From: Arthrobacter alpinus
Lineage (GTDB): Bacteria > Actinomycetota > Actinomycetes > Actinomycetales > Micrococcaceae
Assembly: GCF_001294625.1 (NCBI RefSeq)
Contig: NZ_CP012677.1
Coordinates: 1,240,001 to 1,304,000 of the forward strand
Reading direction: 5' to 3'
Length of the DNA stretch: 64,000 nucleotides
Shown: positions 1 to 64,000 of the stretch, piece by piece
How the letters are laid out: each line of letters starts with the position of its first letter
Numbering within the stretch: the first letter of the stretch is position 1
Program-made: the position numbers and the translations under genes
The notes under the pieces: generated by a model
The model's database searches: none
Told to the model about the DNA's origin: nothing
What the model saw: the letters and a program-made list of their open reading frames with translations, nothing else

Positions 1-2
1 AA

Positions 3-1058
3 GTTGAGCAACTCTCCACCCGCCGCCCGGCAGTCTCGGTGGAGGAACTGCTAAAGGGATTTGTCCCCTCGCCCCGGTTTGGGGAGGTTTCCTTCGCCAC
101 CTACCGGCCAGACCCGGCCCAGCCTTCACAGGCCCAAGCCGTGCAGATGCTGGAGGAATTCGGGGCCACAGTGGCGACGAAGCCCGTCACCGGGTTGCGG
201 AAACTCTTCGGCTCCAAGGCCAAAACGCCTGCCGCGCGGGCAGGGATCTACCTCGACGGCGGCTTCGGAGTGGGCAAAACCCACCTCTTGTCCTCGCTGT
301 GGCATCAGGTGGAGGGGCCCAAGGCCATCGGTACCTTTGTCGAGTACACCAACCTGGTAGGGGCCTTGTCCTTCCGCAAGACGGTGGAGGCGCTGAGCAG
401 TTACAAACTGGTGTGCATCGACGAGTTTGAGTTGGATGACCCAGGAGACACCGTGCTGATGTCACGGTTGATGCGTGAACTGGCCGACGCCGGTGTGAAG
501 CTTGCCGCCACCTCCAACACCCTGCCCGGATCCCTCGGGGACGGCCGGTTTGCTGCGGTCGATTTCCAGCGTGAAATCCAGGTCCTGGCCGAGCAGTTTG
601 AGATCTTGCACATCGACGGTGAGGACTTCCGCCACCGGGGCCTGCCCACTCCGCCGGCCCCCATCGCCAATAGCGATCTGGATGCCACCATGCGCCGCGA
701 ATTTGCCGACAAGACTGTCGCCGTGGATGACTTTGGCATCCTGGTTGAACACCTGGCCGGTGTGCACCCTTCGCGGTACAGGCAAATGCTGGAAGGCGTC
801 GACGCGGTGGTGTGGCGCAACGTCCACACCATCACGGAGCAGTCAGTGGCCCTGCGGTTTGTGGTCCTCGCTGATCGCCTTTACGACAAGGACGTGCCCA
901 TCCTGGCCAGCGGCGTATCCTTGGATGCCTTGTTCACACCCGAAATGATGAGCGGTGGCTACCAGAAGAAATATTTCCGCGCCGTGTCGCGACTGACTGC
1001 GTTGGCGCGCGAAGCACAAGCCGATGCACCGGAGACGGTGCCGGCCTCCGTGGGCTAA
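3..1058 (+). CDS. zapE: Cell division protein ZapE (AFG1-like ATPase), 5' end outside window
   Basis: P-loop ATPase of the AFG1/ZapE family, which in proteobacteria acts with the Z-ring; its actinobacterial role is less clear. The Walker A motif GGFGVGKTH lies near residue 80 and a Walker B-like VCIDEFELDD about 55 residues later. The reading frame stays open upstream of the GTG at 39 to the window edge, and the extra residues (VEQLSTRRPAVS) look like the usual N-terminus of this family. The true start is therefore probably before base 1 and the GTG at 39 is internal. The gene ends in a strong hairpin. Family assignment is secure; the start is not visible. Confidence 0.9.
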   Translation, partial: VEQLSTRRPAVSVEELLKGFVPSPRFGEVSFATYRPDPAQPSQAQAVQMLEEFGATVATKPVTGLRKLFGSKAKTPAARAGIYLDGGFGVGKTHLLSSLWHQVEGPKAIGTFVEYTNLVGALSFRKTVEALSSYKLVCIDEFELDDPGDTVLMSRLMRELADAGVKLAATSNTLPGSLGDGRFAAVDFQREIQVLAEQFEILHIDGEDFRHRGLPTPPAPIANSDLDATMRREFADKTVAVDDFGILVEHLAGVHPSRYRQMLEGVDAVVWRNVHTITEQSVALRFVVLADRLYDKDVPILASGVSLDALFTPEMMSGGYQKKYFRAVSRLTALAREAQADAPETVPASVG

Positions 1059-1073
1059 GCGGTTAACGACGAA

Positions 1074-1109
1074 AGGCGTCGGTGCTGTCTCTCGACAGGA
1101 CCGACGCCT
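1074..1109 (+). terminator. Hairpin terminator after zapE
   Basis: A 10-bp perfect stem (AGGCGTCGGT / ACCGACGCCT) encloses a second 5-bp stem (CTGTC/GACAG). It starts 16 bases after the zapE stop. There is no long T run, as is common for actinobacterial terminators, and it may also serve the convergent antitoxin gene. Confidence 0.7.
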
Positions 1110-1142
1110 CCTCTGACGCCATATTAAGGGCGAAGGGCGGTT

Positions 1143-1343
1143 CTACTGTGCAGGTCCGTTCTTGGCGGCACCATCCACGAACGTGGATGCTGCCTGCTGA
1201 GCGGAGTCGACGTGATCTTTGAATTTGTCACCGGTCTTGCTGTCGAGAAAGTCGCCAACATTTTCGATGCCGCCCTTGATCGCGTCCTCCTTGCCATCAA
1301 TGAATTCCGCAGCTTTGCCCTTGATATCGTCAAATATAGACAA
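1143..1343 (-). CDS. MT0933-like antitoxin family small protein
   Basis: A 66-residue hydrophilic, Lys/Asp-rich protein beginning MSIFDDIKGKAAEFIDGKED, which matches the pattern of the MT0933/Rv0909-like antitoxin family of actinobacteria (short amphipathic helices with repeated K-G-K/D-A blocks). The start codon is TTG at 1343, supported by a good ribosome binding site (GGGAGGT) six bases upstream; no ATG fits. No toxin gene lies next to it: the neighbours are zapE (convergent) and a flavin monooxygenase. In this family many members are orphans and function is uncertain, so the antitoxin label is only a family name here. Confidence 0.7.
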   Translation of the reverse strand: MSIFDDIKGKAAEFIDGKEDAIKGGIENVGDFLDSKTGDKFKDHVDSAQQAASTFVDGAAKNGPAQ

Positions 1344-1519
1344 TAGGCACCTCCCTTCGGTCCTGGGGCCATTGGCGCCCCAACTTCTTTAAGCTTTAGC
1401 TCTGACCAACACATTGTCAATGGCTCGACCAGACTCTCCTAGGAGGTGCCAGGGCCGCCGCGTTCGGTCCTGTCCCGTTGCCAAGCGCAGCACAAATTTT
1501 CCCCCGGAGGGGTGAATCC

Positions 1520-2581
1520 TCAAATGGTGCGCTGCCCGGCGGCAACCATGCGGGCCACGTGCCTGGCGTCGCGCCCCACCCCGCCCAGAAGCGCGGAGGT
1601 AAGCCCAAACTGGAAAGGCACCCCCACAAAGAACAGCCCCGGCAGGGCTGCGGCTGCGCCCCGGTCCGTCAGCGGCCAGCCATGCCCGTCGCGTTCCAGC
1701 CCGCTAATCCAGGCATAGTCAGGCCGGAACCCGGTGGCCCAGACGACCGTGGTGACGTCCGGGATGGATTGTCCAACGAAGGAGGGGGCGCCGGTGTCCG
1801 CCACGGACTCAAGGCGCGGCAGGAGAACGACGCCGGCCCGCTCGGCATCCGCCGTGGAAACGGAGATCAACGGGGCGCCATGGGCCACCGTCTTGGGTGC
1901 CACTTTTCGACCCAAGGGTGTGCGCCGGGTCAGCGCGCGGTGGATGAACTGCCAGTAAAGGTCTCCGCCGTACTTTAGGAGGGCATCGGGGATGTGGAAG
2001 GGCGCCTTTCCCGCCAGCCAGACGCGGTGGGTTTCGGCCAGCTCAATGGCGATCTGCACCCCCGAGGTGCCGCTGCCCACCACCAGGACGCCGCCGTCGG
2101 GTACCGAGCCCGGGTTGCGGTAGTCCGAACTGTGGAGCTGGTGCATCTGCGGGGCCAGCCGCCGTGCAAGCGCCGGAATCCGGGGCACTGTGTTGGCTCC
2201 CGTGGCGACCACCACCTGCGCGGCCGTCCGGGGTCCCTGGGAGGTTTCCAACTCAAATCCGGCGTCCGTGCGCCGCAGGGCCGTGACGGTGACACCCGCG
2301 GTGACCGGCAGTTCCGCAGCGTAGTCCCGCAGGTAGGCAGCCGTTTGGTCCCTGCTGGGGAAGGTCCCGCGCGGTGCCGGGAACCGCCGCCCCGGCAGGC
2401 CGCAGTGCTGGGCGGGCGTGAACAGCCGCAGGGAATCCCAACGGTGCCGCCATGAATCCCCCGGCACACCCTGTTCCAGTACTTCGCAATCAATCGCGAG
2501 CCGGGACAAGTGGAACGCCGTGGCGAGCCCCGCCTGCCCTGCCCCAATGACAATGGTCCCGCCCGCCTGCTGTACAGCCAT
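1520..2581 (-). CDS. FAD-dependent NAD(P)-binding monooxygenase (flavin-containing monooxygenase type)
   Basis: A 353-residue two-dinucleotide-fold flavoprotein. An N-terminal FAD motif (GAGQAG) is near residue 15 and a second Rossmann motif (VVGSGTSGVQ) is in the middle; a conserved ATG-containing segment (VVATGANTVPRIP, later VVWATGFRPDY) is typical of flavin monooxygenases and CzcO-like oxidoreductases. The start at 2581 (MAVQQAGG) is chosen because AGGAGG lies eight bases upstream; an in-frame ATG 24 bases earlier has no such site. The gene is divergent from a TetR regulator and shares an operator-like region with it, so it is probably the regulator's target. Substrate unknown. Confidence 0.8.
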   Translation of the reverse strand: MAVQQAGGTIVIGAGQAGLATAFHLSRLAIDCEVLEQGVPGDSWRHRWDSLRLFTPAQHCGLPGRRFPAPRGTFPSRDQTAAYLRDYAAELPVTAGVTVTALRRTDAGFELETSQGPRTAAQVVVATGANTVPRIPALARRLAPQMHQLHSSDYRNPGSVPDGGVLVVGSGTSGVQIAIELAETHRVWLAGKAPFHIPDALLKYGGDLYWQFIHRALTRRTPLGRKVAPKTVAHGAPLISVSTADAERAGVVLLPRLESVADTGAPSFVGQSIPDVTTVVWATGFRPDYAWISGLERDGHGWPLTDRGAAAALPGLFFVGVPFQFGLTSALLGGVGRDARHVARMVAAGQRTI

Positions 2582-2618
2582 GATGCGCCTCCTGCGATTT
2601 CGCAACCCAACGATCTCA

Positions 2619-2655
2619 TTAGAATACGCTTCTAGTCAGTGTAATGCTATTCTAA
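2619..2655. promoter_or_regulatory. Operator between monooxygenase and tetR
   Basis: TAGAA-TACGC-TTCTA is a perfect inverted repeat at 2620-2634. A second TATTCTAA at 2648-2655 is the reverse complement of the TTAGAATA at 2619-2626. The second half-site overlaps a likely -10 element (TATTCT at 2648-2653) six bases before the tetR ATG, so tetR is probably leaderless and self-repressed. The same site would also cover the monooxygenase promoter. Confidence 0.6.
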
Positions 2656-2659
2656 AATT

Positions 2660-3295
2660 ATGGTTGACACGGCAGAACCCTCTCGCCCCGTGGGACGTCG
2701 CGGATTGCAGGCGGCACGGACCCGCTCCGACATTGTGCAAGCGGCTGGCGAACTGTTCCTGGCGCAAGGCTATGTAGCCACCACCATCGGCTCCATCGCG
2801 GCTGCCGCGGGCGTGGCCATCCAAACCATCTACAATTCCGTGGGAAACAAGCCCGCCCTCCTCTCCGCCGTCTTGGACGCTGCCGTTGCCGGGCCCAATG
2901 CCCCCGCAACTGTGCCGGATTTCATGCGCGAACGCACCGCCGTTGCCACGAGCTTCCCTGCGGTGGCGGGTGTGTTGGCGGACTGGTTTGTCGAGGGCCT
3001 GCCCCGCAGCAGCGCCATCTTCACGGTCATCGCTCAGGCGGCCGCCGTCGATCCCGCCGTGGCGCAACTGCGGGACAGGCGGGCGCGGCAGCGCATGGAG
3101 CACTACCGAGAGGCCGCGGCCGCCATCCGGGAGCGGGGCGGGCTCAGTGACGGCATGGGTGACGACGACGCCGCCGCCCTCATTTTCATGATCGGGCACC
3201 CGGATACCTATGCCTCCTTGCGGGGCAACTTTGGCTGGTCAGGGCCCCGGTATAGGCAATGGGTTTTCGACTCGCTGCTCAAAGCGCTGTCTTAG
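2660..3295 (+). CDS. TetR/AcrR family transcriptional regulator
   Basis: A 211-residue regulator with an N-terminal TetR helix-turn-helix at about residues 18-64 (TRSDIVQAAGELFLAQGY then IAAAAGVAIQTIYNSVGNK), where the YxxxGxK-type turn is well preserved. The rest is a helical ligand-binding domain without recognisable specificity. The ATG at 2660 has no ribosome binding site but follows a TATTCT -10 box by six bases, consistent with a leaderless transcript. Divergent from the flavin monooxygenase, with an inverted-repeat operator between them; this is the usual arrangement for a local repressor of a detoxifying enzyme. The inducer cannot be read from sequence. Confidence 0.85.
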   Translation: MVDTAEPSRPVGRRGLQAARTRSDIVQAAGELFLAQGYVATTIGSIAAAAGVAIQTIYNSVGNKPALLSAVLDAAVAGPNAPATVPDFMRERTAVATSFPAVAGVLADWFVEGLPRSSAIFTVIAQAAAVDPAVAQLRDRRARQRMEHYREAAAAIRERGGLSDGMGDDDAAALIFMIGHPDTYASLRGNFGWSGPRYRQWVFDSLLKALS

Positions 3296-3398
3296 CAGCC
3301 CCATATCCGCCGTGGCGTCCACCTTGCCGGGGTGACTCACGCACTCGATTTATGCCCCGGTATCAGGGCGTGCCAATATGAAGGCAGCCGCTAGGCAC

Positions 3399-3440
3399 CC
3401 GGACGAGGTGCGCCGTACCCGGCCAGCGACAAGACGGCGC
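3399..3440 (+). promoter_or_regulatory. Guanidine-III (ykkC-III) riboswitch
   Basis: The segment starts CCGGACGAGGTGCGCCGTAC and continues CCGG(N)CAG(N)GACAAGACGGCGC. From memory this matches the compact guanidine-III aptamer almost base for base: CCGG pairs with the internal CCGG, and GCGCC at 3410-3414 can pair with the terminal GGCGC as the pseudoknot. The aptamer ends three bases before the GGAGG ribosome binding site of the exporter gene, so control of translation by hiding or freeing this site is likely. Guanidinium is the expected ligand. Confidence 0.9.
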
Positions 3441-3455
3441 CGTGGAGGAATTCTC

Positions 3456-3770
3456 ATGGCATGGATCGTCTTGATCATCTCAGGAATGCTGGAAGCCGTC
3501 TGGGCCACGGCTTTGGGCAAAAGTGAGGGCTTTAGCAAACTCGGCCCCACGGTCGTTTTTGGCGTGGCCCTCGTCGCCAGCATGGCCGGTTTGGCCTGGG
3601 CCATGCGCACCCTCCCCATCGGCACCGCCTATGCGGTCTGGGTGGGGATCGGGGCTGCCCTGACCGTCAGCTACGCGATGGTGACGGGGACGGAGGCCGT
3701 CTCACTCCTGAAGGTCCTGCTGCTTCTGGGCCTGATCGGTTGCATCGTGGGGTTGAAACTGGCCCATTGA
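3456..3770 (+). CDS. gdx: Guanidinium exporter of the SMR family (Gdx/SugE type)
   Basis: A 104-residue, four-helix small multidrug resistance protein. It carries the residues that mark the guanidinium exporter subtype: Glu13 (the proton/substrate site), Trp16, Ser42, Tyr59 and Trp62, with the block LPIGTAYAVWVGIGA as in E. coli SugE/Gdx. It would exchange guanidinium for protons across the cytoplasmic membrane as an antiparallel dimer. Start at 3456 follows GGAGG by seven bases; upstream in-frame starts would run through the riboswitch. The riboswitch directly in front independently supports guanidinium rather than quaternary ammonium as the physiological substrate. Single-gene unit followed by a long hairpin. 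Confidence 0.92.
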   Translation: MAWIVLIISGMLEAVWATALGKSEGFSKLGPTVVFGVALVASMAGLAWAMRTLPIGTAYAVWVGIGAALTVSYAMVTGTEAVSLLKVLLLLGLIGCIVGLKLAH

Positions 3771-3780
3771 CCCCTGCACG

Positions 3781-3818
3781 GCGGACGACGGCGCACGCTA
3801 AGTTCCGCCGTCGTCCGC
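3781..3818 (+). terminator. Long hairpin after the guanidinium exporter
   Basis: GCGGACGACGGCG at 3781-3793 pairs perfectly with CGCCGTCGTCCGC at 3806-3818 (13 bp, 12-base loop), starting 11 bases past the stop codon. No T run follows. Confidence 0.65.
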
Positions 3819-3831
3819 GGTTCAGTGTGTT

Positions 3832-3885
3832 AAAGAAAAAAATCCCTCCGACCAGCGTTTGTGCTGGTCGGAGGGATTTTTCTTT
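3832..3885. terminator. Bidirectional terminator between exporter gene and tRNA-Val(CAC)
   Basis: A stem of about 20 bp built around ATCCCTCCGACCAGC / GCTGGTCGGAGGGAT with a short loop is flanked by an A run on the left and a T run on the right, so it is a classical intrinsic terminator in both directions. It serves the tRNA-Val gene on the minus strand, which ends three bases away, and the exporter on the plus strand. Confidence 0.85.
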
Positions 3886-3887
3886 GG

Positions 3888-3959
3888 TGGGCGATACTGG
3901 GTTCGAACCAGTGACCTCTCCGGTGTGAACGGAACGCGCTACCACTGCGCCAATCGCCC
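3888..3959 (-). tRNA. tRNA-Val(CAC)
   Basis: 72 nt on the minus strand. Acceptor GGGCGAT pairs with ATCGCCC, the D arm is GCGC/GCGC, the anticodon loop is TTCACAC (anticodon CAC, codon GTG) and the T loop is TTCGAAC. Discriminator A. No CCA is encoded. It ends next to a bidirectional terminator. Confidence 0.95.
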
Positions 3960-4384
3960 AAATCACGTTCTTGTTTCCCTGGGGGAGTCAAGCACTTTCC
4001 TTGGTGCGTTCAATAGACTAGCTCAAACTTTCCCATCGACACAATTCCGGGTGCAAGGTGGCCCACCTGCCTGGCTGGGGTGCTGCTGACGAGCAATCTG
4101 CCACGCAGACGGAGTTGTTGTGACCAGCGTCTCAGTGACCAATGTGGCCAAATAGCGTCAGGAAGGGGTAAAAAACTCCGAAATGGTCGTTGAATGACAT
4201 GGCTGTAATTCGAATATTCTGGGCTACTTCCCCGCCATTTCGGGGATTTTGACGCCTTGGTGCCCGGGGAAGAGTGTTCTGGGACCTCACGATTTGGTGT
4301 TTGGGAAAAGCCTCGGGTATTGTTTTCACCGCAGCAACACGGACTACCGAAGCGGAAACGCAAACGGGAGAAAATGATGCTTAT
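3960..4384. other. Intergenic region between divergent tRNA genes
   Basis: About 425 bases without a convincing gene. It should hold the promoter of tRNA-Val(CAC) on the minus strand (a TTGACT -35-like hexamer reads at 3991-3986) and that of tRNA-Gly(GCC) on the plus strand. I see no clear -10 for either, and no repeat or structure of note. Confidence 0.5.
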
Positions 4385-4457
<73 letters not shown>

Positions 4458-4481
4458 CGCATGACACTGTTCAGTTATCAC

Positions 4482-4552
4482 GGTGGGGTGGCCGAGAGGC
4501 GAGGCAACGGACTGCAAATCCGTGCACACGGGTTCGAATCCCGTTCCCACCT
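4482..4552 (+). tRNA. tRNA-Cys(GCA)
   Basis: 71 nt: acceptor GGTGGGG with (T)CCCACC, anticodon loop CTGCAAA (GCA), T arm CGGG-TTCGAAT-CCCG, discriminator T followed by an encoded CCA. It lies 24 bases after tRNA-Gly and is likely co-transcribed with it. Confidence 0.94.
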
Positions 4553-4604
4553 CCATTTTGGCTGAACCAAAGTATTTTGCTGTATAGTTCAGCGGGATGC
4601 ATTT

Positions 4605-4676
4605 GGGCGATTGGCGCAGCGGTAGCGCGCTTCCCTGACACGGAAGAGGTCACTGGTTCGATCCCAGTATCGCCCA
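4605..4676 (+). tRNA. tRNA-Val(GAC), copy 1
   Basis: 72 nt: acceptor GGGCGAT with ATCGCCC, anticodon loop CTGACAC (GAC), T loop TTCGATC, discriminator A. A TATAGT -10-like box lies at 4583-4588, 16 bases upstream. Sequence is identical to the copy at 4865-4936. Confidence 0.95.
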
Positions 4677-4725
4677 CGAATGAACTTCACGGTTCATTCC
4701 CCGGAGCAATCCGGAAAGTAGCATT

Positions 4726-4798
<73 letters not shown>

Positions 4799-4812
4799 CG
4801 GATATATGCATG

Positions 4813-4847
4813 AACTGCCGGAATCCTTAAGGATTCCGGCAGTTTTG
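4813..4847 (+). terminator. Intrinsic terminator after tRNA-Gly copy 2
   Basis: A perfect 14-bp stem AACTGCCGGAATCC / GGATTCCGGCAGTT with a TTAA loop, followed by a T-rich tail. It should end the Gly-Cys-Val-Gly tRNA transcript. Confidence 0.9.
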
Positions 4848-4853
4848 TATAAT
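4848..4853 (+). promoter_or_regulatory. -10 box of tRNA-Val(GAC) copy 2
   Basis: A consensus TATAAT starts one base after the terminator tail and lies 11 bases before the mature 5' end of the second tRNA-Val(GAC). The matching -35 would fall inside the terminator stem and is poor. The last tRNA is thus probably its own transcription unit. Confidence 0.6.
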
Positions 4854-4864
4854 TTCACTTGCTT

Positions 4865-4936
4865 GGGCGATTGGCGCAGCGGTAGCGCGCTTCCCTGACA
4901 CGGAAGAGGTCACTGGTTCGATCCCAGTATCGCCCA
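4865..4936 (+). tRNA. tRNA-Val(GAC), copy 2
   Basis: Exact repeat of tRNA-Val(GAC) at 4605-4676. It sits behind a separate TATAAT box and in front of a long palindromic repeat that may act as its terminator. Confidence 0.95.
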
Positions 4937-4949
4937 CCAAAAAACCAGT

Positions 4950-5013
4950 GCGGGGGCCGTTGTGGTGATCCGCCACTGGCCGGCCGCCCTCGGGTCACCA
5001 CAACGGCCCCCGC
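4950..5013. repeat. Long palindromic repeat, copy 1 (GGGGGCCGTTGTGGTGA family)
   Basis: GCGGGGGCCGTTGTGGTGA at 4950-4968 is perfectly complementary to 4995-5013 (19 bp), with a 26-base loop holding the palindrome GGCCGGCC. The inner 18 bases of the arm recur in a second element at 14617-14676. It follows tRNA-Val and precedes the next gene by about 80 bases, so it could act as a terminator, but the shared arm points to a dispersed repeat family. Confidence 0.8.
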
Positions 5014-5094
5014 CACCGGAAAACGCGGCCATCTTATCCACAACGGACCCGGCAATTGCACCCAGCGCGGTCCGGGTAATGAAATAGTGGAACC

Positions 5095-5940
5095 ATGAGC
5101 TCACCAGCATTGGCACACAGCACCGAACTTGGCCGGATGTACGGGCGGTCCCTGACCGATCCGCCCAAAGTTCCCTCCATCACCACGGTGATCTCCCAGC
5201 AGTCCACCAGCCTGGACGGCTGGATCGGGTATATGGCGGCCAACGCCGTCGCCCTGCACCCCGGACTGGGCGGTGCAGTGGGCAACGCCAGCAAGCTGCG
5301 GACAGTGGTCCGGGACAGCTCCAACGCCGCCGAACAATTCCGCGACGCCGCGGCCGCTCGTGGCGACCGGGTGCACCACTACTGCGAGCAGCTTGCCTTG
5401 CGCGCGTTGGGCCGCCCCCACCAGATGCCGGAGGCGCGTGCTGCGCTGGCCGAACAAGGGGAAGAGAATTTCGCGCTGCGCTTTGACGCCTGGTGGGACG
5501 AATATCAAGTGCAACCACTGGCACCGGAGATCACCGTGTGGAATGAAACACTCGGCTACGCCGGAACTCTTGACCTGGTGGCGACCATCGGCGGAAAGCT
5601 GTGCATCATCGACTACAAGACCAAGGGAACTGACCGCAATGGCCAGGTCAAAGGCCTTGATGCGAAGGTGGTGATGCAATTGGTGGCTGGCATGAAGGCC
5701 GAGGAGTCAATCGTGGACGAGGCGGCCGGGACGTGGGAGGCCTGGAAGTACGGGCAGGAGCCGGTACTCCTAGGTGTTGCCATCGGTGAAACCGAGGTGC
5801 GGACCTTACGCGCCAACCCGGCAGTCCTGAAACCGCACTGGTTCAAGTTCGCTTCCCTGCGCAGGGTGTGGCAAACCTCGTTGGAGGCAGCGGAGGCCGG
5901 AGCCCCCCTGCTCCCGATCGAACCGCCCGCCGCCCGTTGA
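5095..5940 (+). CDS. PD-(D/E)XK nuclease superfamily protein, function unknown
   Basis: A 281-residue cytoplasmic protein. Residues around 180-205 (AGTLDLVATIGGKLCIIDY then KTK) have the GxxD...(I/V)xDYKT pattern of PD-(D/E)XK nucleases of the RecB/Cas4-like type, where the first Asp, the second Asp and the Lys would form the metal site; a Glu upstream could complete it. Whether it cuts DNA is not known; relatives in Arthrobacter are usually annotated as hypothetical. The ATG at 5095 has no strong ribosome binding site. It stands alone between tRNA genes and peptide deformylase, 94 bases before the latter. No CRISPR or RecBCD partner is nearby. Confidence 0.65.
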   Translation: MSSPALAHSTELGRMYGRSLTDPPKVPSITTVISQQSTSLDGWIGYMAANAVALHPGLGGAVGNASKLRTVVRDSSNAAEQFRDAAAARGDRVHHYCEQLALRALGRPHQMPEARAALAEQGEENFALRFDAWWDEYQVQPLAPEITVWNETLGYAGTLDLVATIGGKLCIIDYKTKGTDRNGQVKGLDAKVVMQLVAGMKAEESIVDEAAGTWEAWKYGQEPVLLGVAIGETEVRTLRANPAVLKPHWFKFASLRRVWQTSLEAAEAGAPLLPIEPPAAR

Positions 5941-6034
5941 TTCCCGCCCACCCGGAACGCTGACTAAACTAGGGTTCAGCGTCATTGCGCGACCGGCAAC
6001 GGTTCGCTTCCATTTCAAAGTGAGGTCCCAACCC

Positions 6035-6598
6035 ATGGCCATCTTGAGCATTCGCATCATTGGCGACCCCGTGCTGCGAACCGTCGCCGAGGAGGTGAGC
6101 GACTTTGGGCCCGAGCTGGCCAAGCTCATCGAGGACATGGCCCAGACCATGGTCGACGTACGCGGTGCAGGCCTGGCAGCCCCCCAGATCGGGGTCAACA
6201 GGCGTATCTTCACTTACGCCGTGGATGGTTACGAGGGGCATGTGATCAACCCTGTCATCGTCACTAGTGACGACTTCCAGCCCGATGAACCCGAAGGCTG
6301 CCTGTCGGTCCCGGGCCTGGGCTTCGGCGTCCGGCGCCACCGCTGGGTGCGGATTTCCGGCGTGGACAAGAACGGGGCGCAGCTGGACATGGAAGCCACG
6401 GGCGCCCTGGCCAAGTGCTTCCAGCATGAGACCGACCACCTCAACGGCACCTTGTACGTGGACCTACTCGAAGGCGAGGACCGCAAGAGCGCCCTGCGTG
6501 CTATTCGCACCGCCAACTACCACAACGTGACAGCCCAAACCGTGACCAAGCGCGCCCGCACCGTTGGCTCGGCATTCGGTGCAGGCGCCGCCCAATGA
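6035..6598 (+). CDS. def: Peptide deformylase
   Basis: Removes the formyl group from the N-terminal methionine of new proteins, using a metal (usually Fe2+). The 187-residue protein shows all three motifs: GAGLAAPQIG (44-53), EGCLSVP (87-93, metal ligand Cys89) and QHETDHLNG (130-138, ligands His131 and His135, catalytic Glu132). The ATG at 6035 follows a GTGAGG site nine bases upstream; an in-frame ATG at 6020 would bury that site. It overlaps fmt by ATGA, so the deformylase and the formyltransferase that makes its substrate are translationally coupled. Confidence 0.97.
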   Translation: MAILSIRIIGDPVLRTVAEEVSDFGPELAKLIEDMAQTMVDVRGAGLAAPQIGVNRRIFTYAVDGYEGHVINPVIVTSDDFQPDEPEGCLSVPGLGFGVRRHRWVRISGVDKNGAQLDMEATGALAKCFQHETDHLNGTLYVDLLEGEDRKSALRAIRTANYHNVTAQTVTKRARTVGSAFGAGAAQ

Positions 6599-7515
6599 GG
6601 GTTCTTTTTGCCGGCACCCCCGCAGTCGCCCTGCCATCCCTGGAAGCGCTTCTTGCGGCCGGGCACCAGATCGTTGCCGTCCTGACCCGCCCGGATGCGG
6701 CCCTGGGCCGCAAGCGCGTCCTCACGCCGTCGCCCGTGGCGGCGCGGGCTCAGGAACTGGGCCTGCCTGTCATCAAGGCGGACAAGATCGACGCCGAAGC
6801 CGCCGCAGCGATTGCGGCAGCAGCCCCCGAGGTCGCCGCGATTGTGGCGTACGGCGCCCTCATACCCGAACAATCACTGTCCATACCCGAACACGGCTGG
6901 ATCAATCTGCACTTTTCCCTCCTGCCGGCCTGGCGTGGCGCAGCCCCCGTCCAGCATGCGCTTATCAACGGGGACGAAGTCACCGGGGCATCCACCTTCT
7001 TGCTGGAGAAGGGTCTTGACACGGGTCCCGTATACGGCACCATGACCGAAGCGATCCAGCGGACCGACACCAGCGCTGAACTGCTGGAACGGCTCTCCCA
7101 CAGCGGCGCCGCGCTCCTGGCGCAGACCATTGACGCGCTGGCCACCGGGCGCCTTGCCGGCGTGCCGCAACAAGGCGAGGTGACGTTGGCCCCGAAACTG
7201 ACGCTGGAGGACGGCCATGTGCTGTGGAGCAATCCGGCCCTGGCCATCAACCGTCGGATTCGTGGCGTCACATCCGAGCCGGGTGCATGGACCATGCTCG
7301 GTGGACAGCGCTTGAAGCTGGGCCCCGTTGAGCAGCGCCCGGACGTCACCGATTTGGCCCCCGCCCACCTCAGAGTTGATGGCAAATCCGTCCTGGTGGG
7401 AACCGGCTCCCACGCCGTCGAACTTATTTCCGTGCAACCTGCCGGAAAGAAACTTATGAACGCAAGCGACTGGGCCCGTGGCCTGGCGAACAAGGAAGAT
7501 GTGGTGTTTGAATGA
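6595..7515 (+). CDS. fmt: Methionyl-tRNA formyltransferase
   Basis: Transfers a formyl group from 10-formyl-THF to Met-tRNA(fMet). 306 residues, normal length. The N-terminal domain carries the catalytic triad Asn104, His106 and Asp142 in NLHFSLLPAWRGAAPVQ and LDTG; the C-terminal OB-fold domain binds the tRNA. Starts within the def stop (ATGA) and its own stop overlaps rsmB in the same way, giving a def-fmt-rsmB operon. Confidence 0.97.
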   Translation: MRVLFAGTPAVALPSLEALLAAGHQIVAVLTRPDAALGRKRVLTPSPVAARAQELGLPVIKADKIDAEAAAAIAAAAPEVAAIVAYGALIPEQSLSIPEHGWINLHFSLLPAWRGAAPVQHALINGDEVTGASTFLLEKGLDTGPVYGTMTEAIQRTDTSAELLERLSHSGAALLAQTIDALATGRLAGVPQQGEVTLAPKLTLEDGHVLWSNPALAINRRIRGVTSEPGAWTMLGGQRLKLGPVEQRPDVTDLAPAHLRVDGKSVLVGTGSHAVELISVQPAGKKLMNASDWARGLANKEDVVFE

Positions 7516-9074
7516 CCAGCGAGCAAGGCGGGCGTTCAAGCCGGTCCAACCCGGGCGCAGGCAACCAGGGAGCGGGGGGCACGCGCCGTCGTGACGACTC
7601 CGGCCGGGAACGCAACCGCAGCACGGGGCGCAACCGCACCACGGCGGCCCCCTCGCAACGCAGCCGCGCCGCCGACCCCGCCCGGCTAGTGGCGTTTGAG
7701 GTGTTGCGCGCCGTCTCCAGCGACGACGCCTACGCCAACCTGGTGCTGCCCTCCCGCATCCGGCACCACAAACTGGACCGCCGCGACGCCGGCTTCGCCA
7801 CCGAACTGGCCTACGGTGCCCTGCGCGCCCAGGGAACGTACGACGCCATCTTGGCCCGCTGCGTGGACCGCCCCCTGTCCGAGCTTGACCCGGCCATTCT
7901 GGACGCTTTGCGGATCGGCGTCCACCAGCTGGTGGCCATGCGCGTGCCGGCCCATGCCGCCCTAGACCAGACGGTGGGCCTGGCCCGCGCCGTCATCGGT
8001 GCTGGACCGTCGGCGCTCATCAACGCCGTGTTGCGCAAGGTGGCAGCCAAGGAACTCCCCGAGTGGCTCACCGAACTGACGGCAGGGCTCACCGACGAGG
8101 TGAAGGTTGCCTCGATCGAGCATTCCCACCCCGAATGGATCGTGCGCTCACTGCGCCAGGCACTGGTGGCCCACGGCCGCGAGGTCTCCGAGATTACGGC
8201 CTTGCTAGAGGCCGACAACTCCGCCCCCGTGGTGAACCTGGTGGCACTGCCTGGCCTGGGCAGCCTTGACGAGGCGTTTGAGGCCGGGTTCACGCCGGGG
8301 GAGCTGGCCGTCGATTCGGCGCTGTCCTCCGGCGGCGACTTGGGCCGCCTAGCCAGCGTGCGCGAAGGAACGGTCCGGGTTCAGGACGTCGGCTCACAGC
8401 TGGTGGCCCGGGCCCTGGCCGGGGTGGACATCTCCAGCGAGCTCAAGGACGGGGAGGAGCGCTGGCTGGACCTGTGCGCCGGCCCCGGCGGCAAGGCTGC
8501 CCTGCTGGGTGCGCTGGCCGCCGAGAAGGGTGCCTGGATCCTGGCCAACGAGCCCACCCCGCACCGTGCCAAGCTGGTGGAACAGGCCTTGGCCGCCGTC
8601 CCGGAACACACTTGGAGCGTGCGCACCGGGGATGGCCGGGACGTGGGCGTAGACCACCCCGAATCCTTTGACAGGGTCCTTGTCGACGCCCCCTGCACCG
8701 GCCTTGGTGCCCTGCGCCGCCGCCCCGAGTCACGCTGGCGCCGCAAGCTCTCGGACGTCACCGAGCTGGGCCCGCTGCAGCGCGAGCTGCTGACCTCGGC
8801 GCTGGCAGCCGTCAAACCCGGTGGAGTGGTGGCCTATGTGACGTGTTCCCCGCACATTGCCGAGACCATCACCGTGGTGGAGGACGTCATGCGCAAGCGT
8901 GCGGATCTGGAACTGCTCGACGCCGGCGCCGCCCTGGACGCCGTCAGCCTCACCGGGAACCTGGGTGCGGGCAATACGAGCTCGGAGCTGGCCACCAACA
9001 AGATGACCGCGCAGCTGTGGCCGCACATCCACCAGACCGACGCCATGTTCCTGGCGCTCATCCGCAAGCTCTGA
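7512..9074 (+). CDS. rsmB: 16S rRNA (cytosine-5) methyltransferase RsmB (Sun/Fmu family)
   Basis: Methylates a cytosine of 16S rRNA (C967 in E. coli) with SAM. 520 residues: a low-complexity basic/Ser/Gly-rich tail of about 55 residues, a NusB-like RNA-binding domain (about 60-200), then the methyltransferase with the SAM motif LDLCAGPGGKAA, Cys395 in DAPCTGLG (motif IV) and the nucleophile Cys445 in VTCSPH (motif VI). The long disordered N-terminus is typical for actinobacteria. It overlaps fmt and is followed 39 bases later by rpe. Confidence 0.95.
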   Translation: MTSEQGGRSSRSNPGAGNQGAGGTRRRDDSGRERNRSTGRNRTTAAPSQRSRAADPARLVAFEVLRAVSSDDAYANLVLPSRIRHHKLDRRDAGFATELAYGALRAQGTYDAILARCVDRPLSELDPAILDALRIGVHQLVAMRVPAHAALDQTVGLARAVIGAGPSALINAVLRKVAAKELPEWLTELTAGLTDEVKVASIEHSHPEWIVRSLRQALVAHGREVSEITALLEADNSAPVVNLVALPGLGSLDEAFEAGFTPGELAVDSALSSGGDLGRLASVREGTVRVQDVGSQLVARALAGVDISSELKDGEERWLDLCAGPGGKAALLGALAAEKGAWILANEPTPHRAKLVEQALAAVPEHTWSVRTGDGRDVGVDHPESFDRVLVDAPCTGLGALRRRPESRWRRKLSDVTELGPLQRELLTSALAAVKPGGVVAYVTCSPHIAETITVVEDVMRKRADLELLDAGAALDAVSLTGNLGAGNTSSELATNKMTAQLWPHIHQTDAMFLALIRKL

Positions 9075-9113
9075 CCCGAAACACACGCACGCCCACCCCT
9101 AGAAAGGGTTCCC

Positions 9114-9791
9114 ATGCCCCGTTCCTTGTTGAAGTGCTGCATCAACCCCAGCATCCTCTCCGCCGACTTCGTCAACCTTGAGGCGGAGCTTGCCCGGATC
9201 TCCAACGCCGACGCCGTCCACGTGGACGTCATGGACAACCACTTTGTGCCGAACCTGACCCTTGGCCTGCCGGTGGTTGAGCGCATTGCACAGGTCAGCC
9301 CCGTGCCCCTGGATGCACACCTGATGATCGCCGACGTCGACCGCTGGGCACCGCTGTATGCCGACGCCGGGCTGGCATCGGTGACCTTCCATGTGGAAGC
9401 ATCACAGGCGCCCATCAAGCTGGCGCGGGAACTGAGGGCCAGGGGCGCCAAAGCGGGCATGGCGCTGCGCCCGGCCACCCCGGTGGAGCCGTACCTGGAC
9501 ATGCTCACTGAGCTGGACATGCTGCTGATCATGACGGTGGAGCCCGGCTTTGGCGGGCAGTCCTTCCTGGACGTCACGCTGCCCAAAATCCGCCGGGCAC
9601 GGGCCGCCATCCAGGGCAGCGGCGCCAATGTGGCCATCCAGGTGGACGGTGGTATCACCGAGGAAACCATCACCCGCGCCGCCGACGCCGGTGCCAACAT
9701 CTTCGTGGCGGGATCCGCCGTCTACGGGGCGCCCTCACCGGCCGAGGCCATCGAGTCCTTGCGCGCCAAGGGCCAGCTTGCCTTCGGCTGA
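9114..9791 (+). CDS. rpe: Ribulose-phosphate 3-epimerase
   Basis: Interconverts ribulose 5-phosphate and xylulose 5-phosphate in the pentose phosphate pathway. A 225-residue TIM barrel with the family blocks [23 protein letters not shown] (metal-binding His and catalytic Asp) and [12 protein letters not shown], and the second catalytic Asp in QVDGGI. AGAAAGGG seven bases upstream supports the ATG at 9114. It is last in the def-fmt-rsmB-rpe unit. Ribulose 5-phosphate is also the substrate of RibB encoded 3 kb downstream. Confidence 0.96.
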
Positions 9792-9870
9792 GGAGGGTGG
9801 CCAGCAAACCGGCCACGGCGGGGAGAAATCCTCTCCGGCGCTGCTTGGAGTAGGATGACGAGGAGTTCAT

Positions 9871-9923
9871 TGGCACCCTGAAAGGTGCCATAATGTAAGT
9901 GATGCCCGCACTGGCGGGCATCA
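9871..9923 (+). terminator. Two hairpins between rpe and the FMN riboswitch
   Basis: TGGCACC-CTGAAA-GGTGCCA at 9871-9890 and TGATGCCCGC-ACTG-GCGGGCATCA at 9900-9923 are perfect stems of 7 and 10 bp. They lie between the rpe stop and the riboswitch, so one or both probably end the upstream operon. Neither has a T run; either could instead be part of the rib leader. Confidence 0.55.
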
Positions 9924-9936
9924 ATAAATGAAGTAT

Positions 9937-10081
9937 CACGTGCTCCGGGGTCGGTGTAATTCCGAACCGGCGGTTATAGTCCGCGACCCGAGCGCAGCAC
10001 ACTGGAAACAGTGGGCAGCGCACGGTTGATCTGGTGAAATTCCGGAACCGACAGTTAAAGTCTGGATGGGAGAAGCACGAA
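9937..10081 (+). promoter_or_regulatory. FMN riboswitch (RFN element)
   Basis: The conserved RFN landmarks are present in order: GTGCTCCGGGGTCGGTGTAA, TTCCGAACCGGCGGTTATAG, the G-rich variable arm, then GATCTGGTGAAATTCCGG, AACCGACAGTTAAAGTC and GGATGGGAGAAGCACG. P1 is closed by CGTGCT (9939-9944) and AGCACG (10074-10079). About 120 bases separate it from the ribM start; the expression platform is not obvious. It would switch off ribM-ribDEBAH when FMN is plentiful. Confidence 0.97.
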
Positions 10082-10201
10082 CAGTTTTGGCCACCCGCCA
10101 AAGGTGTCGCAGCTGCATACGCTGCTGACGCTGTCGCACAGGTGCGCCAGTTCTGTCGTTACCCCCCGGAGCCATCGCGGTTCGAAAGGGTATAGGTAAC
10201 G

Positions 10202-10939
10202 ATGGACTTTCTGCGATGGCTCTTTGACGCCAAGCTTGAATTCGCCGGCGGCGGATTCCTCCTCTGGCGTGAAGTCATAGGCAATCTTTTTGGGCTCGCC
10301 AGCGCCCTCGGCGGCATGCGCCGAAAAATCTGGGCCTGGCCGGTGGGCATCATCGGCAACGCACTGCTGTTCACGGTGTTCATCGGCTCCATCTTCGGCT
10401 CGGCCGACCACGTGAACCTCCTCGGGCAGGCCGGCCGCCAAATCATGTTCATCGCCGTCTCTATCTACGGCTGGTACCGCTGGAACCAGACTCGTACTTC
10501 CTCAGGGCACGACGGCGGCGCCCCCATGGGAGATGCCGTCACCCCACGCTGGGCGAGCGTGAAAACCCGCTGGCTGCTGGTGGTTGCCATGGTGGCAGGT
10601 ACCGGCATACTCACCCCCGTTTTCCGGGCCCTGGGCTCCTACGAACCTGTGTGGGCCGACGCCTGGATCTTCATGGGTTCACTTCTGGCCACCTACGGCA
10701 TGGCCAAGGGATGGGTTGAATTCTGGCTCATCTGGGTGGTAGTTGACTTGGTGGGCGTACCGTTGCTCTTTAGCGCCGGCTACTACGCCTCCGCCTTCAT
10801 GTACATCTTCTACGGGGCCTTCACCTTGATCGGGTTCTTTGTGTGGTGGCGTTACCGCCACAATGCCGACGCGGCACAACTGTCCGTCGAGACTACGTTT
10901 CCTGACATAACTGTGAGCAGAAATGAGAGCAAGCTATGA
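10202..10939 (+). CDS. ribM: Riboflavin transporter of the PnuC/PnuX family
   Basis: A 245-residue integral membrane protein with about seven hydrophobic helices and PnuC-like blocks (GQAGRQIMFIAVSIYGWYRWN, shown here in two parts: GQAGRQIM and YGWYRW). PnuC proteins import nicotinamide mononucleotide or riboside, but members placed behind FMN riboswitches in actinobacteria (RibM/PnuX) carry riboflavin. This gene is the first one after the FMN riboswitch and overlaps ribD by ATGA, which is the main reason for the riboflavin assignment. Uptake is thought to be facilitated diffusion followed by phosphorylation in the cell. Confidence 0.85.
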   Translation: MDFLRWLFDAKLEFAGGGFLLWREVIGNLFGLASALGGMRRKIWAWPVGIIGNALLFTVFIGSIFGSADHVNLLGQAGRQIMFIAVSIYGWYRWNQTRTSSGHDGGAPMGDAVTPRWASVKTRWLLVVAMVAGTGILTPVFRALGSYEPVWADAWIFMGSLLATYGMAKGWVEFWLIWVVVDLVGVPLLFSAGYYASAFMYIFYGAFTLIGFFVWWRYRHNADAAQLSVETTFPDITVSRNESKL

Positions 10940-12051
10940 GTTTCCAGGACGCTGACGAGCACTTCAGTGACGCTGAAGTGGTGGGCATGGAAACGGCCAT
11001 ATCCGCCGCCAGGCAGGGTGTGCGCGGGGCCAACCCCCTGGTCGGTGCGGTCATTATCGATGCCGATGGCACCGTCTTGGCCATCGGCCACCACCTAGGA
11101 GCCGGAACACCCCACGCCGAGGCGGACGCCATTGCCTCCCTGCGGGGAACCCGCCGGGACCTCTCCGCGGCCACCATCATCGTCACCCTGGAACCTTGCA
11201 ATCACCGGGGCCGGATGGGACCTTGTACCCAAGCAATTCTCGACGCCGGCATTGGCAACGTGGTCTTTGCGGTGGCCGACCCCCACGTGCCCGCGGCCGG
11301 AGGGGCACAGAGGCTGCGCCGGGAAGGCATCAACGTCCGTTCCGGGTTGCTGGCCCAGGAAGCGCGAGAGCTTAACAAGCAATGGTTTGTGGCGGTTGCA
11401 CAGGGGCGGCCCTTTGTCACCGCCCGCCTTGCCCAAACAGTTGACGGCAGGATCGCCGCGGAGGATGGCACCAGCCAGTGGATCACCTCGGTGCAATCCC
11501 GCCGGGACTCCCATACCCTGCGCGCCAGGGTGGATGCCATAGTGGTGGGCACGGGGACCGTTCTGGCGGACAACCCGCGCCTGACGGCCAGGGACGACGC
11601 CGGCATGGAAACGGCCAAGCAGCCCTTGCGCGTGGTGATGGGCATGCGGGTTACGGCAGCAGACGCCGCCGTCCGAGGAGCGGCTGGCTCCGACGCGTCC
11701 GCTGAAGCCAACGGCGGGTTCGTGCAACTGCACACGCACGATCCCGCCGTCGTCCTGGCGGAACTGCAAGCACGCGGAATTGGCCACTTAATGATCGAGG
11801 GTGGTTCTCGGATCAACGCAGCATTCCTGGCCGCAGGGCTCGTTGACGAGCTGATCGTCTATCTGGCGCCCACACTGCTGGGTTCAGGTATTCCGGCATT
11901 GAAAAATCTGGGCATCACCACCCTGGCCGACGCCCAGCAATGGGAATGGGATACCACCACCGCCGCCGGGCCGGTGGAACGGATGGGTCAAGACCTCAAA
12001 CTCACGCTCATGCCAGCAACGACGCCGGCGCCCACTAACCTCGAAGGGTAG
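10936..12051 (+). CDS. ribD: Bifunctional riboflavin biosynthesis deaminase/reductase RibD
   Basis: Carries out steps two and three of riboflavin synthesis: deamination and then NADPH reduction of the pyrimidine intermediate. 371 residues. The N-terminal zinc deaminase domain has HAEADA (catalytic His/Glu) and PCNHRGRMGPC with two Cys ligands; the usual proline after Thr in PxxHxGRTPPC is replaced by Gly, a minor change. The C-terminal reductase domain starts near residue 155 (RPFVTARLAQTVDGRIA) and has the GTGTVLADNP and IEGGSRINAAF motifs. ATGA overlap with ribM. Confidence 0.95.
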   Translation: MSFQDADEHFSDAEVVGMETAISAARQGVRGANPLVGAVIIDADGTVLAIGHHLGAGTPHAEADAIASLRGTRRDLSAATIIVTLEPCNHRGRMGPCTQAILDAGIGNVVFAVADPHVPAAGGAQRLRREGINVRSGLLAQEARELNKQWFVAVAQGRPFVTARLAQTVDGRIAAEDGTSQWITSVQSRRDSHTLRARVDAIVVGTGTVLADNPRLTARDDAGMETAKQPLRVVMGMRVTAADAAVRGAAGSDASAEANGGFVQLHTHDPAVVLAELQARGIGHLMIEGGSRINAAFLAAGLVDELIVYLAPTLLGSGIPALKNLGITTLADAQQWEWDTTTAAGPVERMGQDLKLTLMPATTPAPTNLEG

Positions 12052-12055
12052 TCAG

Positions 12056-12712
12056 ATGTTTACAGGAATCATTGAAGGCCGCGGCACAGTTGTGCGCATG
12101 GACAGAAATCCGGACACCGACAGTGCCACGCTGATACTCACTGCCGGGGGTTCGGTAGACGGGTTGGGCTTGGGGGGCTCGCTGGCCGTCAACGGGGTGT
12201 GTCTGAGTGCCACCGGCATCAACGGGCACACGGTGGAGGTGGATGTCATGGGCGAGACACTTGCCCGCACCACCACTGGTGATCTTCGCCCCGGAGCCAC
12301 TGTCAATTTGGAGCGGTGCGTGCAAGCTGGCGGGCGCCTTGACGGGCACGTGGTCCAAGGACACGTGGATGGGGTGGGTAGGCTGCTGGAACGGGAAAAT
12401 CTGGGCAAGTGGGAGCGGCTTCGCTTCGCCGTACCCACCCGCTTATCCCGTTATATTGCCGAGAAAGGCTCCATCGCCGTCGATGGCGTGTCCTTGACGG
12501 TCACGGCCGTCAGCGCCCCCGAGGAGGAGCCGCAGTGGTTTGAGGTGGGACTGATTCCCGTCACACTCGCCAACACCGGTCTGGGTGAGAAGGTGGTGGG
12601 CGGGCACGTGAACCTGGAGGTGGACGTGCTGGCCAAATACGCCGAGCGGTTGTGGCAATTCGCTGCTCCCGCAGCACCTTTCTCCGGTGCCACGCAGGGA
12701 GAGGCCATCTGA
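12056..12712 (+). CDS. ribE: Riboflavin synthase, alpha chain
   Basis: Dismutates two molecules of dimethylribityllumazine to riboflavin. 218 residues with two lumazine-binding barrels: the first begins MFTGIIEGRGTV and contains VNGVCLSA, the second is marked by GHVVQGHVDGVGRL and VDGVSLTV. Starts four bases after ribD; its TGA overlaps the ribB ATG (TGATG). Gene naming varies (also called ribC). Confidence 0.95.
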   Translation: MFTGIIEGRGTVVRMDRNPDTDSATLILTAGGSVDGLGLGGSLAVNGVCLSATGINGHTVEVDVMGETLARTTTGDLRPGATVNLERCVQAGGRLDGHVVQGHVDGVGRLLERENLGKWERLRFAVPTRLSRYIAEKGSIAVDGVSLTVTAVSAPEEEPQWFEVGLIPVTLANTGLGEKVVGGHVNLEVDVLAKYAERLWQFAAPAAPFSGATQGEAI

Positions 12713-13386
12713 TGGGCGCGCTCACCAACCCGGCCACCTTGCTTGACCCGGTACCGGCGGCCATTGCCGCGATCGCCCGCGGCGAAGCGGTACTGGTGGT
12801 GGACGATGAAGACCGTGAAAACGAAGGCGACATCATCTTTGCCGCCCAGCACAGCACCCCTGCCTTGATGGGCTGGACCATCCGGCACAGTTCAGGCGTC
12901 ATTTGCGTGCCCATGGAGAAGGCCCGCGCGGACGCCCTAGAACTGCCTCCCATGACGGCGCACAACCAGGATGCCAAGGGCACCGCCTACACCGTCAGTT
13001 GTGACGCCGCCCACGGCGTCTCCACCGGCATCAGCGCCACCGACAGGTCACTGACGGCCACCGTTTTGGCCGACCCCACGTCCAGGCCCGACGCCGTGAC
13101 CCGGCCCGGGCACATGTTCCCCCTACGCGCCGTGGCCGGGGGAGTTCGGGCACGCCCCGGCCATACGGAAGCGTCCGTGGAGCTGTGCAAACTGGCAGGG
13201 TGTGAACCGGTCGCCATCATCGCCGAGGTGGTGGACGACGTCGGCCAAATGGTTCGCCTGGCCGGGCTGCGGGACTTTGCCCAGGAACACAATCTGCTCC
13301 TGATCTCCATCGCTGACCTAGTGGCATACCTGGGCAGCCAGGCCCCGGCAACGGCCAAGACCCCGGCGGTCGCAGACCATGACTGA
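12712..13386 (+). CDS. ribB: 3,4-dihydroxy-2-butanone 4-phosphate synthase
   Basis: Converts ribulose 5-phosphate to the four-carbon precursor of riboflavin. 224 residues, with the acidic active-site loop [16 protein letters not shown] near the N-terminus, the [14 protein letters not shown] block, and [16 protein letters not shown]. The ATG at 12712 shares its A with the ribE stop; a longer reading from 12652 lies inside ribE and is not supported. In many actinobacteria this domain is fused to GTP cyclohydrolase II as RibBA; here the two are separate genes overlapping by eight bases. Confidence 0.95.
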
Positions 13387-14047
13387 GAATCATTCACCCG
13401 AGCCGGCATCAATTGTTACGGGCGGCCCAGTGGTGACGTTACCCACACGGTTTGGCCGTTTCGCAGTGCAGGCCTGGATCGATGCAGCCACCGGTGCCGA
13501 ACACCTGAGCCTTAGCGCGCCGGGGGAAGCTGGCACCGGCACCGATGACCCGGTGGTGCGTTTGCACTCCGAATGCCTCACCGGGGACGTCTTTGGCTCC
13601 TACCGCTGCGACTGCGGCGAGCAGCTGGACTATGCCCTGGAGAAAATCCACCGCCTGGGTGGGACCCTGGTTTACCTGCGCGGTCACGAGGGCCGGGGAA
13701 TCGGGTTGGCCAACAAGATCAAGGCCTATAGCCTGCAAGAAGCAGGCGCGGACACTGTGGAAGCCAACGAACAGCTTGGCTTGCCGGTGGACAGCCGCGA
13801 CTACGCCGCCGCGGCGGGCATCCTGCACTCCTTGGGACTGACACGGATAGCCCTGCTGAGCAACAACCCGCTAAAGTCTGCGGACCTGTCCCGACATGGC
13901 ATCACGGTCACCCGCACGGTGCCCACCGAAGTACCTGCCCGCAGTGAGAATCGCCGCTATTTGGAAACCAAGCGCGACCGCATGCACCACACCCTTGAAG
14001 TACCTGCCACAGAACCATCACCCCCATCGGAAGGACCCAGCAAATGA
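13379..14047 (+). CDS. ribA: GTP cyclohydrolase II
   Basis: Opens GTP to start riboflavin synthesis. 222 residues. The zinc site is visible in [19 protein letters not shown] (three Cys), followed by [14 protein letters not shown] and the GTP-binding Arg/Thr region LLSNNPLK. An N-terminal stretch of about 25 residues precedes the catalytic domain and may be the linker left from a fused RibBA ancestor. It overlaps ribB by eight bases and ribH by ATGA. Confidence 0.94.
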
Positions 14048-14532
14048 GCGGCCACGGAGCACCTGTCATCGGATTCGACAATGCGGAAAAGAGCCAGACG
14101 GCGGGGCTGAAGCTGGCTATCATCGCCGCAAGCTGGCACACCGAAATCATGGACGGGCTGCTTGCCGGGGCCCTGCGCGGCGCCGACGACGCCGGGATCG
14201 AGAACCCCGCCGTCGTCCGGGTACCAGGCAGCTTTGAACTGCCCGTCGCGGCCGCGCGGCTGGCACCAAACTTTGACGCCGTCGTCGCACTCGGCGTGGT
14301 GATCCGCGGCGGCACACCACACTTTGAGTACGTGTGCCAGGCCGCCACCATGGGCTTGACCGACGTCAGCGTGCGCACCGGGGTGCCCGTGGGCTTCGGC
14401 GTACTCACCTGCGACACCGAACAGCAGGGCCTTGACCGGGCCGGTCTACCGGGGTCTGTGGAGGACAAGGGCCACGAGGCCACGACGGCGGCCCTGGCCA
14501 CCGCGCTGGTCCTCGCCAAGCTGGGCGTGTAG
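14044..14532 (+). CDS. ribH: 6,7-dimethyl-8-ribityllumazine synthase
   Basis: Condenses the ribB product with the ribD-pathway pyrimidine to make lumazine, the substrate of RibE. 162 residues, with [17 protein letters not shown] and the active-site strand [17 protein letters not shown] (catalytic His). It is the last gene of the FMN-controlled operon and is followed by a long palindromic repeat. Confidence 0.96.
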
Positions 14533-14616
14533 GGGCGACCAGCCGTCCGGTGTTTTTGCGAGGTAGGCGCCGGTGTGGTCATCGGGGGTCGATAGGGACG
14601 AACTTCGATGCCTCGG

Positions 14617-14676
14617 GGGGGCCGTTGTGGTGATTCGACCCAGGTGCACCAGGGGCGAATCACCACAACGGCCCCC
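14617..14676. repeat. Long palindromic repeat, copy 2 (GGGGGCCGTTGTGGTGA family)
   Basis: A 21-bp perfect stem begins GGGGGCCGTTGTGGTGATTC at 14617 and closes at 14656-14676. The 18-base loop contains the palindrome GGTGCACC. The arm repeats that of the element at 4950-5013 over 18 bases, while the loops differ. It lies between ribH and hisE and may also end the rib transcript. Confidence 0.8.
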
Positions 14677-14742
14677 GGCCCCCGTGCGTTCACATGCTGG
14701 ACGCCGCCCGTCTCAGAATCCGTGATCCACTCAAGAACCCAG

Positions 14743-14748
14743 TAGGCT
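14743..14748 (+). promoter_or_regulatory. Probable -10 element of a leaderless hisE transcript
   Basis: TAGGCT (pattern TANNNT) sits seven bases before the GTG start of hisE, the spacing seen for leaderless actinobacterial mRNAs. No ribosome binding site precedes the GTG. The -35 region is weak. Confidence 0.45.
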
Positions 14749-14755
14749 GGAAACC

Positions 14756-15019
14756 GTGAAGACCTTCGAATCCCTTTTTGACGAGCTCAGTGCGAAAGCC
14801 GCAGCCCGGCCCGCTGGCTCACGTACCGTTGCCGAACTCGATTCCGGCGTCCACGGTATCGGCAAGAAAGTGGTTGAGGAAGCCGCCGAGGTGTGGATGG
14901 CCGCCGAGTATGAATCGGAAGCAGCCTGCGCCGAGGAGATTTCCCAGCTGTTATACCACCTGCAGGTCATGATGATCGCCAAAGGTTTGACCCTTCAGGA
15001 CGTTTACAAGCATCTCTAG
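14756..15019 (+). CDS. hisE: Phosphoribosyl-ATP pyrophosphatase
   Basis: Second step of histidine synthesis (PR-ATP to PR-AMP). An 87-residue all-helical protein of the MazG-like fold, with [14 protein letters not shown] and [12 protein letters not shown] supplying the acidic magnesium site. GTG start at 14756; likely leaderless. It is separate from hisI, which is 2.6 kb downstream. hisG follows after 86 bases. Confidence 0.95.
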
Positions 15020-15105
15020 CCACATGCCGTGGCCATTTGCTGTCCCTGAACCAGCATTCACCTGAATGCACCCTTTGCTTGAACTGATCTGAAAGTTACC
15101 CCCCC

Positions 15106-15951
15106 ATGCTTAGAGTTGCCGTCCCCAACAAGGGTTCCTTGTCCGAAGCCGCCTCCGCCATGCTGGCCGAGGCAGGCTACCGAGAACGACGCGACACCCG
15201 TGAACTTGTCATGGTTGATCCGGAGAACAACGTTGAGTTCTTTTTTCTGCGCCCCCGCGACATCGCGGTGTATGTGGGTGCCGGAACCCTCGACGTCGGC
15301 ATCACCGGCCGTGACCTGCTGATGGACGCCCAGGTGGACGCCGAGGAGCTGCTGCCCCTGGGCTTCGCCAAGTCCACGTTCCGCTTCGCCGGTCCCGTGG
15401 GCCACTTCAGCACCGCCGCCGAACTCGAAGGCAAGCGCCTGGCCACCAGCTATGACGGCTTGTTGCGTGAATACTTGGCCGAGCTGGGCATCAACGCCAA
15501 GGTGGTTCGCCTGGATGGCGCCGTGGAATCCTCCGTGCGCCTGGGTGTGGCCGATGCCATTGCCGACGTCGTCGAAACCGGCAGCACTCTCAAGGCTGCC
15601 GGCATGGAAATCTTTGGCGAGGCCATCCTGAACTCCGAAGCCCTTCTGATTGGCCGCCGCGGCGTCACCCAACCCGCCGGCGTCGAGGTCCTGATTCGCC
15701 GCCTGCACAGTGTGCTGGTGGCACGCCAGTACGTTTTGCTTGACTACGATGTGCCCAAGATGCTCCTGGACCAGGCCACGGCGCTGACCCCCGGGCTGGA
15801 GTCGCCCACGGTTTCCCCGCTGCGCGATTCGGACTGGGTTGCCGTGCGCTCCATGGTGTTGGCCAAGGACACGAACCGGATCATGGATGAGCTGTACGAG
15901 CTGGGTGCACGGGCCATCCTGGTCAGCAACATCCACGCCTGCCGCATCTAG
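15106..15951 (+). CDS. hisG: ATP phosphoribosyltransferase (long form)
   Basis: First and feedback-inhibited step of histidine synthesis. 281 residues, i.e. the long HisG form with its own C-terminal histidine-binding regulatory domain (about 205-281), so no HisZ is needed. Signature parts are RVAVPNKGSLSE, the periplasmic-binding-protein-like core with VGAGTLDVGITGRDLL, and the PRPP loop IADVVETGSTLKAAG. The ATG at 15106 has only a weak GAAAG site. Confidence 0.95.
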   Translation: MLRVAVPNKGSLSEAASAMLAEAGYRERRDTRELVMVDPENNVEFFFLRPRDIAVYVGAGTLDVGITGRDLLMDAQVDAEELLPLGFAKSTFRFAGPVGHFSTAAELEGKRLATSYDGLLREYLAELGINAKVVRLDGAVESSVRLGVADAIADVVETGSTLKAAGMEIFGEAILNSEALLIGRRGVTQPAGVEVLIRRLHSVLVARQYVLLDYDVPKMLLDQATALTPGLESPTVSPLRDSDWVAVRSMVLAKDTNRIMDELYELGARAILVSNIHACRI

Positions 15952-15981
15952 ATAAGCCGATTACGTGAAGGGAGTTATCTG

Positions 15982-16752
15982 ATGAGTGTCGCCATTCGCG
16001 TCATCCCATGCCTTGATGTTGACGACGGCCGCGTGGTCAAGGGTGTCAAATTTGAGAACCTGCGCGACGCCGGTGACCCGGTTGAGCTGGCCAAACGGTA
16101 TGACCTGGCCGGGGCCGACGAGCTGACGTTCCTTGACGTGACAGCGTCCTCCGGCAACAGGGAGACCACCTTTGAGGTGGTCTCCCGCGCCGCAGAGCAG
16201 ATCTTCATCCCGCTGACTGTGGGTGGGGGAGTACGGGAGGTCTCAGACGTCGACAGGCTCCTGCGGTACGGGGCCGACAAGGCTTCCATCAACACAGCGG
16301 CCATCGCCCGCCCGGCCGTCATCGACGAGATCACCCGCCGCTTTGGTTCCCAGGTCCTGGTGCTTAGCGTCGACGCACGCCGCACCCAGGGTGGTGCCAC
16401 GCCGTCGGGCTTTGAGGTCACAACCCATGGCGGGCGCAAGGGCACCGGCATGGACGCCATCGAATGGGCCAAGGAGGCTGCCGACCGCGGCATCGGGGAG
16501 ATCTTGTTGAACTCGATCGACGCCGACGGAACCAAGGAAGGCTTCGATTTGGAGCTCATTCGCCTGGTCCGGGCCGCGGTGCACGTGCCCATCATCGCCT
16601 CCGGCGGTGCCGGTGCGCCCGAGCACTTCCCGCCGGCCGTTGCGGCAGGCGCCAACGCCGTGCTGGCCGCGTCGATCTTCCACTTTGGCCCCGACAATGC
16701 CATTGCCCAGGTCAAGAAGGCCATCCGCGACGCCGGCTACGAGGTCCGCTAA
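15982..16752 (+). CDS. hisF: Imidazole glycerol phosphate synthase cyclase subunit
   Basis: With the glutaminase HisH (not in this window) it makes imidazole glycerol phosphate and AICAR. A 256-residue TIM barrel: [16 protein letters not shown] carries the catalytic Asp12, and VLSVDARR the second catalytic Asp; the phosphate loops are TVGGGVR and [11 protein letters not shown] clear AGGGAG site precedes the ATG. It ends at a very long hairpin shared with the convergent TIGR03085 gene. Confidence 0.96.
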
Positions 16753-16757
16753 CGCCT

Positions 16758-16820
16758 TAACCCCGTTGAGGGGGCAGATCACCCCGTTGAGGGGTGATCT
16801 GCCCCCTCAACGGAGGGTTA
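16758..16820. terminator. Very long bidirectional hairpin between hisF and the TIGR03085 gene
   Basis: A 23-bp perfect stem (16763-16785 with 16791-16813, five-base loop) is extended by TAACC/GGTTA across a two-base bulge. Inside each arm the unit CCGTTGAGGGG is repeated. It overlaps the stop codon of the minus-strand gene, so it ends both convergent transcripts. Confidence 0.85.
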
Positions 16821-17462
16821 GAGCCCGACGGGCGCCGTCTGCAAAAGTGCGACGGCGTCGGGCTGGCCTTCAAAGGACACCAGGGCCTGGCCGATGCGCC
16901 CGTTGGCGTGCAACAGCAGCTCGCCGGGGTCACCAATGATGGCCACCGACACCGGCGCCCGTTTGGCAACATGGCGGGGTCCGCTCGGATCGACCAACAC
17001 CACGCCCAGGTCGACGCTGCGGTACAAGATGGCGGCGCGCTTGATAAGTTCCGCCCAGAGGGCCTGCGAATAGTCGGTGTCGAGCGCCCGTGGCGCCCAG
17101 CGGTCCGAGGCTCGGCGGATGTCCTCGGTGTGGATGAAGAATTCGATGAGGTTGGCGCTGTGGTCCACGGCGCGCAATGACAGTGGGGACATTTTCGGTG
17201 GCCCGGCCCGGAATTTCTCCACGAGGGCGGCATACGCCTGCGGCGTGGAGGATTCCGCGGCCAATTTCACGGTGGCCTTCTCGGAGATCTTCTTCCACGG
17301 TTTCAGGATGAGAGCCGCGCCTACTTTGGGGCTGTGTTCGCGCAGGTAGAGGTGAGCGGCCAGTTCTTGAGTGCGCCACCCTGCACACAGCGTTGCCGCG
17401 TCGGGACCGGCAGCCAGGAGGGTCTCGGCAAGGACTTCGCGGGAAGGCTCTACATATTGCAT
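16818..17462 (-). CDS. TIGR03085-type protein (mycothiol-dependent isomerase / DinB-like fold)
   Basis: A 214-residue protein. The N-terminal region (EPSREVLAETLLAAGPDAATLCAGWRT, here cited as LCAGWRTQELAAHLYLRE) matches the actinobacterial family related to mycothiol-dependent maleylpyruvate isomerase; the conserved His after ELAAHL is part of the expected metal site, with a further DHSANLIEFFIHTEDIRR segment. Function is unknown. I place the start at ATG 17462: no ribosome binding site exists, but TAATTT lies eight bases upstream, fitting a leaderless transcript; GTG 17465 is equally possible. Divergent from hisI. Confidence 0.75.
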   Translation of the reverse strand: MQYVEPSREVLAETLLAAGPDAATLCAGWRTQELAAHLYLREHSPKVGAALILKPWKKISEKATVKLAAESSTPQAYAALVEKFRAGPPKMSPLSLRAVDHSANLIEFFIHTEDIRRASDRWAPRALDTDYSQALWAELIKRAAILYRSVDLGVVLVDPSGPRHVAKRAPVSVAIIGDPGELLLHANGRIGQALVSFEGQPDAVALLQTAPVGL

Positions 17463-17597
17463 CACTTGTGAAATTAGCATGTATTGGCCCCGGAGGGCAC
17501 TTTGAACCGCCGGAAACTCCCACACTATTTGGCAAATTGTGTGCCCGGTCATATGCGGTGGCCCGGCCCGGGGGTTTCTGGCACTAGAATTGCGGTG

Positions 17598-17999
17598 ATG
17601 TTGCACAACTCAGAACCCCAGGCCGAGTCCGTCGCTCCCGTGCCGTTGCCTCCGGAAGTGGCGGCGCTGCTCAAGCGTGACCCCGCTGGCCTGGTGGCCG
17701 CCGTCGTCCAGCAGTTCGACAGCCTTGAGGTGCTGATGCTGGGATGGATGGATGACGAGGCCCTGAGCCGGACCTTGTCCACCGGGCGGGTGACGTTTTA
17801 CTCGCGCTCACGGCAAGAATATTGGCGCAAGGGCGACACCTCCGGTCACTCCCAGTTTGTCAAGTCCGTTGCCCTCGACTGCGACGGCGACGCACTCTTG
17901 ATCGTGGTTGACCAGGTGGGTGCGGCCTGCCACACAGGCACCCACACCTGTTTTCACGGCCGCGAGCTTCCAGCAGTCATCGGTCACCGCGGCGCCTAA
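17598..17999 (+). CDS. hisI: Phosphoribosyl-AMP cyclohydrolase
   Basis: Third step of histidine synthesis. 133 residues with the full zinc/magnesium signature: [30 protein letters not shown], the acidic ALDCDGDAL and the Cys pair of [10 protein letters not shown]. It is placed with the trp genes rather than with hisEGF, a common actinobacterial order, and is followed by trpE after 45 bases. Confidence 0.96.
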
Positions 18000-18044
18000 G
18001 CCCGCCGGCCACTCTCCCGCTTGATAAGAAAGCCACTGAATTTC

Positions 18045-19619
18045 ATGCATGATTTAGGTGTCATCAGCCCGTCCCTTGAAGAATTCCGGGAACTCGCCCG
18101 AACCCGCAGGGTGGTGCCCGTCCACCTAAAGGTCCTTGTGGACGCGCAAACGCCCATCGGTCTGTACCGGACGCTGGCCGCCGGCGCCCCGGGCACGTTC
18201 CTTATGGAGTCGGCCGCCGTGGGTGGGGCGTGGTCGCGCTATTCCTTCATTGGTGTGCGGTCACGGGCCACGTTGACCACCAACGACGGCGTAGCCCACT
18301 GGCAGGGCGAGCCTCCCGTGGGCGTCCCGCTGGAGGGCAACCCCGTGGACGCCATGGCGGCGACACTGAAACTGCTGGCGACCGAAAGGCTGCCCGGGCT
18401 TCCTCCGTTCACCTCGGGCCTAGTCGGTTTTGTGGGTTGGGAAGCTGTCCGGCACTGGGAGAAACTGCCCAACCCTCCCGAAGACGATCTGCACCTGCCC
18501 GAGCTGGCCATGAATCTGGTCTCCGACATGGCGGTCCATGACAACACCGAGGGCACGGTGCTGCTGATCGCCAATGCCATCAACGTCAACGGCACGGACG
18601 AGAATGTGGACGGGGCCTGGGACGACGCCGTCGCCCGGGTCCGCGCCATGGTTGAGCAGCTGCGCACGCCCGTGGCACAGCCCATGTCCGTCATGGACAA
18701 TCCCGCGGCCAGCTTCGCCGACAGCGTGCAAGAACGCTGGGACCGCAATGAGTACCTGAATGCTCTTGACCGCAGCAAGGAAGCAATTGTTGACGGGGAG
18801 GTGTTTCAGGTGGTGATTTCGCGTCGCTTTGAAATGGCGTGTAACGCCTCACCCCTGGACGTGTACCGGGTATTACGCAACACCAACCCCAGCCCGTACA
18901 TGTACTTGTACAGTTTTGAAGACGCACAGGGAAAGCCCTATTCCATCGTCGGATCCTCCCCGGAGGCCCTAGTCAGTGTCAAGGGTGCTGAGGTGATCAC
19001 CCACCCCATCGCTGGCTCGCGACCTCGCGGCACTTCTGTCGAGGACGACAAATGGCTGGCCAAGGACCTCCTGGCCGATGAGAAGGAGCGTTCCGAGCAC
19101 CTGATGCTAGTGGACCTTTCCCGCAACGACCTCTCGAAGGTGTGTGATCCGGGCACCGTGGACGTCACCCAGTTCATGGAGGTGGAACGGTTCAGCCACA
19201 TCATGCACCTTGTCTCCACCGTGGTGGGCACCTTGGGCAAAGACAAAAACGCGTACGACGTGCTGGCTGCCACCTTCCCCGCCGGTACCTTGTCGGGGGC
19301 GCCCAAACCCCGGGCCCTGCGGCTCATTGACGAACTTGAACCCCACCGGCGCGGCATCTACGGCGGTGTGGTGGGCTACTTGGACTTTGCCGGCGACATG
19401 GACATGGCCATCGCCATCCGTTCTGCCCTGCTTTTGGGCGGGAAAGCGTACATCCAGGCTGGCGGCGGCATTGTGGCCGACTCGGTCAATGAGACTGAGG
19501 CCGAGGAAACCGTGAACAAGGCGGCCGCCCCGTTGCGGGCAGTTTATGCCGCGGCGTCCCTGCGAGCCCTCGACGACGACGCCAGCCAGACCAGCCAAAC
19601 TACAGGGAGCCTGTCATGA
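18045..19619 (+). CDS. trpE: Anthranilate synthase component I
   Basis: Makes anthranilate from chorismate with TrpG (not present here). 524 residues. The chorismate-binding domain shows THPIAGSRPRGTS, DLSRNDLSKVCDPGTV, FPAGTLSGAPKPRAL and YIQAGGGIVADSVNETE. The N-terminal regulatory part has FLMESAAVGGAWSRYSFIG, equivalent to the LLES tryptophan-feedback site. I choose ATG 18045 (MHDLGVISPSLEEF); a TTG at 18021 would add eight residues with no better ribosome site. The end overlaps the next gene by ATGA. Confidence 0.95.
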   Translation: MHDLGVISPSLEEFRELARTRRVVPVHLKVLVDAQTPIGLYRTLAAGAPGTFLMESAAVGGAWSRYSFIGVRSRATLTTNDGVAHWQGEPPVGVPLEGNPVDAMAATLKLLATERLPGLPPFTSGLVGFVGWEAVRHWEKLPNPPEDDLHLPELAMNLVSDMAVHDNTEGTVLLIANAINVNGTDENVDGAWDDAVARVRAMVEQLRTPVAQPMSVMDNPAASFADSVQERWDRNEYLNALDRSKEAIVDGEVFQVVISRRFEMACNASPLDVYRVLRNTNPSPYMYLYSFEDAQGKPYSIVGSSPEALVSVKGAEVITHPIAGSRPRGTSVEDDKWLAKDLLADEKERSEHLMLVDLSRNDLSKVCDPGTVDVTQFMEVERFSHIMHLVSTVVGTLGKDKNAYDVLAATFPAGTLSGAPKPRALRLIDELEPHRRGIYGGVVGYLDFAGDMDMAIAIRSALLLGGKAYIQAGGGIVADSVNETEAEETVNKAAAPLRAVYAAASLRALDDDASQTSQTTGSLS

Positions 19620-20206
19620 GCAAGCCAACACCCGCCTGGGCACGCAAGTCGACGCTGATCATGCTGGCCGTGCTGGCAGCCTTGGTTGTCTTCGGCACCA
19701 CCACCCAGACCTGGTTGCATGTCTCCTTCGCCCAAGGCCAGGTCCAGCAGTCGGACCTGAGCATTCCAGGGAACAAGGCGGCAGTATCCGTCTCGGCGTT
19801 GGCCTTGGTGGCCCTCGCCGGCACCCTGGCGCTCACCATCGCCGGGAGGATCTCCCGAGTCGTCACCGGCGTCATCGTCTTGCTGGCAGCGCTGGGGATC
19901 GTCGCTGTCGTGGTGGGTGTGCTGGCGGATCCCTCCGCCGCCGCCATGGGGGAAGTGGGCAAGGCAACCGGCGTTATAGGTGTGGCCAGCAACGCTAGCG
20001 CCACCTGGTTCCCGGTGGCCGCCGTGGCTGCCGCGGCAGTCCTGGCCGTGGCTGCGACCGTGACCCTATGGGCTGGCCGCGGGTGGAACACTCGCACCAA
20101 GTACGACGCCGCCCCATCCGTCCCAGCCCAGGGCGCCGCCGTCGGGCCCATCGACGAGATCGACACCTGGGACCAGCTCAGCCGCGGCGATGACCCGACC
20201 GCCTGA
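19616..20206 (+). CDS. Trp biosynthesis-associated membrane protein (TIGR02234 type)
   Basis: A 196-residue protein with four predicted membrane helices (about 12-32, 58-78, 84-105, 135-158) and the conserved tail IDTWDQLSRGDDPT. This family is found next to trp genes throughout actinobacteria and has no known activity. Translationally coupled to trpE. The hydrophilic tail should face the cytoplasm if the count of four helices is right. Confidence 0.88.
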   Translation: MSKPTPAWARKSTLIMLAVLAALVVFGTTTQTWLHVSFAQGQVQQSDLSIPGNKAAVSVSALALVALAGTLALTIAGRISRVVTGVIVLLAALGIVAVVVGVLADPSAAAMGEVGKATGVIGVASNASATWFPVAAVAAAAVLAVAATVTLWAGRGWNTRTKYDAAPSVPAQGAAVGPIDEIDTWDQLSRGDDPTA

Positions 20207-20322
20207 TTCGCGGATCGAGGCTTAATTCAGGAACGGATTGCCGGGGCCGCACGAGGTTTCGGCAACCGTGAGCAACTAATGGCAGAATGTATTGCAGTAT
20301 CCGCATCAAAGGGAGATTCACC

Positions 20323-20604
20323 ATGAGTAACAAGCCGGCCACCACCACGTCAGTCACCGAGCAGGGACCGATCGACCACAGCATTGAACTCGGCCACGGC
20401 AACAGCCCGGCCGCGTGGACCTGTGTCGCCATCATGCTGATCGGCACCGTCGTCGGCTGCATCGCCTTCGTCATGGGCGAAAGTGCCACCATCTTGTTCT
20501 GGATTGGTGTGGGCATCATTGGGCTCGGCCTGATCGCGGGCTTGGCCATGAAGGCTGCAGGCTATGGTGTGGGCGGAAGCAAGCTGAAGAACACCGGTCA
20601 CTAA
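20323..20604 (+). CDS. HGxxPAAW-motif small membrane protein
   Basis: A 93-residue protein with the motif HGNSPAAW near residue 25, then two membrane helices (about 33-52 and 56-76) ending in a GxGxG-containing loop. The same small protein occurs between trp genes in many Micrococcales; function unknown. The ATG at 20323 has an AAAGGGAG site seven bases upstream. An in-frame ATG at 20287 lacks one. trpC follows after two bases. Confidence 0.85.
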   Translation: MSNKPATTTSVTEQGPIDHSIELGHGNSPAAWTCVAIMLIGTVVGCIAFVMGESATILFWIGVGIIGLGLIAGLAMKAAGYGVGGSKLKNTGH

Positions 20605-20606
20605 CC

Positions 20607-21422
20607 GTGAGTGTTTTGCAGGACATCATTGCGGGCGTCCGGGAAGACCTGGACGCTCGCAAGGCGACGCTCACGCTGGCACAACTGCAGGGGCTGGTTG
20701 CCCAACAGCGGCCAGCCATGGACGCCTTTGCCGCGCTGGGCGGCAATGACAATGCCCGCGCGGATTTGAAGGTCATCGCCGAGGTTAAGCGCCGCAGCCC
20801 CTCCAAGGGGGACCTGGCGGGTATCGCCGACCCCGCCGCCCTGGCCCGCCAGTATGAAGAAGGCGGCGCCAGTGTTATCAGCGTCCTGACCGAGGAGCGC
20901 CGTTTTGGCGGCTCACTGGCCGACCTTGACGCCGTGCGTGCCGCTGTAGGGATCCCGGTCCTGCGCAAGGACTTCACCTGTGACCCCTTCATGATTTGGG
21001 AGGCCCGCGCTCACGGGGCGGATCTGGTGCTGCTCATTGTGGCGGCCTTGAGTGATGAGGAACTTCACGACTACCTGGCACTGACCCACCAACTGGGCAT
21101 GAACGCCGTCGTGGAAACCCACACCGCAGAGGAAATTGACCGGGCCGTGGCAGTTGGCGCCAAGCTCATTGGCATCAATGTGCGCAACCTGAAAACCCTT
21201 GAGGTCGACCGAAGCATTTTTGCGGCGCTGGCGGGAAACATCCCCGCAGGTCCCGTCGTGATCGCCGAATCGGGCGTCCGCGACGTTGACGACGTCCGGC
21301 ACTACGCCGCACACGGCGCCCAGGCCATCTTGGTGGGCGAGGCCCTCGTCAAGGACGCCACCCCCTTGGAACGCATCAGCGAATTCAAGGCTGCGGGCGC
21401 CCTGGCCATCAGTTCGCGCTAG
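20607..21422 (+). CDS. trpC: Indole-3-glycerol phosphate synthase
   Basis: Closes the indole ring in tryptophan synthesis. A 271-residue TIM barrel with IAEVKRRSPSKGDL (catalytic Glu and Lys), VLRKDFTCDPFM (catalytic Lys), GINVRNLKTLEVD and VIAESGVRDVDDV. The start is GTG at 20607, two bases past the previous stop; the reading frame extends far upstream but runs through the neighbouring gene. No trpD or trpF lies in this cluster. Confidence 0.95.
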   Translation: MSVLQDIIAGVREDLDARKATLTLAQLQGLVAQQRPAMDAFAALGGNDNARADLKVIAEVKRRSPSKGDLAGIADPAALARQYEEGGASVISVLTEERRFGGSLADLDAVRAAVGIPVLRKDFTCDPFMIWEARAHGADLVLLIVAALSDEELHDYLALTHQLGMNAVVETHTAEEIDRAVAVGAKLIGINVRNLKTLEVDRSIFAALAGNIPAGPVVIAESGVRDVDDVRHYAAHGAQAILVGEALVKDATPLERISEFKAAGALAISSR

Positions 21423-21507
21423 GACCGCCTGCGTTTCCACCGGCACCGCTTGGCTGTAAGTACGCATATTCTTCTCACGATCAATTACGAACAGGACGGT
21501 GGAACTG

Positions 21508-22929
21508 ATGGCACACGTGCCCACAGCTACTTCTTCAGATCCTTCTGAAATGGCCGGGCCCGGCATGGCCGAGCCCGCAACAGCGTTCCTCGCCGGAGGC
21601 CAGTGGCAGCCCACCGCGGAGCACTCGCTGCGTCACGCGCCGGGGCCGTACTTTGGCAACTACGGTGGGCGGTGGATGCCCGAATCGCTCATCGCGGCTC
21701 TGGATGAGCTCGAAGAAACCTTTGAAAAAGCCAAGGTGGATCCGGAGTTCCTGGCCGAAATTGCGCAGCTGAACAAGAACTACTCGGGCCGCCCGTCACT
21801 GCTGACAGAGGCCAAGCGGTTCAGTGCACATGCCGGCGGGGCCCGGATCTTCCTCAAGCGCGAGGACCTGAACCATACCGGTTCGCACAAGATCAACAAC
21901 GTCCTGGGCCAGGTACTCTTGGCCAAGCGCATGGGCAAGACCCGTATCATCGCCGAGACAGGTGCCGGACAACACGGTGTGGCCAGTGCCACTGCCGCAG
22001 CCCTCCTGGGCCTTGAGTGCGTGGTGTACATGGGGGCCGAGGACTGCCGCCGGCAGGCCCTGAACGTGGCCCGCATGCAGCTTCTGGGCGCTACCGTAGT
22101 GCCCGTGACCAACGGCTCGCAGACGCTCAAGGACGCCATCAACGACGCCCTTCGCGACTGGGTGGCCAATGTGGATACCACCCATTACGTGCTCGGCACG
22201 GTCTCCGGCGCCCACCCTTTCCCGGCCATGGTGCGCTTCTTCCATGAGGTTATCGGCGAGGAGGCGCGCACCCAGATCCTTGAGCAGGTGGGGCGCCTGC
22301 CCGACGCCCTGTGCGCGTGCATCGGTGGAGGGTCCAACGCCATAGGCTTGTTCCACAGCTTCCTGGATGACCCGTCGGTGAAGATTTACGGCTTCGAGGC
22401 CGGTGGCGACGGTATTGAGAGCGGCCGCCATGCAGCCACTATCACTCTGGGCCGCCCGGGCGTACTGCACGGCGCCCGCTCTTACCTCATGCAGGACGAC
22501 GACGGCCAGACCGTCGAGTCCCACTCCATCTCAGCAGGCCTAGACTACCCCGGTGTTGGACCCGAACACGCCTACCTGGCAGATATTGGCCGCGTGACAT
22601 ATGAGCCCATCACCGACGCCGAGGCCATGGACGCGTTCAAGCTCCTGTGCCAGACCGAGGGGATCATCCCGGCCATCGAGTCCTCACACGCACTGGCTGG
22701 CGCCATGAAGGTGGGCCAGCGCCTCACCGCGGGCTTGACCACGCCGTCGGAGATTGTGATCATCGTGAACCTCTCCGGCCGCGGTGACAAGGACGTGGAA
22801 ACGGCCGCAGCCTGGTTTGGCATGCTTGACGAGCAAGGCCACGTGAAAGGCACCACCCTGTCCACCCGCACCGCCAAGGGCGCCGCCCCGACGGCCGATG
22901 AAAACGCAGAGGATGCCACCCATGAGTGA
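21508..22929 (+). CDS. trpB: Tryptophan synthase beta chain
   Basis: PLP enzyme joining indole and serine. 473 residues, with an N-terminal extension of about 45 residues relative to E. coli. PLP-binding Lys128 lies in [14 protein letters not shown], followed by [13 protein letters not shown] and the phosphate-cup GGGSNAIG. The ATG at 21508 is preferred over GTG 21499, because the AGGAC/GGTGG site only gives sensible spacing to the former. The stop overlaps trpA by eight bases. Confidence 0.96.
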
Positions 22930-23773
22930 AAGCGCCGCCCCGGAACTGATTGAAGTACCGCAGCTTGAAAGCAAGTCGACTGCGGCCATCGACAGGGCAA
23001 AGGCCGCAGGACGCAAGGCCCTCATCGCGTACCTGCCCGCCGGGTTCCCGAACAAGCAGGCCTCCATTGACGCCGCCATCGCCGTGGCCCGCAACGGCGC
23101 TGATATCATCGAGATAGGCATCCCGTATTCGGACCCCGTCATGGACGGTGCCGTCATCCAAGCCGCCACGACCGAGGCCCTGAACAACGGCTTCCGGGTG
23201 GCCGACGTCTTTGACATCGTGGCAGCAGTCACCGCCGAAACCGACGCCGCAGTCCTGGTCATGACGTACTGGAACCCCGTGGACCGGATGGGTGTTGACG
23301 AGTTCGCCCGCAGGCTGTCCGACGCCGGGGGAGCCGGGCTCATCACCCCGGACCTCGTCCCCGACGAGGCTGCACAGTGGATTGCCGCCTCCGACAAATA
23401 CGGCCTCGACAGGGTTTTCCTCGTGGCGCCCTCCTCCACCCCGGAACGCGTAGCCATGACCGTCGCGGCCAGCCGTGGCTTTGTCTACGCCGTCTCCATC
23501 ATGGGCGTGACAGGTGCCCGCACGTCGGTCTCCAGCGCCGCAGAGGCCGTGGTGGCTGCGGTGCACGCGGCCGGCGCCGAGCGTGCGTGCGTGGGCTTGG
23601 GCGTCTCCAAGGCCGAACATGTGCGTGAAATCGCCGCCTATGCCGACGGCGTCATCGTGGGAACTGCTCTCGTAGCTGCCCTGCGCGACGGCGGCGTCGA
23701 CGCTGTCGGCGCCTTGGCTAAGGAACTTAGCAGCGGCTTCAACGCACCCACCTCCTCCAACCCGGAAGTATAA
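22922..23773 (+). CDS. trpA: Tryptophan synthase alpha chain
   Basis: Splits indole-3-glycerol phosphate to indole, which is channelled to TrpB. 283 residues; the catalytic pair is Glu64 and Asp75 in [16 protein letters not shown], with the phosphate-binding SIMGVTGAR later. An N-terminal extension of about 15 residues is present. Start at ATG 22922 within the trpB end, with AGAGGAT upstream. lgt begins at the base after the stop codon. Confidence 0.95.
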
Positions 23774-24874
23774 GTGCCAGTGATCTTCACTCTCTCCTCT
23801 CCCACCTTGGCCACGGCCGTCGGCGCAGCCATTCCGGCGCCCGCTTGGTCTGGCTTCGACATCGGCCCCCTGCGCATCCACGCGTACGCCCTGTCCATCC
23901 TGCTGGGCATCATCGCAGCCCTATGGATGACCGACCGCCGCTGGAAGCGCCGCGGCGGCCCGGAGGGCTCCATCTGGGACATCGCCATCTGGGCCATCCC
24001 CTTCGGTATTATCGGCGGCCGGCTCTACCACGTCTTCTCCTCACCAGAGGCCTACTTCGGCCCCGGGTTTGACGGTACGGGCAACCTAGCGCTCATCCCG
24101 CAGATCTGGCTTGGTGGCCTGGGCATTTGGGGAGCCGTGGTCCTGGGCGTGGTCGGCGCCTGGATAGGCTGCCGCCGCGCGGGTGTGCGCATCTCAGCTT
24201 TCGTTGACGCGGCAGCTCCTGGCATCCTGCTGGCCCAGGCCATTGGCCGCTGGGGCAACTACTTCAACCAGGAACTGTTCGGCGGACCCACCACCCTTCC
24301 CTGGGGCCTGCAAGTTGACCCGCAATTTGTGCCGCCGGGCTTTAGCCCCGACACCCTCTTCCAGCCCACTTTCCTGTACGAGAGCATCTGGAACCTGCTC
24401 GGCGTGGCGGCATTGCTGGTGCTGGACCGGAAGTTCAGGCTGCGCCGCGGCCGACTCTTCGTGCTGTACGCCATGATTTACACGGCAGGACGGGTCTGGA
24501 TTGAACTGCTCCGGATCGACACCGCCGAACAGATCACCTTCTTTGGCATCACCACTCGCCTGAATGTGTGGACCAGCATCTTCGTCTTCCTCGCCGCACT
24601 GGTGGTGTTCTTGATCCTGACGTTCGTCAAAAACAAGGATGTACCGGAGTCCGTCTACCTGCCCGGGCACGAGCCCTCAGCGGTCGTGACCGACGGTGCT
24701 GAGGGTGAAGCAGTTGGTAGCTCCGGTTCGGCTGCCGAGGGTACCGGTGGGGCGGCGGGCACTGAGGATGCGCTTGATAAGCCCTCGGACGCCGGTTCCT
24801 CCGCTGGGCGTCCGGCAGAGACTGAGGCTGGGGAGACTACCTCCCCGGATGCCCCCACCCCGCCCGGAGCGTAA
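23774..24874 (+). CDS. lgt: Prolipoprotein diacylglyceryl transferase
   Basis: Attaches diacylglycerol to the lipobox cysteine of prolipoproteins in the membrane. About seven membrane helices; the family signature GRWGNYFNQELFGGPT is intact, as is the GGRLYHV segment with the essential His region. 366 residues: from about residue 285 a hydrophilic Ala/Gly/Glu/Ser-rich, probably disordered tail of some 80 residues extends the enzyme, a usual actinobacterial feature. GTG start directly after the trpA TAA, so it is read as part of the trp operon. Its substrates here include the two lipoproteins encoded further on. Confidence 0.95.
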   Translation: MPVIFTLSSPTLATAVGAAIPAPAWSGFDIGPLRIHAYALSILLGIIAALWMTDRRWKRRGGPEGSIWDIAIWAIPFGIIGGRLYHVFSSPEAYFGPGFDGTGNLALIPQIWLGGLGIWGAVVLGVVGAWIGCRRAGVRISAFVDAAAPGILLAQAIGRWGNYFNQELFGGPTTLPWGLQVDPQFVPPGFSPDTLFQPTFLYESIWNLLGVAALLVLDRKFRLRRGRLFVLYAMIYTAGRVWIELLRIDTAEQITFFGITTRLNVWTSIFVFLAALVVFLILTFVKNKDVPESVYLPGHEPSAVVTDGAEGEAVGSSGSAAEGTGGAAGTEDALDKPSDAGSSAGRPAETEAGETTSPDAPTPPGA

Positions 24875-24923
24875 ACAGCTCCTGCGCCACGGCCGGCCCA
24901 TGTGGCAACCGCTGGAGGTGCCT

Positions 24924-24958
24924 AAAAGCGGACCCGGTTTCTCCGGGGCCGCTTTTTT
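24924..24958 (+). terminator. Intrinsic terminator after the trp-lgt operon
   Basis: AAAAGCGG-a-CCCGG pairs with CCGGG-g-CCGCTTTT around a short loop, followed by more Ts. A typical intrinsic terminator with one internal mismatch. Confidence 0.85.
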
Positions 24959-25023
24959 GTGCCCGGTGATTTTCGCAGATTCTGGAGTGCTCGTGAGCTT
25001 TGTCTCTCTTTTTAGTTACGGTT

Positions 25024-25048
25024 CTTGCATATTTGTTCGCTATGCAAG
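25024..25048. promoter_or_regulatory. Inverted repeat upstream of gltB, candidate operator
   Basis: CTTGCATA-N9-TATGCAAG is a perfect 8-bp inverted repeat, about 40-65 bases upstream of the AT-rich element likely to be the -10 box. Size and position suit an activator or repressor of nitrogen metabolism. It does not match the AmtR or GlnR consensus as I know them. Confidence 0.5.
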
Positions 25049-25249
25049 ATGAATGTGTTCAGTCCCACCAGCACCCTTATATAGTGATAATCGCCGCGCA
25101 GACGGGCCCAACACGCTACTACGGGTCTTTTGTGCACTTGCACTACGGATGTATCTTCCGGGTGGAATTGACACAAGCGAGAAGCCATCCAGCGGGAGGG
25201 GAGACCTTCCTTACTCCGGACGCGAACGGCAGCACCGCTTCACCGTTTG

Positions 25250-25269
25250 CCGGGATACCCTTATCCCGG
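25250..25269 (+). promoter_or_regulatory. Leader hairpin 60 bases before gltB
   Basis: CCGGGATA-CCCT-TATCCCGG forms a perfect 8-bp stem with a four-base loop in the presumed gltB mRNA leader. No known riboswitch class is recognised. Confidence 0.4.
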
Positions 25270-25327
25270 TGTCCAAGGGCCGCCGTCGTCCCCATCAACG
25301 CTTTTCCAGGGGAAGGACCTCACCGTC

Positions 25328-28300
25328 ATGACTCGTACTTCTCAGCCGCCGGGGCCGCGCACCGGTCTCGCAGCGCCACGCACCGGGGCCGTCTCGCCCT
25401 TCACCCGGTTCGCCGCCATGCCGGCCCAGACAGGCCTGTACCGCCCCGAGACCGAAAAGGATGCGTGCGGCCTGGCCATTGTGGCCACCCTGCGCGGCAC
25501 ACCTGGCCACGATATCGTGGAGAACGCCCTGGCTGCCCTGCGCAATCTTGAACACCGCGGGGCCGTCGGCGCCGACGAGGGCACCGGTGACGGGGCCGGC
25601 ATCCTCACCCAGATTCCCGATGAGTTTTTCCAGGCCGTCACCGACTTCGAGCTACCTGCGATGGGGGAGTACGCCGTCGGCACGGCCTTCCTGCCGACCA
25701 ATCCCAAGGAGCTTGCCGCAGCCAGAGCCGGGCTTGTAGCCCTGGCCCAGAGCGAGGGCCTGAAGGTCCTTGGCTGGCGCGAAGTGCCCATCGTGGCAGG
25801 CCTGGTTGGTGCCAGCGCCAGGGATTGCATGCCGCACTTTAGCCAACTGTTCCTGGCCATCGACGGTGCGGAGCAGGCGCTGTCGCGGACCGAGGTCAAC
25901 GCCCTAGATGCCAAGGCGTTCAGGTTGCGCAAGCGCGCCCAGCACAAGTTTGGCGTCTATTTCCCGTCGCTGTCCTCCAAGACCATCGTCTATAAGGGCA
26001 TGTTGACCACCGCTCAGGTGGAGCCGTTCTACCCGGATCTCTCCGATCATCGGTTCACCACCCGGCTGGCTATTGTGCACTCGCGTTTCTCCACCAACAC
26101 GTTCCCGTCCTGGCCGCTGGCCCAGCCCTTCCGTGCCATTGCTCACAACGGTGAGATCAACACCGTCAAGGGCAACAGGAACTGGATGCGCGCCCGGCAG
26201 TCCACTATGAGCCACTCCGTGCTGGGCAACGCCCCGGAAGAACTGTTCCCGATCTGCACGCCCGGGGCCTCGGACTCGGCGTCCTTTGACGAGGTGGCGG
26301 AGCTGTTGTGGCTCTCCGGGCGCCCCATCACCGAGGCCATCATGATGATGATCCCGGAGGCCTGGGAAAACCACACAACCATGGATCCTGACCGGAAGGC
26401 CTTCTACGAGTACCACTCGCTGATGATGGAGCCGTGGGACGGACCCGCCGCCGTGTCCTTCACCGACGGCACCCAGGTGGGCGCTACCCTGGACCGCAAC
26501 GGCCTGCGCCCCTGCCGCTACTGGGTCACCGACGACGGACTGGTGGTCTTCGCCTCCGAGGTGGGCGTGCTGGAGATCGCCCCCGAGAAGATCGTGGAGA
26601 AGGGCCGCGTGGCCCCCGGCAAGATGTTCGTCGTCGACACTGAAAACGGCCGGCTCATCCGCGACCAGGAGGTCAAGGCGCAGCTAGCCGCCTCGCAACC
26701 TTACAAGGAGTGGGCCAAGGAAAACACCATCCGCCTGGCCGAGCTGCCCGAGCGCGAGCACGTGGTCCACACCACCGCCTCCGTCCTTCACCGCCAGCGC
26801 ACCTTCGGCTACACCACCGAGGAGCTGAAGATCCTGCTGGGCCCCATGGCGCAGACCGGTGGCGAACCGCTGGGCGCCATGGGCACCGACACGCCCGTGG
26901 CCGTGCTGTCCACCCGCCCGCGCCTGCTTTTTGACTACTTTGTGCAATCGTTCGCGCAGGTGACCAACCCGCCGTTGGATGCCATCCGCGAGGAACTCGT
27001 CACCTCCTTGAACACCACTATTGGCCCGCAGGGCAACCTGCTCTCACGGGCGAAGGTCAAGATGCCGCAACTGGCCCTGACCTTCCCCGTGATCAACAAT
27101 GACGAGCTGGCCAAGATCGCCAACATCGAGTCCCCCCTGAAGGCTGACGGCACCGGCGCGGAGCTGCTTGCCGTCAAGGTGCGCGGCCTGTACAAGTTCG
27201 ACGGCGGTGAGAGTGCCCTGCGCTCCCGGCTGACGGAGATCTGTGAGCAGGTCTCCGGCGCCATCAACCGCGGCGTGCAATACGTGGTGCTCTCCGACAG
27301 GGACTCCTCGGCCGCCTGGGCGCCCATCCCGTCACTGCTGCTGCTTAGCGCTGTCCACCACCACCTGCTGCGCAGCGCCAACCGCACCAAGATCTCCTTG
27401 GTGGTGGAGGCCGGCGATGTCCGCGAGGTCCACCATGTTGCCGTGTTGATCGGCTACGGCGCCGCAGCGGTGAACCCATACCTGGCCATGGAATCCGTGG
27501 AGGAACTGATTCGCACCGGCGATGTCACTGGGGTGACCCCGGAGCAGGGCGTGGCGAACCTGATCAAGGGCCTGGGCAAAGGCGTTTTGAAGATCATGTC
27601 CAAGATGGGCATTTCCACCGTGGCCTCCTACTGTGGTGCCCAAACGTTCGAGGCCCTGGGGCTCTCGGACAAGCTCGTCGGGCAATACTTCACCGGCACC
27701 GTCTCCCAACTGGGCGGCGTAGGCCTTGAGGTCATCGCCAGGGAAGTTACCCAGCGGCACGTCCTGGCGTACCCGGTGGACGGCGTGGACGTCCCGCACC
27801 GCCCCCTGCTGGGCGGCGGGGAGTACCAATGGCGCCGCGACGGCGAACCGCACCTGTTCAACCCGGACACGGTCTTCCGCCTCCAGCACGCCACACGGGA
27901 ACGTCGCTACGACATCTTCAAGCAGTACACCAACGGCATTGATGACCAGGCCAGCAAGTTGATGACCTTCCGCGGCCTGCTTAAATTCAAGGACGGGGTG
28001 CGCCCGCCGGTGCCGTTAGAAGAGGTGGAATCGGTGGCCAGCATCGTCAAGCGCTTCTCCACCGGCGCCATGAGCTACGGTTCCATCTCCAAGGAAGCAC
28101 ACCAGACCCTGGCCATTGCCATGAACCGCCTGGGTGCCAAATCCAACACGGGCGAGGGCGGCGAAGACGTTGACCGCCTGCTTGATCCCGAACGCCGCAG
28201 TGCCATCAAGCAGGTGGCCTCCGGACGGTTCGGGGTCACCAGCTTGTACCTGAGCAACGCAACAGATATCCAGATCAAGATGGCTCAGGGCGCCAAGCCC

Positions 28301-29980
28301 GGCGAAGGTGGCCAGCTCATGGCCAAGAAGGTGTACCCGTGGATCGCCGAAACCCGGCACTCCACCCCCGGTGTCGGCCTGATTTCCCCGCCCCCGCACC
28401 ACGACATCTACTCCATCGAGGACCTGGCGCAGCTGATCTACGACTGCAAGCGCGCCAACCCCAGCGCCCGCGTACACGTCAAACTGGTCTCCGAAATGGG
28501 GATCGGCACCGTGGCCAGCGGGGTGACCAAGGCCAAGGCCGACGTCGTCCTGGTCTCAGGACACGACGGCGGCACCGGTGCCAGCCCGTTGAACTCGCTC
28601 AAGCACGCCGGCATGCCGTGGGAGCTGGGGCTGGCCGAGACCCAGCAGACGCTGCGGATGAACGGGCTGCGCGACCGCGTGGTGGTGCAGGTGGACGGTC
28701 AACTGAAGACCGGCCGCGACGTAGTGATCGCAGCCCTGCTCGGCGCCGAGGAGTACGGTTTCGCCACCGCGCCGCTGGTGGTTTCTGGTTGCGTCATGAT
28801 GCGCGTGTGCCACCTGGACACCTGCCCGGTGGGTGTGGCCACACAGAACCCGGAGCTGCGCCAACGCTTCAGTGGCAAGCCCGAATTTGTGGTCAACTTC
28901 TTCGAGTTCCTGGCCGAGGAGGTCCGTGAGATCCTCGCGGAACTGGGGTTCAGGACGCTATTGGAGGCGGTGGGTCAGTCGGACGTGTTGGATGTTCGCA
29001 AGGCGGTGGACCATTGGAAGACCGACGGTCTGGATCTGAGCCCCATCATCTCCGATGCGGGCGTGCCCGCGGGAACTCCCGTCCATAACCAGACCACCCA
29101 GAACCATGAGCTGGAGAAGCACTTTGACCAGCAGCTGATCACCATGAGTGCGGAGGCGCTCCGCGAGCGGATTCCGGTGAAGATCAGCCTTCCGGTGGTC
29201 AACACGGACCGTTCTGTGGGTACGCTGCTTGGTCACACCGTCACTAAGACGTTCGGAATCGAGCTGCTGGGAACCGACACCATCGACGTCACCCTGACCG
29301 GCCAGGCCGGCCAGTCGTTGGGTGCGTTCCTGCCGGCCGGCGTAACACTTCGCCTCTTTGGCGATGCGAACGACTACGTGGGCAAGGGCCTCTCCGGTGG
29401 TCGGATCACCGTCCGCCCGGATCGTGCCAACACGTTCTCGGCGGCGGAGAACGTCATTGCCGGCAATGTCATTGGTTACGGGGCCACCAGCGGGGAAATG
29501 TTCTTGCGCGGGTTGGTGGGCGAGCGCTTCCTGGTTCGCAACTCCGGTGCGAACGCCGTGGTGGAGGGCATTGGCGACCACGGTTGTGAATACATGACAG
29601 GAGGGGTGGCACTGATTTTGGGGGACACGGGGCGCAACTTTGGTGCCGGCATGTCAGGTGGCACCGCGTTTGTGCTGGACCTGTTGCCGAGCAACGTCAA
29701 CCAGTCCGCGTTGGAATCGGGAGAGTTGTCCTTGTTGGCGCTCGACGCCCAGGATGCGGCCATTGTCCACACACTGCTTCTCAAGCACCAGCAGGAGACG
29801 GACTCGTCCCTGGCGGCCGCATTGCTGGCCGATTTCCCGGCCACTGTGACGCGGTTGGCGAAGGTGCTCCCGCGCGACTTTGCAGCAGTATTGGAGACCC
29901 GCTTGGCAGCAGCCGGGCTGGGTGAGGACCCCGACGGGGCTACCGTGTGGGCAAAAATTTTGGAGGTTACCGGTGGCTGA
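25328..29980 (+). CDS. gltB: Glutamate synthase (NADPH), large subunit
   Basis: Combines glutamine amide nitrogen with 2-oxoglutarate to give two glutamates. 1550 residues in the normal order: a 46-residue propeptide ending before Cys47 ([12 protein letters not shown]), which becomes the N-terminal nucleophile of the glutaminase domain; a central domain; the FMN-binding synthase barrel with [19 protein letters not shown] and the 3Fe-4S cysteines in [15 protein letters not shown]; and the C-terminal beta-helix domain with repeated GGxxxxG motifs. The ATG at 25328 fits the usual propeptide length. It overlaps gltD by eight bases. Confidence 0.97.
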
Positions 29981-31427
29981 TCCCCGTGGATTCTTGAAAA
30001 ACCGCGAACGTGTCACTCAGTCGCGACGGCCCGTACCGGTGCGGATCATGGACTGGAAGGAGGTTTATGAGGCGCAGGAGAAGGGTGTCTTGAAGTCACA
30101 GGCTGGGCGGTGCATGGACTGCGGTGTGCCGTTCTGCCACCAGGGCTGCCCGCTGGGAAATCTGATCCCGGAGTGGAACGACCTCACCTGGCGGGACAAG
30201 GGCCAGGAAGCCATTGAGCGGCTTCACGCCACCAACAACTTCCCCGAATTCACCGGGCGCCTGTGTCCGGCCCCGTGCGAGAAGGCTTGTGTGCTGGCCA
30301 TCAACCAGCCCGCCGTCACCATCAAGCAGGTGGAGGTCTCCATCATCGACGAGGCCTTCGAGGCGGACTGGGTGCAACCGCTGCCCCCGGCACGGCTCAC
30401 AGGCAAGACGGTCGCCGTCGTCGGTTCAGGACCTGCCGGTATGGCCGTCGCCCAGCAGCTCACCCGCACCGGGCACACAGTGGCCGTCTACGAACGTGAC
30501 GACAGGATCGGGGGGCTGCTGCGATACGGCATCCCGGACTTCAAGCTGGAGAAGGAAAAGCTTGACCGCCGACTGGAACAAATGAAGGCCGAGGGCACCC
30601 GATTCCGCACCGGCGTCGAGGTGGGCAAGGATATTGGGTGGGACCAGCTGCGCAAACGCTACGACGCCGTCGTGGTGTCCACTGGCGCCACCGTGCCCCG
30701 GGACCTCCCCATTCCGGGACGTTCCTTCGCCGGTGTGCACTTCGCCATGGACTACCTTGTGCAGGCCAACAAGGTGGTGGCGGGCGAGACCGTGCCAGGG
30801 CAGATTCACGCCCGAGGCAAGCATGTGGTGATTCTTGGCGGCGGAGATACCGGTGCCGACTGCCTGGGCACCGCGCACCGCCAGCAGGCCGCCTCGGTGA
30901 CAACATTGGCCATTGGCAACCAGCCGCCGGTGGAGCGCGGGGCTGGCCAGCCGTGGCCCACGTTCCCGAACCTGTTCGAGGTGGCCAGCGCGCATGAGGA
31001 AGGCGGGGAGCGCACTTACCTGGCGTCCACTGTCGAGTTCCTGGGCGAGAACGGCGTCCTGACAGGCCTGAAGATTGCGGAGACCGAATACCAGGGCGGG
31101 CGCCGGGTGCCTAAGGAGGGGACCGAACGGATCATCCCCGCCGATCTGGTATTCCTCTCGCTCGGGTTCACCGGCCCGGAAACGGCCGAGCTAACCCACC
31201 AGCTGCCCGTGGAACTGGACGAGCGCTCCAATGTGCGCCGTGATGGTTACTACATGACGAGCCGGCCGGGAGTGTTTGCCGCCGGCGACGCAGGGCGGGG
31301 ACAATCGCTGATTGTGTGGGCCATTGCTGAGGGCAGGGCCTGCGCGGCGGCCGTGGACAAATTCTTGATGGGCGAAACATTCCTGCCTGCGCCCGTCTCG
31401 CCTAGTGACTCGGCTATCAGTGTTTAG
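29973..31427 (+). CDS. gltD: Glutamate synthase (NADPH), small subunit
   Basis: Passes electrons from NADPH to GltB. 484 residues: an N-terminal domain with two groups of Fe-S cysteines ([16 protein letters not shown] and CPAPCEKAC), then an FAD fold ([17 protein letters not shown]) and an NADPH fold ([16 protein letters not shown]), closing with the FAD-contact [14 protein letters not shown]. The GTG start at 29973 has TTGGAGG seven bases upstream and lies within the gltB end. Confidence 0.97.
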
Positions 31428-31497
31428 CGGCGAGCGGTTAGGCTTGAAGCAAGTCCAAGAAGATTTCTACTGTTAAACACACCATGAGGTAGGTAAA

Positions 31498-32982
31498 TTG
31501 AGACGCGCAAAAATTGTGGCCACATTCGGGCCAGCAATCGCGAGCTATGAGAACACCGTTGCTGTCCTGGACGCAGGTGTCAACGTAGCCCGCATGAACA
31601 TGAGCCACGGCGACTACGCCGTGCACCAGGTCACCTTTGACAACGTCCGCAAGGCCGCTGCGGAACTGAACGTTCCCGTCGCCATCATGGCCGACCTGCA
31701 GGGCCCCAAGATCCGTCTGGGGCGCTTTGCCAACGGAGAAGGTTATGACCTGGCCGTGGGTGATATCTTCACGATCACCACCGAAGACGTCCCCGGCACC
31801 AAAGACATCTGCTCCACCACGTTGAAGTCACTGACCGAGGACGTCAAGGTGGGCGACATTATGCTCATCGACGACGGCAAGGTTTCCGTGCGTGCCATCG
31901 AAGTTGACGCCATCAAGGTTGTCACGGTTGTGACTGTCCCGGGCAAGGTCTCCAACAACAAGGGCATCAACTTGCCCGGCGTTGCCGTCAACGTTCCGGC
32001 GTTGAGCGAAAAGGATGAGTCCGACCTGCGCTGGGCACTTGCCTGCGGCGTGGACTTGATCGCCCTTTCCTTCGTCCGCGACGCTAGCGACATTGAGCGT
32101 GTGCACGAGATCATGGACGAGGAAGGCCGCCGCGTACCGGTGATCGCCAAGATCGAAAAGCCGCAGGCAGTGGACAACCTTGAAGCCATCGTTGACGCGT
32201 TTGACGCGATCATGGTGGCCCGCGGAGACTTGGGTGTGGAGCTTCCCCTGGAAGATGTGCCGTTGGTGCAGAAGCGTTGCGTTGAAGTTGCACGCCAGTG
32301 GGCCAAGCCGGTCATTGTGGCAACCCAGGTGCTCGAATCCATGATTGAGAACCCGCGCCCCACCCGCGCCGAGGCTTCGGACTGTGCCAATGCCGTGCTC
32401 GACGGCGCGGATGCAGTCATGCTCTCCGGCGAGACCAGCGTGGGTAAGTTCCCCATCGAAACCGTCAGGACCATGGCACGCATCATTGAGGCCACGGAGA
32501 AGGACGGCCTCAAGCGCATTCCGAAGCTCGGTTCCGAGCCGAAGACCCGCGGCGGCGTCATCACGGCTGCTGCCGTGCAGATCGCAGACCAGCTCGACGC
32601 CAAGTACATCGCCACGTTCACACAGTCGGGCGACTCGGCACGCCGCCTCTCGCGCCTGCGCCCGTCCAAGCAGGTCTTCGCTTTCACACCCGACGTGCGA
32701 GTCCGCAACCAGCTGTCGCTGACCTGGGGTATTGAGCCGGTCCTGGTGCCCATGGTGGCCCACACCGACGCCATGACCGAGCAGGTTGACTCCACGCTGT
32801 TGGAGAAGAAGCTGGTCGAAAAGGGCGACTTGGTTGTTATCGCTGCCGGTTCCCCTCCCGGACAGGCCGGTTCCACGAACCTGGTCAAGGTTCACAAGGT
32901 GGGCGACCTCGCCGATATCGGCAGGGGCCCCGACGGGCGCCCGCTGAACAAGGAAAAGGTTGGCCGCTGGCCCGCTGAGTAA
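31498..32982 (+). CDS. pyk: Pyruvate kinase
   Basis: Last step of glycolysis. 494 residues; MRRAKIVATFGPA opens the barrel, MADLQGPKIRLG and the signature AKIEKPQAVDNLEAIVD (with the catalytic Lys) are intact, and the B domain sits in between. The C-terminal allosteric domain follows MLSGETSVGKFP. The start is TTG at 31498, supported by GAGGTAGG upstream; the ATG 16 bases earlier meets a stop at once. A 25-bp perfect hairpin follows. Confidence 0.96.
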   Translation: MRRAKIVATFGPAIASYENTVAVLDAGVNVARMNMSHGDYAVHQVTFDNVRKAAAELNVPVAIMADLQGPKIRLGRFANGEGYDLAVGDIFTITTEDVPGTKDICSTTLKSLTEDVKVGDIMLIDDGKVSVRAIEVDAIKVVTVVTVPGKVSNNKGINLPGVAVNVPALSEKDESDLRWALACGVDLIALSFVRDASDIERVHEIMDEEGRRVPVIAKIEKPQAVDNLEAIVDAFDAIMVARGDLGVELPLEDVPLVQKRCVEVARQWAKPVIVATQVLESMIENPRPTRAEASDCANAVLDGADAVMLSGETSVGKFPIETVRTMARIIEATEKDGLKRIPKLGSEPKTRGGVITAAAVQIADQLDAKYIATFTQSGDSARRLSRLRPSKQVFAFTPDVRVRNQLSLTWGIEPVLVPMVAHTDAMTEQVDSTLLEKKLVEKGDLVVIAAGSPPGQAGSTNLVKVHKVGDLADIGRGPDGRPLNKEKVGRWPAE

Positions 32983-33004
32983 TTCCCCGTCGCCCGCGAG
33001 CTAA

Positions 33005-33060
33005 CAAAAGCGCACTGCGTAGTGAAAACGTCCCTGTTTTCACTACGCAGTGCGCTTTTG
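33005..33060 (+). terminator. Long perfect terminator of pyk
   Basis: CAAAAGCGCACTGCGTAGTG (continuing AAAAC) at 33005-33029 is fully complementary to 33036-33060: 25 bp with a six-base loop, followed by GCTTTT. The stem itself includes A and T runs at its foot, so it can work in both directions. Confidence 0.9.
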
Positions 33061-33085
33061 GCTTTTAATGCACCACCGTTAAAAT

Positions 33086-33120
33086 ACGACGTCGGCACCC
33101 AAGGTGAGTGCCGACGTCGT
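33086..33120 (-). terminator. Terminator of the ANTAR regulator gene
   Basis: ACGACGTCGGCAC / GTGCCGACGTCGT, a 13-bp perfect stem with a nine-base loop. Read on the minus strand it is followed by ATTTTAA, so it suits the convergent regulator gene. Confidence 0.75.
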
Positions 33121-33132
33121 CCATGTTTTGCG

Positions 33133-33153
33133 GTGATCGAGTTTGTCGAGATC
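33133..33153. repeat. Dispersed 20-bp repeat, copy 1 (TGATCGAGYTTGTCGAGAYC)
   Basis: TGATCGAGTTTGTCGAGATC lies at 33134-33153 just past the ANTAR gene terminator. A near-identical TGATCGAGCTTGTCGAGACC occurs at 37700-37719. I recognise this word as an abundant intergenic repeat in Micrococcales genomes; its role is unknown. Confidence 0.55.
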
Positions 33154-33172
33154 CCGAGGTCGGGGCTGGAAG

Positions 33173-33775
33173 CTAGTTGACCTGGTTGATGATGGTCTCG
33201 GCGACTTCGCGCATGCTCAGGCGGCGGTCCATGGAGGTCTTCTGGATCCAGCGGAAGGCCTCGGGCTCGCTCAGGCCCATCTTGGTGGTCAGCAGGCTCT
33301 TGGCGCGTTCCACGAGCTTGCGGGTGGCGAACTGCTCCTGAAGGTCGGATACCTCGTCCTCAAGCGCCTTGATTTCCTCGTGGCGGGAGAGGGCGATCTC
33401 CAGGGCGGGGAGCAGGTCTGCCGGGGTGAAGGGCTTGACCACATAGGCCATGGCGCCGGCGTCGCGGGCACGCTCCACGAGTTCCTTCTGGCTGAAGGCC
33501 GTCAGCAGGACCACGGGGGCGATGCGGGCCTTGACGATGATTTCAGCGGCGGTGATACCGTCCATGACGGGCATTTTGACGTCCATGAGGACCAGATCGG
33601 GCTTGAGTTCCTTGGCGAGCTCCACGGCCTTCTCACCGTTGTCGGCCTCGCCGACCACGTCGTATCCTTCGCCACGAAGGATTTCCATAATGTCCAAACG
33701 GATCAGGGTCTCATCCTCCGCAACGATGACGCGGCGCGCGGGCGTGGTGGGGGTGGTTTCCGATTGTTCGGACAC
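33173..33775 (-). CDS. pdtaR: ANTAR-domain response regulator (PdtaR type)
   Basis: A 200-residue regulator: a CheY-like receiver (residues 14-125) with the acidic pocket Glu20/Asp21, phospho-acceptor Asp65 in LMDVKMP and Lys114 in YVVKPF, then a helix and an ANTAR RNA-binding domain (about 140-195, with AKSLLTTKMGLSEPEAFRWI). In mycobacteria the equivalent PdtaR works with the histidine kinase PdtaS and acts by antitermination. GTG start at 33775 with AAGGAG seven bases upstream. No kinase gene is adjacent. Convergent with pyk. Confidence 0.9.
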   Translation of the reverse strand: MSEQSETTPTTPARRVIVAEDETLIRLDIMEILRGEGYDVVGEADNGEKAVELAKELKPDLVLMDVKMPVMDGITAAEIIVKARIAPVVLLTAFSQKELVERARDAGAMAYVVKPFTPADLLPALEIALSRHEEIKALEDEVSDLQEQFATRKLVERAKSLLTTKMGLSEPEAFRWIQKTSMDRRLSMREVAETIINQVN

Positions 33776-33962
33776 TAAAGGCTCCTTAGAAGCTGTAAGC
33801 TGTGATGTCGGACACTAAATCCGATTTTTTAGCACTTGTGGGGCGCTGGTTCCACAAAACAGCCTATCTGCATGTAGAGTAGTTTCGCGCACTCGTTCGG
33901 AAGTGATTCACGAATGGGCGCGTGATCTTCGTAACGGTGTTCACTTGAACGCTTTTGCCAAG

Positions 33963-34043
33963 GCCCGAGTGGCGGAACGGTAGACGCGCTGCACTCAAAA
34001 TGCAGTATCGAGAGGTGTGTGGGTTCGAATCCCACCTCGGGCA
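33963..34043 (+). tRNA. tRNA-Leu(CAA)
   Basis: 81 nt class II tRNA: acceptor GCCCGAG with CTCGGGC, anticodon stem CTGCA/TGCAG around CTCAAAA (anticodon CAA, codon TTG), a short variable arm and T loop TTCGAAT; discriminator A. Its 3' part (34022-34044) is duplicated at 37614-37636, marking it as the integration site of an island. Confidence 0.95.
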
Positions 34044-34044
34044 C
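34022..34044 (+). other. attL: island attachment site in tRNA-Leu
   Basis: The 23 bases GGTTCGAATCCCACCTCGGG followed by CAC, covering the T arm and 3' acceptor of the tRNA, recur exactly at 37614-37636. Two GTGTTCCC words (34082-34089, 34103-34110) follow, and inverted partners occur just before attR; they look like integrase arm sites. Confidence 0.85.
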
Positions 34045-34047
34045 GCT

Positions 34048-34072
34048 AAACCCCCTGGTCACAGGGGGTTTT
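34048..34072 (+). terminator. Terminator of tRNA-Leu, brought by the island
   Basis: AACCCCCTG-GTCA-CAGGGGGTTTT: a nine-base stem with a T run right after the tRNA. A similar but different hairpin follows attR at 37649-37678 and is probably the original one. Confidence 0.8.
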
Positions 34073-34130
34073 CGTGTTTAAGTGTTCCCAAAAAGCCCAA
34101 AAGTGTTCCCACGGGCGTAAAATTTAGTGC

Positions 34131-34478
34131 ATGGCGAGTGTTGTTCAGCGCCGGTCGAAGTCTGGAACCACCTCCTTTCAGGTGAGGTGGCGCGATCCCG
34201 ATGTGGCCCAACAACAAAGCGTCACTTTTGTCTCCGAGATTGACGCGAAGCTGCTCAAGAAGTTCCTGGACAGGAATGGCCAATCGTTTGGCATTGCCTA
34301 GAAAGCAATGGAGTCCAGTAGACGCAAAGTCCTGACTGTTGCCGAAGTTATCCAAGAACACATCGATTTATTGGTCCGCCCGGCCTCCGGCACTTTGCGC
34401 ACCTATCAGACCATGTTGGATTTGCACATCAAGCCGGTGCAAGGAGCAATCCTGATCGATGAACTCGATATGCGGCAG
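34131..34478 (+). pseudogene. Site-specific integrase (tyrosine recombinase) remnant
   Basis: The first 56 codons (MASVVQRRSKSGTTSFQVRW) look like the arm-binding N-terminus of a phage-type integrase. An amber TAG at 34299-34301 interrupts the frame. The same frame then continues with VLTVAEVIQEHIDLL and RTYQTMLDLHIKPV, which reads as the core-binding SAM-like domain. The sequence stops at the terminus of an IS256 element at 34479, and nothing like the catalytic domain (R..H.R..Y) is found on the other side. The gene is thus dead twice over: nonsense codon and loss of the catalytic part. Position 90 bases after the tRNA fits a tRNA-targeting island integrase. Confidence 0.8.
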
Positions 34479-35908
34479 GGTTACGTCCCGCTGAGTGGTG
34501 GAGTTTGCCTCGACACCGTGCGGGTCAGTTCTTTGATTATGCTGCAGTGAGTTCTGGGAGCAAAATCGCCTCCTCCACGGCTTCGACTGATGCCGTGTTC
34601 ATGGCCTTGAGTTCGGCCATGGAGGCTTCGCAAGAGGTAGCGGCGGTCCCCGGCTTCCCATTCGTCATGTTGCTCGACAAGGACGGCTCCGGCGAGCCGT
34701 AGGAGCGCTGCGGGGTTGGGGAAGACTCCGACAACATCGGTGCGTCGTTTGATTTCCTTGTTCACCCGTTCCATGGGGTTCGTGGACCAGATCTGGCGCC
34801 AGTGCCTGGCCGGGAAGCCGGTGAACGCGAGGACGTCCTCCCGGGCGTCGCCGAGCATCGCTGCGACCTTCGGATGGGACTTGGCCAGCATCCGCGTGAC
34901 CTCGTCGAACTGGGTGTTCACGTGTGCAGCGTCGGGCTGGGCGAAGGCGGTGCGGATGATCGAGGCGACCATGTCCTGGGATCCCTTCGGCACGATCGAG
35001 AGCACGTTACGCATGAAATGCACCCGGCAGCGCTGCCAACCCGCACCGTGAAAAACCGTGCCGATGGCCTTCTTCAAGCCACTGTGGGCATCGGAGATAG
35101 CCAGCTTCACCCCGTCCAGCCCACGGGCCTTTAACGACCGCAGGAACGAGGTCCAGAACCCCTCGTTCTCACTGTCTCCGACATCGAAGCCCAAGACTTC
35201 CCTGCGCCCGTCAGCAGCCACACCGAAGGCGACCACGACCGCCTGGGACACGACCCGGTGCCCGACCCGTGCCTTGCAATAGGTCGCGTCCAGGAACACG
35301 TACGGGTAGTCCATGGCCGAGAGATCCCGGTCCCGGAAAGCACCGACCTCATGGTCCAAGCCCTCACAGATCCGGGACACCTCGGACTTGGAAAATCCCT
35401 GTATCAGCCCCGAGCGCCTTGACCAGATCATCGACCTTGCGCGTGAAGACACCGTGCAGGTAGGCCTCCATCACCACGGCGTAGAGTGCCTGATCCACGC
35501 GGCGCCGGCGCTCCAGCAACGCAGGGAAGAACGAGCCGTTGCGCAGCTTGGGGATCTTCAGGTTCAGGTCCCCGGCGGTGGTCGTCAACGTCCTAGGACG
35601 GGACCCGTTGCGCTGGGTCGTGCGAGCCTCGGAGCGTTGGAACGGGGCGGCACCGATGAACGCGGTCCCCTCGGCCTCGATGAGCTGCTGGTACAGCGTT
35701 TCGGTCGCAGTGCGGATACGGTCGGAGACATCGGTGAGTTTAAGTTGGCCAAGCAGGTCAAGCAAGGACGACTGGTCTAGAGCCATCGTGTGTTTGCGTC
35801 CTTTGTGAGTTCTTTGATCGGTCCTCACTGACCATCACACGATGGCTCTTCACATCAGAAATCCGATGCTCAGCAACCGGAAACTACACCACTCCACGGG
35901 ACGTAACC
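34479..35908 (-). mobile_element. IS256-family insertion sequence (decayed)
   Basis: 1430 bp bounded by imperfect inverted repeats of about 28 bp: the left end reads GGTTACGTCCCGCTGAGTGG and the right end, reverse-complemented, GGTTACGTCCCGTGGAGTGG. It contains one minus-strand transposase gene with two frameshifts. No 8-9 bp target duplication is visible: the left flank is TGCGGCAG and the right AAATGACT. This suggests that a deletion or recombination took place at one end after insertion. Confidence 0.85.
34537..35786 (-). pseudogene. IS256-family transposase, two frameshifts
   Basis: Starting at ATG 35786 (MALDQSSLLDLLGQL), the Mutator-type transposase reads normally to about codon 131 (VKALGADTGI). 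One extra A in the run at 35392-35395 then shifts the frame; it resumes as SKSEVSRICEGLD and runs through the DDE core (FLDATYCKARVG, ISDAHSGLKKAI, STNPMERVNKEIKRR). A second one-base insertion near 34632 shifts it again, and the true C-terminus continues as EASMAELKAMNTASVEAVEE to TAA at 34537. Apart from the two shifts all three catalytic regions look intact. Read as a pseudogene; IS256 elements are not known to use programmed frameshifting. Confidence 0.85.
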
Positions 35909-35929
35909 AAATGACTGGCCTGATTCTTA

Positions 35930-36010
35930 GCGCTCTTTTGGCCTGAAACGAGCCACTAACTTGGCCCACATTCCTAGCTGAAACGGCCTACAAATAGTTG
36001 ATCACACACA
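35930..36010. repeat. IS21-like terminal remnant
   Basis: Two related words lie close together (GGCCTGAAACGAGCC and AGCTGAAACGGCC), ending near TGATCACACACA. Clustered subterminal repeats like this are typical of IS21-family ends. No transposase is present. The assignment is tentative and rests on appearance only. Confidence 0.35.
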
Positions 36011-36128
36011 CCCTTCCGCTGGTGTCAGTGTCAATCTTGAAAATTCGGACGACTAGGTACACACGTGCTGATGGCCAGTGCAGGGTGAGCTTGTGTCTCG
36101 TAGTGGGGCGATGCAGGCTGTAGGTAGC

Positions 36129-36611
36129 ATGTATCTCATGACGCTCATGGATCCTCTCTTCTTGAATCTTCTGGCCGCCGCCGAGCGCGGTGAGAAATGC
36201 CCCCCGCTCGTGGTGGTGACGGGTACTTGGGTCATCCAGGGCGCCCTGGTCGGCACAACCGCATTTCTAGAAGCCTCCCAGATGCACGTCTACGACAAGC
36301 TGATTCGCCTGTGGGGCTCTGCAGAGCGCAAGAATCCCATGTCGCCCGAGGATGCCGCCCAGATTGCTGGTCAGCGACTCGCCCCGTTGGGAATCCCCGG
36401 GGGTGCAGGGTCGCCCAGTCTTAGCCTCATTGAAGTCACGCTGACCGGCGTTAAGACCCTCTCCGTGCCTGCGATGCGCGTGCCACTGGCAGCAATTGAT
36501 GCGTGGTGGGTCACCGATCATGCCCTGGAGAAGCAACAGCCCGTTGCGGAACGTGGGAGTGAAGCTCGGGGCGGCGGCGGTGTCAGCGTTGGCGTAGCAT
36601 TCGACTTCTAG
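36129..36611 (+). CDS. Island protein of unknown function
   Basis: 160 residues from ATG 36129 (MYLMTLMDPLFLNLLAAAERG), which has GTAGG in front; an earlier GTG at 36078 would add 17 residues without a ribosome site. The first half is moderately hydrophobic (PPLVVVTGTWVIQGALVGTT) and the rest mixed, ending in a Gly-rich stretch and VGVAFDF. There is no signal peptide or clear membrane helix, and I do not recognise the family. It lies in the tRNA-Leu island between the IS remnants and a toxin-antitoxin pair. Confidence 0.6.
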   Translation: MYLMTLMDPLFLNLLAAAERGEKCPPLVVVTGTWVIQGALVGTTAFLEASQMHVYDKLIRLWGSAERKNPMSPEDAAQIAGQRLAPLGIPGGAGSPSLSLIEVTLTGVKTLSVPAMRVPLAAIDAWWVTDHALEKQQPVAERGSEARGGGGVSVGVAFDF

Positions 36612-36838
36612 AACCCGGCGCTCCGAATCACCCAATCCCACCAGCCTCACATCGTTCTTTGAACTGTCCCGGAAATGATGCCGCCACCTATTTTGACGAA
36701 TGTGCGTATGTTGGCCTCTCGTTAAAGTTCGGCGCGTGGCGATGTGGTGGAGAATGTAGATCTCGACGTCTGGGTGCTCCTGTGGCGAGCGGGACCACCC
36801 GAATCGGGTCGGATCTTCTGGATTGATAGACAGAGCTA

Positions 36839-36853
36839 GTACCGGATTGGTAC
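36839..36853. promoter_or_regulatory. Operator-like inverted repeat before the toxin-antitoxin pair
   Basis: GTACC-GGATT-GGTAC is a perfect 5-5-5 inverted repeat 14 bases before the antitoxin start. CopG-type antitoxins usually bind such a site to repress their own operon. Confidence 0.5.
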
Positions 36854-36867
36854 CATGAGGTATGGCT

Positions 36868-37068
36868 ATGAATCTGCGAGTACCCGAAGAGCTGGATCGA
36901 GAGCTGGAGAAGCTTGCTCTTGAGGAACATACCTCAAAGTCCGCGCTGCTGCTTCAGGGTGCCGAGATGGTGCTACAACGTCACCGGCGTCGTCGTGAGA
37001 TCGCTGCGAGCATTGAGTTCGTCAAGAGCCATGATGCCGAGCTGTTGATCCGCCTCGCTGATGCATGA
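36868..37068 (+). CDS. Ribbon-helix-helix (CopG-like) antitoxin
   Basis: 66 residues: MNLRVPEELDRELEKLALEE is the beta strand and first helix of a ribbon-helix-helix protein, followed by a charged C-terminal helix (VLQRHRRRREIAAS) likely to wrap the toxin. ATG 36868 is chosen because GAGG at 36857-36860 gives seven-base spacing; ATG 36862 is too close. It overlaps the toxin gene by ATGA. It would neutralise the Doc-type toxin and repress the operon. Confidence 0.8.
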   Translation: MNLRVPEELDRELEKLALEEHTSKSALLLQGAEMVLQRHRRRREIAASIEFVKSHDAELLIRLADA

Positions 37069-37433
37069 CGCAGTATCTCGATATTGAGGATGCTCTCCAA
37101 GTCGTGGACGGCTATGGCTTTCATATCCGGGACATCGGCCTGCTTGCCTCCGCCCTCGCCCGTCCGGGAACCACCGTGCTGGGAACGGACGCATATCCGG
37201 ACCTTGCCTTGAAGGCAGCGGCGTTGCTGGATTCGGTGGCCAGGTTTCACCCGCTTCTGGACGGAAACAAGCGCACTGCCTGGACACTGATGGTGTCATT
37301 TCTTTGGATCAACGGATTCAAGCACAACTTCGGGACAAATGAGGCGTTTGATCTTGCCCTGGGAGTGGCCGCTGGAAATATTGGATTGGAACAATCGGCC
37401 GCGGCGATCGTGTCCCATATTGTTCCTCGCTAA
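37065..37433 (+). CDS. doc: Doc-type toxin (Fic fold)
   Basis: 122 residues with the Fic/Doc motif HPLLDGNKRTAW (His62, Asp66, Gly67, Asn68, Lys69, Arg70), in which the usual Phe after HP is Leu, plus LASALARPGTTVLGTDAYPDLALKAA (the PxxT...YPDL region seen in Doc proteins). Doc phosphorylates elongation factor Tu and so halts translation. Length matches Doc of phage P1 (126). Active-site residues are all present, so the toxin is probably functional. Lies next to attR, which may stabilise the island. Confidence 0.88.
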   Translation: MTQYLDIEDALQVVDGYGFHIRDIGLLASALARPGTTVLGTDAYPDLALKAAALLDSVARFHPLLDGNKRTAWTLMVSFLWINGFKHNFGTNEAFDLALGVAAGNIGLEQSAAAIVSHIVPR

Positions 37434-37503
37434 CCGATGGCAAGGACAGTAGGCTCTAGTCGGAGTCGGCGGGCGTACCTAGCCAGGATTCATGAAAATG
37501 GGC

Positions 37504-37522
37504 CTGTTCCCGCCGGGAACAC
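37504..37522. repeat. Inverted pair of integrase arm-site-like words
   Basis: CTGTTCCCGCCGGGAACAC contains GGGAACAC, the reverse complement of the GTGTTCCC words found next to attL at 34082 and 34103. It lies about 90 bases inside attR, as expected for arm sites of an integrating element. Confidence 0.5.
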
Positions 37523-37613
37523 TTTTCCTTCTGGACTGGTCCGGACTGCGTCGTATTGGGACGGAGATCGGCAGGATGTCGGGACTTCCCTCTGTTTGCA
37601 TGGGCTAAAAGCC

Positions 37614-37636
37614 GGTTCGAATCCCACCTCGGGCAC
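37614..37636 (+). other. attR: duplicated 3' end of tRNA-Leu
   Basis: Exact 23-base copy of 34022-34044. The upstream part of the tRNA is not present, so this is only the attachment-site duplicate marking the right end of the island. Confidence 0.85.
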
Positions 37637-37648
37637 ATATGTCGATGA

Positions 37649-37678
37649 ATGGCCCCCTGGAAACAGGGGACCATTTTT
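37649..37678 (+). terminator. Displaced original tRNA-Leu terminator
   Basis: ATGG(C)CCCCTG-GAAA-CAGGGG(A)CCAT followed by TTTTT. It stands 12 bases after attR in the same place and orientation as the terminator behind the intact tRNA, so it is likely the ancestral terminator moved away by the insertion. Confidence 0.6.
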
Positions 37679-37698
37679 CATTTGCGGCCCCGGTTCCG

Positions 37699-37719
37699 CT
37701 GATCGAGCTTGTCGAGACC
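37699..37719. repeat. Dispersed 20-bp repeat, copy 2 (TGATCGAGYTTGTCGAGAYC)
   Basis: TGATCGAGCTTGTCGAGACC differs from the copy at 33134-33153 at two pyrimidine positions. It lies shortly outside attR. Confidence 0.55.
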
Positions 37720-37959
37720 CGTCCATTCCCCTGATGGGCCTTGTTATGCAGCGTGCTGGTTCTCTGACGCTGATTTAGATGTTCGTTCCTGGCTTCTCCC
37801 TTTCTGAGTATTGCGGGTAATTCGTCCTCCGTTACCATCCATGGTCCGTAGGACCACTACGACATGACCTGGGTGTGACTTTTGGCCGGCAGCTGGAAGC
37901 TCTCCGTAGCTGCCGCTGTTTCAGTTGTCCACGGTCCTCGAAGCACCTCAGGGGGTCAA

Positions 37960-38032
37960 TGGCGAGACTTAGAATTCAAGCCCGTGGGCAATTTCATGGC
38001 CGCCCATGGGCAGTTTTTCATGGCCGCTAACA
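37960..38032. repeat. Terminal remnant of an IS21-family element
   Basis: Two direct repeats, GGGCAATTTCATGGCCGC and GGGCAGTTTTTCATGGCCGC, end at GCTAACA (38032), i.e. TGTTAGCGGCCATGAAAAAC read from the outer end on the minus strand. TG-starting ends with subterminal repeats of this kind are typical of IS21 elements. No istA/istB genes remain. Confidence 0.55.
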
Positions 38033-38291
38033 CGAGGGTGAACTCGTATTGAACGATGGCTACGGGGCGATCATGGCAGTTGTGTTTCGGCGGACATTGT
38101 CCTCTCTGTGGCTTGGAGCTCATCGGCTCGAAGCCGCATCACCAGGCCGCGGTGGGGCGCGCTATATCCGGCCAGTTCTTGCATAAGTACTATGATTCGA
38201 GGGACTTTACGCGTCGACCTGTTGCGGCCGTTCCACGCCGTTGAATTACGAGGGTGTTTCGACGTCGAACGAAACTGGAGACAAAATCGTC

Positions 38292-38918
38292 ATGAAGTTT
38301 TTCAAAGCACGGGTTCTGCTTTGGCCTCTCCTGCTGATCGCCGTGCTGGTTGTCTCGGGAATGGGCGCCGCTTTCGTATTCGGTGGACTCAACGCTCTCG
38401 CTCTCAGTTCGCTGTTCACCAGCACCTCTAACGAACGCGATTCGCAGGTGATTCAGTCCGTCACGCGCGTGCAAGAGGTCGCCCTGCTGAGCCTTCATAT
38501 CGAGGGTGTCGACAGGCACGAAAGCAATGGAGCGATTTTCGGCGTGGCCATACCCGCCAGCGAGAAAACAACGCTGATCCAGTACAAGCTCGACGCAAAA
38601 TTAGGCATCGATGGGTCACAGGTGAAGATCGAACCCACCGGCCCAGACTCATTTCGGGTGACCATCCCTGAATTTATTGGCATCGGCTTTGACGATCCTG
38701 TGTTCGAAGACCCCCTTGAGGACAACAACGCGCTTAGCTGGCTGGCGGCGCCAGCCGTTCAAACTCGCATGATCAACAACATTCTCAGCGACGAGAACAA
38801 ACAGAAGTACACCACCCAAAACGCGGCAGCGCTGAAAGAGCAGGTCGAGGTTTTCTACTCCGGAATCATCGCCTGCGTCGATCCCGAAATCACCATAGAC
38901 TTTGAGTTCGCAGGGTAG
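38292..38918 (+). CDS. Membrane-anchored protein, possibly DUF4230 family
   Basis: 208 residues from ATG 38292: an N-terminal membrane helix (VLLWPLLLIAVLVVSGMGAA), then an extracytoplasmic domain with a VIQSVTRVQEVALLSLHIEG strand region, a KLDAKLGIDGSQVKIEPTGP segment and VTIPEFIGIGF, followed by a helical C-terminus. The order resembles DUF4230 proteins (TM helix, beta-rich domain with Y-x-A-x-x-G-ID and VTIP/LPxP). The family is of unknown function. A TTG at 38241 would add 17 residues but gives a poorer signal-anchor. It stands alone, between an IS end and the SbnA-like operon. Confidence 0.55.
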   Translation: MKFFKARVLLWPLLLIAVLVVSGMGAAFVFGGLNALALSSLFTSTSNERDSQVIQSVTRVQEVALLSLHIEGVDRHESNGAIFGVAIPASEKTTLIQYKLDAKLGIDGSQVKIEPTGPDSFRVTIPEFIGIGFDDPVFEDPLEDNNALSWLAAPAVQTRMINNILSDENKQKYTTQNAAALKEQVEVFYSGIIACVDPEITIDFEFAG

Positions 38919-39072
38919 ATGCCCGCAACGCCCCGTTCTCGCCGCATGAACCCAAACTGTCAACTAAACACTGGTCAGACCCACCGTATGCCGGAGCCGA
39001 CAGCTTGAATATTACGCATCGCAGTGGTCTCACCGGCAGATGAAACGTCCCCACCATGGTTTGAAACGGCAG

Positions 39073-40479
39073 CTACAGCCTTATCCGGTCGATGTCGTCG
39101 GACTCCCAAGTTTTCCCGTTCCACAATACGTTGGCAGCAAGGGGCAACTGGTGGGATGCACTCTCAACGATGTGCATGAGATAGCCAGCGGTATTGGGGA
39201 ATGCTATGAGATCCCCAGCGGCCACTCCCGCGGGAAATTCAAAACGACGTCGCAGGAGAAGTTCTTCTTCAATACAGTAGGCACCCACCAGGAACGCGCT
39301 GCCGAATGTTCGTTCCGCGCCTGGGCCGGCGGCGTGAACGAGCAGCGGATCAAGTAAAAAGTCCGCAGAGGTGGACCTGCACTGTGTACGATTCATGTGC
39401 AAACCAACCAGCGGCACACCATCGCTGCGCTGTTTTGTGAATGCCACTTCGGCAAGCGTTAGCCCGCATCCATCCATCAGTGAACGCCCCGGTTCGCACC
39501 GTAGTTGAATATCGGCAGCCCTTAAAGCGGCGCCAATGGAAACCGATTCAGTCTCGGGCACATAACCAAGTAGTTCATTGAGCCAAACACCGCGCACGAG
39601 CTCCTGGTGATAGGGGTATACAGCGGAGCTGGGAGCGAGCCCCTTGGCGCCGAGCCTGTCGGATTTCCAGGTGAGGGACTCATCGCCGTCGGGCAGCCGG
39701 ACAAGCTGGTACCAAAAGTCCTCCCACTGGTCCGCACTGTCCACGTAAGACATGGGTATTCCGCCACCCATGTCCACGAAGTCTGGTGCGTGGCCCATGC
39801 TCCGCAGCTCTTCGATGACGCCCAGGGCCTGATGAATACCGAGGGAGCGGGCATGCGCATCATAGCCGTTGAGGTGGAAATGAAGGCCGGCCACCTTGAC
39901 GCCAGCGTTCGGGGTGACGTCGGAAAGTAGGTCCAACCAGTGGGATGCGGACAACCCAAAACGGGTGGGCGGGATGCTCCGGTGGTCGATAGACAGCCGC
40001 AAAGCCACGTTAAGGGCTTGTCCCGAAGCTTCGTTGACTTCCAATGCACTGTGTAGTTCGTCGCTGTTGTCCAGGCTGACGGTCACGCCGGCGGAGATGG
40101 CCGCGCGAAGAAGCGCCTTTGACTTCACAGCGGCGCTGAGGATGATTCGCTCTGGCGGCACTCCCCGGTCAAGGCATTGGCGCAGTTCATTCAGACTTGC
40201 TACGTCGACGCCGCACCCCTCGCGAACCGCCTGATCAATCGCTCCCATCGTCTTGTTGGCTTTGCGCGCATAGTAGATCTGCAAGTCGATCTGATGCTCA
40301 GCTGCGGCAGCGCGGAGCTCCTGGGCATTGCGTCCCATAGCGGAGTATTCGTGAATGTTGACCGGGGAACCGTGGGTGTCTATCAGCTGCCTGCAGAGTC
40401 TGGAGTTGCTGAGCAGCTCTTCCATCCACGGTTCAAGCCGGGCTGTCAGCCGCGCTGTGCCGTACATTTTTTCATTCAT
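39073..40479 (-). CDS. PLP-dependent decarboxylase, Y4yA/SbnH-like
   Basis: 468 residues of the ornithine/DAP/arginine decarboxylase family (alanine-racemase-like barrel plus beta domain). PLP-binding Lys73 is in IYYARKANKT; GLHFHLNGYD, FVDMGGGIPMSY and RCEPGRSLMDGCG are the further cofactor and substrate regions. It resembles the Rhizobium Y4yA group and the staphyloferrin B decarboxylase SbnH more than LysA. ATG 40479 has AGGAC six bases in front. Last gene of a three-gene operon; nine bases separate it from the FAD protein. A substrate derived from 2,3-diaminopropionate is plausible but inferred. Confidence 0.75.
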   Translation of the reverse strand: MNEKMYGTARLTARLEPWMEELLSNSRLCRQLIDTHGSPVNIHEYSAMGRNAQELRAAAAEHQIDLQIYYARKANKTMGAIDQAVREGCGVDVASLNELRQCLDRGVPPERIILSAAVKSKALLRAAISAGVTVSLDNSDELHSALEVNEASGQALNVALRLSIDHRSIPPTRFGLSASHWLDLLSDVTPNAGVKVAGLHFHLNGYDAHARSLGIHQALGVIEELRSMGHAPDFVDMGGGIPMSYVDSADQWEDFWYQLVRLPDGDESLTWKSDRLGAKGLAPSSAVYPYHQELVRGVWLNELLGYVPETESVSIGAALRAADIQLRCEPGRSLMDGCGLTLAEVAFTKQRSDGVPLVGLHMNRTQCRSTSADFLLDPLLVHAAGPGAERTFGSAFLVGAYCIEEELLLRRRFEFPAGVAAGDLIAFPNTAGYLMHIVESASHQLPLAANVLWNGKTWESDDIDRIRL

Positions 40480-40488
40480 CACTTTGTC

Positions 40489-42120
40489 CTAGTGGTTGAG
40501 CCGGTCGGTAATGAGACCAGCAATGCGCTGGGCCCACAGCAGGTGTTCGCCGTGCAGGGAACGATTGAGGGTGTCGTGGCCCAATGTTGGGTCCTCGGTG
40601 GGACGGCCCAGCGCTGCCAGAGATTCATTCCTGGATCCGTTCAAGGCAATGCAGGTCCCATCTGATGCTGTCAGAAGGCCACGGTCTCCGGGCCGGATGG
40701 AGATGTCCCCGCGATGCAGTAGCCCGGCGAACAGTTCACTAGTGGGAGTTCCTGCCGGTGCAGCCGCCGGCAGCACGCCAGGACCGGGCGTCACCGCGTC
40801 AACGAGGATCGCAGCCGGTGGCGGAGTCTGCTCAGTCGTGGCCAGCTGAAGGAGTCCGGCGTCAATGAGGGCCGCTAATTTACGTGCAGTGAGCTCCGGA
40901 GGGCCGAAGGTGATCTTCTCCAGGCTGTGAGCAACTCGGGCAAATTGGCGCCAGTCCCGGGCGGTTCGGGGCAAACGGTCCATCGCCGCCACCAGCTCCG
41001 CATACAGACCGGACCACACCCTGGCCCAAAGCCACCCTGTCGTGACAGGCGCCTGGAGCTGGTTCACAGCGAGGGCACGTTCTAAGAAGGCTGCGGCGTT
41101 GTGCGGCCGCTCAGGGGCCGCAGCTCCACAGCCGGCCACAGCTGAATGACCGGTCAAGGCCGTGCGCCACAGGGCCAGCGCACTAACGTCCAAGCCCATT
41201 ACACGGGCACAATCCTGGGCACAGCGCACAAGTATCAACCACAGCCCGCTCAGGCTGAGCTCAGCGGGCGCATCCGTTTCCCGTACCTCCTGGCCCCACT
41301 CGCGCAAGCTGGCTTTGTGTCCTTCCAAGCACGCAACGACCTCCCCGGGCACCATCTCGCTTTTGGGCAGCATGAGTGTGCCACTGCGGGAGGAAAAGAT
41401 GATCAGCCGCGGCTCTTCGCCACAGGAGCGATACCGCAATCGTGCGCCGTCGCCGGAGTCGTTGGTCCATTGCCAGTCGCCACCACGGCCTTCAGTCAGC
41501 AGCATTGCCACGTCGTAGGCCGTCAAGGCCGCTCCCCGAATCCAGACTTCGGACCCGGCGGGGAGGGCCTCCGGTGTCAGTGCGGCGTAATCCCCAATCA
41601 GCGGGAATCTGTTCACTGCGCCTTTCATAGGATCCGCTGCTGGGGCCTGCGCCAGTCCATGTCCGGTGGCCAAGAGAACCTCGTCGTAGGTGTTCGCCCC
41701 AAACGTCCCGCTGACCTGCCACACCGGACCCTTCCGTTCGACGCCGGTGACCACCTCAGGGACGTGGCCCACGGTGATGCTTCCGCGGCGCGACAACAGC
41801 TGAAACTGCTCCTGTAGATAACGTCCCACGAGCCGCCTTGGCGGATAACGCACTGGTCCCATTTCTGGTGCCACGCGCTGCGCCCACACAGTGAACGTCT
41901 CGGCACTCAAACACGAGGTTGCCTCTACGATGCCCGCCTGCACGTTCAGGCGAAGGGTCTCGGGCTGGTTGGTCCGCCATACACTTCCCGCTCCAGGCGG
42001 CTGGGGATCATAAACATCCACGGTCACCGGCGCCGATGGCGTGGATGACAGGCGGTCGTTGAGGGCCAGAAGTGCGAACAGGCTTTTTGGTCCTCCCCCG
42101 ACAACAGCAATGCGGATCAC
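40489..42120 (-). CDS. FAD/NAD(P)-binding protein (NAD_binding_9 type)
   Basis: 543 residues. The N-terminus IRIAVVGGGPKSLFALLALN is a dinucleotide-binding fold of the type seen in the FAD-NAD(P)-binding family PF13454 (GGGPKxL instead of GxGxxG). A second conserved part is EVLLATGHGLAQAP, and the C-terminal third is less conserved. Members occur in natural-product and siderophore-like clusters with unknown reactions. GTG start at 42120 overlaps the stop of the SbnA-like gene (GTGA). Inference: it may oxidise the SbnA product in place of SbnB. No membrane segment or signal peptide. Confidence 0.65.
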   Translation of the reverse strand: MIRIAVVGGGPKSLFALLALNDRLSSTPSAPVTVDVYDPQPPGAGSVWRTNQPETLRLNVQAGIVEATSCLSAETFTVWAQRVAPEMGPVRYPPRRLVGRYLQEQFQLLSRRGSITVGHVPEVVTGVERKGPVWQVSGTFGANTYDEVLLATGHGLAQAPAADPMKGAVNRFPLIGDYAALTPEALPAGSEVWIRGAALTAYDVAMLLTEGRGGDWQWTNDSGDGARLRYRSCGEEPRLIIFSSRSGTLMLPKSEMVPGEVVACLEGHKASLREWGQEVRETDAPAELSLSGLWLILVRCAQDCARVMGLDVSALALWRTALTGHSAVAGCGAAAPERPHNAAAFLERALAVNQLQAPVTTGWLWARVWSGLYAELVAAMDRLPRTARDWRQFARVAHSLEKITFGPPELTARKLAALIDAGLLQLATTEQTPPPAAILVDAVTPGPGVLPAAAPAGTPTSELFAGLLHRGDISIRPGDRGLLTASDGTCIALNGSRNESLAALGRPTEDPTLGHDTLNRSLHGEHLLWAQRIAGLITDRLNH

Positions 42121-43103
42121 TGATTCGCGAACTTCCCAGTATCCGCTGTACCTTCCAGTTCTTCATTCAACACTGTGCGAACCCAGTCATCGTTGTAGAC
42201 AGTTTGAAGGTAAGGAACACCGGTGTCATGAACCATGAACGCCACACGCGAAGCTGGATCAATGCCGGGCAGCAAGTTTCCCATCGCGGCAACGATGGCA
42301 CCGGTGGACGCTCCGGCGAGAATTCCTTCGCGGTGGGCCAGCCGGCGGCAACCTCGAACCATATCGATCTCTTGAATCTGGCAGACTATGTCCGGGGCAG
42401 CGGACGAGGCCAACTCCGGGAGAACCCCGGCGCCGAGGCCCGGTAGCCGGCGCGTGCCCGCGACCCCGCCGAACAGCACCGATCCCACAGAATCAACAGC
42501 CACGATTTTGGTGCCGAGGCCGTGGGTGCGAACGTATTGCTGGCATCCCAGAAGGGTGCCGGTGGTGCTGGTAGCGACGAAAAGGTAATCCAGATTGCCC
42601 CCGGTACCGGCCAATATTTCGGGCATAGTCGCCTCAAAGTGCGCACGCGGATTTGCGGGGGACCCGTACTGATTGGTGGTCACAGACCCCGGATGCATTG
42701 CCAGGAGATCATTGACCCGCTGGCGGCGGGCTGCGAGTTTGTTGCCGTCCGCCGGGGTCTGAATGCGGTTCACTGTTGCACCGTATGCCGCCATCAGCTC
42801 CAAGGCCAACGGGTTCGCATTTTCATCGACCACGGCCGTGAAGCTGATCCCGCGCACCACACATTGCCGCGCCAGGGCTATGCCTAGATTTCCCGATGTT
42901 GATTCAATGACCATGCCGCCGGCAACGAGCTGCCCCGAATCCAGAAGGGCCTCAATCAGCCCATTGGCGGTGCGTTCCTTGGTGCTACCGGACAGTTGGA
43001 GCAAGTCAAGCTTGGCATAGACTTCGATGCCACAGCCCTCAAAAAGCCGGTTAAGTTTGACCGTCGGTGTGACAAATGGTCGGAGCGTTCCCAAACTATT
43101 CAA
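42117..43103 (-). CDS. SbnA-like PLP synthase (2,3-diaminopropionate pathway)
   Basis: 328 residues of the cysteine synthase fold. PLP-binding Lys42 is in LSGSTKERTA; the phosphate/substrate loop is IESTSGNLGIALA. Features shared with SbnA rather than CysK are the VVDENANPLALELMAAYGA block, the NQYGSPANPRAHF segment, VATSTTGTLLGCQQ and the VGSVLFGG...RRLPGLGAG region. SbnA joins O-phosphoserine and glutamate to N-(2-amino-2-carboxyethyl)glutamate. Start is TTG 43103 with TGAGGAC seven bases upstream. First gene of the operon; the following genes overlap or are closely spaced. Confidence 0.75.
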   Translation of the reverse strand: MNSLGTLRPFVTPTVKLNRLFEGCGIEVYAKLDLLQLSGSTKERTANGLIEALLDSGQLVAGGMVIESTSGNLGIALARQCVVRGISFTAVVDENANPLALELMAAYGATVNRIQTPADGNKLAARRQRVNDLLAMHPGSVTTNQYGSPANPRAHFEATMPEILAGTGGNLDYLFVATSTTGTLLGCQQYVRTHGLGTKIVAVDSVGSVLFGGVAGTRRLPGLGAGVLPELASSAAPDIVCQIQEIDMVRGCRRLAHREGILAGASTGAIVAAMGNLLPGIDPASRVAFMVHDTGVPYLQTVYNDDWVRTVLNEELEGTADTGKFANQ

Positions 43104-43896
43104 CCTCAGTCCTCACATTCCATTCCTAGGGGCAACGATAGCTATTGAGGCAAGTATTGCCGGCGCCGCCGCGTCCCAGCGTCTAGCCAGTATAGGGCCA
43201 CCGATGAACAACTGCGTGAACTCTTATTCAGATCGCATCTAGCCGCCATTGACCGCCACGGCGGCGAACAAGGAGTGGCTGGAAGGCCATGGCAGCACTG
43301 GTTGGAGAATTTCCATCGGTATCGTTCACAGACAACAACGTCATCAAAAAAGCGCTGTCTGCCGCTCGGTGAAATCCGAAGGGACTCACCATGGAATTTG
43401 TACTCTCATTCGTCATTCATTGGAGAGAGCAGGCGCAACCACGATCCAATTTCCGCGGCGGAGAACCAACCAAGGAATCAACCGAGTGTGACCCGGGCAG
43501 ACACAATCTTGTCGTAGATTGCCCGCATAGCGTCCACGGCGGGTCTGATCGTCACCCTCGGGGCAAGAATCTCCACTGGATCGATGCTTGTGTACGGGCG
43601 CTTGCGTATGTAATCCTGCTTGTTGTCGTTTTTCTGGCAAGCACAGTTGCTGCTATGAATTCGTGGCGCATACCCTCACCAATCCGCCGCAAGCTCCGCA
43701 GGACCAGTTTATGCACAGCCTCAACGGTTTCCCCGGGTATGCGCGCCTTGGCCTAGTTCAAAACGAGAATGACCTAGACCGGCGCTGAATCAACCAAACA
43801 GAACATCCACAGTTCGCCGTCGTCCTGGATTTTGGGCACTGTCACCGGCCGGCTCAGGAGTCAATCCCTGGCCTGACAGGTGGGTATACAGTTCGG
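43104..43896. other. Degenerate region upstream of the SbnA-like operon
   Basis: About 800 bases with no supported gene; it should contain the promoter of the SbnA-like operon (an ATAGCTAT palindrome lies at 43138-43145, no Zur-like box seen). On the minus strand between about 43750 and 43480, coding-like stretches appear in different frames (for example IPGETVEAVHKLVLRSLRRI, then ILAPRVTIRPAVDAMRAIYD), as if an old gene had been broken by frameshifts. I cannot name it. Confidence 0.4.
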
Positions 43897-44109
43897 ATGC
43901 GCCTTGATGATTTCAGTAACGATGATGTCAGTAACTCTGTGAAGATCCGGATGTTCTGCCATGGAGAAAACTCTACTTTCCCGTGGGATTTCACGGTTGA
44001 TAACTCCGGCGGACAGGTCCTTTCACAGAGTCCGTTCACCAGTGGTTGCTGGCTGAGGCTGACGGAAACCCCTGTGTGGTGGGGCCTGTCAGGCCCCTTA
44101 CGTTCTTGA
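43897..44109 (+). CDS. Doubtful small protein with a tandem repeat
   Basis: 70 codons from ATG 43897 (MRLDDFSNDDVSNSVKIRMF). The first part holds a 15-bp tandem duplication (43906-43920 and 43921-43935, one mismatch) giving DDFSN-DDVSN. No ribosome site, no family recognised, and the frame runs over the terminator at 44081-44097 into the end of the glsB-like gene. Probably not a real gene, or a broken one. Confidence 0.2.
   Translation: MRLDDFSNDDVSNSVKIRMFCHGENSTFPWDFTVDNSGGQVLSQSPFTSGCWLRLTETPVWWGLSGPLRS
44081..44097 (-). terminator. Hairpin after the GlsB-like gene
   Basis: GGGGCCT-GTC-AGGCCCC, a perfect 7-bp stem with a three-base loop directly adjoining the stop codon of the minus-strand gene. 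Confidence 0.6.
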
Positions 44110-44367
44110 CTTGCTGCGGCCAGTGATTGCCCCGTAAATGCCGGCCACAACCAAGCCGCCGACGATGGCAAGAATCCACGAGCCGAGATTCCAGAACTCC
44201 ATCCGGCCTCCACCAAATAGCAGGTCACCGATCCATCCACCCACGATGGCTCCAACCACACCGAGGATGAGACTAGTGACCCAGCCCCCACCTACACTGC
44301 CTGGCATGATGGCCTTGACAATGGCCCCGACAACAAGGCCCAAAATGATCCATCCGATGAAACCCAT
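44098..44367 (-). CDS. GlsB/YeaQ/YmgE family stress-response membrane protein
   Basis: An 89-residue, Gly-rich protein with three membrane helices: GFIGWIILGLVVGAIVKAIM, then GGGWVTSLILGVVGAIVGGW and a third near the C-terminus (ILAIVGGLVVAGIYGA). This is the transglycosylase-associated family, induced by stress in several bacteria, with no known biochemical role. The ATG at 44367 has a strong AAGGAGG site. Single-gene unit. Confidence 0.9.
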   Translation of the reverse strand: MGFIGWIILGLVVGAIVKAIMPGSVGGGWVTSLILGVVGAIVGGWIGDLLFGGGRMEFWNLGSWILAIVGGLVVAGIYGAITGRSKSRT

Positions 44368-44925
44368 GATTCCTCCTTGGATAAGGACTGCCTGACTTCA
44401 CAACGGTGCAAATCCGTAAAAAGTCCCGGAAGTGGTGGTTCATAGTGTAATAGCCACTAGACACAGTTTAACCAAAGTTTTGCCGAAAATCTTGGAATCT
44501 GGTTAATTTGTTCTTGTTGGGCAGGGACTTGTGCAGACTCTCCCCAGCGGCATTCCCGGCGGATTGCGACCCACGGTGACTGGGCATTGGGTGTTGCTCG
44601 CCGACAAGACTGCCGTCGCGGTGCGGACGGGTATGTCGACGTTGACCGGGCTGCCCCGCCTAGGTGCTGGTCCCGACTACGTCCCAGTGGCTGCGTTGCG
44701 GGTAGCCGCGCTGCCTGATGACAGCTCCCAGACCTTGGATTTCGGTTCAAGCCTCGATGAGCATTCCCGCAGGATTACTCTTGCTCGCTGGGCTTACGTG
44801 AAGTATGCCCTCCTACTTTCAGCGGTATTGCGCCCGGCCTGCAAAACCGGGCCGCACTCCGTACCCCCATGACCGACCGCGGAAAGCAAGCACTCAAACG
44901 CAAACGGTGGGAATCGCGGAAAGAA
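44368..44925. other. Intergenic region with one doubtful open frame
   Basis: About 560 bases. The left part is AT-richer and should hold the promoter of the GlsB-like gene. A plus-strand frame 44531-44872 (GTG start, weak AGGGA site, 113 codons, MQTLPSGIPGGLRPTVTGHW) has reasonable composition, but no recognisable family, and ends 54 bases before the convergent transporter gene. I would not call it without other evidence. Confidence 0.35.
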
Positions 44926-46110
44926 CTACGCCCGGCCGTCGTCATTTGGATCCGGAGAACCAGTCACCTCCGGCGCGTCCGATGGCGACGTGTGGAGCGC
45001 GTCCCGTCCCGTCCAGACCTTGATGACTGTCCAGCCGACGGCGGTGAGCGGGACAGCGAGTAGGGCGCCGATCAGCCCTGCCAGGGCAGTCCCGGCTGCG
45101 AGGGCGAGGAGGATGGCCAGGCCGTGGATGCGCAGGACCTTGCCCATGAGCAGCGGCTGGAGGAGGTGGTGTTCGAGCTGGTTGGCGGCAACTAAAACAA
45201 TCAGCACCACCAGGGCCGGGACCGGGCCGTTGAAGATCAGAGCCACCACCACGGCCAGTGTCCCGGCAGCAGTGGCACCTATGATGGGAATGAACCCGCC
45301 GATGAACACGAACACGGCCAGTGGCAGTGCCAGCGGCACGCGCATAATGGTCAGGGCCAGGCCGATGATGAGAGCGTCAGTCAACGCCACTAGTGCGGTG
45401 CCGCGCACGTATCCGCCCAGTACGATCGCGCCGTGATCCACCGCTTCGTGAGCCTTCCTCCGTTGCCCCGCGGGGAGGAATCCGATCAGGAAATTGCGGA
45501 TCCGTTCCCCGTCCTTGAGGAAGAAGAACAAGATGACTGCCATCAAAATCACCCCCACGGCGATTTCAGCGGCAACACGGAGCCCGGTCAAGGCTTCGTT
45601 TCCAAAGGTGGTGCTGAGGATGAAATTCTGTATGGAGTTACGGATGCCGTTGATCTGCGTATCGGTGATCGGGTATGGGCCCTGAACAATGAACCCGTGC
45701 AGCCGGTCGATGCCAATGTCAGCTTGGGCGGACAGGTCCTTTAGCTGGGACCGGATCAAGAAGACAATACCTGTGATCACACCGCCAAACACGGCCAGGA
45801 TTGCCACGAATGATGTCAGCACCGCAGCGGCCCGTGGCCAACGGCGGCCGGTGAGCCAATGGACCAGCGGGCTGATCGCCGAGGCAAGGATCAATGCAAT
45901 GAGTATCGGAGTAACAACTACGGGGACCTGTGTGAGGGCCCAGATCACCGCCGCGACAAGGGTCAAGACCAACAGCACCTGGGCCGATCGGATGGACGAC
46001 TGGCCCATTGCGTCTGCCCAGATCGTGGGTAGTCCCTGGGTGAATCTCCCGCTGGGGGGCTTTGCCGGTGGCAATGGCTCTGCGGGGCTGTTGCTTTCTG
46101 TTTGCGCCAT
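44926..46110 (-). CDS. AI-2E family transporter (TqsA/YdiK type permease)
   Basis: 394 residues with eight or so hydrophobic segments in the AI-2E/PF01594 pattern: two N-terminal helices, a pair around VLTSFVAILAVFGGVITGIV, a long soluble stretch, then PLAVFVFIGGFIPIIGATAAG, LVVLIVLVAANQLEHHLLQP and a last pair. The PxIG and NQxExxxLxP motifs are family marks. Substrate is unknown; some members export autoinducer-2 or act as ion antiporters. Hydrophilic ends of about 40 residues on both sides. The ATG at 46110 lacks a clear ribosome site. Confidence 0.88.
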   Translation of the reverse strand: MAQTESNSPAEPLPPAKPPSGRFTQGLPTIWADAMGQSSIRSAQVLLVLTLVAAVIWALTQVPVVVTPILIALILASAISPLVHWLTGRRWPRAAAVLTSFVAILAVFGGVITGIVFLIRSQLKDLSAQADIGIDRLHGFIVQGPYPITDTQINGIRNSIQNFILSTTFGNEALTGLRVAAEIAVGVILMAVILFFFLKDGERIRNFLIGFLPAGQRRKAHEAVDHGAIVLGGYVRGTALVALTDALIIGLALTIMRVPLALPLAVFVFIGGFIPIIGATAAGTLAVVVALIFNGPVPALVVLIVLVAANQLEHHLLQPLLMGKVLRIHGLAILLALAAGTALAGLIGALLAVPLTAVGWTVIKVWTGRDALHTSPSDAPEVTGSPDPNDDGRA

Positions 46111-46155
46111 GAAGCCAATTCTTGCACTGTAAGGACCGGATGGCTGTTTGTTTAA

Positions 46156-46824
46156 CTACTTGGCAGGCTTTTTGGTCCCCACCGTGGTGTCCATCAGCCC
46201 TTCGAGTCCGTCTTCGTCAACCTCGGTGTTTGGTTCGACATCGATGGGGGTCCCGTCGTCAACTGCGGGCTTGTCCTTCTCTGCCGTATCGCCCTCGTCC
46301 CGCACGAAACCCGGCGCCTCTCCGTCCGCCACATTGAGCGCCAGTACTGAGCTTCGATGGCGACGGGTATCAGCCAAGTCGAACAGCCGCGCGGCAGCGC
46401 CAGCATCACCTTCTTGTTCCAGGAGGGAACCGGCCGCCATCAGCGCCTCGGCCGCGACGGCGTTCTCGCGGTAATCGAAGTATGCTCGCGCAGCCGGCTC
46501 CTCGAGGATTCCGTTGATCTGCGCGCTGACTCGGCTGGCGTCAGCTAGGGAATAGCCGTGCCCGAGCTGGTACACCTCGTGATAGAGGAAGCCATAGTTT
46601 TCTTCCCGAAAGTCCATGGACCTATCCAGGCGGGACTTCATTTCGTCCTGCTCGGCGGGTGAAAGATCGTCCACTTCGAGCCCGAGACGCTTGGCAAACT
46701 CGCGCAGGTAGGTGGCACTGGCAAGCGGCATTCCAGTCGGGGCGAGGTCAGTGTTGGCAGAGGCGGGTTGGGCATGCTCGGCAGGGGAAAAGAGGGCAAG
46801 GAATTTTTGAATCAGGGTGCTCAT
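46156..46824 (-). CDS. Soluble acidic protein of unknown function
   Basis: 222 residues. The first 30 residues are variable, then a helical region with many Glu/Asp (YLREFAKRLGLEVDDLSPAE, FREENYGFLYHEVYQLGHGY) and an Ala-rich helical hairpin ending near residue 155. The last 60 residues are acidic and look disordered. No signal peptide or metal motif stands out and I do not recognise the family. AGAGGA six bases before the ATG at 46824 supports the start. It lies between the ABC importer and the transporter gene, 15 bases after the ATPase gene, so it may be co-transcribed with the ABC operon. Confidence 0.65.
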   Translation of the reverse strand: MSTLIQKFLALFSPAEHAQPASANTDLAPTGMPLASATYLREFAKRLGLEVDDLSPAEQDEMKSRLDRSMDFREENYGFLYHEVYQLGHGYSLADASRVSAQINGILEEPAARAYFDYRENAVAAEALMAAGSLLEQEGDAGAAARLFDLADTRRHRSSVLALNVADGEAPGFVRDEGDTAEKDKPAVDDGTPIDVEPNTEVDEDGLEGLMDTTVGTKKPAK

Positions 46825-46839
46825 GGGGTCCTCTATTGG

Positions 46840-48561
46840 TTAGTGCGGCCCTTCAATCTTCCCAGCTTCCGAAGAACCTTCCAGCATGGATTCCCGTGAT
46901 ACTCGCCGCACCGGCAGGTTCAACGGCGCAGCCGACAACAAGGCACGTGTGTACTCGTGCGCAGGATCGGTGAACACCTGCTCGGTGGACCCGGACTCAA
47001 CAACTTCCCCCGCGCGCATTACCAGCACCTGATCACTCATGTGCCTGATCACCGAAAGGTCGTGGGAGATGAACAGGTAACTGAGCCCAAACCGCTGCTG
47101 CAACTCGTCCAGTAGGTCAAGGACCTGGGCCTGGATGGAGACGTCCAGGGCCGAGACCGGTTCATCGCAGATCAGCACTCGTGGCTTCGGTGCAAGGGCG
47201 CGGGCAATGGCTAGACGCTGGCGTTGCCCGCCCGAAAGCGTGGCGGGATTGCGTGCCGCCATGCCGGGCTCCAAACCGACCAGCTGCAGCAATTCGTTGA
47301 TTTCGCCAGTGCGGGCGCGGGGGTTGCGCGTGCCACCAAGACTCAACGCGTCGGCCAACAGGGCTCCAGTGGAAAGCCGAGGGTCGAAGGAGGACAACGG
47401 GTCCTGGTAGATGGCGCCCAGCGACGAACGGTGGGTTCGGCGAACGGATTCGGGAACCGAACTCCACGGCTGACCGAAGAGCTCCACGGTGCCCGCGCTC
47501 GGGGCCAGCAGCCCCAGGGCCATGCGTGCGGTGGTCGTCTTCCCCGATCCGGATTCGCCCACCAATCCAAGGGTGCGGCCGGGCAACAGCTCGAAGTCGA
47601 CATGGCGCACGGCCGTGAACCCGGTGGACTTGCCCAGCAGGAAGGTCTTGGAGAGGCCACGCGCGCTGAGCAGGGGCTGTACGACGGCGGCCGGCTGACC
47701 GTTGGGTGCCACGGGGCCGGCGGTCCGGCTGGAAACGGAATCTCCGGATTCAGTGGCGGGGGAGAGGCGTGTGAAGCGGGGCTTGCCGGCAGGAACCGCG
47801 GCCAGCAGCGCACGGGTGTACGGGTGTTGCGGGTCGTTCAGGATCTGCACAGCCGCGCCGCGCTCCACGATGCGCCCGGCCTGCATGACGGCAATCGAAT
47901 CGGCCACCGCTGCTACGGCTGCAAGGTCGTGGCTAATCAACAGCATTCCGGAGCCGCCCTGGCGCAAGTTACCGAGGAGGTCCATCACGGATGCGGCGAT
48001 CGTGGCATCCAGCGCAGTGGTGGGCTCATCGGCTATGATCAGTGCCGGTTCCAAGGCAATAGCCGAGGCAATCAGCGCCCGCTGGCGCATTCCGCCGGAG
48101 AGTTCCCCTGAACGTTGGGAGGCCCTGCGGATCGGGTCATCCAGGCCCACCGCAACAAGCAGTTCAATCACGCGAGCGGCGCGTTGCGCTCCGGAACCGG
48201 TTGAGTGCAGGCGCAGTGCGTCGTCAATTTCCTTGCCGACGGTGCGCAGTGGATCCAGGGATGTCAGGGCATCCTGCAGGATGAACCCCACCTGACGGCC
48301 GCGGAGGGCACTCCAGCGGCGCTGTGAAAGGGTCCTGGCATCCACGCCCGCCACCTCAAGTATGTCGGCGTGCACCTGCGAACCGGGCCCGGCCAAGCCG
48401 ATCAGGGACCTGGCGGTCACCGATTTGCCCGACCCCGATTCGCCCACCAGCGCCAGGCATTCCCCGGGGCTCACCGTGAAGGAAATGTCGCGGACTACGC
48501 TATTCCCGCCAAAGGTGACCGCCAAATTCTCAACCCGTAAGAGCGGCTCGGCAGCGCTCAT
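46840..48561 (-). CDS. Peptide-type ABC transporter, fused ATP-binding protein (DppD-DppF like)
   Basis: 573 residues comprising two complete nucleotide-binding domains. Domain 1: Walker A GESGSGKS, signature LSGGMRQRA, Walker B LIIADEPTTALD. Domain 2 (from about residue 290): GESGSGKTT, LSGGQRQRLAIARAL, VLICDEPVSALD, and the peptide-importer C-terminal region (HEYTRALL). Both halves look active. ATG 48561 lies in the end of the permease gene (ATGA); longer readings are not supported. It powers the importer whose other parts are encoded just upstream. Confidence 0.93.
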   Translation of the reverse strand: MSAAEPLLRVENLAVTFGGNSVVRDISFTVSPGECLALVGESGSGKSVTARSLIGLAGPGSQVHADILEVAGVDARTLSQRRWSALRGRQVGFILQDALTSLDPLRTVGKEIDDALRLHSTGSGAQRAARVIELLVAVGLDDPIRRASQRSGELSGGMRQRALIASAIALEPALIIADEPTTALDATIAASVMDLLGNLRQGGSGMLLISHDLAAVAAVADSIAVMQAGRIVERGAAVQILNDPQHPYTRALLAAVPAGKPRFTRLSPATESGDSVSSRTAGPVAPNGQPAAVVQPLLSARGLSKTFLLGKSTGFTAVRHVDFELLPGRTLGLVGESGSGKTTTARMALGLLAPSAGTVELFGQPWSSVPESVRRTHRSSLGAIYQDPLSSFDPRLSTGALLADALSLGGTRNPRARTGEINELLQLVGLEPGMAARNPATLSGGQRQRLAIARALAPKPRVLICDEPVSALDVSIQAQVLDLLDELQQRFGLSYLFISHDLSVIRHMSDQVLVMRAGEVVESGSTEQVFTDPAHEYTRALLSAAPLNLPVRRVSRESMLEGSSEAGKIEGPH

Positions 48562-49451
48562 CGGACACCCCTGGACTTCAGGATCCGGGAGAGTACCGTG
48601 GAGGCCGCGGCAACCAGCACAATGGCCAGGCCCGGGAAGAACGTCATCCACCAGGCCAGGGCGAGGTAGGTGCGTCCGGCCGACAGCATGGTGCCCCATT
48701 CGGGGGCAGGTGGGCGCGCTCCGAGCCCCAGAAAACTCAGCGACGCGGCCCAGAGGATGGCCTGTCCCAGCCCCAATGTTGCCAGTACGGCAATGGGGGC
48801 CAGGGCGTTGGGAAGGATGTGGACGGTGAGGATCCGGGCCCTACTGCGCCCGAGAACTGTGGCGGCCTCCACCATGGGGGAGGCTCGCAGGGCAATGATC
48901 TGGGCACGGATCATCCGCGCGTATCCGGGGGCCGTGGTCAGGCCCACCGCCATAACGGTGGTTGCCACACCTGGCCCTGCGAAGGCGATGAACACCAGAG
49001 CCAGCAGCAGCCCGGGCAGGGCAAAGAGCACCTCCAGGAGGCGGCCAACACCAAAATCCAGCCATCGGCCGCCAAAGCCGGCGATGGTGCCCAGCACTAG
49101 GGCCAGGCCGAGCCCGATGGCGGTGGCCGCGGCCCCGATGAGCAGTGAGGGCCGTGCGCCGTGGATGATGCGCGAATAGATGTCCCGCCCAGATTCGTCG
49201 GTGCCCAGCAGGTGCTCGGCACCGGGCGCGGAGAAGGCCTGGGTGGGGCTGATGGCCAGCGGGTCAACCGGTGACAGCAGGTTCGGTGCGATGGCTGCGA
49301 GGACAAAGAAGAGCAGCACGGCAGCAACAGCCACCAGGGGCAGGTGGGCCGCGAGCCGGCGCACAAGGGCGACCTCACGCCGTCGTACATGGTTCTTCTG
49401 TGGGCTCAACGAAGGCTCTGGCGTCGCCTTGCCCGGCCCGAAGACGCTCAT
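48558..49451 (-). CDS. Peptide-type ABC transporter permease (DppC-like)
   Basis: 297 residues with six membrane helices. It has the N-terminal OppC-type region (LLSPVDPLAISPTQ and HLLGTDESGRDIYSRIIHGA), which is diagnostic for DppC/OppC/NikC proteins, and an EAA-type loop (EAATVLGRSRARILTVHILP). ATG 49451 overlaps the stop of the other permease gene (ATGA). Confidence 0.93.
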   Translation of the reverse strand: MSVFGPGKATPEPSLSPQKNHVRRREVALVRRLAAHLPLVAVAAVLLFFVLAAIAPNLLSPVDPLAISPTQAFSAPGAEHLLGTDESGRDIYSRIIHGARPSLLIGAAATAIGLGLALVLGTIAGFGGRWLDFGVGRLLEVLFALPGLLLALVFIAFAGPGVATTVMAVGLTTAPGYARMIRAQIIALRASPMVEAATVLGRSRARILTVHILPNALAPIAVLATLGLGQAILWAASLSFLGLGARPPAPEWGTMLSAGRTYLALAWWMTFFPGLAIVLVAAASTVLSRILKSRGVR

Positions 49452-50425
49452 GAGGTACCTATCCGTGGATCGGCGAGGCGTTCGGCAAGGTCGGACAACG
49501 CCATGATCACCACGTATGCGGCTGCCGAGATCAGTGCCACACCGGTGACCATGGGGATGTCCCTGGACGTGACCGCCGAGAGCAAGGAGCGTCCCAGGCC
49601 AGGCCGGGCAAAGATGGATTCGACCACCACGGCGCCGGAGAGCAGCGAACCGAAAGCCCATCCGGAGAGAGCGATGGCCGGAAGCGCGGCATGTCGCAGA
49701 GAATGGCGCAGCAGCACACCGATCTCAGATTCCCCGCGCGCCCGGGCGGACAGGGCAAAGGCGGAACGCTGGGCTTCCATCAAGGTGTCCCGCATGACCT
49801 GGCCTAAAAAGCCTGCCAGCGGCAGCGCCAAGGTGATGACCGGCAGCGCTAGGCCGGCTGCGGTGTTGGTGCTCACCGGGGGAAGCCATCCCAGCATGGT
49901 GGAGAAGACCAGGATCAGCACGCTGGCCAGCCAGAAGTGCGGCACCGCCGCAGAAACAATCTCCAGTCCCGAGCCCAATGCAGAACCTAACGCACCGCTG
50001 CGTGTGGACAGCACAGCGACGACCAGCGCCATGGCCCAGGCCACCAGCAGTGCCAGTATGGCGAGGATGAGGGTCGGGGGAATCAGCTCGCCTAGCACCT
50101 CGGACACGGGGGTTTTCAGCGAGTAGGAGGTGCCCAGGTCGCCGGTTGCCAGCCGCCACAGCTGGCCAAAGTACTGGACGTACAGTGGCTGGTCCAGGCC
50201 GTACTGGGAGCGGGCGCCCGCAAGGGCCTCGGCCGAGGCTTGGGAACCGGGGCCGCCCATAATGGCCTCTGCCGGATCCCCGGGAATCATCCGGATGCCG
50301 AAGAAGATGGCGGTTGCAACTGCCCAGAGCACAAAAATGCCCCCGCCGATTTTGCCCAGCAGCCAGCGGACGGGCGACTCGGAAAATCCGGGTGCTCGGG
50401 TGGAAGCGGCTGCGGGTGTGCTCAT
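49448..50425 (-). CDS. Peptide-type ABC transporter permease (DppB-like)
   Basis: 325 residues, six membrane helices, with the DppB-type first segment (GIRMIPGDPAEAIMGG, then QYGLDQPLYVQYFGQL) and the coupling loop around RARGESEIGVLLRHSLRHAA. Partner of the DppC-like permease. It begins 25 bases after the binding-protein gene. Confidence 0.93.
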   Translation of the reverse strand: MSTPAAASTRAPGFSESPVRWLLGKIGGGIFVLWAVATAIFFGIRMIPGDPAEAIMGGPGSQASAEALAGARSQYGLDQPLYVQYFGQLWRLATGDLGTSYSLKTPVSEVLGELIPPTLILAILALLVAWAMALVVAVLSTRSGALGSALGSGLEIVSAAVPHFWLASVLILVFSTMLGWLPPVSTNTAAGLALPVITLALPLAGFLGQVMRDTLMEAQRSAFALSARARGESEIGVLLRHSLRHAALPAIALSGWAFGSLLSGAVVVESIFARPGLGRSLLSAVTSRDIPMVTGVALISAAAYVVIMALSDLAERLADPRIGTS

Positions 50426-50450
50426 GGGCGGGGGCGTTTCGTGGAAGGTG

Positions 50451-52115
50451 CTAGTTGCTCAGCCAGGTGTCAAAGAAGGTGGGGGTTGCCACTGCGGTGG
50501 TGGCGCCGACGTTCTTCAGCTTCGCCGAGTACAGGAAGTGGTTCTGCTGGTTGTACAGCGGCAGCAGGTAGTAGCCCTCGAGAACCTTCTTCTGCGCCTG
50601 GGTGTAGAGGTCCTTGCGCTCTGCCAGGTCCTTGGTGGTCCCGGCCGCGGCCAGCAATGCATCAAGGCTTGGGTCCTTCACCTGGGACAGGTTGGCGAAG
50701 TAGCCCGACGGCGCGGGAATGGTGGAATCGGAGTGGAAAAGGACGGACAGGACACTCGGCCCAACCTTGGTATACGGGGCCGAGACCAGGTTGTAATTGT
50801 TCGTGAACAACTCGCCGTACCAGCTGGAAAGATCCAGCAGCTTGATCTTGATCTCAAGGCCCGATTCCTTGGCGGTGGCCTGCATCTGCTCAAAGAGTGA
50901 CTGCTCGGCAGGGATGGACTGGCTGGTGCTCACCGGGAAGGAGAGGGAGAGCCTGGTGCCGTCCTTGACACGGTAACCCTCGGAATCGCGCTGGCTCCAC
51001 CCTGCCTCGTCCAGCAGTTTGGCTGCCTTGGCCCGGTCATAGCCGAAGAGCGATTCCTCGGAGAGGGCCAGGGGCTCCACGCTGGACAGGGGGGAGTAGG
51101 AACGCACGGCAGTGCCGAAGAACAGCGAATCGATGCTGGCGTTGACGTTTACCGCATGGATGAACGCTTCACGGACCAAGACGTCGTTGAACGGCGGTTT
51201 CGAGGAGTTCAGCTCAACCCGGTTGGATGCCCCGGGGCGCGGCGCATCCAGGTGCTTGATGGATGTGTTCTTCTCGGCGGCGGCAATGGCGTCGGGCTGG
51301 GCGTTGTCTATGATCTGCACCTCGCCGGCCTGTAGAGCCGCATAGCGGGTGGCTGCCTCCGGGATGAAGCGCCAGGTGATGGCATCCAGGTAAGCTCCCC
51401 CGGCATGCCCGGCCTTGGGGTCCGGGAGCACATAGCCGGCGTTGCGCACCAGTTTTACGGAGTCCTGCTTCTTCCAGGACTCGACCTTGAACGGACCGGT
51501 ACCCACGGGGGCGGCACAGTTGTCGGCCTGGCTACGCTTGAGGGCAGTGGGGGATTCAATGGCCACCCAGGGCATGGAGAAGGACTCGAGCAGTGAATTG
51601 TCCGGGGACTTGAGCTTGAGCTCGAGGGTGCTGGCATCGACGGCCTGCATGGAAGCGATCTTGCCTAGGGCCAGGTAGCCGGTGGATGAGGTGGTGGCGG
51701 GATTCAACAGGTGCTCAAAGTTTGCCTTGACCGCATCAGCATTCAAGGCAGTGCCGTCGGTGAAGCTGATCCCGGTACGGATCTTCACAATGCGCGTCAG
51801 CCCGTCGTCGGAGACGGTGGAGTCTTCGGCGAGCCAGGGGATCAACGCGCCGTCGGCGTCCTTGGTGTAAAGGCTCTCAAGGTATTGCGAGGCAATGAGC
51901 GCCTGCGGGAAGTTGCCGCCAACGTGCGGATCCAGGCAGGCAGGTTCGGCATCGCCGGAGGCGTACACCAAGGTCCCGCCCGTGACAGGAGAACCGGATT
52001 CGCCGCTGGCATCGGGGGTCATGGCGGCCGGCGAGCAGCCTGCCAGAACCAATGCTGCGGCCAGTGCCGTCGCGGCGGGAAGTAATCTGGTGGCCAAGGG
52101 GCGTGCGAGAGTCAT
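50451..52115 (-). CDS. ABC transporter substrate-binding lipoprotein (family 5)
   Basis: 554 residues. An N-terminal lipoprotein signal ends in LVLAGC, so the mature protein starts at a lipidated Cys and sits outside the membrane. The SBP family 5 fold is marked by GGTLVYASGDAEPACLDPH, the segment with a signature-like GTALNADAVKANFEHLLNP and the C-terminal YYLLPLYNQQNHF. Family members bind oligopeptides, nickel-chelates or opines; which applies here cannot be read. ATG 52115 has AGGAAG upstream. First gene of the ABC operon. Confidence 0.92.
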   Translation of the reverse strand: MTLARPLATRLLPAATALAAALVLAGCSPAAMTPDASGESGSPVTGGTLVYASGDAEPACLDPHVGGNFPQALIASQYLESLYTKDADGALIPWLAEDSTVSDDGLTRIVKIRTGISFTDGTALNADAVKANFEHLLNPATTSSTGYLALGKIASMQAVDASTLELKLKSPDNSLLESFSMPWVAIESPTALKRSQADNCAAPVGTGPFKVESWKKQDSVKLVRNAGYVLPDPKAGHAGGAYLDAITWRFIPEAATRYAALQAGEVQIIDNAQPDAIAAAEKNTSIKHLDAPRPGASNRVELNSSKPPFNDVLVREAFIHAVNVNASIDSLFFGTAVRSYSPLSSVEPLALSEESLFGYDRAKAAKLLDEAGWSQRDSEGYRVKDGTRLSLSFPVSTSQSIPAEQSLFEQMQATAKESGLEIKIKLLDLSSWYGELFTNNYNLVSAPYTKVGPSVLSVLFHSDSTIPAPSGYFANLSQVKDPSLDALLAAAGTTKDLAERKDLYTQAQKKVLEGYYLLPLYNQQNHFLYSAKLKNVGATTAVATPTFFDTWLSN

Positions 52116-52409
52116 GAAATTCTTCCTGCGAACCGGTGAAGTGGAGCGATGCGTGGTCAGTCCGCGTCCGTGTCCTCCGGCAGGTGGCCATGAGGCACGC
52201 GTCGGCGGGTACCGCCATCAACCATAGCGGCTGGGGCGGGACTGATGCAGTGGCATGTGGGGTAGATCATAGGCTGGCCGGGGCGCCATCATAGGTAAAG
52301 GCTGCACAGGGTTCGGCCAAGGGCCCTGCGTCACGTCCAGGTCCCGCGGTGCGCTGGCCGCCGTCGCTTGCGCCAGCGGGTAGGAGCGCATCTCTGACCG
52401 GGCATTCAT
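52116..52409. other. Promoter region of the peptide-type ABC operon
   Basis: About 290 bases. Minus-strand frames here are a 22-codon one at 52225 (MVDGGTRRRVPHGHLPEDTD) and a 63-codon one from 52409 to 52218. Neither has a ribosome site. I see no known riboswitch pattern. Confidence 0.4.
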
Positions 52410-53255
52410 TCACTGACGTCGTGAGACGAGGACCGGTTCGGTGGCGCGGTGAAGGACGGTGTGGGTGGTGGAACCGATGGTGCCCTTGATGAGGCCGCGG
52501 CCCTTGGTTCCCATGACTATCAGGCTGGCGCCCCGGGAAGCGTCCAGAATTGCTCGGGCGGTGGACTGGTTTCTGAGCAGTACCCCCTCGACGCTGGTGC
52601 CGCCGGTCAGTTCACGGGCCCTGGCCACGGCGGCGGCCAAGATCTCCGCCGACTCCCCATCGACTGGTGCCCGGCGCGCCGGCCAGCCGCGGGGTTGGGG
52701 CTGGACATGTATGACCCTTAACGGGGCGCCCGTCAGAACTGCCATCTGGCAGGCATCCGTCAGGGCGCTCATGGAACCGGATGCGTCAACGGCTACCACG
52801 ATGGCTCCGCCGGGTTGTGATTCCATGGTCCTGATGACCGCCACGGGACATGGGGCAGTGGCCGCCATTTCCAGGCTCACCGACCCGACGAGCAGGCCGA
52901 TGAGCCCTCCGATCCCGCGGCTGCCAAGCACCAGCATCTGCTGGCCTTCAGAAATTTTGGCCAGGTGAACGGCGGGCCATCCGTAGATCAGGCTGCCCTG
53001 GACATCCAGCCCTGGTGCGGTGTCCGTCGCCAAGGCCAGGCCCTCGTTGAGGATGATTTCGGGGGAGGGCCCCTGCCCGATTCCCGCCGGGATGCTGGCA
53101 GCTTGGGTGCCTTCGGGGGGCAGCGGCCGCAAGTGGCAGTGCACTAGGTGCAGCCGACACTCTCGCAGGGCGGCTTGCCGCGCCGCCCACTGAACGGCCT
53201 GCGAAGCCTCGGGGGAGCCGTCGTAACCAACCACGATGTCTTGAGAGTGCTGCAC
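52410..53255 (-). CDS. Universal stress protein with two Usp domains
   Basis: 281 residues. Domain 1 (about 5-140) starts DIVVGYDGSPEASQA and has the ATP-loop GSRGIGGLIGLLVGSVS; domain 2 starts IVVAVDASGSMSALTD and ends GTKGRGLIKGTIGSTTH. Both G-x2-G-x9-G-S/T loops are intact, so both probably bind ATP. Tandem Usp proteins in actinobacteria respond to hypoxia or starvation. The start is GTG 53255, which has the right distance to AAAGGGG; the TTG one codon before is too near. Confidence 0.9.
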   Translation of the reverse strand: MQHSQDIVVGYDGSPEASQAVQWAARQAALRECRLHLVHCHLRPLPPEGTQAASIPAGIGQGPSPEIILNEGLALATDTAPGLDVQGSLIYGWPAVHLAKISEGQQMLVLGSRGIGGLIGLLVGSVSLEMAATAPCPVAVIRTMESQPGGAIVVAVDASGSMSALTDACQMAVLTGAPLRVIHVQPQPRGWPARRAPVDGESAEILAAAVARARELTGGTSVEGVLLRNQSTARAILDASRGASLIVMGTKGRGLIKGTIGSTTHTVLHRATEPVLVSRRQ

Positions 53256-53674
53256 CAATTCCCCTTTGCGGTTTTTTCTTGCCTGAACTGAGCGGCGTCG
53301 TCGCCTAGCCAGGTTCCGTCAAAGTCTACGGGCTGACTGGGCGAGTCCGGCTCCTTGCAAGCAGCCAGGCCCTGCGGCGCAGTGCCAGCACCGAACCCCC
53401 TACCACCAGGAGGAACACGGCGGTCCGCAGAATTACCGTAGGTTTGCGGACCCTGCCTGGGCCAGGCTGGCAGCCACCGGGGCCAGTCCGCGCACCGTCA
53501 ACGGTGTGGCTCTAGCAGTATCCGGCAATCTTCTCGGTCAGGGCCGATGCCGTTGCCGGTGAGAGCCCAATGTGTTTGGCACTTTCCCGGACCGAGCGCG
53601 GAGAGTGGTCCCGGTCCTATAGTGGAGCTACCGGCATCCGGAGGAAGCCATGAACCACGCCTAAGGGAGTACCT
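53256..53674. other. Intergenic region with a possible HTH gene remnant
   Basis: About 420 bases without a supported gene. On the minus strand near 53600-53510 a short stretch (SVRESAKHIGLSPATASALT, then a few residues and a stop) reads like the helix-turn-helix end of a lost regulator or transposase. Nothing upstream continues it. The right part holds the promoter of the epimerase gene. Confidence 0.4.
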
Positions 53675-54541
53675 ATGAAAATTGCAGTGACAGGCGGCAG
53701 CGGAAAACTAGGACGCCATGTGGTGCGCAGGCTCACCGACGACGGCCACCAGGTACTGAATCTGGACCGGGCCGGGGAGCGCGGACCGGGGCTAGTGGTG
53801 GTGGACCTGCGCAATTACGGGCAGGTCCTGGACGTTTTCTTGGGCTTGGATGACAGGCACAGCGGATTCGACGCCGTGGTGCACCTGGGCGCCATTCCGG
53901 CGCCCGGGCTCCTGCCGGACGCCGCCACCTTCGAAAACAACATGCTCTCCACCTACAACGTCTTCCAGGCGGCCCGGCGGGCGGGTATTAAAAGGCTCGT
54001 TTACGCCTCCAGCGAGACGGTCCTGGGACTGCCGTTCGACGTCGACCCTCCCTACATTCCCGTCGATGAGGACTATCCCGCCCGGCCGGAAAGTACCTAT
54101 TCGCTGGTCAAGGTCCTGGAGGAGCAGATGGCCACGGAGATGACCCGCTGGGATCCGCAGCTGAGTATCGTGGGCTTGCGGTTCTCTAACGTCATGAATG
54201 TGGCGGACTACGCTGCCTTCCCCTCCTTTGACGCCGACGCCATGGCCCGCAAGTGGAACCTGTGGGGCTACATCGACGGCCGGGACGGGGCGCAGGCCGT
54301 GGCGCGGGCCCTTGAAAACGGCCAGCCAGGCTTCCAAGCGTTCATCATCGCCAACGCGGACACCGTGATGAGCCGTTCCAGCGCGGAGCTGGCCGCCGAG
54401 GTGTTCCCGTCTGTGCCGGTGCGCAAGGACCTCGGTGAACACGAGACCCTGCTGTCCATCGACAAGGCGCAACGGCTGCTGGGCTTTGTTCCCGAACACT
54501 CCTGGCGCAACCACCAAGCAACCGTCCCGGACCAGAACTGA
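53675..54541 (+). CDS. NAD-dependent epimerase/dehydratase (extended SDR)
   Basis: 288 residues with the NAD motif TGGSGKLGRH at the N-terminus, DLRN marking the end of the second strand, ASSETVLG (catalytic Ser) and YSLVK (catalytic Tyr and Lys). It belongs to the UDP-sugar epimerase-like group; a sugar or sugar-acid substrate is likely, but none can be named. AAGGGAG lies seven bases before the ATG. An aldo/keto reductase gene follows after 26 bases and is probably in the same operon. Confidence 0.88.
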   Translation: MKIAVTGGSGKLGRHVVRRLTDDGHQVLNLDRAGERGPGLVVVDLRNYGQVLDVFLGLDDRHSGFDAVVHLGAIPAPGLLPDAATFENNMLSTYNVFQAARRAGIKRLVYASSETVLGLPFDVDPPYIPVDEDYPARPESTYSLVKVLEEQMATEMTRWDPQLSIVGLRFSNVMNVADYAAFPSFDADAMARKWNLWGYIDGRDGAQAVARALENGQPGFQAFIIANADTVMSRSSAELAAEVFPSVPVRKDLGEHETLLSIDKAQRLLGFVPEHSWRNHQATVPDQN

Positions 54542-54567
54542 TCACCACCAAGAATTGAGGGGCACCA

Positions 54568-55599
54568 ATGGAATACCGCATATTGGGTAACAGTGGCGCC
54601 GTGGTTTCCAACTTCGCGCTGGGCACCATGACGTTCGGGGCGGAGGCAAGCGAGGCGACGTCCCACACTCTCCTCGATGCTTATGTGGCCGCCGGTGGCA
54701 CCTTCGTCGACACCGCGGATGTGTACAGCGCCGGGGGGTCGGAGGAGATCATTGGCCGGTGGCTGGCGAAGCGGCCGGACGCGCGGGAGTCGGTGGTGCT
54801 CGCCACCAAAGGCCGCTTTCCCATGGGTGCCTCCCCGAACGATGTCGGGACCTCCCGCAAGCATCTCACGCGCGCCCTGGATGACTCCTTGCGCCGGTTG
54901 GGGGTGGAACAGATCGACCTGTACCAAATGCACGCGTGGGATCCCATCACCCCTGTTGAGGAGACGCTGCGGTTCCTCAACGACGCCGTCAGCCGGGGCA
55001 AGATCGCTTACTACGGGTTCTCGAACTTCCTGGGCTGGCAGCTGACCAAGGCCGTCCATGTCGCCGCGTCGCATGGCTGGAATGCGCCGGTCACACTGCA
55101 GCCCCAGTACAACCTGCTGGTGCGGGAGATTGAGTTGGAGGTTGTTCCGGCGTCCCAGGACGCCGGGATCGGGTTGCTGCCGTGGTCGCCCTTGGGTGGG
55201 GGCTGGCTCACCGGCAAGTATCAGCGCGACGTGCCGCCGGCAGGGGCCACCCGTCTGGGCGAGAACCCCACCCGCGGCATGGAGGCCTGGCAGCAACGCA
55301 ACGACAACCCGCGAACGTGGGAGGTGATCGGAGCCGTCCAAGAGGTGGCGGCAGCACACGGCGTCACCGCCTCCCAAGTGGCGCTGGCCTGGCTGGCCGC
55401 CCGCCCCGCCGTCACCTCGGTAATCCTGGGCGCGCGCACCACCGAACAGCTCACGGACAACCTGGCCGCGGCGGCGCTGGAGCTCACCGGTGCGGAGCTG
55501 CAGGCACTCGCCGACGTCAGTGAACCGCGTCTGGGCGTTTACCCGTACGGCCCCATGGCCCAGGAACAGCGAAGCCGGAAGATCCAAGGGGGCCGATAG
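54568..55599 (+). CDS. Aldo/keto reductase
   Basis: 343 residues, a TIM barrel of the YajO/YakC-like group. The catalytic tetrad is visible: Asp and Tyr in VDTADVYSAGGSEE, Lys in VLATKGRF, His in LYQMHAWDP. The C-terminal NADPH-binding part is WLAARPAVTSVILGARTTEQ. It reduces carbonyl compounds with NADPH; the physiological substrate is unknown. GAGGGG lies eight bases upstream of the ATG. Neighbouring the epimerase, it may act on the same carbohydrate. Confidence 0.92.
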   Translation: MEYRILGNSGAVVSNFALGTMTFGAEASEATSHTLLDAYVAAGGTFVDTADVYSAGGSEEIIGRWLAKRPDARESVVLATKGRFPMGASPNDVGTSRKHLTRALDDSLRRLGVEQIDLYQMHAWDPITPVEETLRFLNDAVSRGKIAYYGFSNFLGWQLTKAVHVAASHGWNAPVTLQPQYNLLVREIELEVVPASQDAGIGLLPWSPLGGGWLTGKYQRDVPPAGATRLGENPTRGMEAWQQRNDNPRTWEVIGAVQEVAAAHGVTASQVALAWLAARPAVTSVILGARTTEQLTDNLAAAALELTGAELQALADVSEPRLGVYPYGPMAQEQRSRKIQGGR

Positions 55600-55660
55600 C
55601 CCTCTTTGTGGGTATCCGCCGCCGGTCAAGAGCTGACGTGCTGCACGCCCTCGGCGAGCC

Positions 55661-56530
55661 TCAGGCGGGGGCCAGATTCCGGCGTCGGACCTCCTTGTAA
55701 CGGTTCACCAGCAGGCCGTGGCGGGGGCTGAAGAAGTAGACCAGGGCAAACGCCGCGCCCTGGGTCAGCACCACCATCCCGCCGGACGCCGCATCGAGGT
55801 AGTAACTGGCGTAAAGCCCGACGACGGCGCACGCGGCCGAGATGGTTGGCGCCAGCACCAGCATGCGCCCGAAGCGGTCGGTGAGCAGGTACGCCGTCGC
55901 ACCGGGAATGATCAACATGGCCACCACCAGCACCACGCCCACCGCCTGCAGCGCCACCACGGAAGTCAAAGCCAGCAGCCCGAGCAGGAACGCGCCGAGC
56001 ATGCGCGGGTTCAGGCCGATGGCGTGGGCGTGCGTGGGGTCGAAGGCGTAGAGGGTGAAGTCGCGGCGTTTGATGACCAGAATGGCGAAGGTGACCGCGC
56101 CGAGGACCAGCACCTGGACCAGGTCGGAGTGGCTCAGGCCCAGCAGGTTGCCGAAGATGATGTGGGTGAGGTCCGTCTGGCTGGGCGTGACGGAGATCAG
56201 CACCAGCCCCAAGGCAAAGAGCGTGGTGAACACGATGCCGATGGCGGCGTCCTCCTTGACCCGGCTGGTGTCGCGCACGGCCCCGATCAGGGCCACAGCC
56301 AGGAAGCCGAACAGCACCGCTCCGACGGCAAAGGGCGCTCCGAGAATGTAGGCCAGGGCGACACCGGGCAGCACGGCGTGGGAGACGGCGTCGCCCATCA
56401 GGGACCAGCCGATCAGCACCAGCCAGCACGAGAGTACGGCGCAGACCACGGCCGCGATCACGGTGACCACGAGGGCGCGCTGCATGAAGACGTAGTCGAA
56501 GGGTTCCAGTAGGAATTCAAAAACACTCAT
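55661..56530 (-). CDS. Mn/Zn/Fe-type ABC transporter permease (ABC-3 family)
   Basis: 289 residues with eight or nine helices. FMQRALVVTVIAAVVCAVLS, LMGDAVSHAVLPGVALAY and IIFGNLLGLSHSDL are the conserved segments of the MntB/TroC/ZnuB family. ATG 56530 lies in the stop of the ATPase gene (ATGA); a longer reading to 56752 falls within that gene. Third gene of the metal-importer operon. Confidence 0.93.
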   Translation of the reverse strand: MSVFEFLLEPFDYVFMQRALVVTVIAAVVCAVLSCWLVLIGWSLMGDAVSHAVLPGVALAYILGAPFAVGAVLFGFLAVALIGAVRDTSRVKEDAAIGIVFTTLFALGLVLISVTPSQTDLTHIIFGNLLGLSHSDLVQVLVLGAVTFAILVIKRRDFTLYAFDPTHAHAIGLNPRMLGAFLLGLLALTSVVALQAVGVVLVVAMLIIPGATAYLLTDRFGRMLVLAPTISAACAVVGLYASYYLDAASGGMVVLTQGAAFALVYFFSPRHGLLVNRYKEVRRRNLAPA

Positions 56531-57309
56531 GCCGGCACTTCTGCCGCACTCATGACAGCCGCGGTAGCGGTATCGAGGCCGAAGGCCAGGGCCAGGTTTT
56601 CCGGGCGCAGCACCTCGTCCGGGCTGCCGTGCAGCAGGACGCGGCGCATCAGCAGCACGGCCTCGTCGGCTAAATCCGGCAGGGCGTGTAGGTCGTGGGT
56701 GGAGACCAGGACGGTGGCACCGTCCGCGGCCAGGCCCTTGAGCAGGGCACAAATGGTGGCTTCGGAGCGCTTGTCCACGCCGGCAAACGGTTCGTCCAGC
56801 AGCAATGTGGTGGCGCCCTGGGCGATGCCGCGGGCCACAAAAGTGCGTTTCTTCTGCCCTCCCGAGAGCTGGCCGATCTGGCGGTGGGCAAAGTCGTTCA
56901 GATCCACGCGCTCCAGGGCGTCGGCCACGGCGAGCCTGTCGGCCTTGCGAGGCCGCCGGCTCATGCCCATGTGCCCGTACCGGCCCATCATGACCACGTC
57001 CTGAACCGAGAGCGGGAACTGCCAGTCCACGTCCTCACTTTGTGGCACGTAGCTGACGACGCCGGACCGCCTCGCCTGGGCGGGGGTGGCGCCGCCAATG
57101 GTGACGCTGCCGGCGTCGGGCTTCACCAGGCCCATGATGGACTTGAACAAGGTGGACTTGCCCGAACCGTTCATGCCGACAAGGCCGCAGATCCGGCCTC
57201 TTTCCAGCTTGAGGCTGGCCCCGTCCAGGGCCAGCACGTCGCCGTAGTGGACGGTCACGGAGTCGACGTCGATCGCTGGGACCGAGGCTGTTGCTGGGGT
57301 GGGCCTCAT
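56527..57309 (-). CDS. Mn/Zn/Fe-type ABC transporter ATP-binding protein
   Basis: 260 residues, one nucleotide-binding domain: Walker A GMNGSGKST, the Q-loop in VPQSEDVDWQFPLSVQDVVM (typical of manganese/zinc importers), signature LSGGQKKRTFVARG, Walker B TLLLDEPFAGVD and switch His in STHDLHAL. ATGA overlaps on both sides couple it to the binding-protein and permease genes. Confidence 0.94.
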   Translation of the reverse strand: MRPTPATASVPAIDVDSVTVHYGDVLALDGASLKLERGRICGLVGMNGSGKSTLFKSIMGLVKPDAGSVTIGGATPAQARRSGVVSYVPQSEDVDWQFPLSVQDVVMMGRYGHMGMSRRPRKADRLAVADALERVDLNDFAHRQIGQLSGGQKKRTFVARGIAQGATTLLLDEPFAGVDKRSEATICALLKGLAADGATVLVSTHDLHALPDLADEAVLLMRRVLLHGSPDEVLRPENLALAFGLDTATAAVMSAAEVPA

Positions 57310-58256
57310 GACCGGGCTCCGGTGAGTGCGTCGACGATAACCTTGGCGTCGTGCTTGATCAGCTCCAAGTAGGTGGGGACAGGGCCGTCTGCTTCGGAGA
57401 GTGAATCGACGTAGAGGGTGCCGCCAAAGACGGCGTCCGTTGCCTCGACCACACGGTCCATGGGGTCCGCGGAAACGGTGGATTCACAAAAGACGGCCGG
57501 CACCTGGTTGGTGCGGACAAATTCGATGGTGCTGGCGATCTGCTGCGGTGTGGCCTGCTGCTCGGCGTTGACGGCCCAAATGTACTTCTCCGTCAGGCCA
57601 GCGTCGCGGGCCAGGTAGGAGAAGGCGCCCTCGCAGCTGACCAGGGCGCGCTGGTTCTTCGGAAGGACGGCGAGGTCCTTGACCAGGCTGTCCTGGACCT
57701 CCTGCAAGGTGGCGTTGTAGGCGGCGCCGTTGTTCTTGTAGAACTCGGCGTTGGCGGGATCCAGGTCCTGGAAAGCCTCCACCATGTTCTCCACATAGAT
57801 CTGCACATTCTTCGGCGACATCCAGGCGTGCGGGTTCGGCATGTCCTTGTAGGCGTCCTCGGCGATGTTGATGGCGTCCACCCCGTCGGTGACGACGGCG
57901 TGGGGTGCATTTACGTCTCGGACAAACTGTTCGAACCAGGCTTCCAGCCCCATCCCGTTGTCCAGGATCAGGTCGGCCTTGGCGGCCTTGCGGATGTCGC
58001 CCGGGGTGGGTTCGTAGCCGTGGATCTCCGCACCGGCCTTGGTGATGGACTCCACCCGGAGCTTGTCGCCGGCTACGTTCTGGGCGATATCGGCCAGGAC
58101 GGTGAAGGTGGTGAGGACGACGGGGCGGCCGTCACCGGCATCACCGGAGGCCTCGCCGGGTGCTGCGCAGCTGGTCAGGGTTAGGGCGAGAACGGTGGCG
58201 CCGGCCGTCGCTGCCAGCCGGACGGCTGTGAGGACTTTGGGTAGGTAAATTGGCAT
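57306..58256 (-). CDS. Metal-binding ABC transporter lipoprotein (cluster A-1)
   Basis: 316 residues. The signal peptide ends in a lipobox (LTLTSC). The metal ligands of this family are present: His in GAEIHGYEPTPGDI, His in NPHAWMSPKN, Glu in SCEGAFSYLARD and Asp in VDSLSEADGP. There is no long His-rich loop, which argues for manganese or iron over zinc, but this is inference. ATG 58256 has no ribosome site and lies 13 bases from a DtxR/MntR-like palindrome. First gene of the operon. Confidence 0.92.
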   Translation of the reverse strand: MPIYLPKVLTAVRLAATAGATVLALTLTSCAAPGEASGDAGDGRPVVLTTFTVLADIAQNVAGDKLRVESITKAGAEIHGYEPTPGDIRKAAKADLILDNGMGLEAWFEQFVRDVNAPHAVVTDGVDAINIAEDAYKDMPNPHAWMSPKNVQIYVENMVEAFQDLDPANAEFYKNNGAAYNATLQEVQDSLVKDLAVLPKNQRALVSCEGAFSYLARDAGLTEKYIWAVNAEQQATPQQIASTIEFVRTNQVPAVFCESTVSADPMDRVVEATDAVFGGTLYVDSLSEADGPVPTYLELIKHDAKVIVDALTGARS

Positions 58257-58269
58257 GAACTGACCATAG

Positions 58270-58285
58270 TTTAGGTATACCGAAA
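58270..58285. promoter_or_regulatory. DtxR/MntR-type operator candidate
   Basis: TTTAGGTATACCGAAA is a 16-bp palindrome with one mismatch (perfect would be TTTAGGTATACCTAAA). It overlaps the likely promoter of the metal-importer operon. The form resembles boxes bound by metal-dependent DtxR-family repressors such as MntR. Confidence 0.6.
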
Positions 58286-58380
58286 ATACCAATTGCGGCC
58301 CACCGTAACAATAGCTTTTTCCTATCCTGTCCGTATTGGCGCCACCCACACCGTAGACAATATCTGGACACCCGGCGCAC

Positions 58381-58406
58381 CGGGCCGCTGACTAGGCGGC
58401 GGCCCG
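58381..58406 (-). terminator. Hairpin after the DUF4389 gene
   Basis: CGGGCCGC pairs with GCGGCCCG across a ten-base loop, 10 bases after the minus-strand stop codon at 58416. No T run. Confidence 0.5.
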
Positions 58407-58415
58407 CTGGCCGGA

Positions 58416-59945
58416 CTAGACCGGCGGCCCGGGCTGCCCGTCAACTGGCAGGGGCTCGAAAGGGGCGCCCGGTTCCGCGGGGCCCTGGTCCAGACGGAAC
58501 GGCGGGTACTCGTCGCGCATGAGGAGCGCGTAGCAGGCCACGCGGTAGATCCACCGGTTGATTCCCATGACCAGGTCGAAGAGTGTGGGTTGGTACCTGC
58601 CGGTGAACAGGAGCATGACGGCGGCGATGAGCACCAGGAGCCCGAGCAAGGAGAAACCTGTGTTGCGGGCGTAGTCCTGTCCCCAGGAATCGCTGCCTCC
58701 CCACGGGGCCCAGACGCTGCCGGTAAAGATGGCAATGATCAGCAGGTGCGGAATCGCCAGCAGCCATCCTTTGACCAGGACCAGACCGTGCGCGAGCCGC
58801 TGGGGGTAGTCCACCTCGAAGTCTGCGGGATAGTCCGTGGCGGCGAAGGTGAAGGGCGGGTACTTGTCGGTGGCCAGAGCCGAATAGGCATAAAAGGCGA
58901 CCCGCCAATTCCAGCGCAGGACCCCTACGTTGAAGTCAAAGAGCGAACGCGGGTAGCGGCCTGTGAACAAGATGGCCAAGCCTGCGATGAGGGTTGTGAA
59001 GAAGAAGGCAAACCACAGGAAGAACAAGATGATGAAGTGGGGGATAGCCAGAAGCCATTTGACCAGCCACAAGCCGCGGGAAAGCTGCGGGTCCAGATAC
59101 CCGGACAGTTGCGCCGGATAGCGCTTCGCCTCTGCCATGCTCCCCGGCGTGCCCACGTCGCCCGGCACTGCCGTGCCCGTTGCCGTACCCACACTCGGCC
59201 GCCCTGCACCGCCCTGGCTCGATGGGGGTAGGCCCCTGCCGACGCCAATGGCTCCCAAGGCTATCAGCCCGGCCCCGACGAGCAGGATGAGGATCCCGGC
59301 AATTAACAACGCTGGTGTAAGGGTTCCAAACAGCTCGGAATGGAACCCGGCCTGCATTTTCACGGAGACGCCTGCGCTCGCATCGGCGTTCATGACCACC
59401 ATGACCACGTCCGCACCGCTGATGTCCATGGTGACTTGCTGTGTTCCGGGCCCGGAAGCGGACTCTGTCCAGAAGCCCTGGGCGGCCGGGGCTGTTGGTG
59501 TCGCCGTTCCCGGCTGATCCCGGTAGCTCACCCGGAACGGGGATGTTTCGATGCCGGTGATCTGGGTGGTGTGTACGCCGCTGAGATAGCTCTCTACCTG
59601 GGCTTTGGGGCCAATACCAATGAAGACCTGGCCGCCGGGGGCGGAGGACGTGGCGGCCAGCCGTATGCTGCCCAGGTCAAAGGGGATCCTGTCGGTGCCG
59701 ATGTCCGCCGGTGGAGAGATGAGCGCGTAGGACGCCGTGGAGAAGCCGTGGGCGGAGGAGGTGAAATAGCCGTCGGGTCCTTGCTGGGAAGCCACCACGG
59801 CCGAGGCAATGCCGCCGGCGATCCCACCCACTCCCAGCATGGCCAGAATCGTCCCCAGGACAAGCGCGACGACGGAGCCCGCCCGTGAGCGGTGGACGTT
59901 GCCTGGGTTTGGACTCTTGCTTTGAACCATCGGATTGCTGGTCAT
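58416..59945 (-). CDS. DUF4389 membrane protein with two tandem domains
   Basis: 509 residues: a cytoplasmic N-terminus, a helix at about 21-45, an extracytoplasmic region to about 215, a second helix (LLIAGILILLVGAGLIALGA), then two DUF4389 repeats. Each repeat has R(G/A)LxLVKxWLLAIPH, two helices and FTGRY(P/Q)xxLFDxxxGxxRWxxRV-(A)-Y, followed by a Y-P-P-F motif (DKYPPF, DEYPPF). Function unknown. ATG 59945 with AAGGGAC upstream. Possibly in one transcript with the small genes upstream of it. Confidence 0.82.
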   Translation of the reverse strand: MTSNPMVQSKSPNPGNVHRSRAGSVVALVLGTILAMLGVGGIAGGIASAVVASQQGPDGYFTSSAHGFSTASYALISPPADIGTDRIPFDLGSIRLAATSSAPGGQVFIGIGPKAQVESYLSGVHTTQITGIETSPFRVSYRDQPGTATPTAPAAQGFWTESASGPGTQQVTMDISGADVVMVVMNADASAGVSVKMQAGFHSELFGTLTPALLIAGILILLVGAGLIALGAIGVGRGLPPSSQGGAGRPSVGTATGTAVPGDVGTPGSMAEAKRYPAQLSGYLDPQLSRGLWLVKWLLAIPHFIILFFLWFAFFFTTLIAGLAILFTGRYPRSLFDFNVGVLRWNWRVAFYAYSALATDKYPPFTFAATDYPADFEVDYPQRLAHGLVLVKGWLLAIPHLLIIAIFTGSVWAPWGGSDSWGQDYARNTGFSLLGLLVLIAAVMLLFTGRYQPTLFDLVMGINRWIYRVACYALLMRDEYPPFRLDQGPAEPGAPFEPLPVDGQPGPPV

Positions 59946-60006
59946 GGCTGTCCCTTCGATTGTTTCAACCTTGTAGCGCCGGAGCCTGATTGGCAAGGGT
60001 CAAAGG

Positions 60007-60267
60007 TCACAGTTGTTGCCGTGGCCGGGTATTCGGCAGGTCGAGGACCTCCACCGAGATCAAGATGATGCCCAGATCGCGGATCTTTACGAGCAGGCCA
60101 TGCAAGGCGGCCTGATCGGGCACCGGGCCCCGAAGGGTCGTGGTGCCGTTGCCGTCGCGGCTTAGTGTCAGGCCGTCAAACCACGGCACCCACCGGTCAT
60201 CGAGGAGTCCGTCTACCCGGATGCGGTAGCTGGCGGGCAGGGGCGGCTTGGGATCGTGCACAGTCAT
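60007..60267 (-). CDS. Small conserved protein of unknown function
   Basis: 86 residues. The pattern YRIRVDGLLDDRWVPWFDGL, TTLRGPVPDQAALHGLLVKI and RDLGIILISVEVLD has the look of a conserved actinobacterial family, often found near DUF4386/DUF4389 membrane genes, without assigned function. It is probably a compact alpha/beta domain; the RDLG...LLSV end resembles a ferredoxin-like fold. Starts at ATG 60267, nine bases after the DUF4386 gene, so likely co-transcribed with it. Confidence 0.65.
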   Translation of the reverse strand: MTVHDPKPPLPASYRIRVDGLLDDRWVPWFDGLTLSRDGNGTTTLRGPVPDQAALHGLLVKIRDLGIILISVEVLDLPNTRPRQQL

Positions 60268-60276
60268 TCCGGGCTG

Positions 60277-60969
60277 TCACTTCGCGTTGGAACCAAGCGG
60301 CGCGACGGACGCCACCGCTGCCGAGCGGGGGGCTGTGCGCTGGGTGTGCTGGGTGCGCCACAGTGAGTAGCCAAGGCAGATCAGGGCCATGGCCGTGGGG
60401 ATGGCAAACAACCGCTCGTTGACCTGGGGAAGCAAGGGGATCGCCATGGTCGCGACGGCTCCGACGGCCAGCAGTACCGCAGCCCACCGGGTCAGGATCT
60501 TGGCCCGGTACAACGCAATTCCGAACAGCAGTCCGCCGGCCATGTACAAGATGCCCGAGGCGGCACTCAGCGGCAGCATCAGGCCGATGCTGCCAACCGG
60601 GTGGCCGCCGGTCGCCGCGACAAAGACGTCGTTAACGTACCCGGGGTTGCTGTGGGCAACGGCAGGCAGGACCACCGCGCCCATGGTCTCCATGCTGAAC
60701 ATGATCAGGTAGCCTGCTCCGAACACGAGGTACCCGATGAGGCCAAGCACGCCCATCCTCTTCACCTGGGACAGATACATGGCGGTGATACCGGCGAGCG
60801 ACAGCAGCGCCATGACCATCTTCAGTGACTGGCGGAACGTGAACTCTGCTGTCGTGGCGAAGTTTGCATCCAGCTGCGGATGGTTGAACTGGACGCCAAT
60901 AAACAACAGCCCTGCACCAACGGCGCAAAGGCCGCCCACGCGGATGAGGGTTGTGGGGTTGATGGACAT
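60277..60969 (-). CDS. DUF4386-like membrane protein
   Basis: 230 residues with six or seven membrane helices (first: TTLIRVGGLCAVGAGLLFIG). A VFGAGYLIMFSMETMGAVVL segment and the loop with NPGYVNDVFVAATGGHPVGS are the least hydrophobic parts. The order of helices suggests the DUF4386-like group; function unknown. AAGGAG six bases before ATG 60969 fixes the start. Followed by the small gene at 60007 and the DUF4389 gene. Confidence 0.6.
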   Translation of the reverse strand: MSINPTTLIRVGGLCAVGAGLLFIGVQFNHPQLDANFATTAEFTFRQSLKMVMALLSLAGITAMYLSQVKRMGVLGLIGYLVFGAGYLIMFSMETMGAVVLPAVAHSNPGYVNDVFVAATGGHPVGSIGLMLPLSAASGILYMAGGLLFGIALYRAKILTRWAAVLLAVGAVATMAIPLLPQVNERLFAIPTAMALICLGYSLWRTQHTQRTAPRSAAVASVAPLGSNAK

Positions 60970-61117
60970 GTTGACTCCTTGGATATGGATCTCCGTGGCC
61001 GTGTGCCGCGGGATAACTCCAAGGTAGAAGCGCGGTGGGTGAGCCGGCATCACCCAATGATGTGAGCGGCAAGGTGAGATCCGCGGGAGCCAGGTTCGTC
61101 CCGTGCGCCGCGCTGTG

Positions 61118-63970
61118 TCACAGCAGACCGCGTTCGCGGGCGGTGCGCACCGCGGCCCGGCGGTCGTTGACGCCCAGCTTGGTGAAAATATGCTTCGTGT
61201 GGGTGCGCAGCGTGTTGTAGGAGATGAACAGCTCACCGGCGATCGCCGGCCCGCTCAGCCCACCGCCCAGAAGCCGCAGCACATGCAGTTCCCGGGTGCT
61301 CAACGTTTCAGTACCCGCCGGTTTAGCCGTGCCCAAGGATCCAGTCGCCATCGTTTGGGTGTCCGACGCCGGACCATGGCCCGGGTGTGCAGCGTTGCCT
61401 TGGCTGTGGGCCAGGCTGAGGAGACGGGAGGCCCGTCTGGAGGTATGGCCAGGGCCGCTGGCGTGACTGGCCTCGCGCAACAATGCCTGCATGGGCGTCC
61501 CCTCATCGAGAAAAAGCCTTACGCGGCCTTCGGATTCGGCAGCTTCGGCAAGGGCGCTGGCAAACGACTCCCGGGCCAGGCCCTGGTGGCCCTGGGCGTC
61601 GTGGACAAGGGCTGCAAGCAGGCGGATCTCCACCGTGCTACCTGCTCTTCCTGAGGCTTCGGCGGTCTGAAGCAGACGCTCCAGCAGGGTTTCCACCGAA
61701 GGATCCAACGGCTTAGCTGGCTGGAGATGCAACTGTGCGGTGGAACCGGTGCCGGCCACTGTCCGGGCCAGCCCTGCGCGGTGCAGCCCTGCCCGGTCCA
61801 GCCCTGCGCGGTGCAGGGCAAGGAGCAGCCGCACTAAGGTGAGGGCGTCGTATTCGCACTCGTACAGGTGGTTGGCATCACCGGCGGCAAGTAGGCCCCG
61901 AGAACGCGCCCATGCGGCGGCCTGCGGCAATTCGCCTTGCCTGATCCAGATACGGGCCTTCATGGCAGCGAGGGGGCGCACCTCAGGGAAGAAACCCCGA
62001 TGGTAGAGCGGTCCGGCCTGGTTGAGAAAATCAAGGGCCAGCCCTTCGTCACCGGAGGCAGAGGCCAGTAGCGCCCGCGCCACAAACCACCGGTAACTAC
62101 TTTCGACCGTGGGGGCACGCTCGTAGAAGTCGCCGGCAGCGGCGAGGTGCCGGGCAGCGGCGTCGAGCTCGCCCGCCTCGCAGTCAATTTCGCCCAGCCC
62201 CACATGCAGCTCCGCAGTTGCCCGCGCCACGGAACCGCCCAGTTCTCCGGCCCGGGCCAAGGTATCCTCCAGCAACCGGCGTGCCGTTACTGGCCGGCCA
62301 GCGGCGAGCCACATGTCAGCAAGCAGTGCCGTGCTGCCGAACGCATCAACGAGGTTGCCGGCAGCATGCAGGTCCGCAACCGCCCGGCCGAACGTTTGCA
62401 GCGCCGCATGCACATCCCCGTCAACCCAGGCGGCCAGCCCCAGGAAGCCGTTCGCGGCGCCCCGGGCGAGGTGGTCCGCCGAGCCCGCCAGCTCAAGCGC
62501 CTGCCGGGCATGCGCCGCAGTGCCAGCCACATCGCCGCGTGCCTGAGCGAGGGAGGCCCGATAGATCGCGATGGTAGCCGGAATCGTGGCGAACTCCTCA
62601 ATGCCGGCCCACGGGGACGCCGGCCCGGGCGGTGCCGCGGCCATGACACGTTCAGCTTCCTGAAGGCGGGGCTCAACGCCGTCGAGCTCGCCGGTGGACA
62701 TGAGCATGTAGGCGTCAAACACGCCAAGCACGGGGCTACTGCGGATGGCGGACTCGGGCAGCAACTTCAGCCAGTCCCGCATCACAGAGTCCTGGCGGTT
62801 GCGCCGGATGGCCGGTACCGCCAGTTCCATGAGGTGCGCCGCCCGGCCAAAGTCCTGTGCCGACACGGCGTGCCGGACAGCCTCGTCCATGAGCTCCCGG
62901 TCCTGAAACCAGTGGCTGGCACGCTGGTGCAGCAGCGGGACCAGGCCGGGCCGTTCGTTGAGCAGGCGCGCCCGCAGGACGTCGGCGAAGAGCTGGTGGT
63001 AGCGGTGCCATTCCCTGTGTCCGTCGAGAGGGACAAGGAAAAGGTTTGCACGCTCAAGGGCTAGCAGCATCCCGCTCCCGCCCGCCCTGCCCGTCACGGC
63101 GTCACAGAGCGCCCCGGTAAAGCGTTCGAGAACGGCCGTTTCCAGAAGGAAGTCCCGCACTGGTTGGGGCTGGCACACAAGGACCTCTTCGACAAGGTAG
63201 TCGAGGATGAAGCTGTCATCCCCGGCGAATCGGGCGATGAACGCTGCCGGGTCTGTGCGGCCCTGCAGGGACAGTGCTGCCATCTGAAGGGCGGCAATCC
63301 ACCCCTCCGTCCGCTGTTCCAGGACCGCAATCTGGGCCGGTGCCAGGTCCTGCCCTGCCACGTCATTGAGGTACGTTGACACCTCGCTTGGCGTGAATCG
63401 CAGTTCTGCAGCCCGGATCTCGGCCAGTTCGCCACGCACCCGCCACCGTGGCAGGGGTAGCAAGGGGTCGGCCCGGGTGCTTATCACCACGTGCACCTGG
63501 GGTGGGAGGTGTTCGAGCAGGAAGGCCATGCCCCGGCCGACTTCGTAGCCGTCGGCGGCGTGGTAATCGTCAAGGACCAGCCACAGCTCGTGGGGGTCCG
63601 CGGTTAGCCCGTTCAGCACTGCCGTGAGCGCAAGCTCGGTGGGGAAGGGGAAAGCCTGAAGTAGCTCCGCAGCCGTGGATCCGATACCGGGAAGCACAGT
63701 TTGGAGCGCGGCAACCACGGCGCCCCAGAACGCCTCCGGTTCGCTGTCGGATGCGTCGAGGGAGAGCCAGGCGATGCGGCCGCCGTGGCCCGCCGCATGT
63801 TCAAGCCATTCCGCCATGAGAGTCGTTTTGCCGAACTCGGCTGGGGCGGACACTAGCATTAGCCGTAGTTCAGTGCCGCTGCGCATCAGCGCGTTGAGCC
63901 GTGGCCGTGTGATCAGGCCAGGCCGCAGTCTGGGGCGGCGCAGCTTGCTGGCAACAACCTCACGTGCCAT
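61118..63970 (-). CDS. Large LuxR-family ATPase regulator (MalT/LAL type)
   Basis: 950 residues: an N-terminal STAND ATPase domain (Walker region SAPAEFGKTTLMAEW at 41-55, Walker B LWLVLDDYHAAD near 130), a winged-helix and TPR-like middle (about 380-800) and a C-terminal LuxR helix-turn-helix (LSTRELHVLRLLGGGLSGPA, then NTLRTHTKHIFTKLGVNDRR). Such proteins activate transcription when a ligand and ATP are bound. In the P-loop the usual Gly of APAGFGKTT is Glu45. The ATG at 63970 has only a distant GAGG. Upstream of the DUF4386-DUF4389 gene group, which could be its target. Confidence 0.9.
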   Translation of the reverse strand: MAREVVASKLRRPRLRPGLITRPRLNALMRSGTELRLMLVSAPAEFGKTTLMAEWLEHAAGHGGRIAWLSLDASDSEPEAFWGAVVAALQTVLPGIGSTAAELLQAFPFPTELALTAVLNGLTADPHELWLVLDDYHAADGYEVGRGMAFLLEHLPPQVHVVISTRADPLLPLPRWRVRGELAEIRAAELRFTPSEVSTYLNDVAGQDLAPAQIAVLEQRTEGWIAALQMAALSLQGRTDPAAFIARFAGDDSFILDYLVEEVLVCQPQPVRDFLLETAVLERFTGALCDAVTGRAGGSGMLLALERANLFLVPLDGHREWHRYHQLFADVLRARLLNERPGLVPLLHQRASHWFQDRELMDEAVRHAVSAQDFGRAAHLMELAVPAIRRNRQDSVMRDWLKLLPESAIRSSPVLGVFDAYMLMSTGELDGVEPRLQEAERVMAAAPPGPASPWAGIEEFATIPATIAIYRASLAQARGDVAGTAAHARQALELAGSADHLARGAANGFLGLAAWVDGDVHAALQTFGRAVADLHAAGNLVDAFGSTALLADMWLAAGRPVTARRLLEDTLARAGELGGSVARATAELHVGLGEIDCEAGELDAAARHLAAAGDFYERAPTVESSYRWFVARALLASASGDEGLALDFLNQAGPLYHRGFFPEVRPLAAMKARIWIRQGELPQAAAWARSRGLLAAGDANHLYECEYDALTLVRLLLALHRAGLDRAGLHRAGLARTVAGTGSTAQLHLQPAKPLDPSVETLLERLLQTAEASGRAGSTVEIRLLAALVHDAQGHQGLARESFASALAEAAESEGRVRLFLDEGTPMQALLREASHASGPGHTSRRASRLLSLAHSQGNAAHPGHGPASDTQTMATGSLGTAKPAGTETLSTRELHVLRLLGGGLSGPAIAGELFISYNTLRTHTKHIFTKLGVNDRRAAVRTARERGLL

Positions 63971-64000
63971 GGCCCACCATTCCTCGATAGTGCTGCCCTG

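Follow-up and report, generated by a model that had tools for sequence, protein, structure and literature searches.

The window, by which we mean the whole stretch of 64,000 nucleotides analysed here, belongs to a host genome of one contig (4.05 Mb) and carries three consecutive genes on the minus strand (Table 1). A protein recorded under Arthrobacter alpinus is 98% identical to the product of gene 3. Their open reading frames and spacing agree with those given in an earlier note on this DNA, the nine-base gap being counted to the ATG of gene 3; only 6 bases separate genes 2 and 3 if the latter starts at its GTG. Gene 1 has an alternative start, a second in-frame TTG at 43094 with a better spacing from a GAGG, and its overlap with gene 2 makes translational coupling possible. 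The mobile-element traces that the same note had seen around the operon could be located as a Mutator-family transposase split over two frames. PADLOC returned no defence model for the three operon proteins.

Table 1. Position of the operon genes, of their junctions and of neighbouring features in the window.
Feature	Position	Strand	Remarks
Gene 1, SbnA: predicted PLP-dependent O-phosphoserine beta-substituting synthase	42117-43103	-	328 aa, TTG start at 43103
Gene 2, FAD/NAD(P)-binding protein of aspartate N-hydroxylase (FzmM/CreE) type	40489-42120	-	543 aa, GTG start
Gene 3, Y4yA-family PLP decarboxylase, fold type III	39073-40482	-	469 aa from GTG 40482, 468 aa from ATG 40479
GTGA stop/start overlap of genes 1 and 2	42117-42120	-	four bases, from the sequence
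Nine-base gap, gene 2 stop to gene 3 ATG	40480-40488	-	from the sequence
Gene 3 residues 363-370, MNRTQCRS codons	39373-39396	-	opposite the diaminopimelate decarboxylase MND-IRP segment in the alignment with 3vab
Mutator-family transposase, two frames	34481-35828	-	PF00872 profile positions 18-129 and 130-378
Fic/Doc-type protein	37065-37433	+	PF02661; TIGR01550 slightly below cut-off
225-aa ORF downstream of the operon, opposite strand	38241-38918	+	sub-threshold DUF4230 match only

The product of gene 1 scored 331.3 bits against the SbnA model TIGR03945, whose curated cut-off is 349.95, and the next family, cysKM, followed 146 bits lower at 185 bits; because the cut-off is narrowly missed, we assigned the protein from a tree and from its residues. 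Its closest solved relative is Staphylococcus aureus SbnA (5d84, E 7e-56), and R126, Y146 and S179 correspond to Arg132, Tyr152 and Ser185 of that enzyme, the O-phosphoserine-selecting residues according to PMC12414870. This triad is complete in 34/34 SbnA members of the three-gene cassette, in none of the seven paralogues of the host genome and, among the matches listed, in none of the 14 SbnA-like sequences taken from the remaining Y4yA loci. A tree of 56 sequences, taken without VioB, ZmaU and CmnB, unites the 34 cassette members (100/95) and gives them S. aureus SbnA as their sister (100/92), although the 5d84 row was marked for its length and deviating composition and the deeper joins are unsure where several long branches come together. 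Outside this cassette/SbnA group lie the host's seven PALP paralogues and the SbnA-like sequences from the remaining Y4yA loci. From tree and residues together we rejected a CysK or CBS identity; they bear out the earlier view of the protein as SbnA-like and not a CysK/cystathionine synthase, and identify gene 1 as an SbnA-type synthase by predicted activity.

Gene 2 belongs to the PF13454 FAD/NAD(P) family. Its closest solved relative is FzmM, and comparison of the folds (VIA-align) showed that the whole chain, including a helical substrate domain, matches the aspartate N-hydroxylases FzmM and CreE. The flavin-site Asn62 of these enzymes corresponds to N59, which is kept in all 31 distinct gene-2 rows compared, and Trp51 to W48, where the same rows have W (19), Y (11) or F (1). 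In the aspartate N-hydroxylases the entry chamber for aspartate is formed by Asn413, Arg416 and their neighbours, and the N413E exchange abolishes hydroxylation. The cassette protein, unlike FzmM/CreE, from which it differs at an identity of about 24%, has A374, V377, Y373 and S370 aligned with this chamber: Asn413, Arg416 and Arg412 are kept in 0/31 rows, Arg409 in 10 and Arg276 in 4, Arg577 lying outside the aligned stretch. We therefore did not accept gene 2 as a true aspartate N-hydroxylase. The earlier note had proposed that the FAD protein takes the place of SbnB; the position in the gene order stands, since related loci have SbnB-like or opine dehydrogenases there, and the main correction concerns its nature, as the N-hydroxylating monooxygenase fold and the flavin-site Asn suggest that gene 2 is probably more than a mere dehydrogenase.

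Gene 3 encodes a protein of the Orn/DAP/Arg decarboxylase fold with PF02784 and lysA-type matches, and its orthologues are named Y4yA in some NCBI records and alanine racemase or diaminopimelate decarboxylase in others. Of its former description as Y4yA/SbnH-like, the Y4yA part holds, whereas the likeness to SbnH (6knh, 61 bits in a profile comparison) is at the level of the fold and is exceeded by that to diaminopimelate decarboxylase (3vab, 95 bits), for which reason SbnH orthology was not accepted; FigC (7kh2) scored 58 bits. K74 and C403, which we take to be the PLP lysine and the catalytic cysteine, are invariant in 29/29 aligned rows. A cassette-specific motif, MNRTQxRS, sets the protein apart, with NRTQ present in 34/34 rows from FAD-type loci and, among the matches listed, in 0/14 other Y4yA proteins. 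As judged from the alignment, R369 within this motif may be the counterpart of the diaminopimelate decarboxylase arginine, and an acidic adduct would suit the enzyme better than free Dap. In the Y4yA tree, taken without one locus whose decarboxylase reads in two frames (L088), 33 FAD-type decarboxylases form one group (100/99).

The same set of 197 Micrococcaceae genomes was searched separately with the proteins of genes 1, 2 and 3. Matches to gene 2 occurred in 125 genomes at E 1e-10, 29 of them at 108 bits or above, to gene 3 in 31 genomes at E 1e-40 and to gene 1 in 30 genomes at E 1e-60. Genes 1 and 3 were adjacent and in the same order in 29/29 loci with a gene-2 match of at least 108 bits; one genome (G059) has all three genes, its gene 2 being divergent (67.5 bits), another (G087) has gene 3 alone at a contig edge, and 166 have none of the three at the thresholds used. 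Gene-2 matches below 108 bits mostly cover the first half of the protein only; their surroundings were opened in G059, which has the partner genes, and in G124 (L043), which has neither gene 1 nor gene 3 beside the match, and the others were covered by searching with the proteins of genes 1 and 3. The host genome itself has a second PF13454-like match of this kind (G000:C1:4028496-4029365, in a 654-aa frame), limited to the first half of gene 2.

More widely, a sample of 396 Actinomycetota genomes gave gene-2-like matches at E 1e-40 in 9 genomes, the host included; three genomes of another class hold the whole trio (in one of them, G303, the reading frame of gene 3 is split in two). The remaining five, of which four belong to a single genus, lack genes 1 and 3 in the stretches fetched. 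Plasmids carry the trio as well: one of Tsukamurella and, among those opened, three of Sulfitobacter. A scan of genome contigs with one protein alone yielded just 2 loci. Genes 1 and 2 lie less than 30 bases apart in 35/35 cassettes and overlap by 4 bases in 22/35, as counted by a script that takes the start codon closest to the preceding stop. Genes 2 and 3 form a single 903-aa frame in G059 and share a 1219-aa frame in G120, where an internal start of gene 3 is possible.

When positions 35001-50000 of the window were compared with six loci of Arthrobacter relatives (two of them on one contig), DNA similarity was confined to 39073-43122. The flanking genes differ from genus to genus, and no fourth gene common across genera was found beside the cassette. 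A Pfam check of 20 flanking proteins from 11 loci gave mixed types and one protein without a match: MFS transporters (L089, L060), a purine-type permease (L053), a ferritin (L045) and elsewhere housekeeping or regulatory types. Given this co-inheritance, the restriction of DNA similarity to the operon and the changing flanks, the trio looks like a portable, self-contained operon. That relatives of the three genes stay together, as the earlier note had expected, thus holds across the Micrococcaceae loci. Our literature searches found no description of a SbnA/FAD/Y4yA trio.

Two Arthrobacter relatives that have a trio of their own also contain a solitary extra SbnA copy (G128:C2:46605-47558, L102, on a 112-kb contig; G170:C11:248840-249547, L103), 83% identical to the SbnA of the window, with an internal TAG and with neither gene 2 nor gene 3 adjoining. 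The cassette at L089 (G530, 66-3610) is directly preceded, on its own strand, by genes for another PALP-fold PLP enzyme and for an MFS_3 transporter.

To place the cassette among related systems, we compared 48 loci that combine an SbnA-like protein with Y4yA. The third place is taken by the FAD protein in 34 and, among the matches listed for the 14 others, an ornithine-cyclodeaminase (SbnB-like) protein in 6, an octopine/nopaline dehydrogenase family protein in 5 and none of these in 3. No locus of the 48 holds two alternative third enzymes within 6 kb at scores above 60 bits. The proportions 34/6/5/3 should not be read as frequencies, because selection went through gene 2 (all FAD-type loci except L098) or through gene 3 on plasmids (the 14 others, from a search with 206 matching records; the listing comprised 60 of these, and 15, L098 among them, were opened). 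The comparison leaves out L068 and L010, both on one contig of G170, and near-copies among the 34 FAD-type loci are the three Sulfitobacter plasmids and the pair G126 and G074.

The ornithine-cyclodeaminase clusters, on plasmids of Agrobacterium, Aureimonas, Rhizobium, Rhodococcus and Mycobacterium, have the same layout of synthase, redox enzyme and Y4yA, and we take them to be EDDS/EDHA-like. They differ from the cassette in their SbnB-like dehydrogenase, a CysK-like Gly at position 185, a Y4yA group without NRTQ and, among the matches listed, a MATE exporter in 5/6 and annotated iron ABC importers in 3/6 loci. The rhizobial y4yB-y4yA-y4xP-y4xO-y4xN-y4xM cluster likewise sets Y4yA and an SbnA-like protein beside a redox enzyme, but this is of the octopine/nopaline dehydrogenase family and is joined by a NIS synthetase and an MFS exporter in 5/5 loci among the matches listed; a 2014 review calls the role of the cluster enigmatic (PMC3973906). 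With the staphyloferrin B set SbnA/SbnB/SbnH of S. aureus, the cassette shares an SbnA with all three l-OPS-selecting residues, followed in order by an oxidoreductase and a fold-III PLP decarboxylase. It departs from that set in having an FAD N-hydroxylase-type protein in place of the NAD-dependent SbnB, a decarboxylase that resembles diaminopimelate decarboxylase more than SbnH, and a host genome without NIS synthetase.

On these grounds we propose, with a probability of about 0.55, that the operon encodes a complete, portable three-enzyme pathway in which the SbnA adduct is N-oxygenated and whose product is ethylenediamine or an N-hydroxylated relative. SbnA would start from O-phosphoserine and form an adduct with a secondary amine, which would be ACEGA if the second substrate is L-glutamate. 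The chemistry of SbnA, the N-hydroxylase fold of gene 2 and a position otherwise held by dehydrogenases point to N-oxygenation of this secondary amine by the FAD/NADPH/O2 enzyme, after which the PLP decarboxylase would take off the carboxyl of the diaminopropionate half; this last step may be tightly coupled to the second and could even come first. We give about equal weight to two fates of the N-hydroxy adduct. It may lose water and hydrolyse to Dap and alpha-ketoglutarate, with ethylenediamine as the end product, so that gene 2 would act as an oxygenative stand-in for SbnB (oxygen-dependent N-dealkylation), or the N-O bond may be kept, giving an N-hydroxylated ethylenediamine derivative. A more specific form of the proposal, a stand-alone cassette in which a flavin N-oxygenase acting on the SbnA adduct and a dedicated decarboxylase yield an N-hydroxylated ethylenediamine or N-(2-aminoethyl)glutamate compound, is put forward tentatively, as possible but short of probable. 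In the literature searched, no description of such a compound or of its route was found.

The N-oxygenation pathway has to be weighed against simpler uses of the same genes. Gene 2 could be a plain SbnB substitute that dehydrogenates ACEGA to the imine with no oxygen insertion, releasing Dap and alpha-ketoglutarate, with gene 3 converting Dap to ethylenediamine; its place in the gene order would fit, but with its monooxygenase fold and flavin-site Asn we consider this unlikely. Reading gene 2 as a typical aspartate N-hydroxylase that gives nitrosuccinate or nitrite, whose nitrogen genes 1 and 3 would use, agrees with FzmM being its closest solved relative and with the CreE homologues in the cluster for alanosine, a Dap-derived product (PMC11705231). 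The loss of Arg412, Asn413 and Arg416 makes this very improbable, as does the lack of a fourth gene common to the genera, which means that no CreD-type lyase accompanies the cassette. Unlike FzmM/CreE of the ANS pathway, gene 2 travels with SbnA and Y4yA. Ordinary sulfur and lysine metabolism, with a spare cysteine synthase, a spare diaminopimelate decarboxylase and an unrelated flavoprotein, can call on family-level similarity and on S. fredii y4xP, which is said to encode a cysteine synthase (PMC3973906) but whose product bears only a distant likeness to that of gene 1. It is scarcely credible beside the all-or-none co-inheritance, the SbnA residues and tree, the joint frame of genes 2 and 3 in G059 and the gene 3-specific motif.

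A metal chelator had been one of the products suggested in the earlier note, next to ethylenediamine, and an aminopolycarboxylate metallophore of the EDDS/EDHA kind, for zinc or iron, built by an SbnA-like protein together with a decarboxylase and a redox enzyme, would have a precedent in the EDHA cluster, described as the four-gene aes cluster in PMC10702961. The SbnB-like loci, with their exporters and importers, also share both partners of the redox enzyme. We nevertheless found this reading improbable. The MATE, MFS, opine-dehydrogenase, SbnB-like and NIS proteins of the related clusters have no homologue in 37 FAD-type loci (36 distinct, the G170 contig being counted twice), the MFS genes beside L089 and L060 being unrelated, and the FAD-type SbnA and Y4yA proteins form groups of their own. 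A crude scan of 33 upstream regions against IdeR and Zur consensuses, which carries little weight, found no IdeR/Zur-like box better than 7 mismatches of 19. The lack of a shared transporter or visible metal box makes a secreted metallophore less likely. The lack of an adjacent NIS synthetase, remarked on before, extends to the whole host genome (IucA/IucC, PF04183; 2/14 named control genomes positive). The best SbnB match there reached 70.5 bits against a TIGR03944 cut-off of 326.9 (control matches in 8/14 genomes, none over the cut-off), and a search for octopine dehydrogenase gave no match, but as the control genomes gave none either (0/14), this negative is uninformative.

Should the N-oxygenation pathway be correct, the cassette would represent a third, probably oxygen-using solution for a pathway step that elsewhere falls to SbnB-like or opine dehydrogenases, with chemistry that is testable with three proteins. 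SbnA with R/Y/S, an FzmM-like protein and Y4yA with NRTQ make up a compact marker set for genome mining, and, should the N-O bond survive, the pathway predicts small N-hydroxylated diamines, a class of which the literature searched shows no example, across Actinomycetota and marine Sulfitobacter plasmids.

The related loci offered some further observations. A small ParB N-terminal-domain protein accompanies the module in 5/5 opine-dehydrogenase-type and 4/6 SbnB-like-type loci among the matches listed (L081, L083, L084, L085, L092, L093, L096, L097 and L099) and in 0 FAD-type loci. On plasmid 8 of Rhodococcus opacus PD630 (L094, 4858-10885), genes for an asparagine oxygenase, ornithine cyclodeaminase, Y4yA, cysteine synthase and a MATE-type protein are consecutive, a row that we take to resemble the EDHA (ethylenediaminesuccinic acid hydroxyarginine) cluster. 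On the pTi of Agrobacterium tumefaciens cl001 (L097, 245-9378), the ornithine-cyclodeaminase/Y4yA/SbnA-like trio adjoins phosphoenolpyruvate mutase and CDP-alcohol phosphatidyltransferase genes, which suggests a phosphonate-linked use. Finally, a Streptomyces sp. NBC_01237 plasmid (L091, 6947-11005) and L086 carry a further variant of the module, in which Y4yA stands beside a longer SbnA-like protein and, as judged by eye, a cysteine-desulfurase-like aminotransferase is also present.
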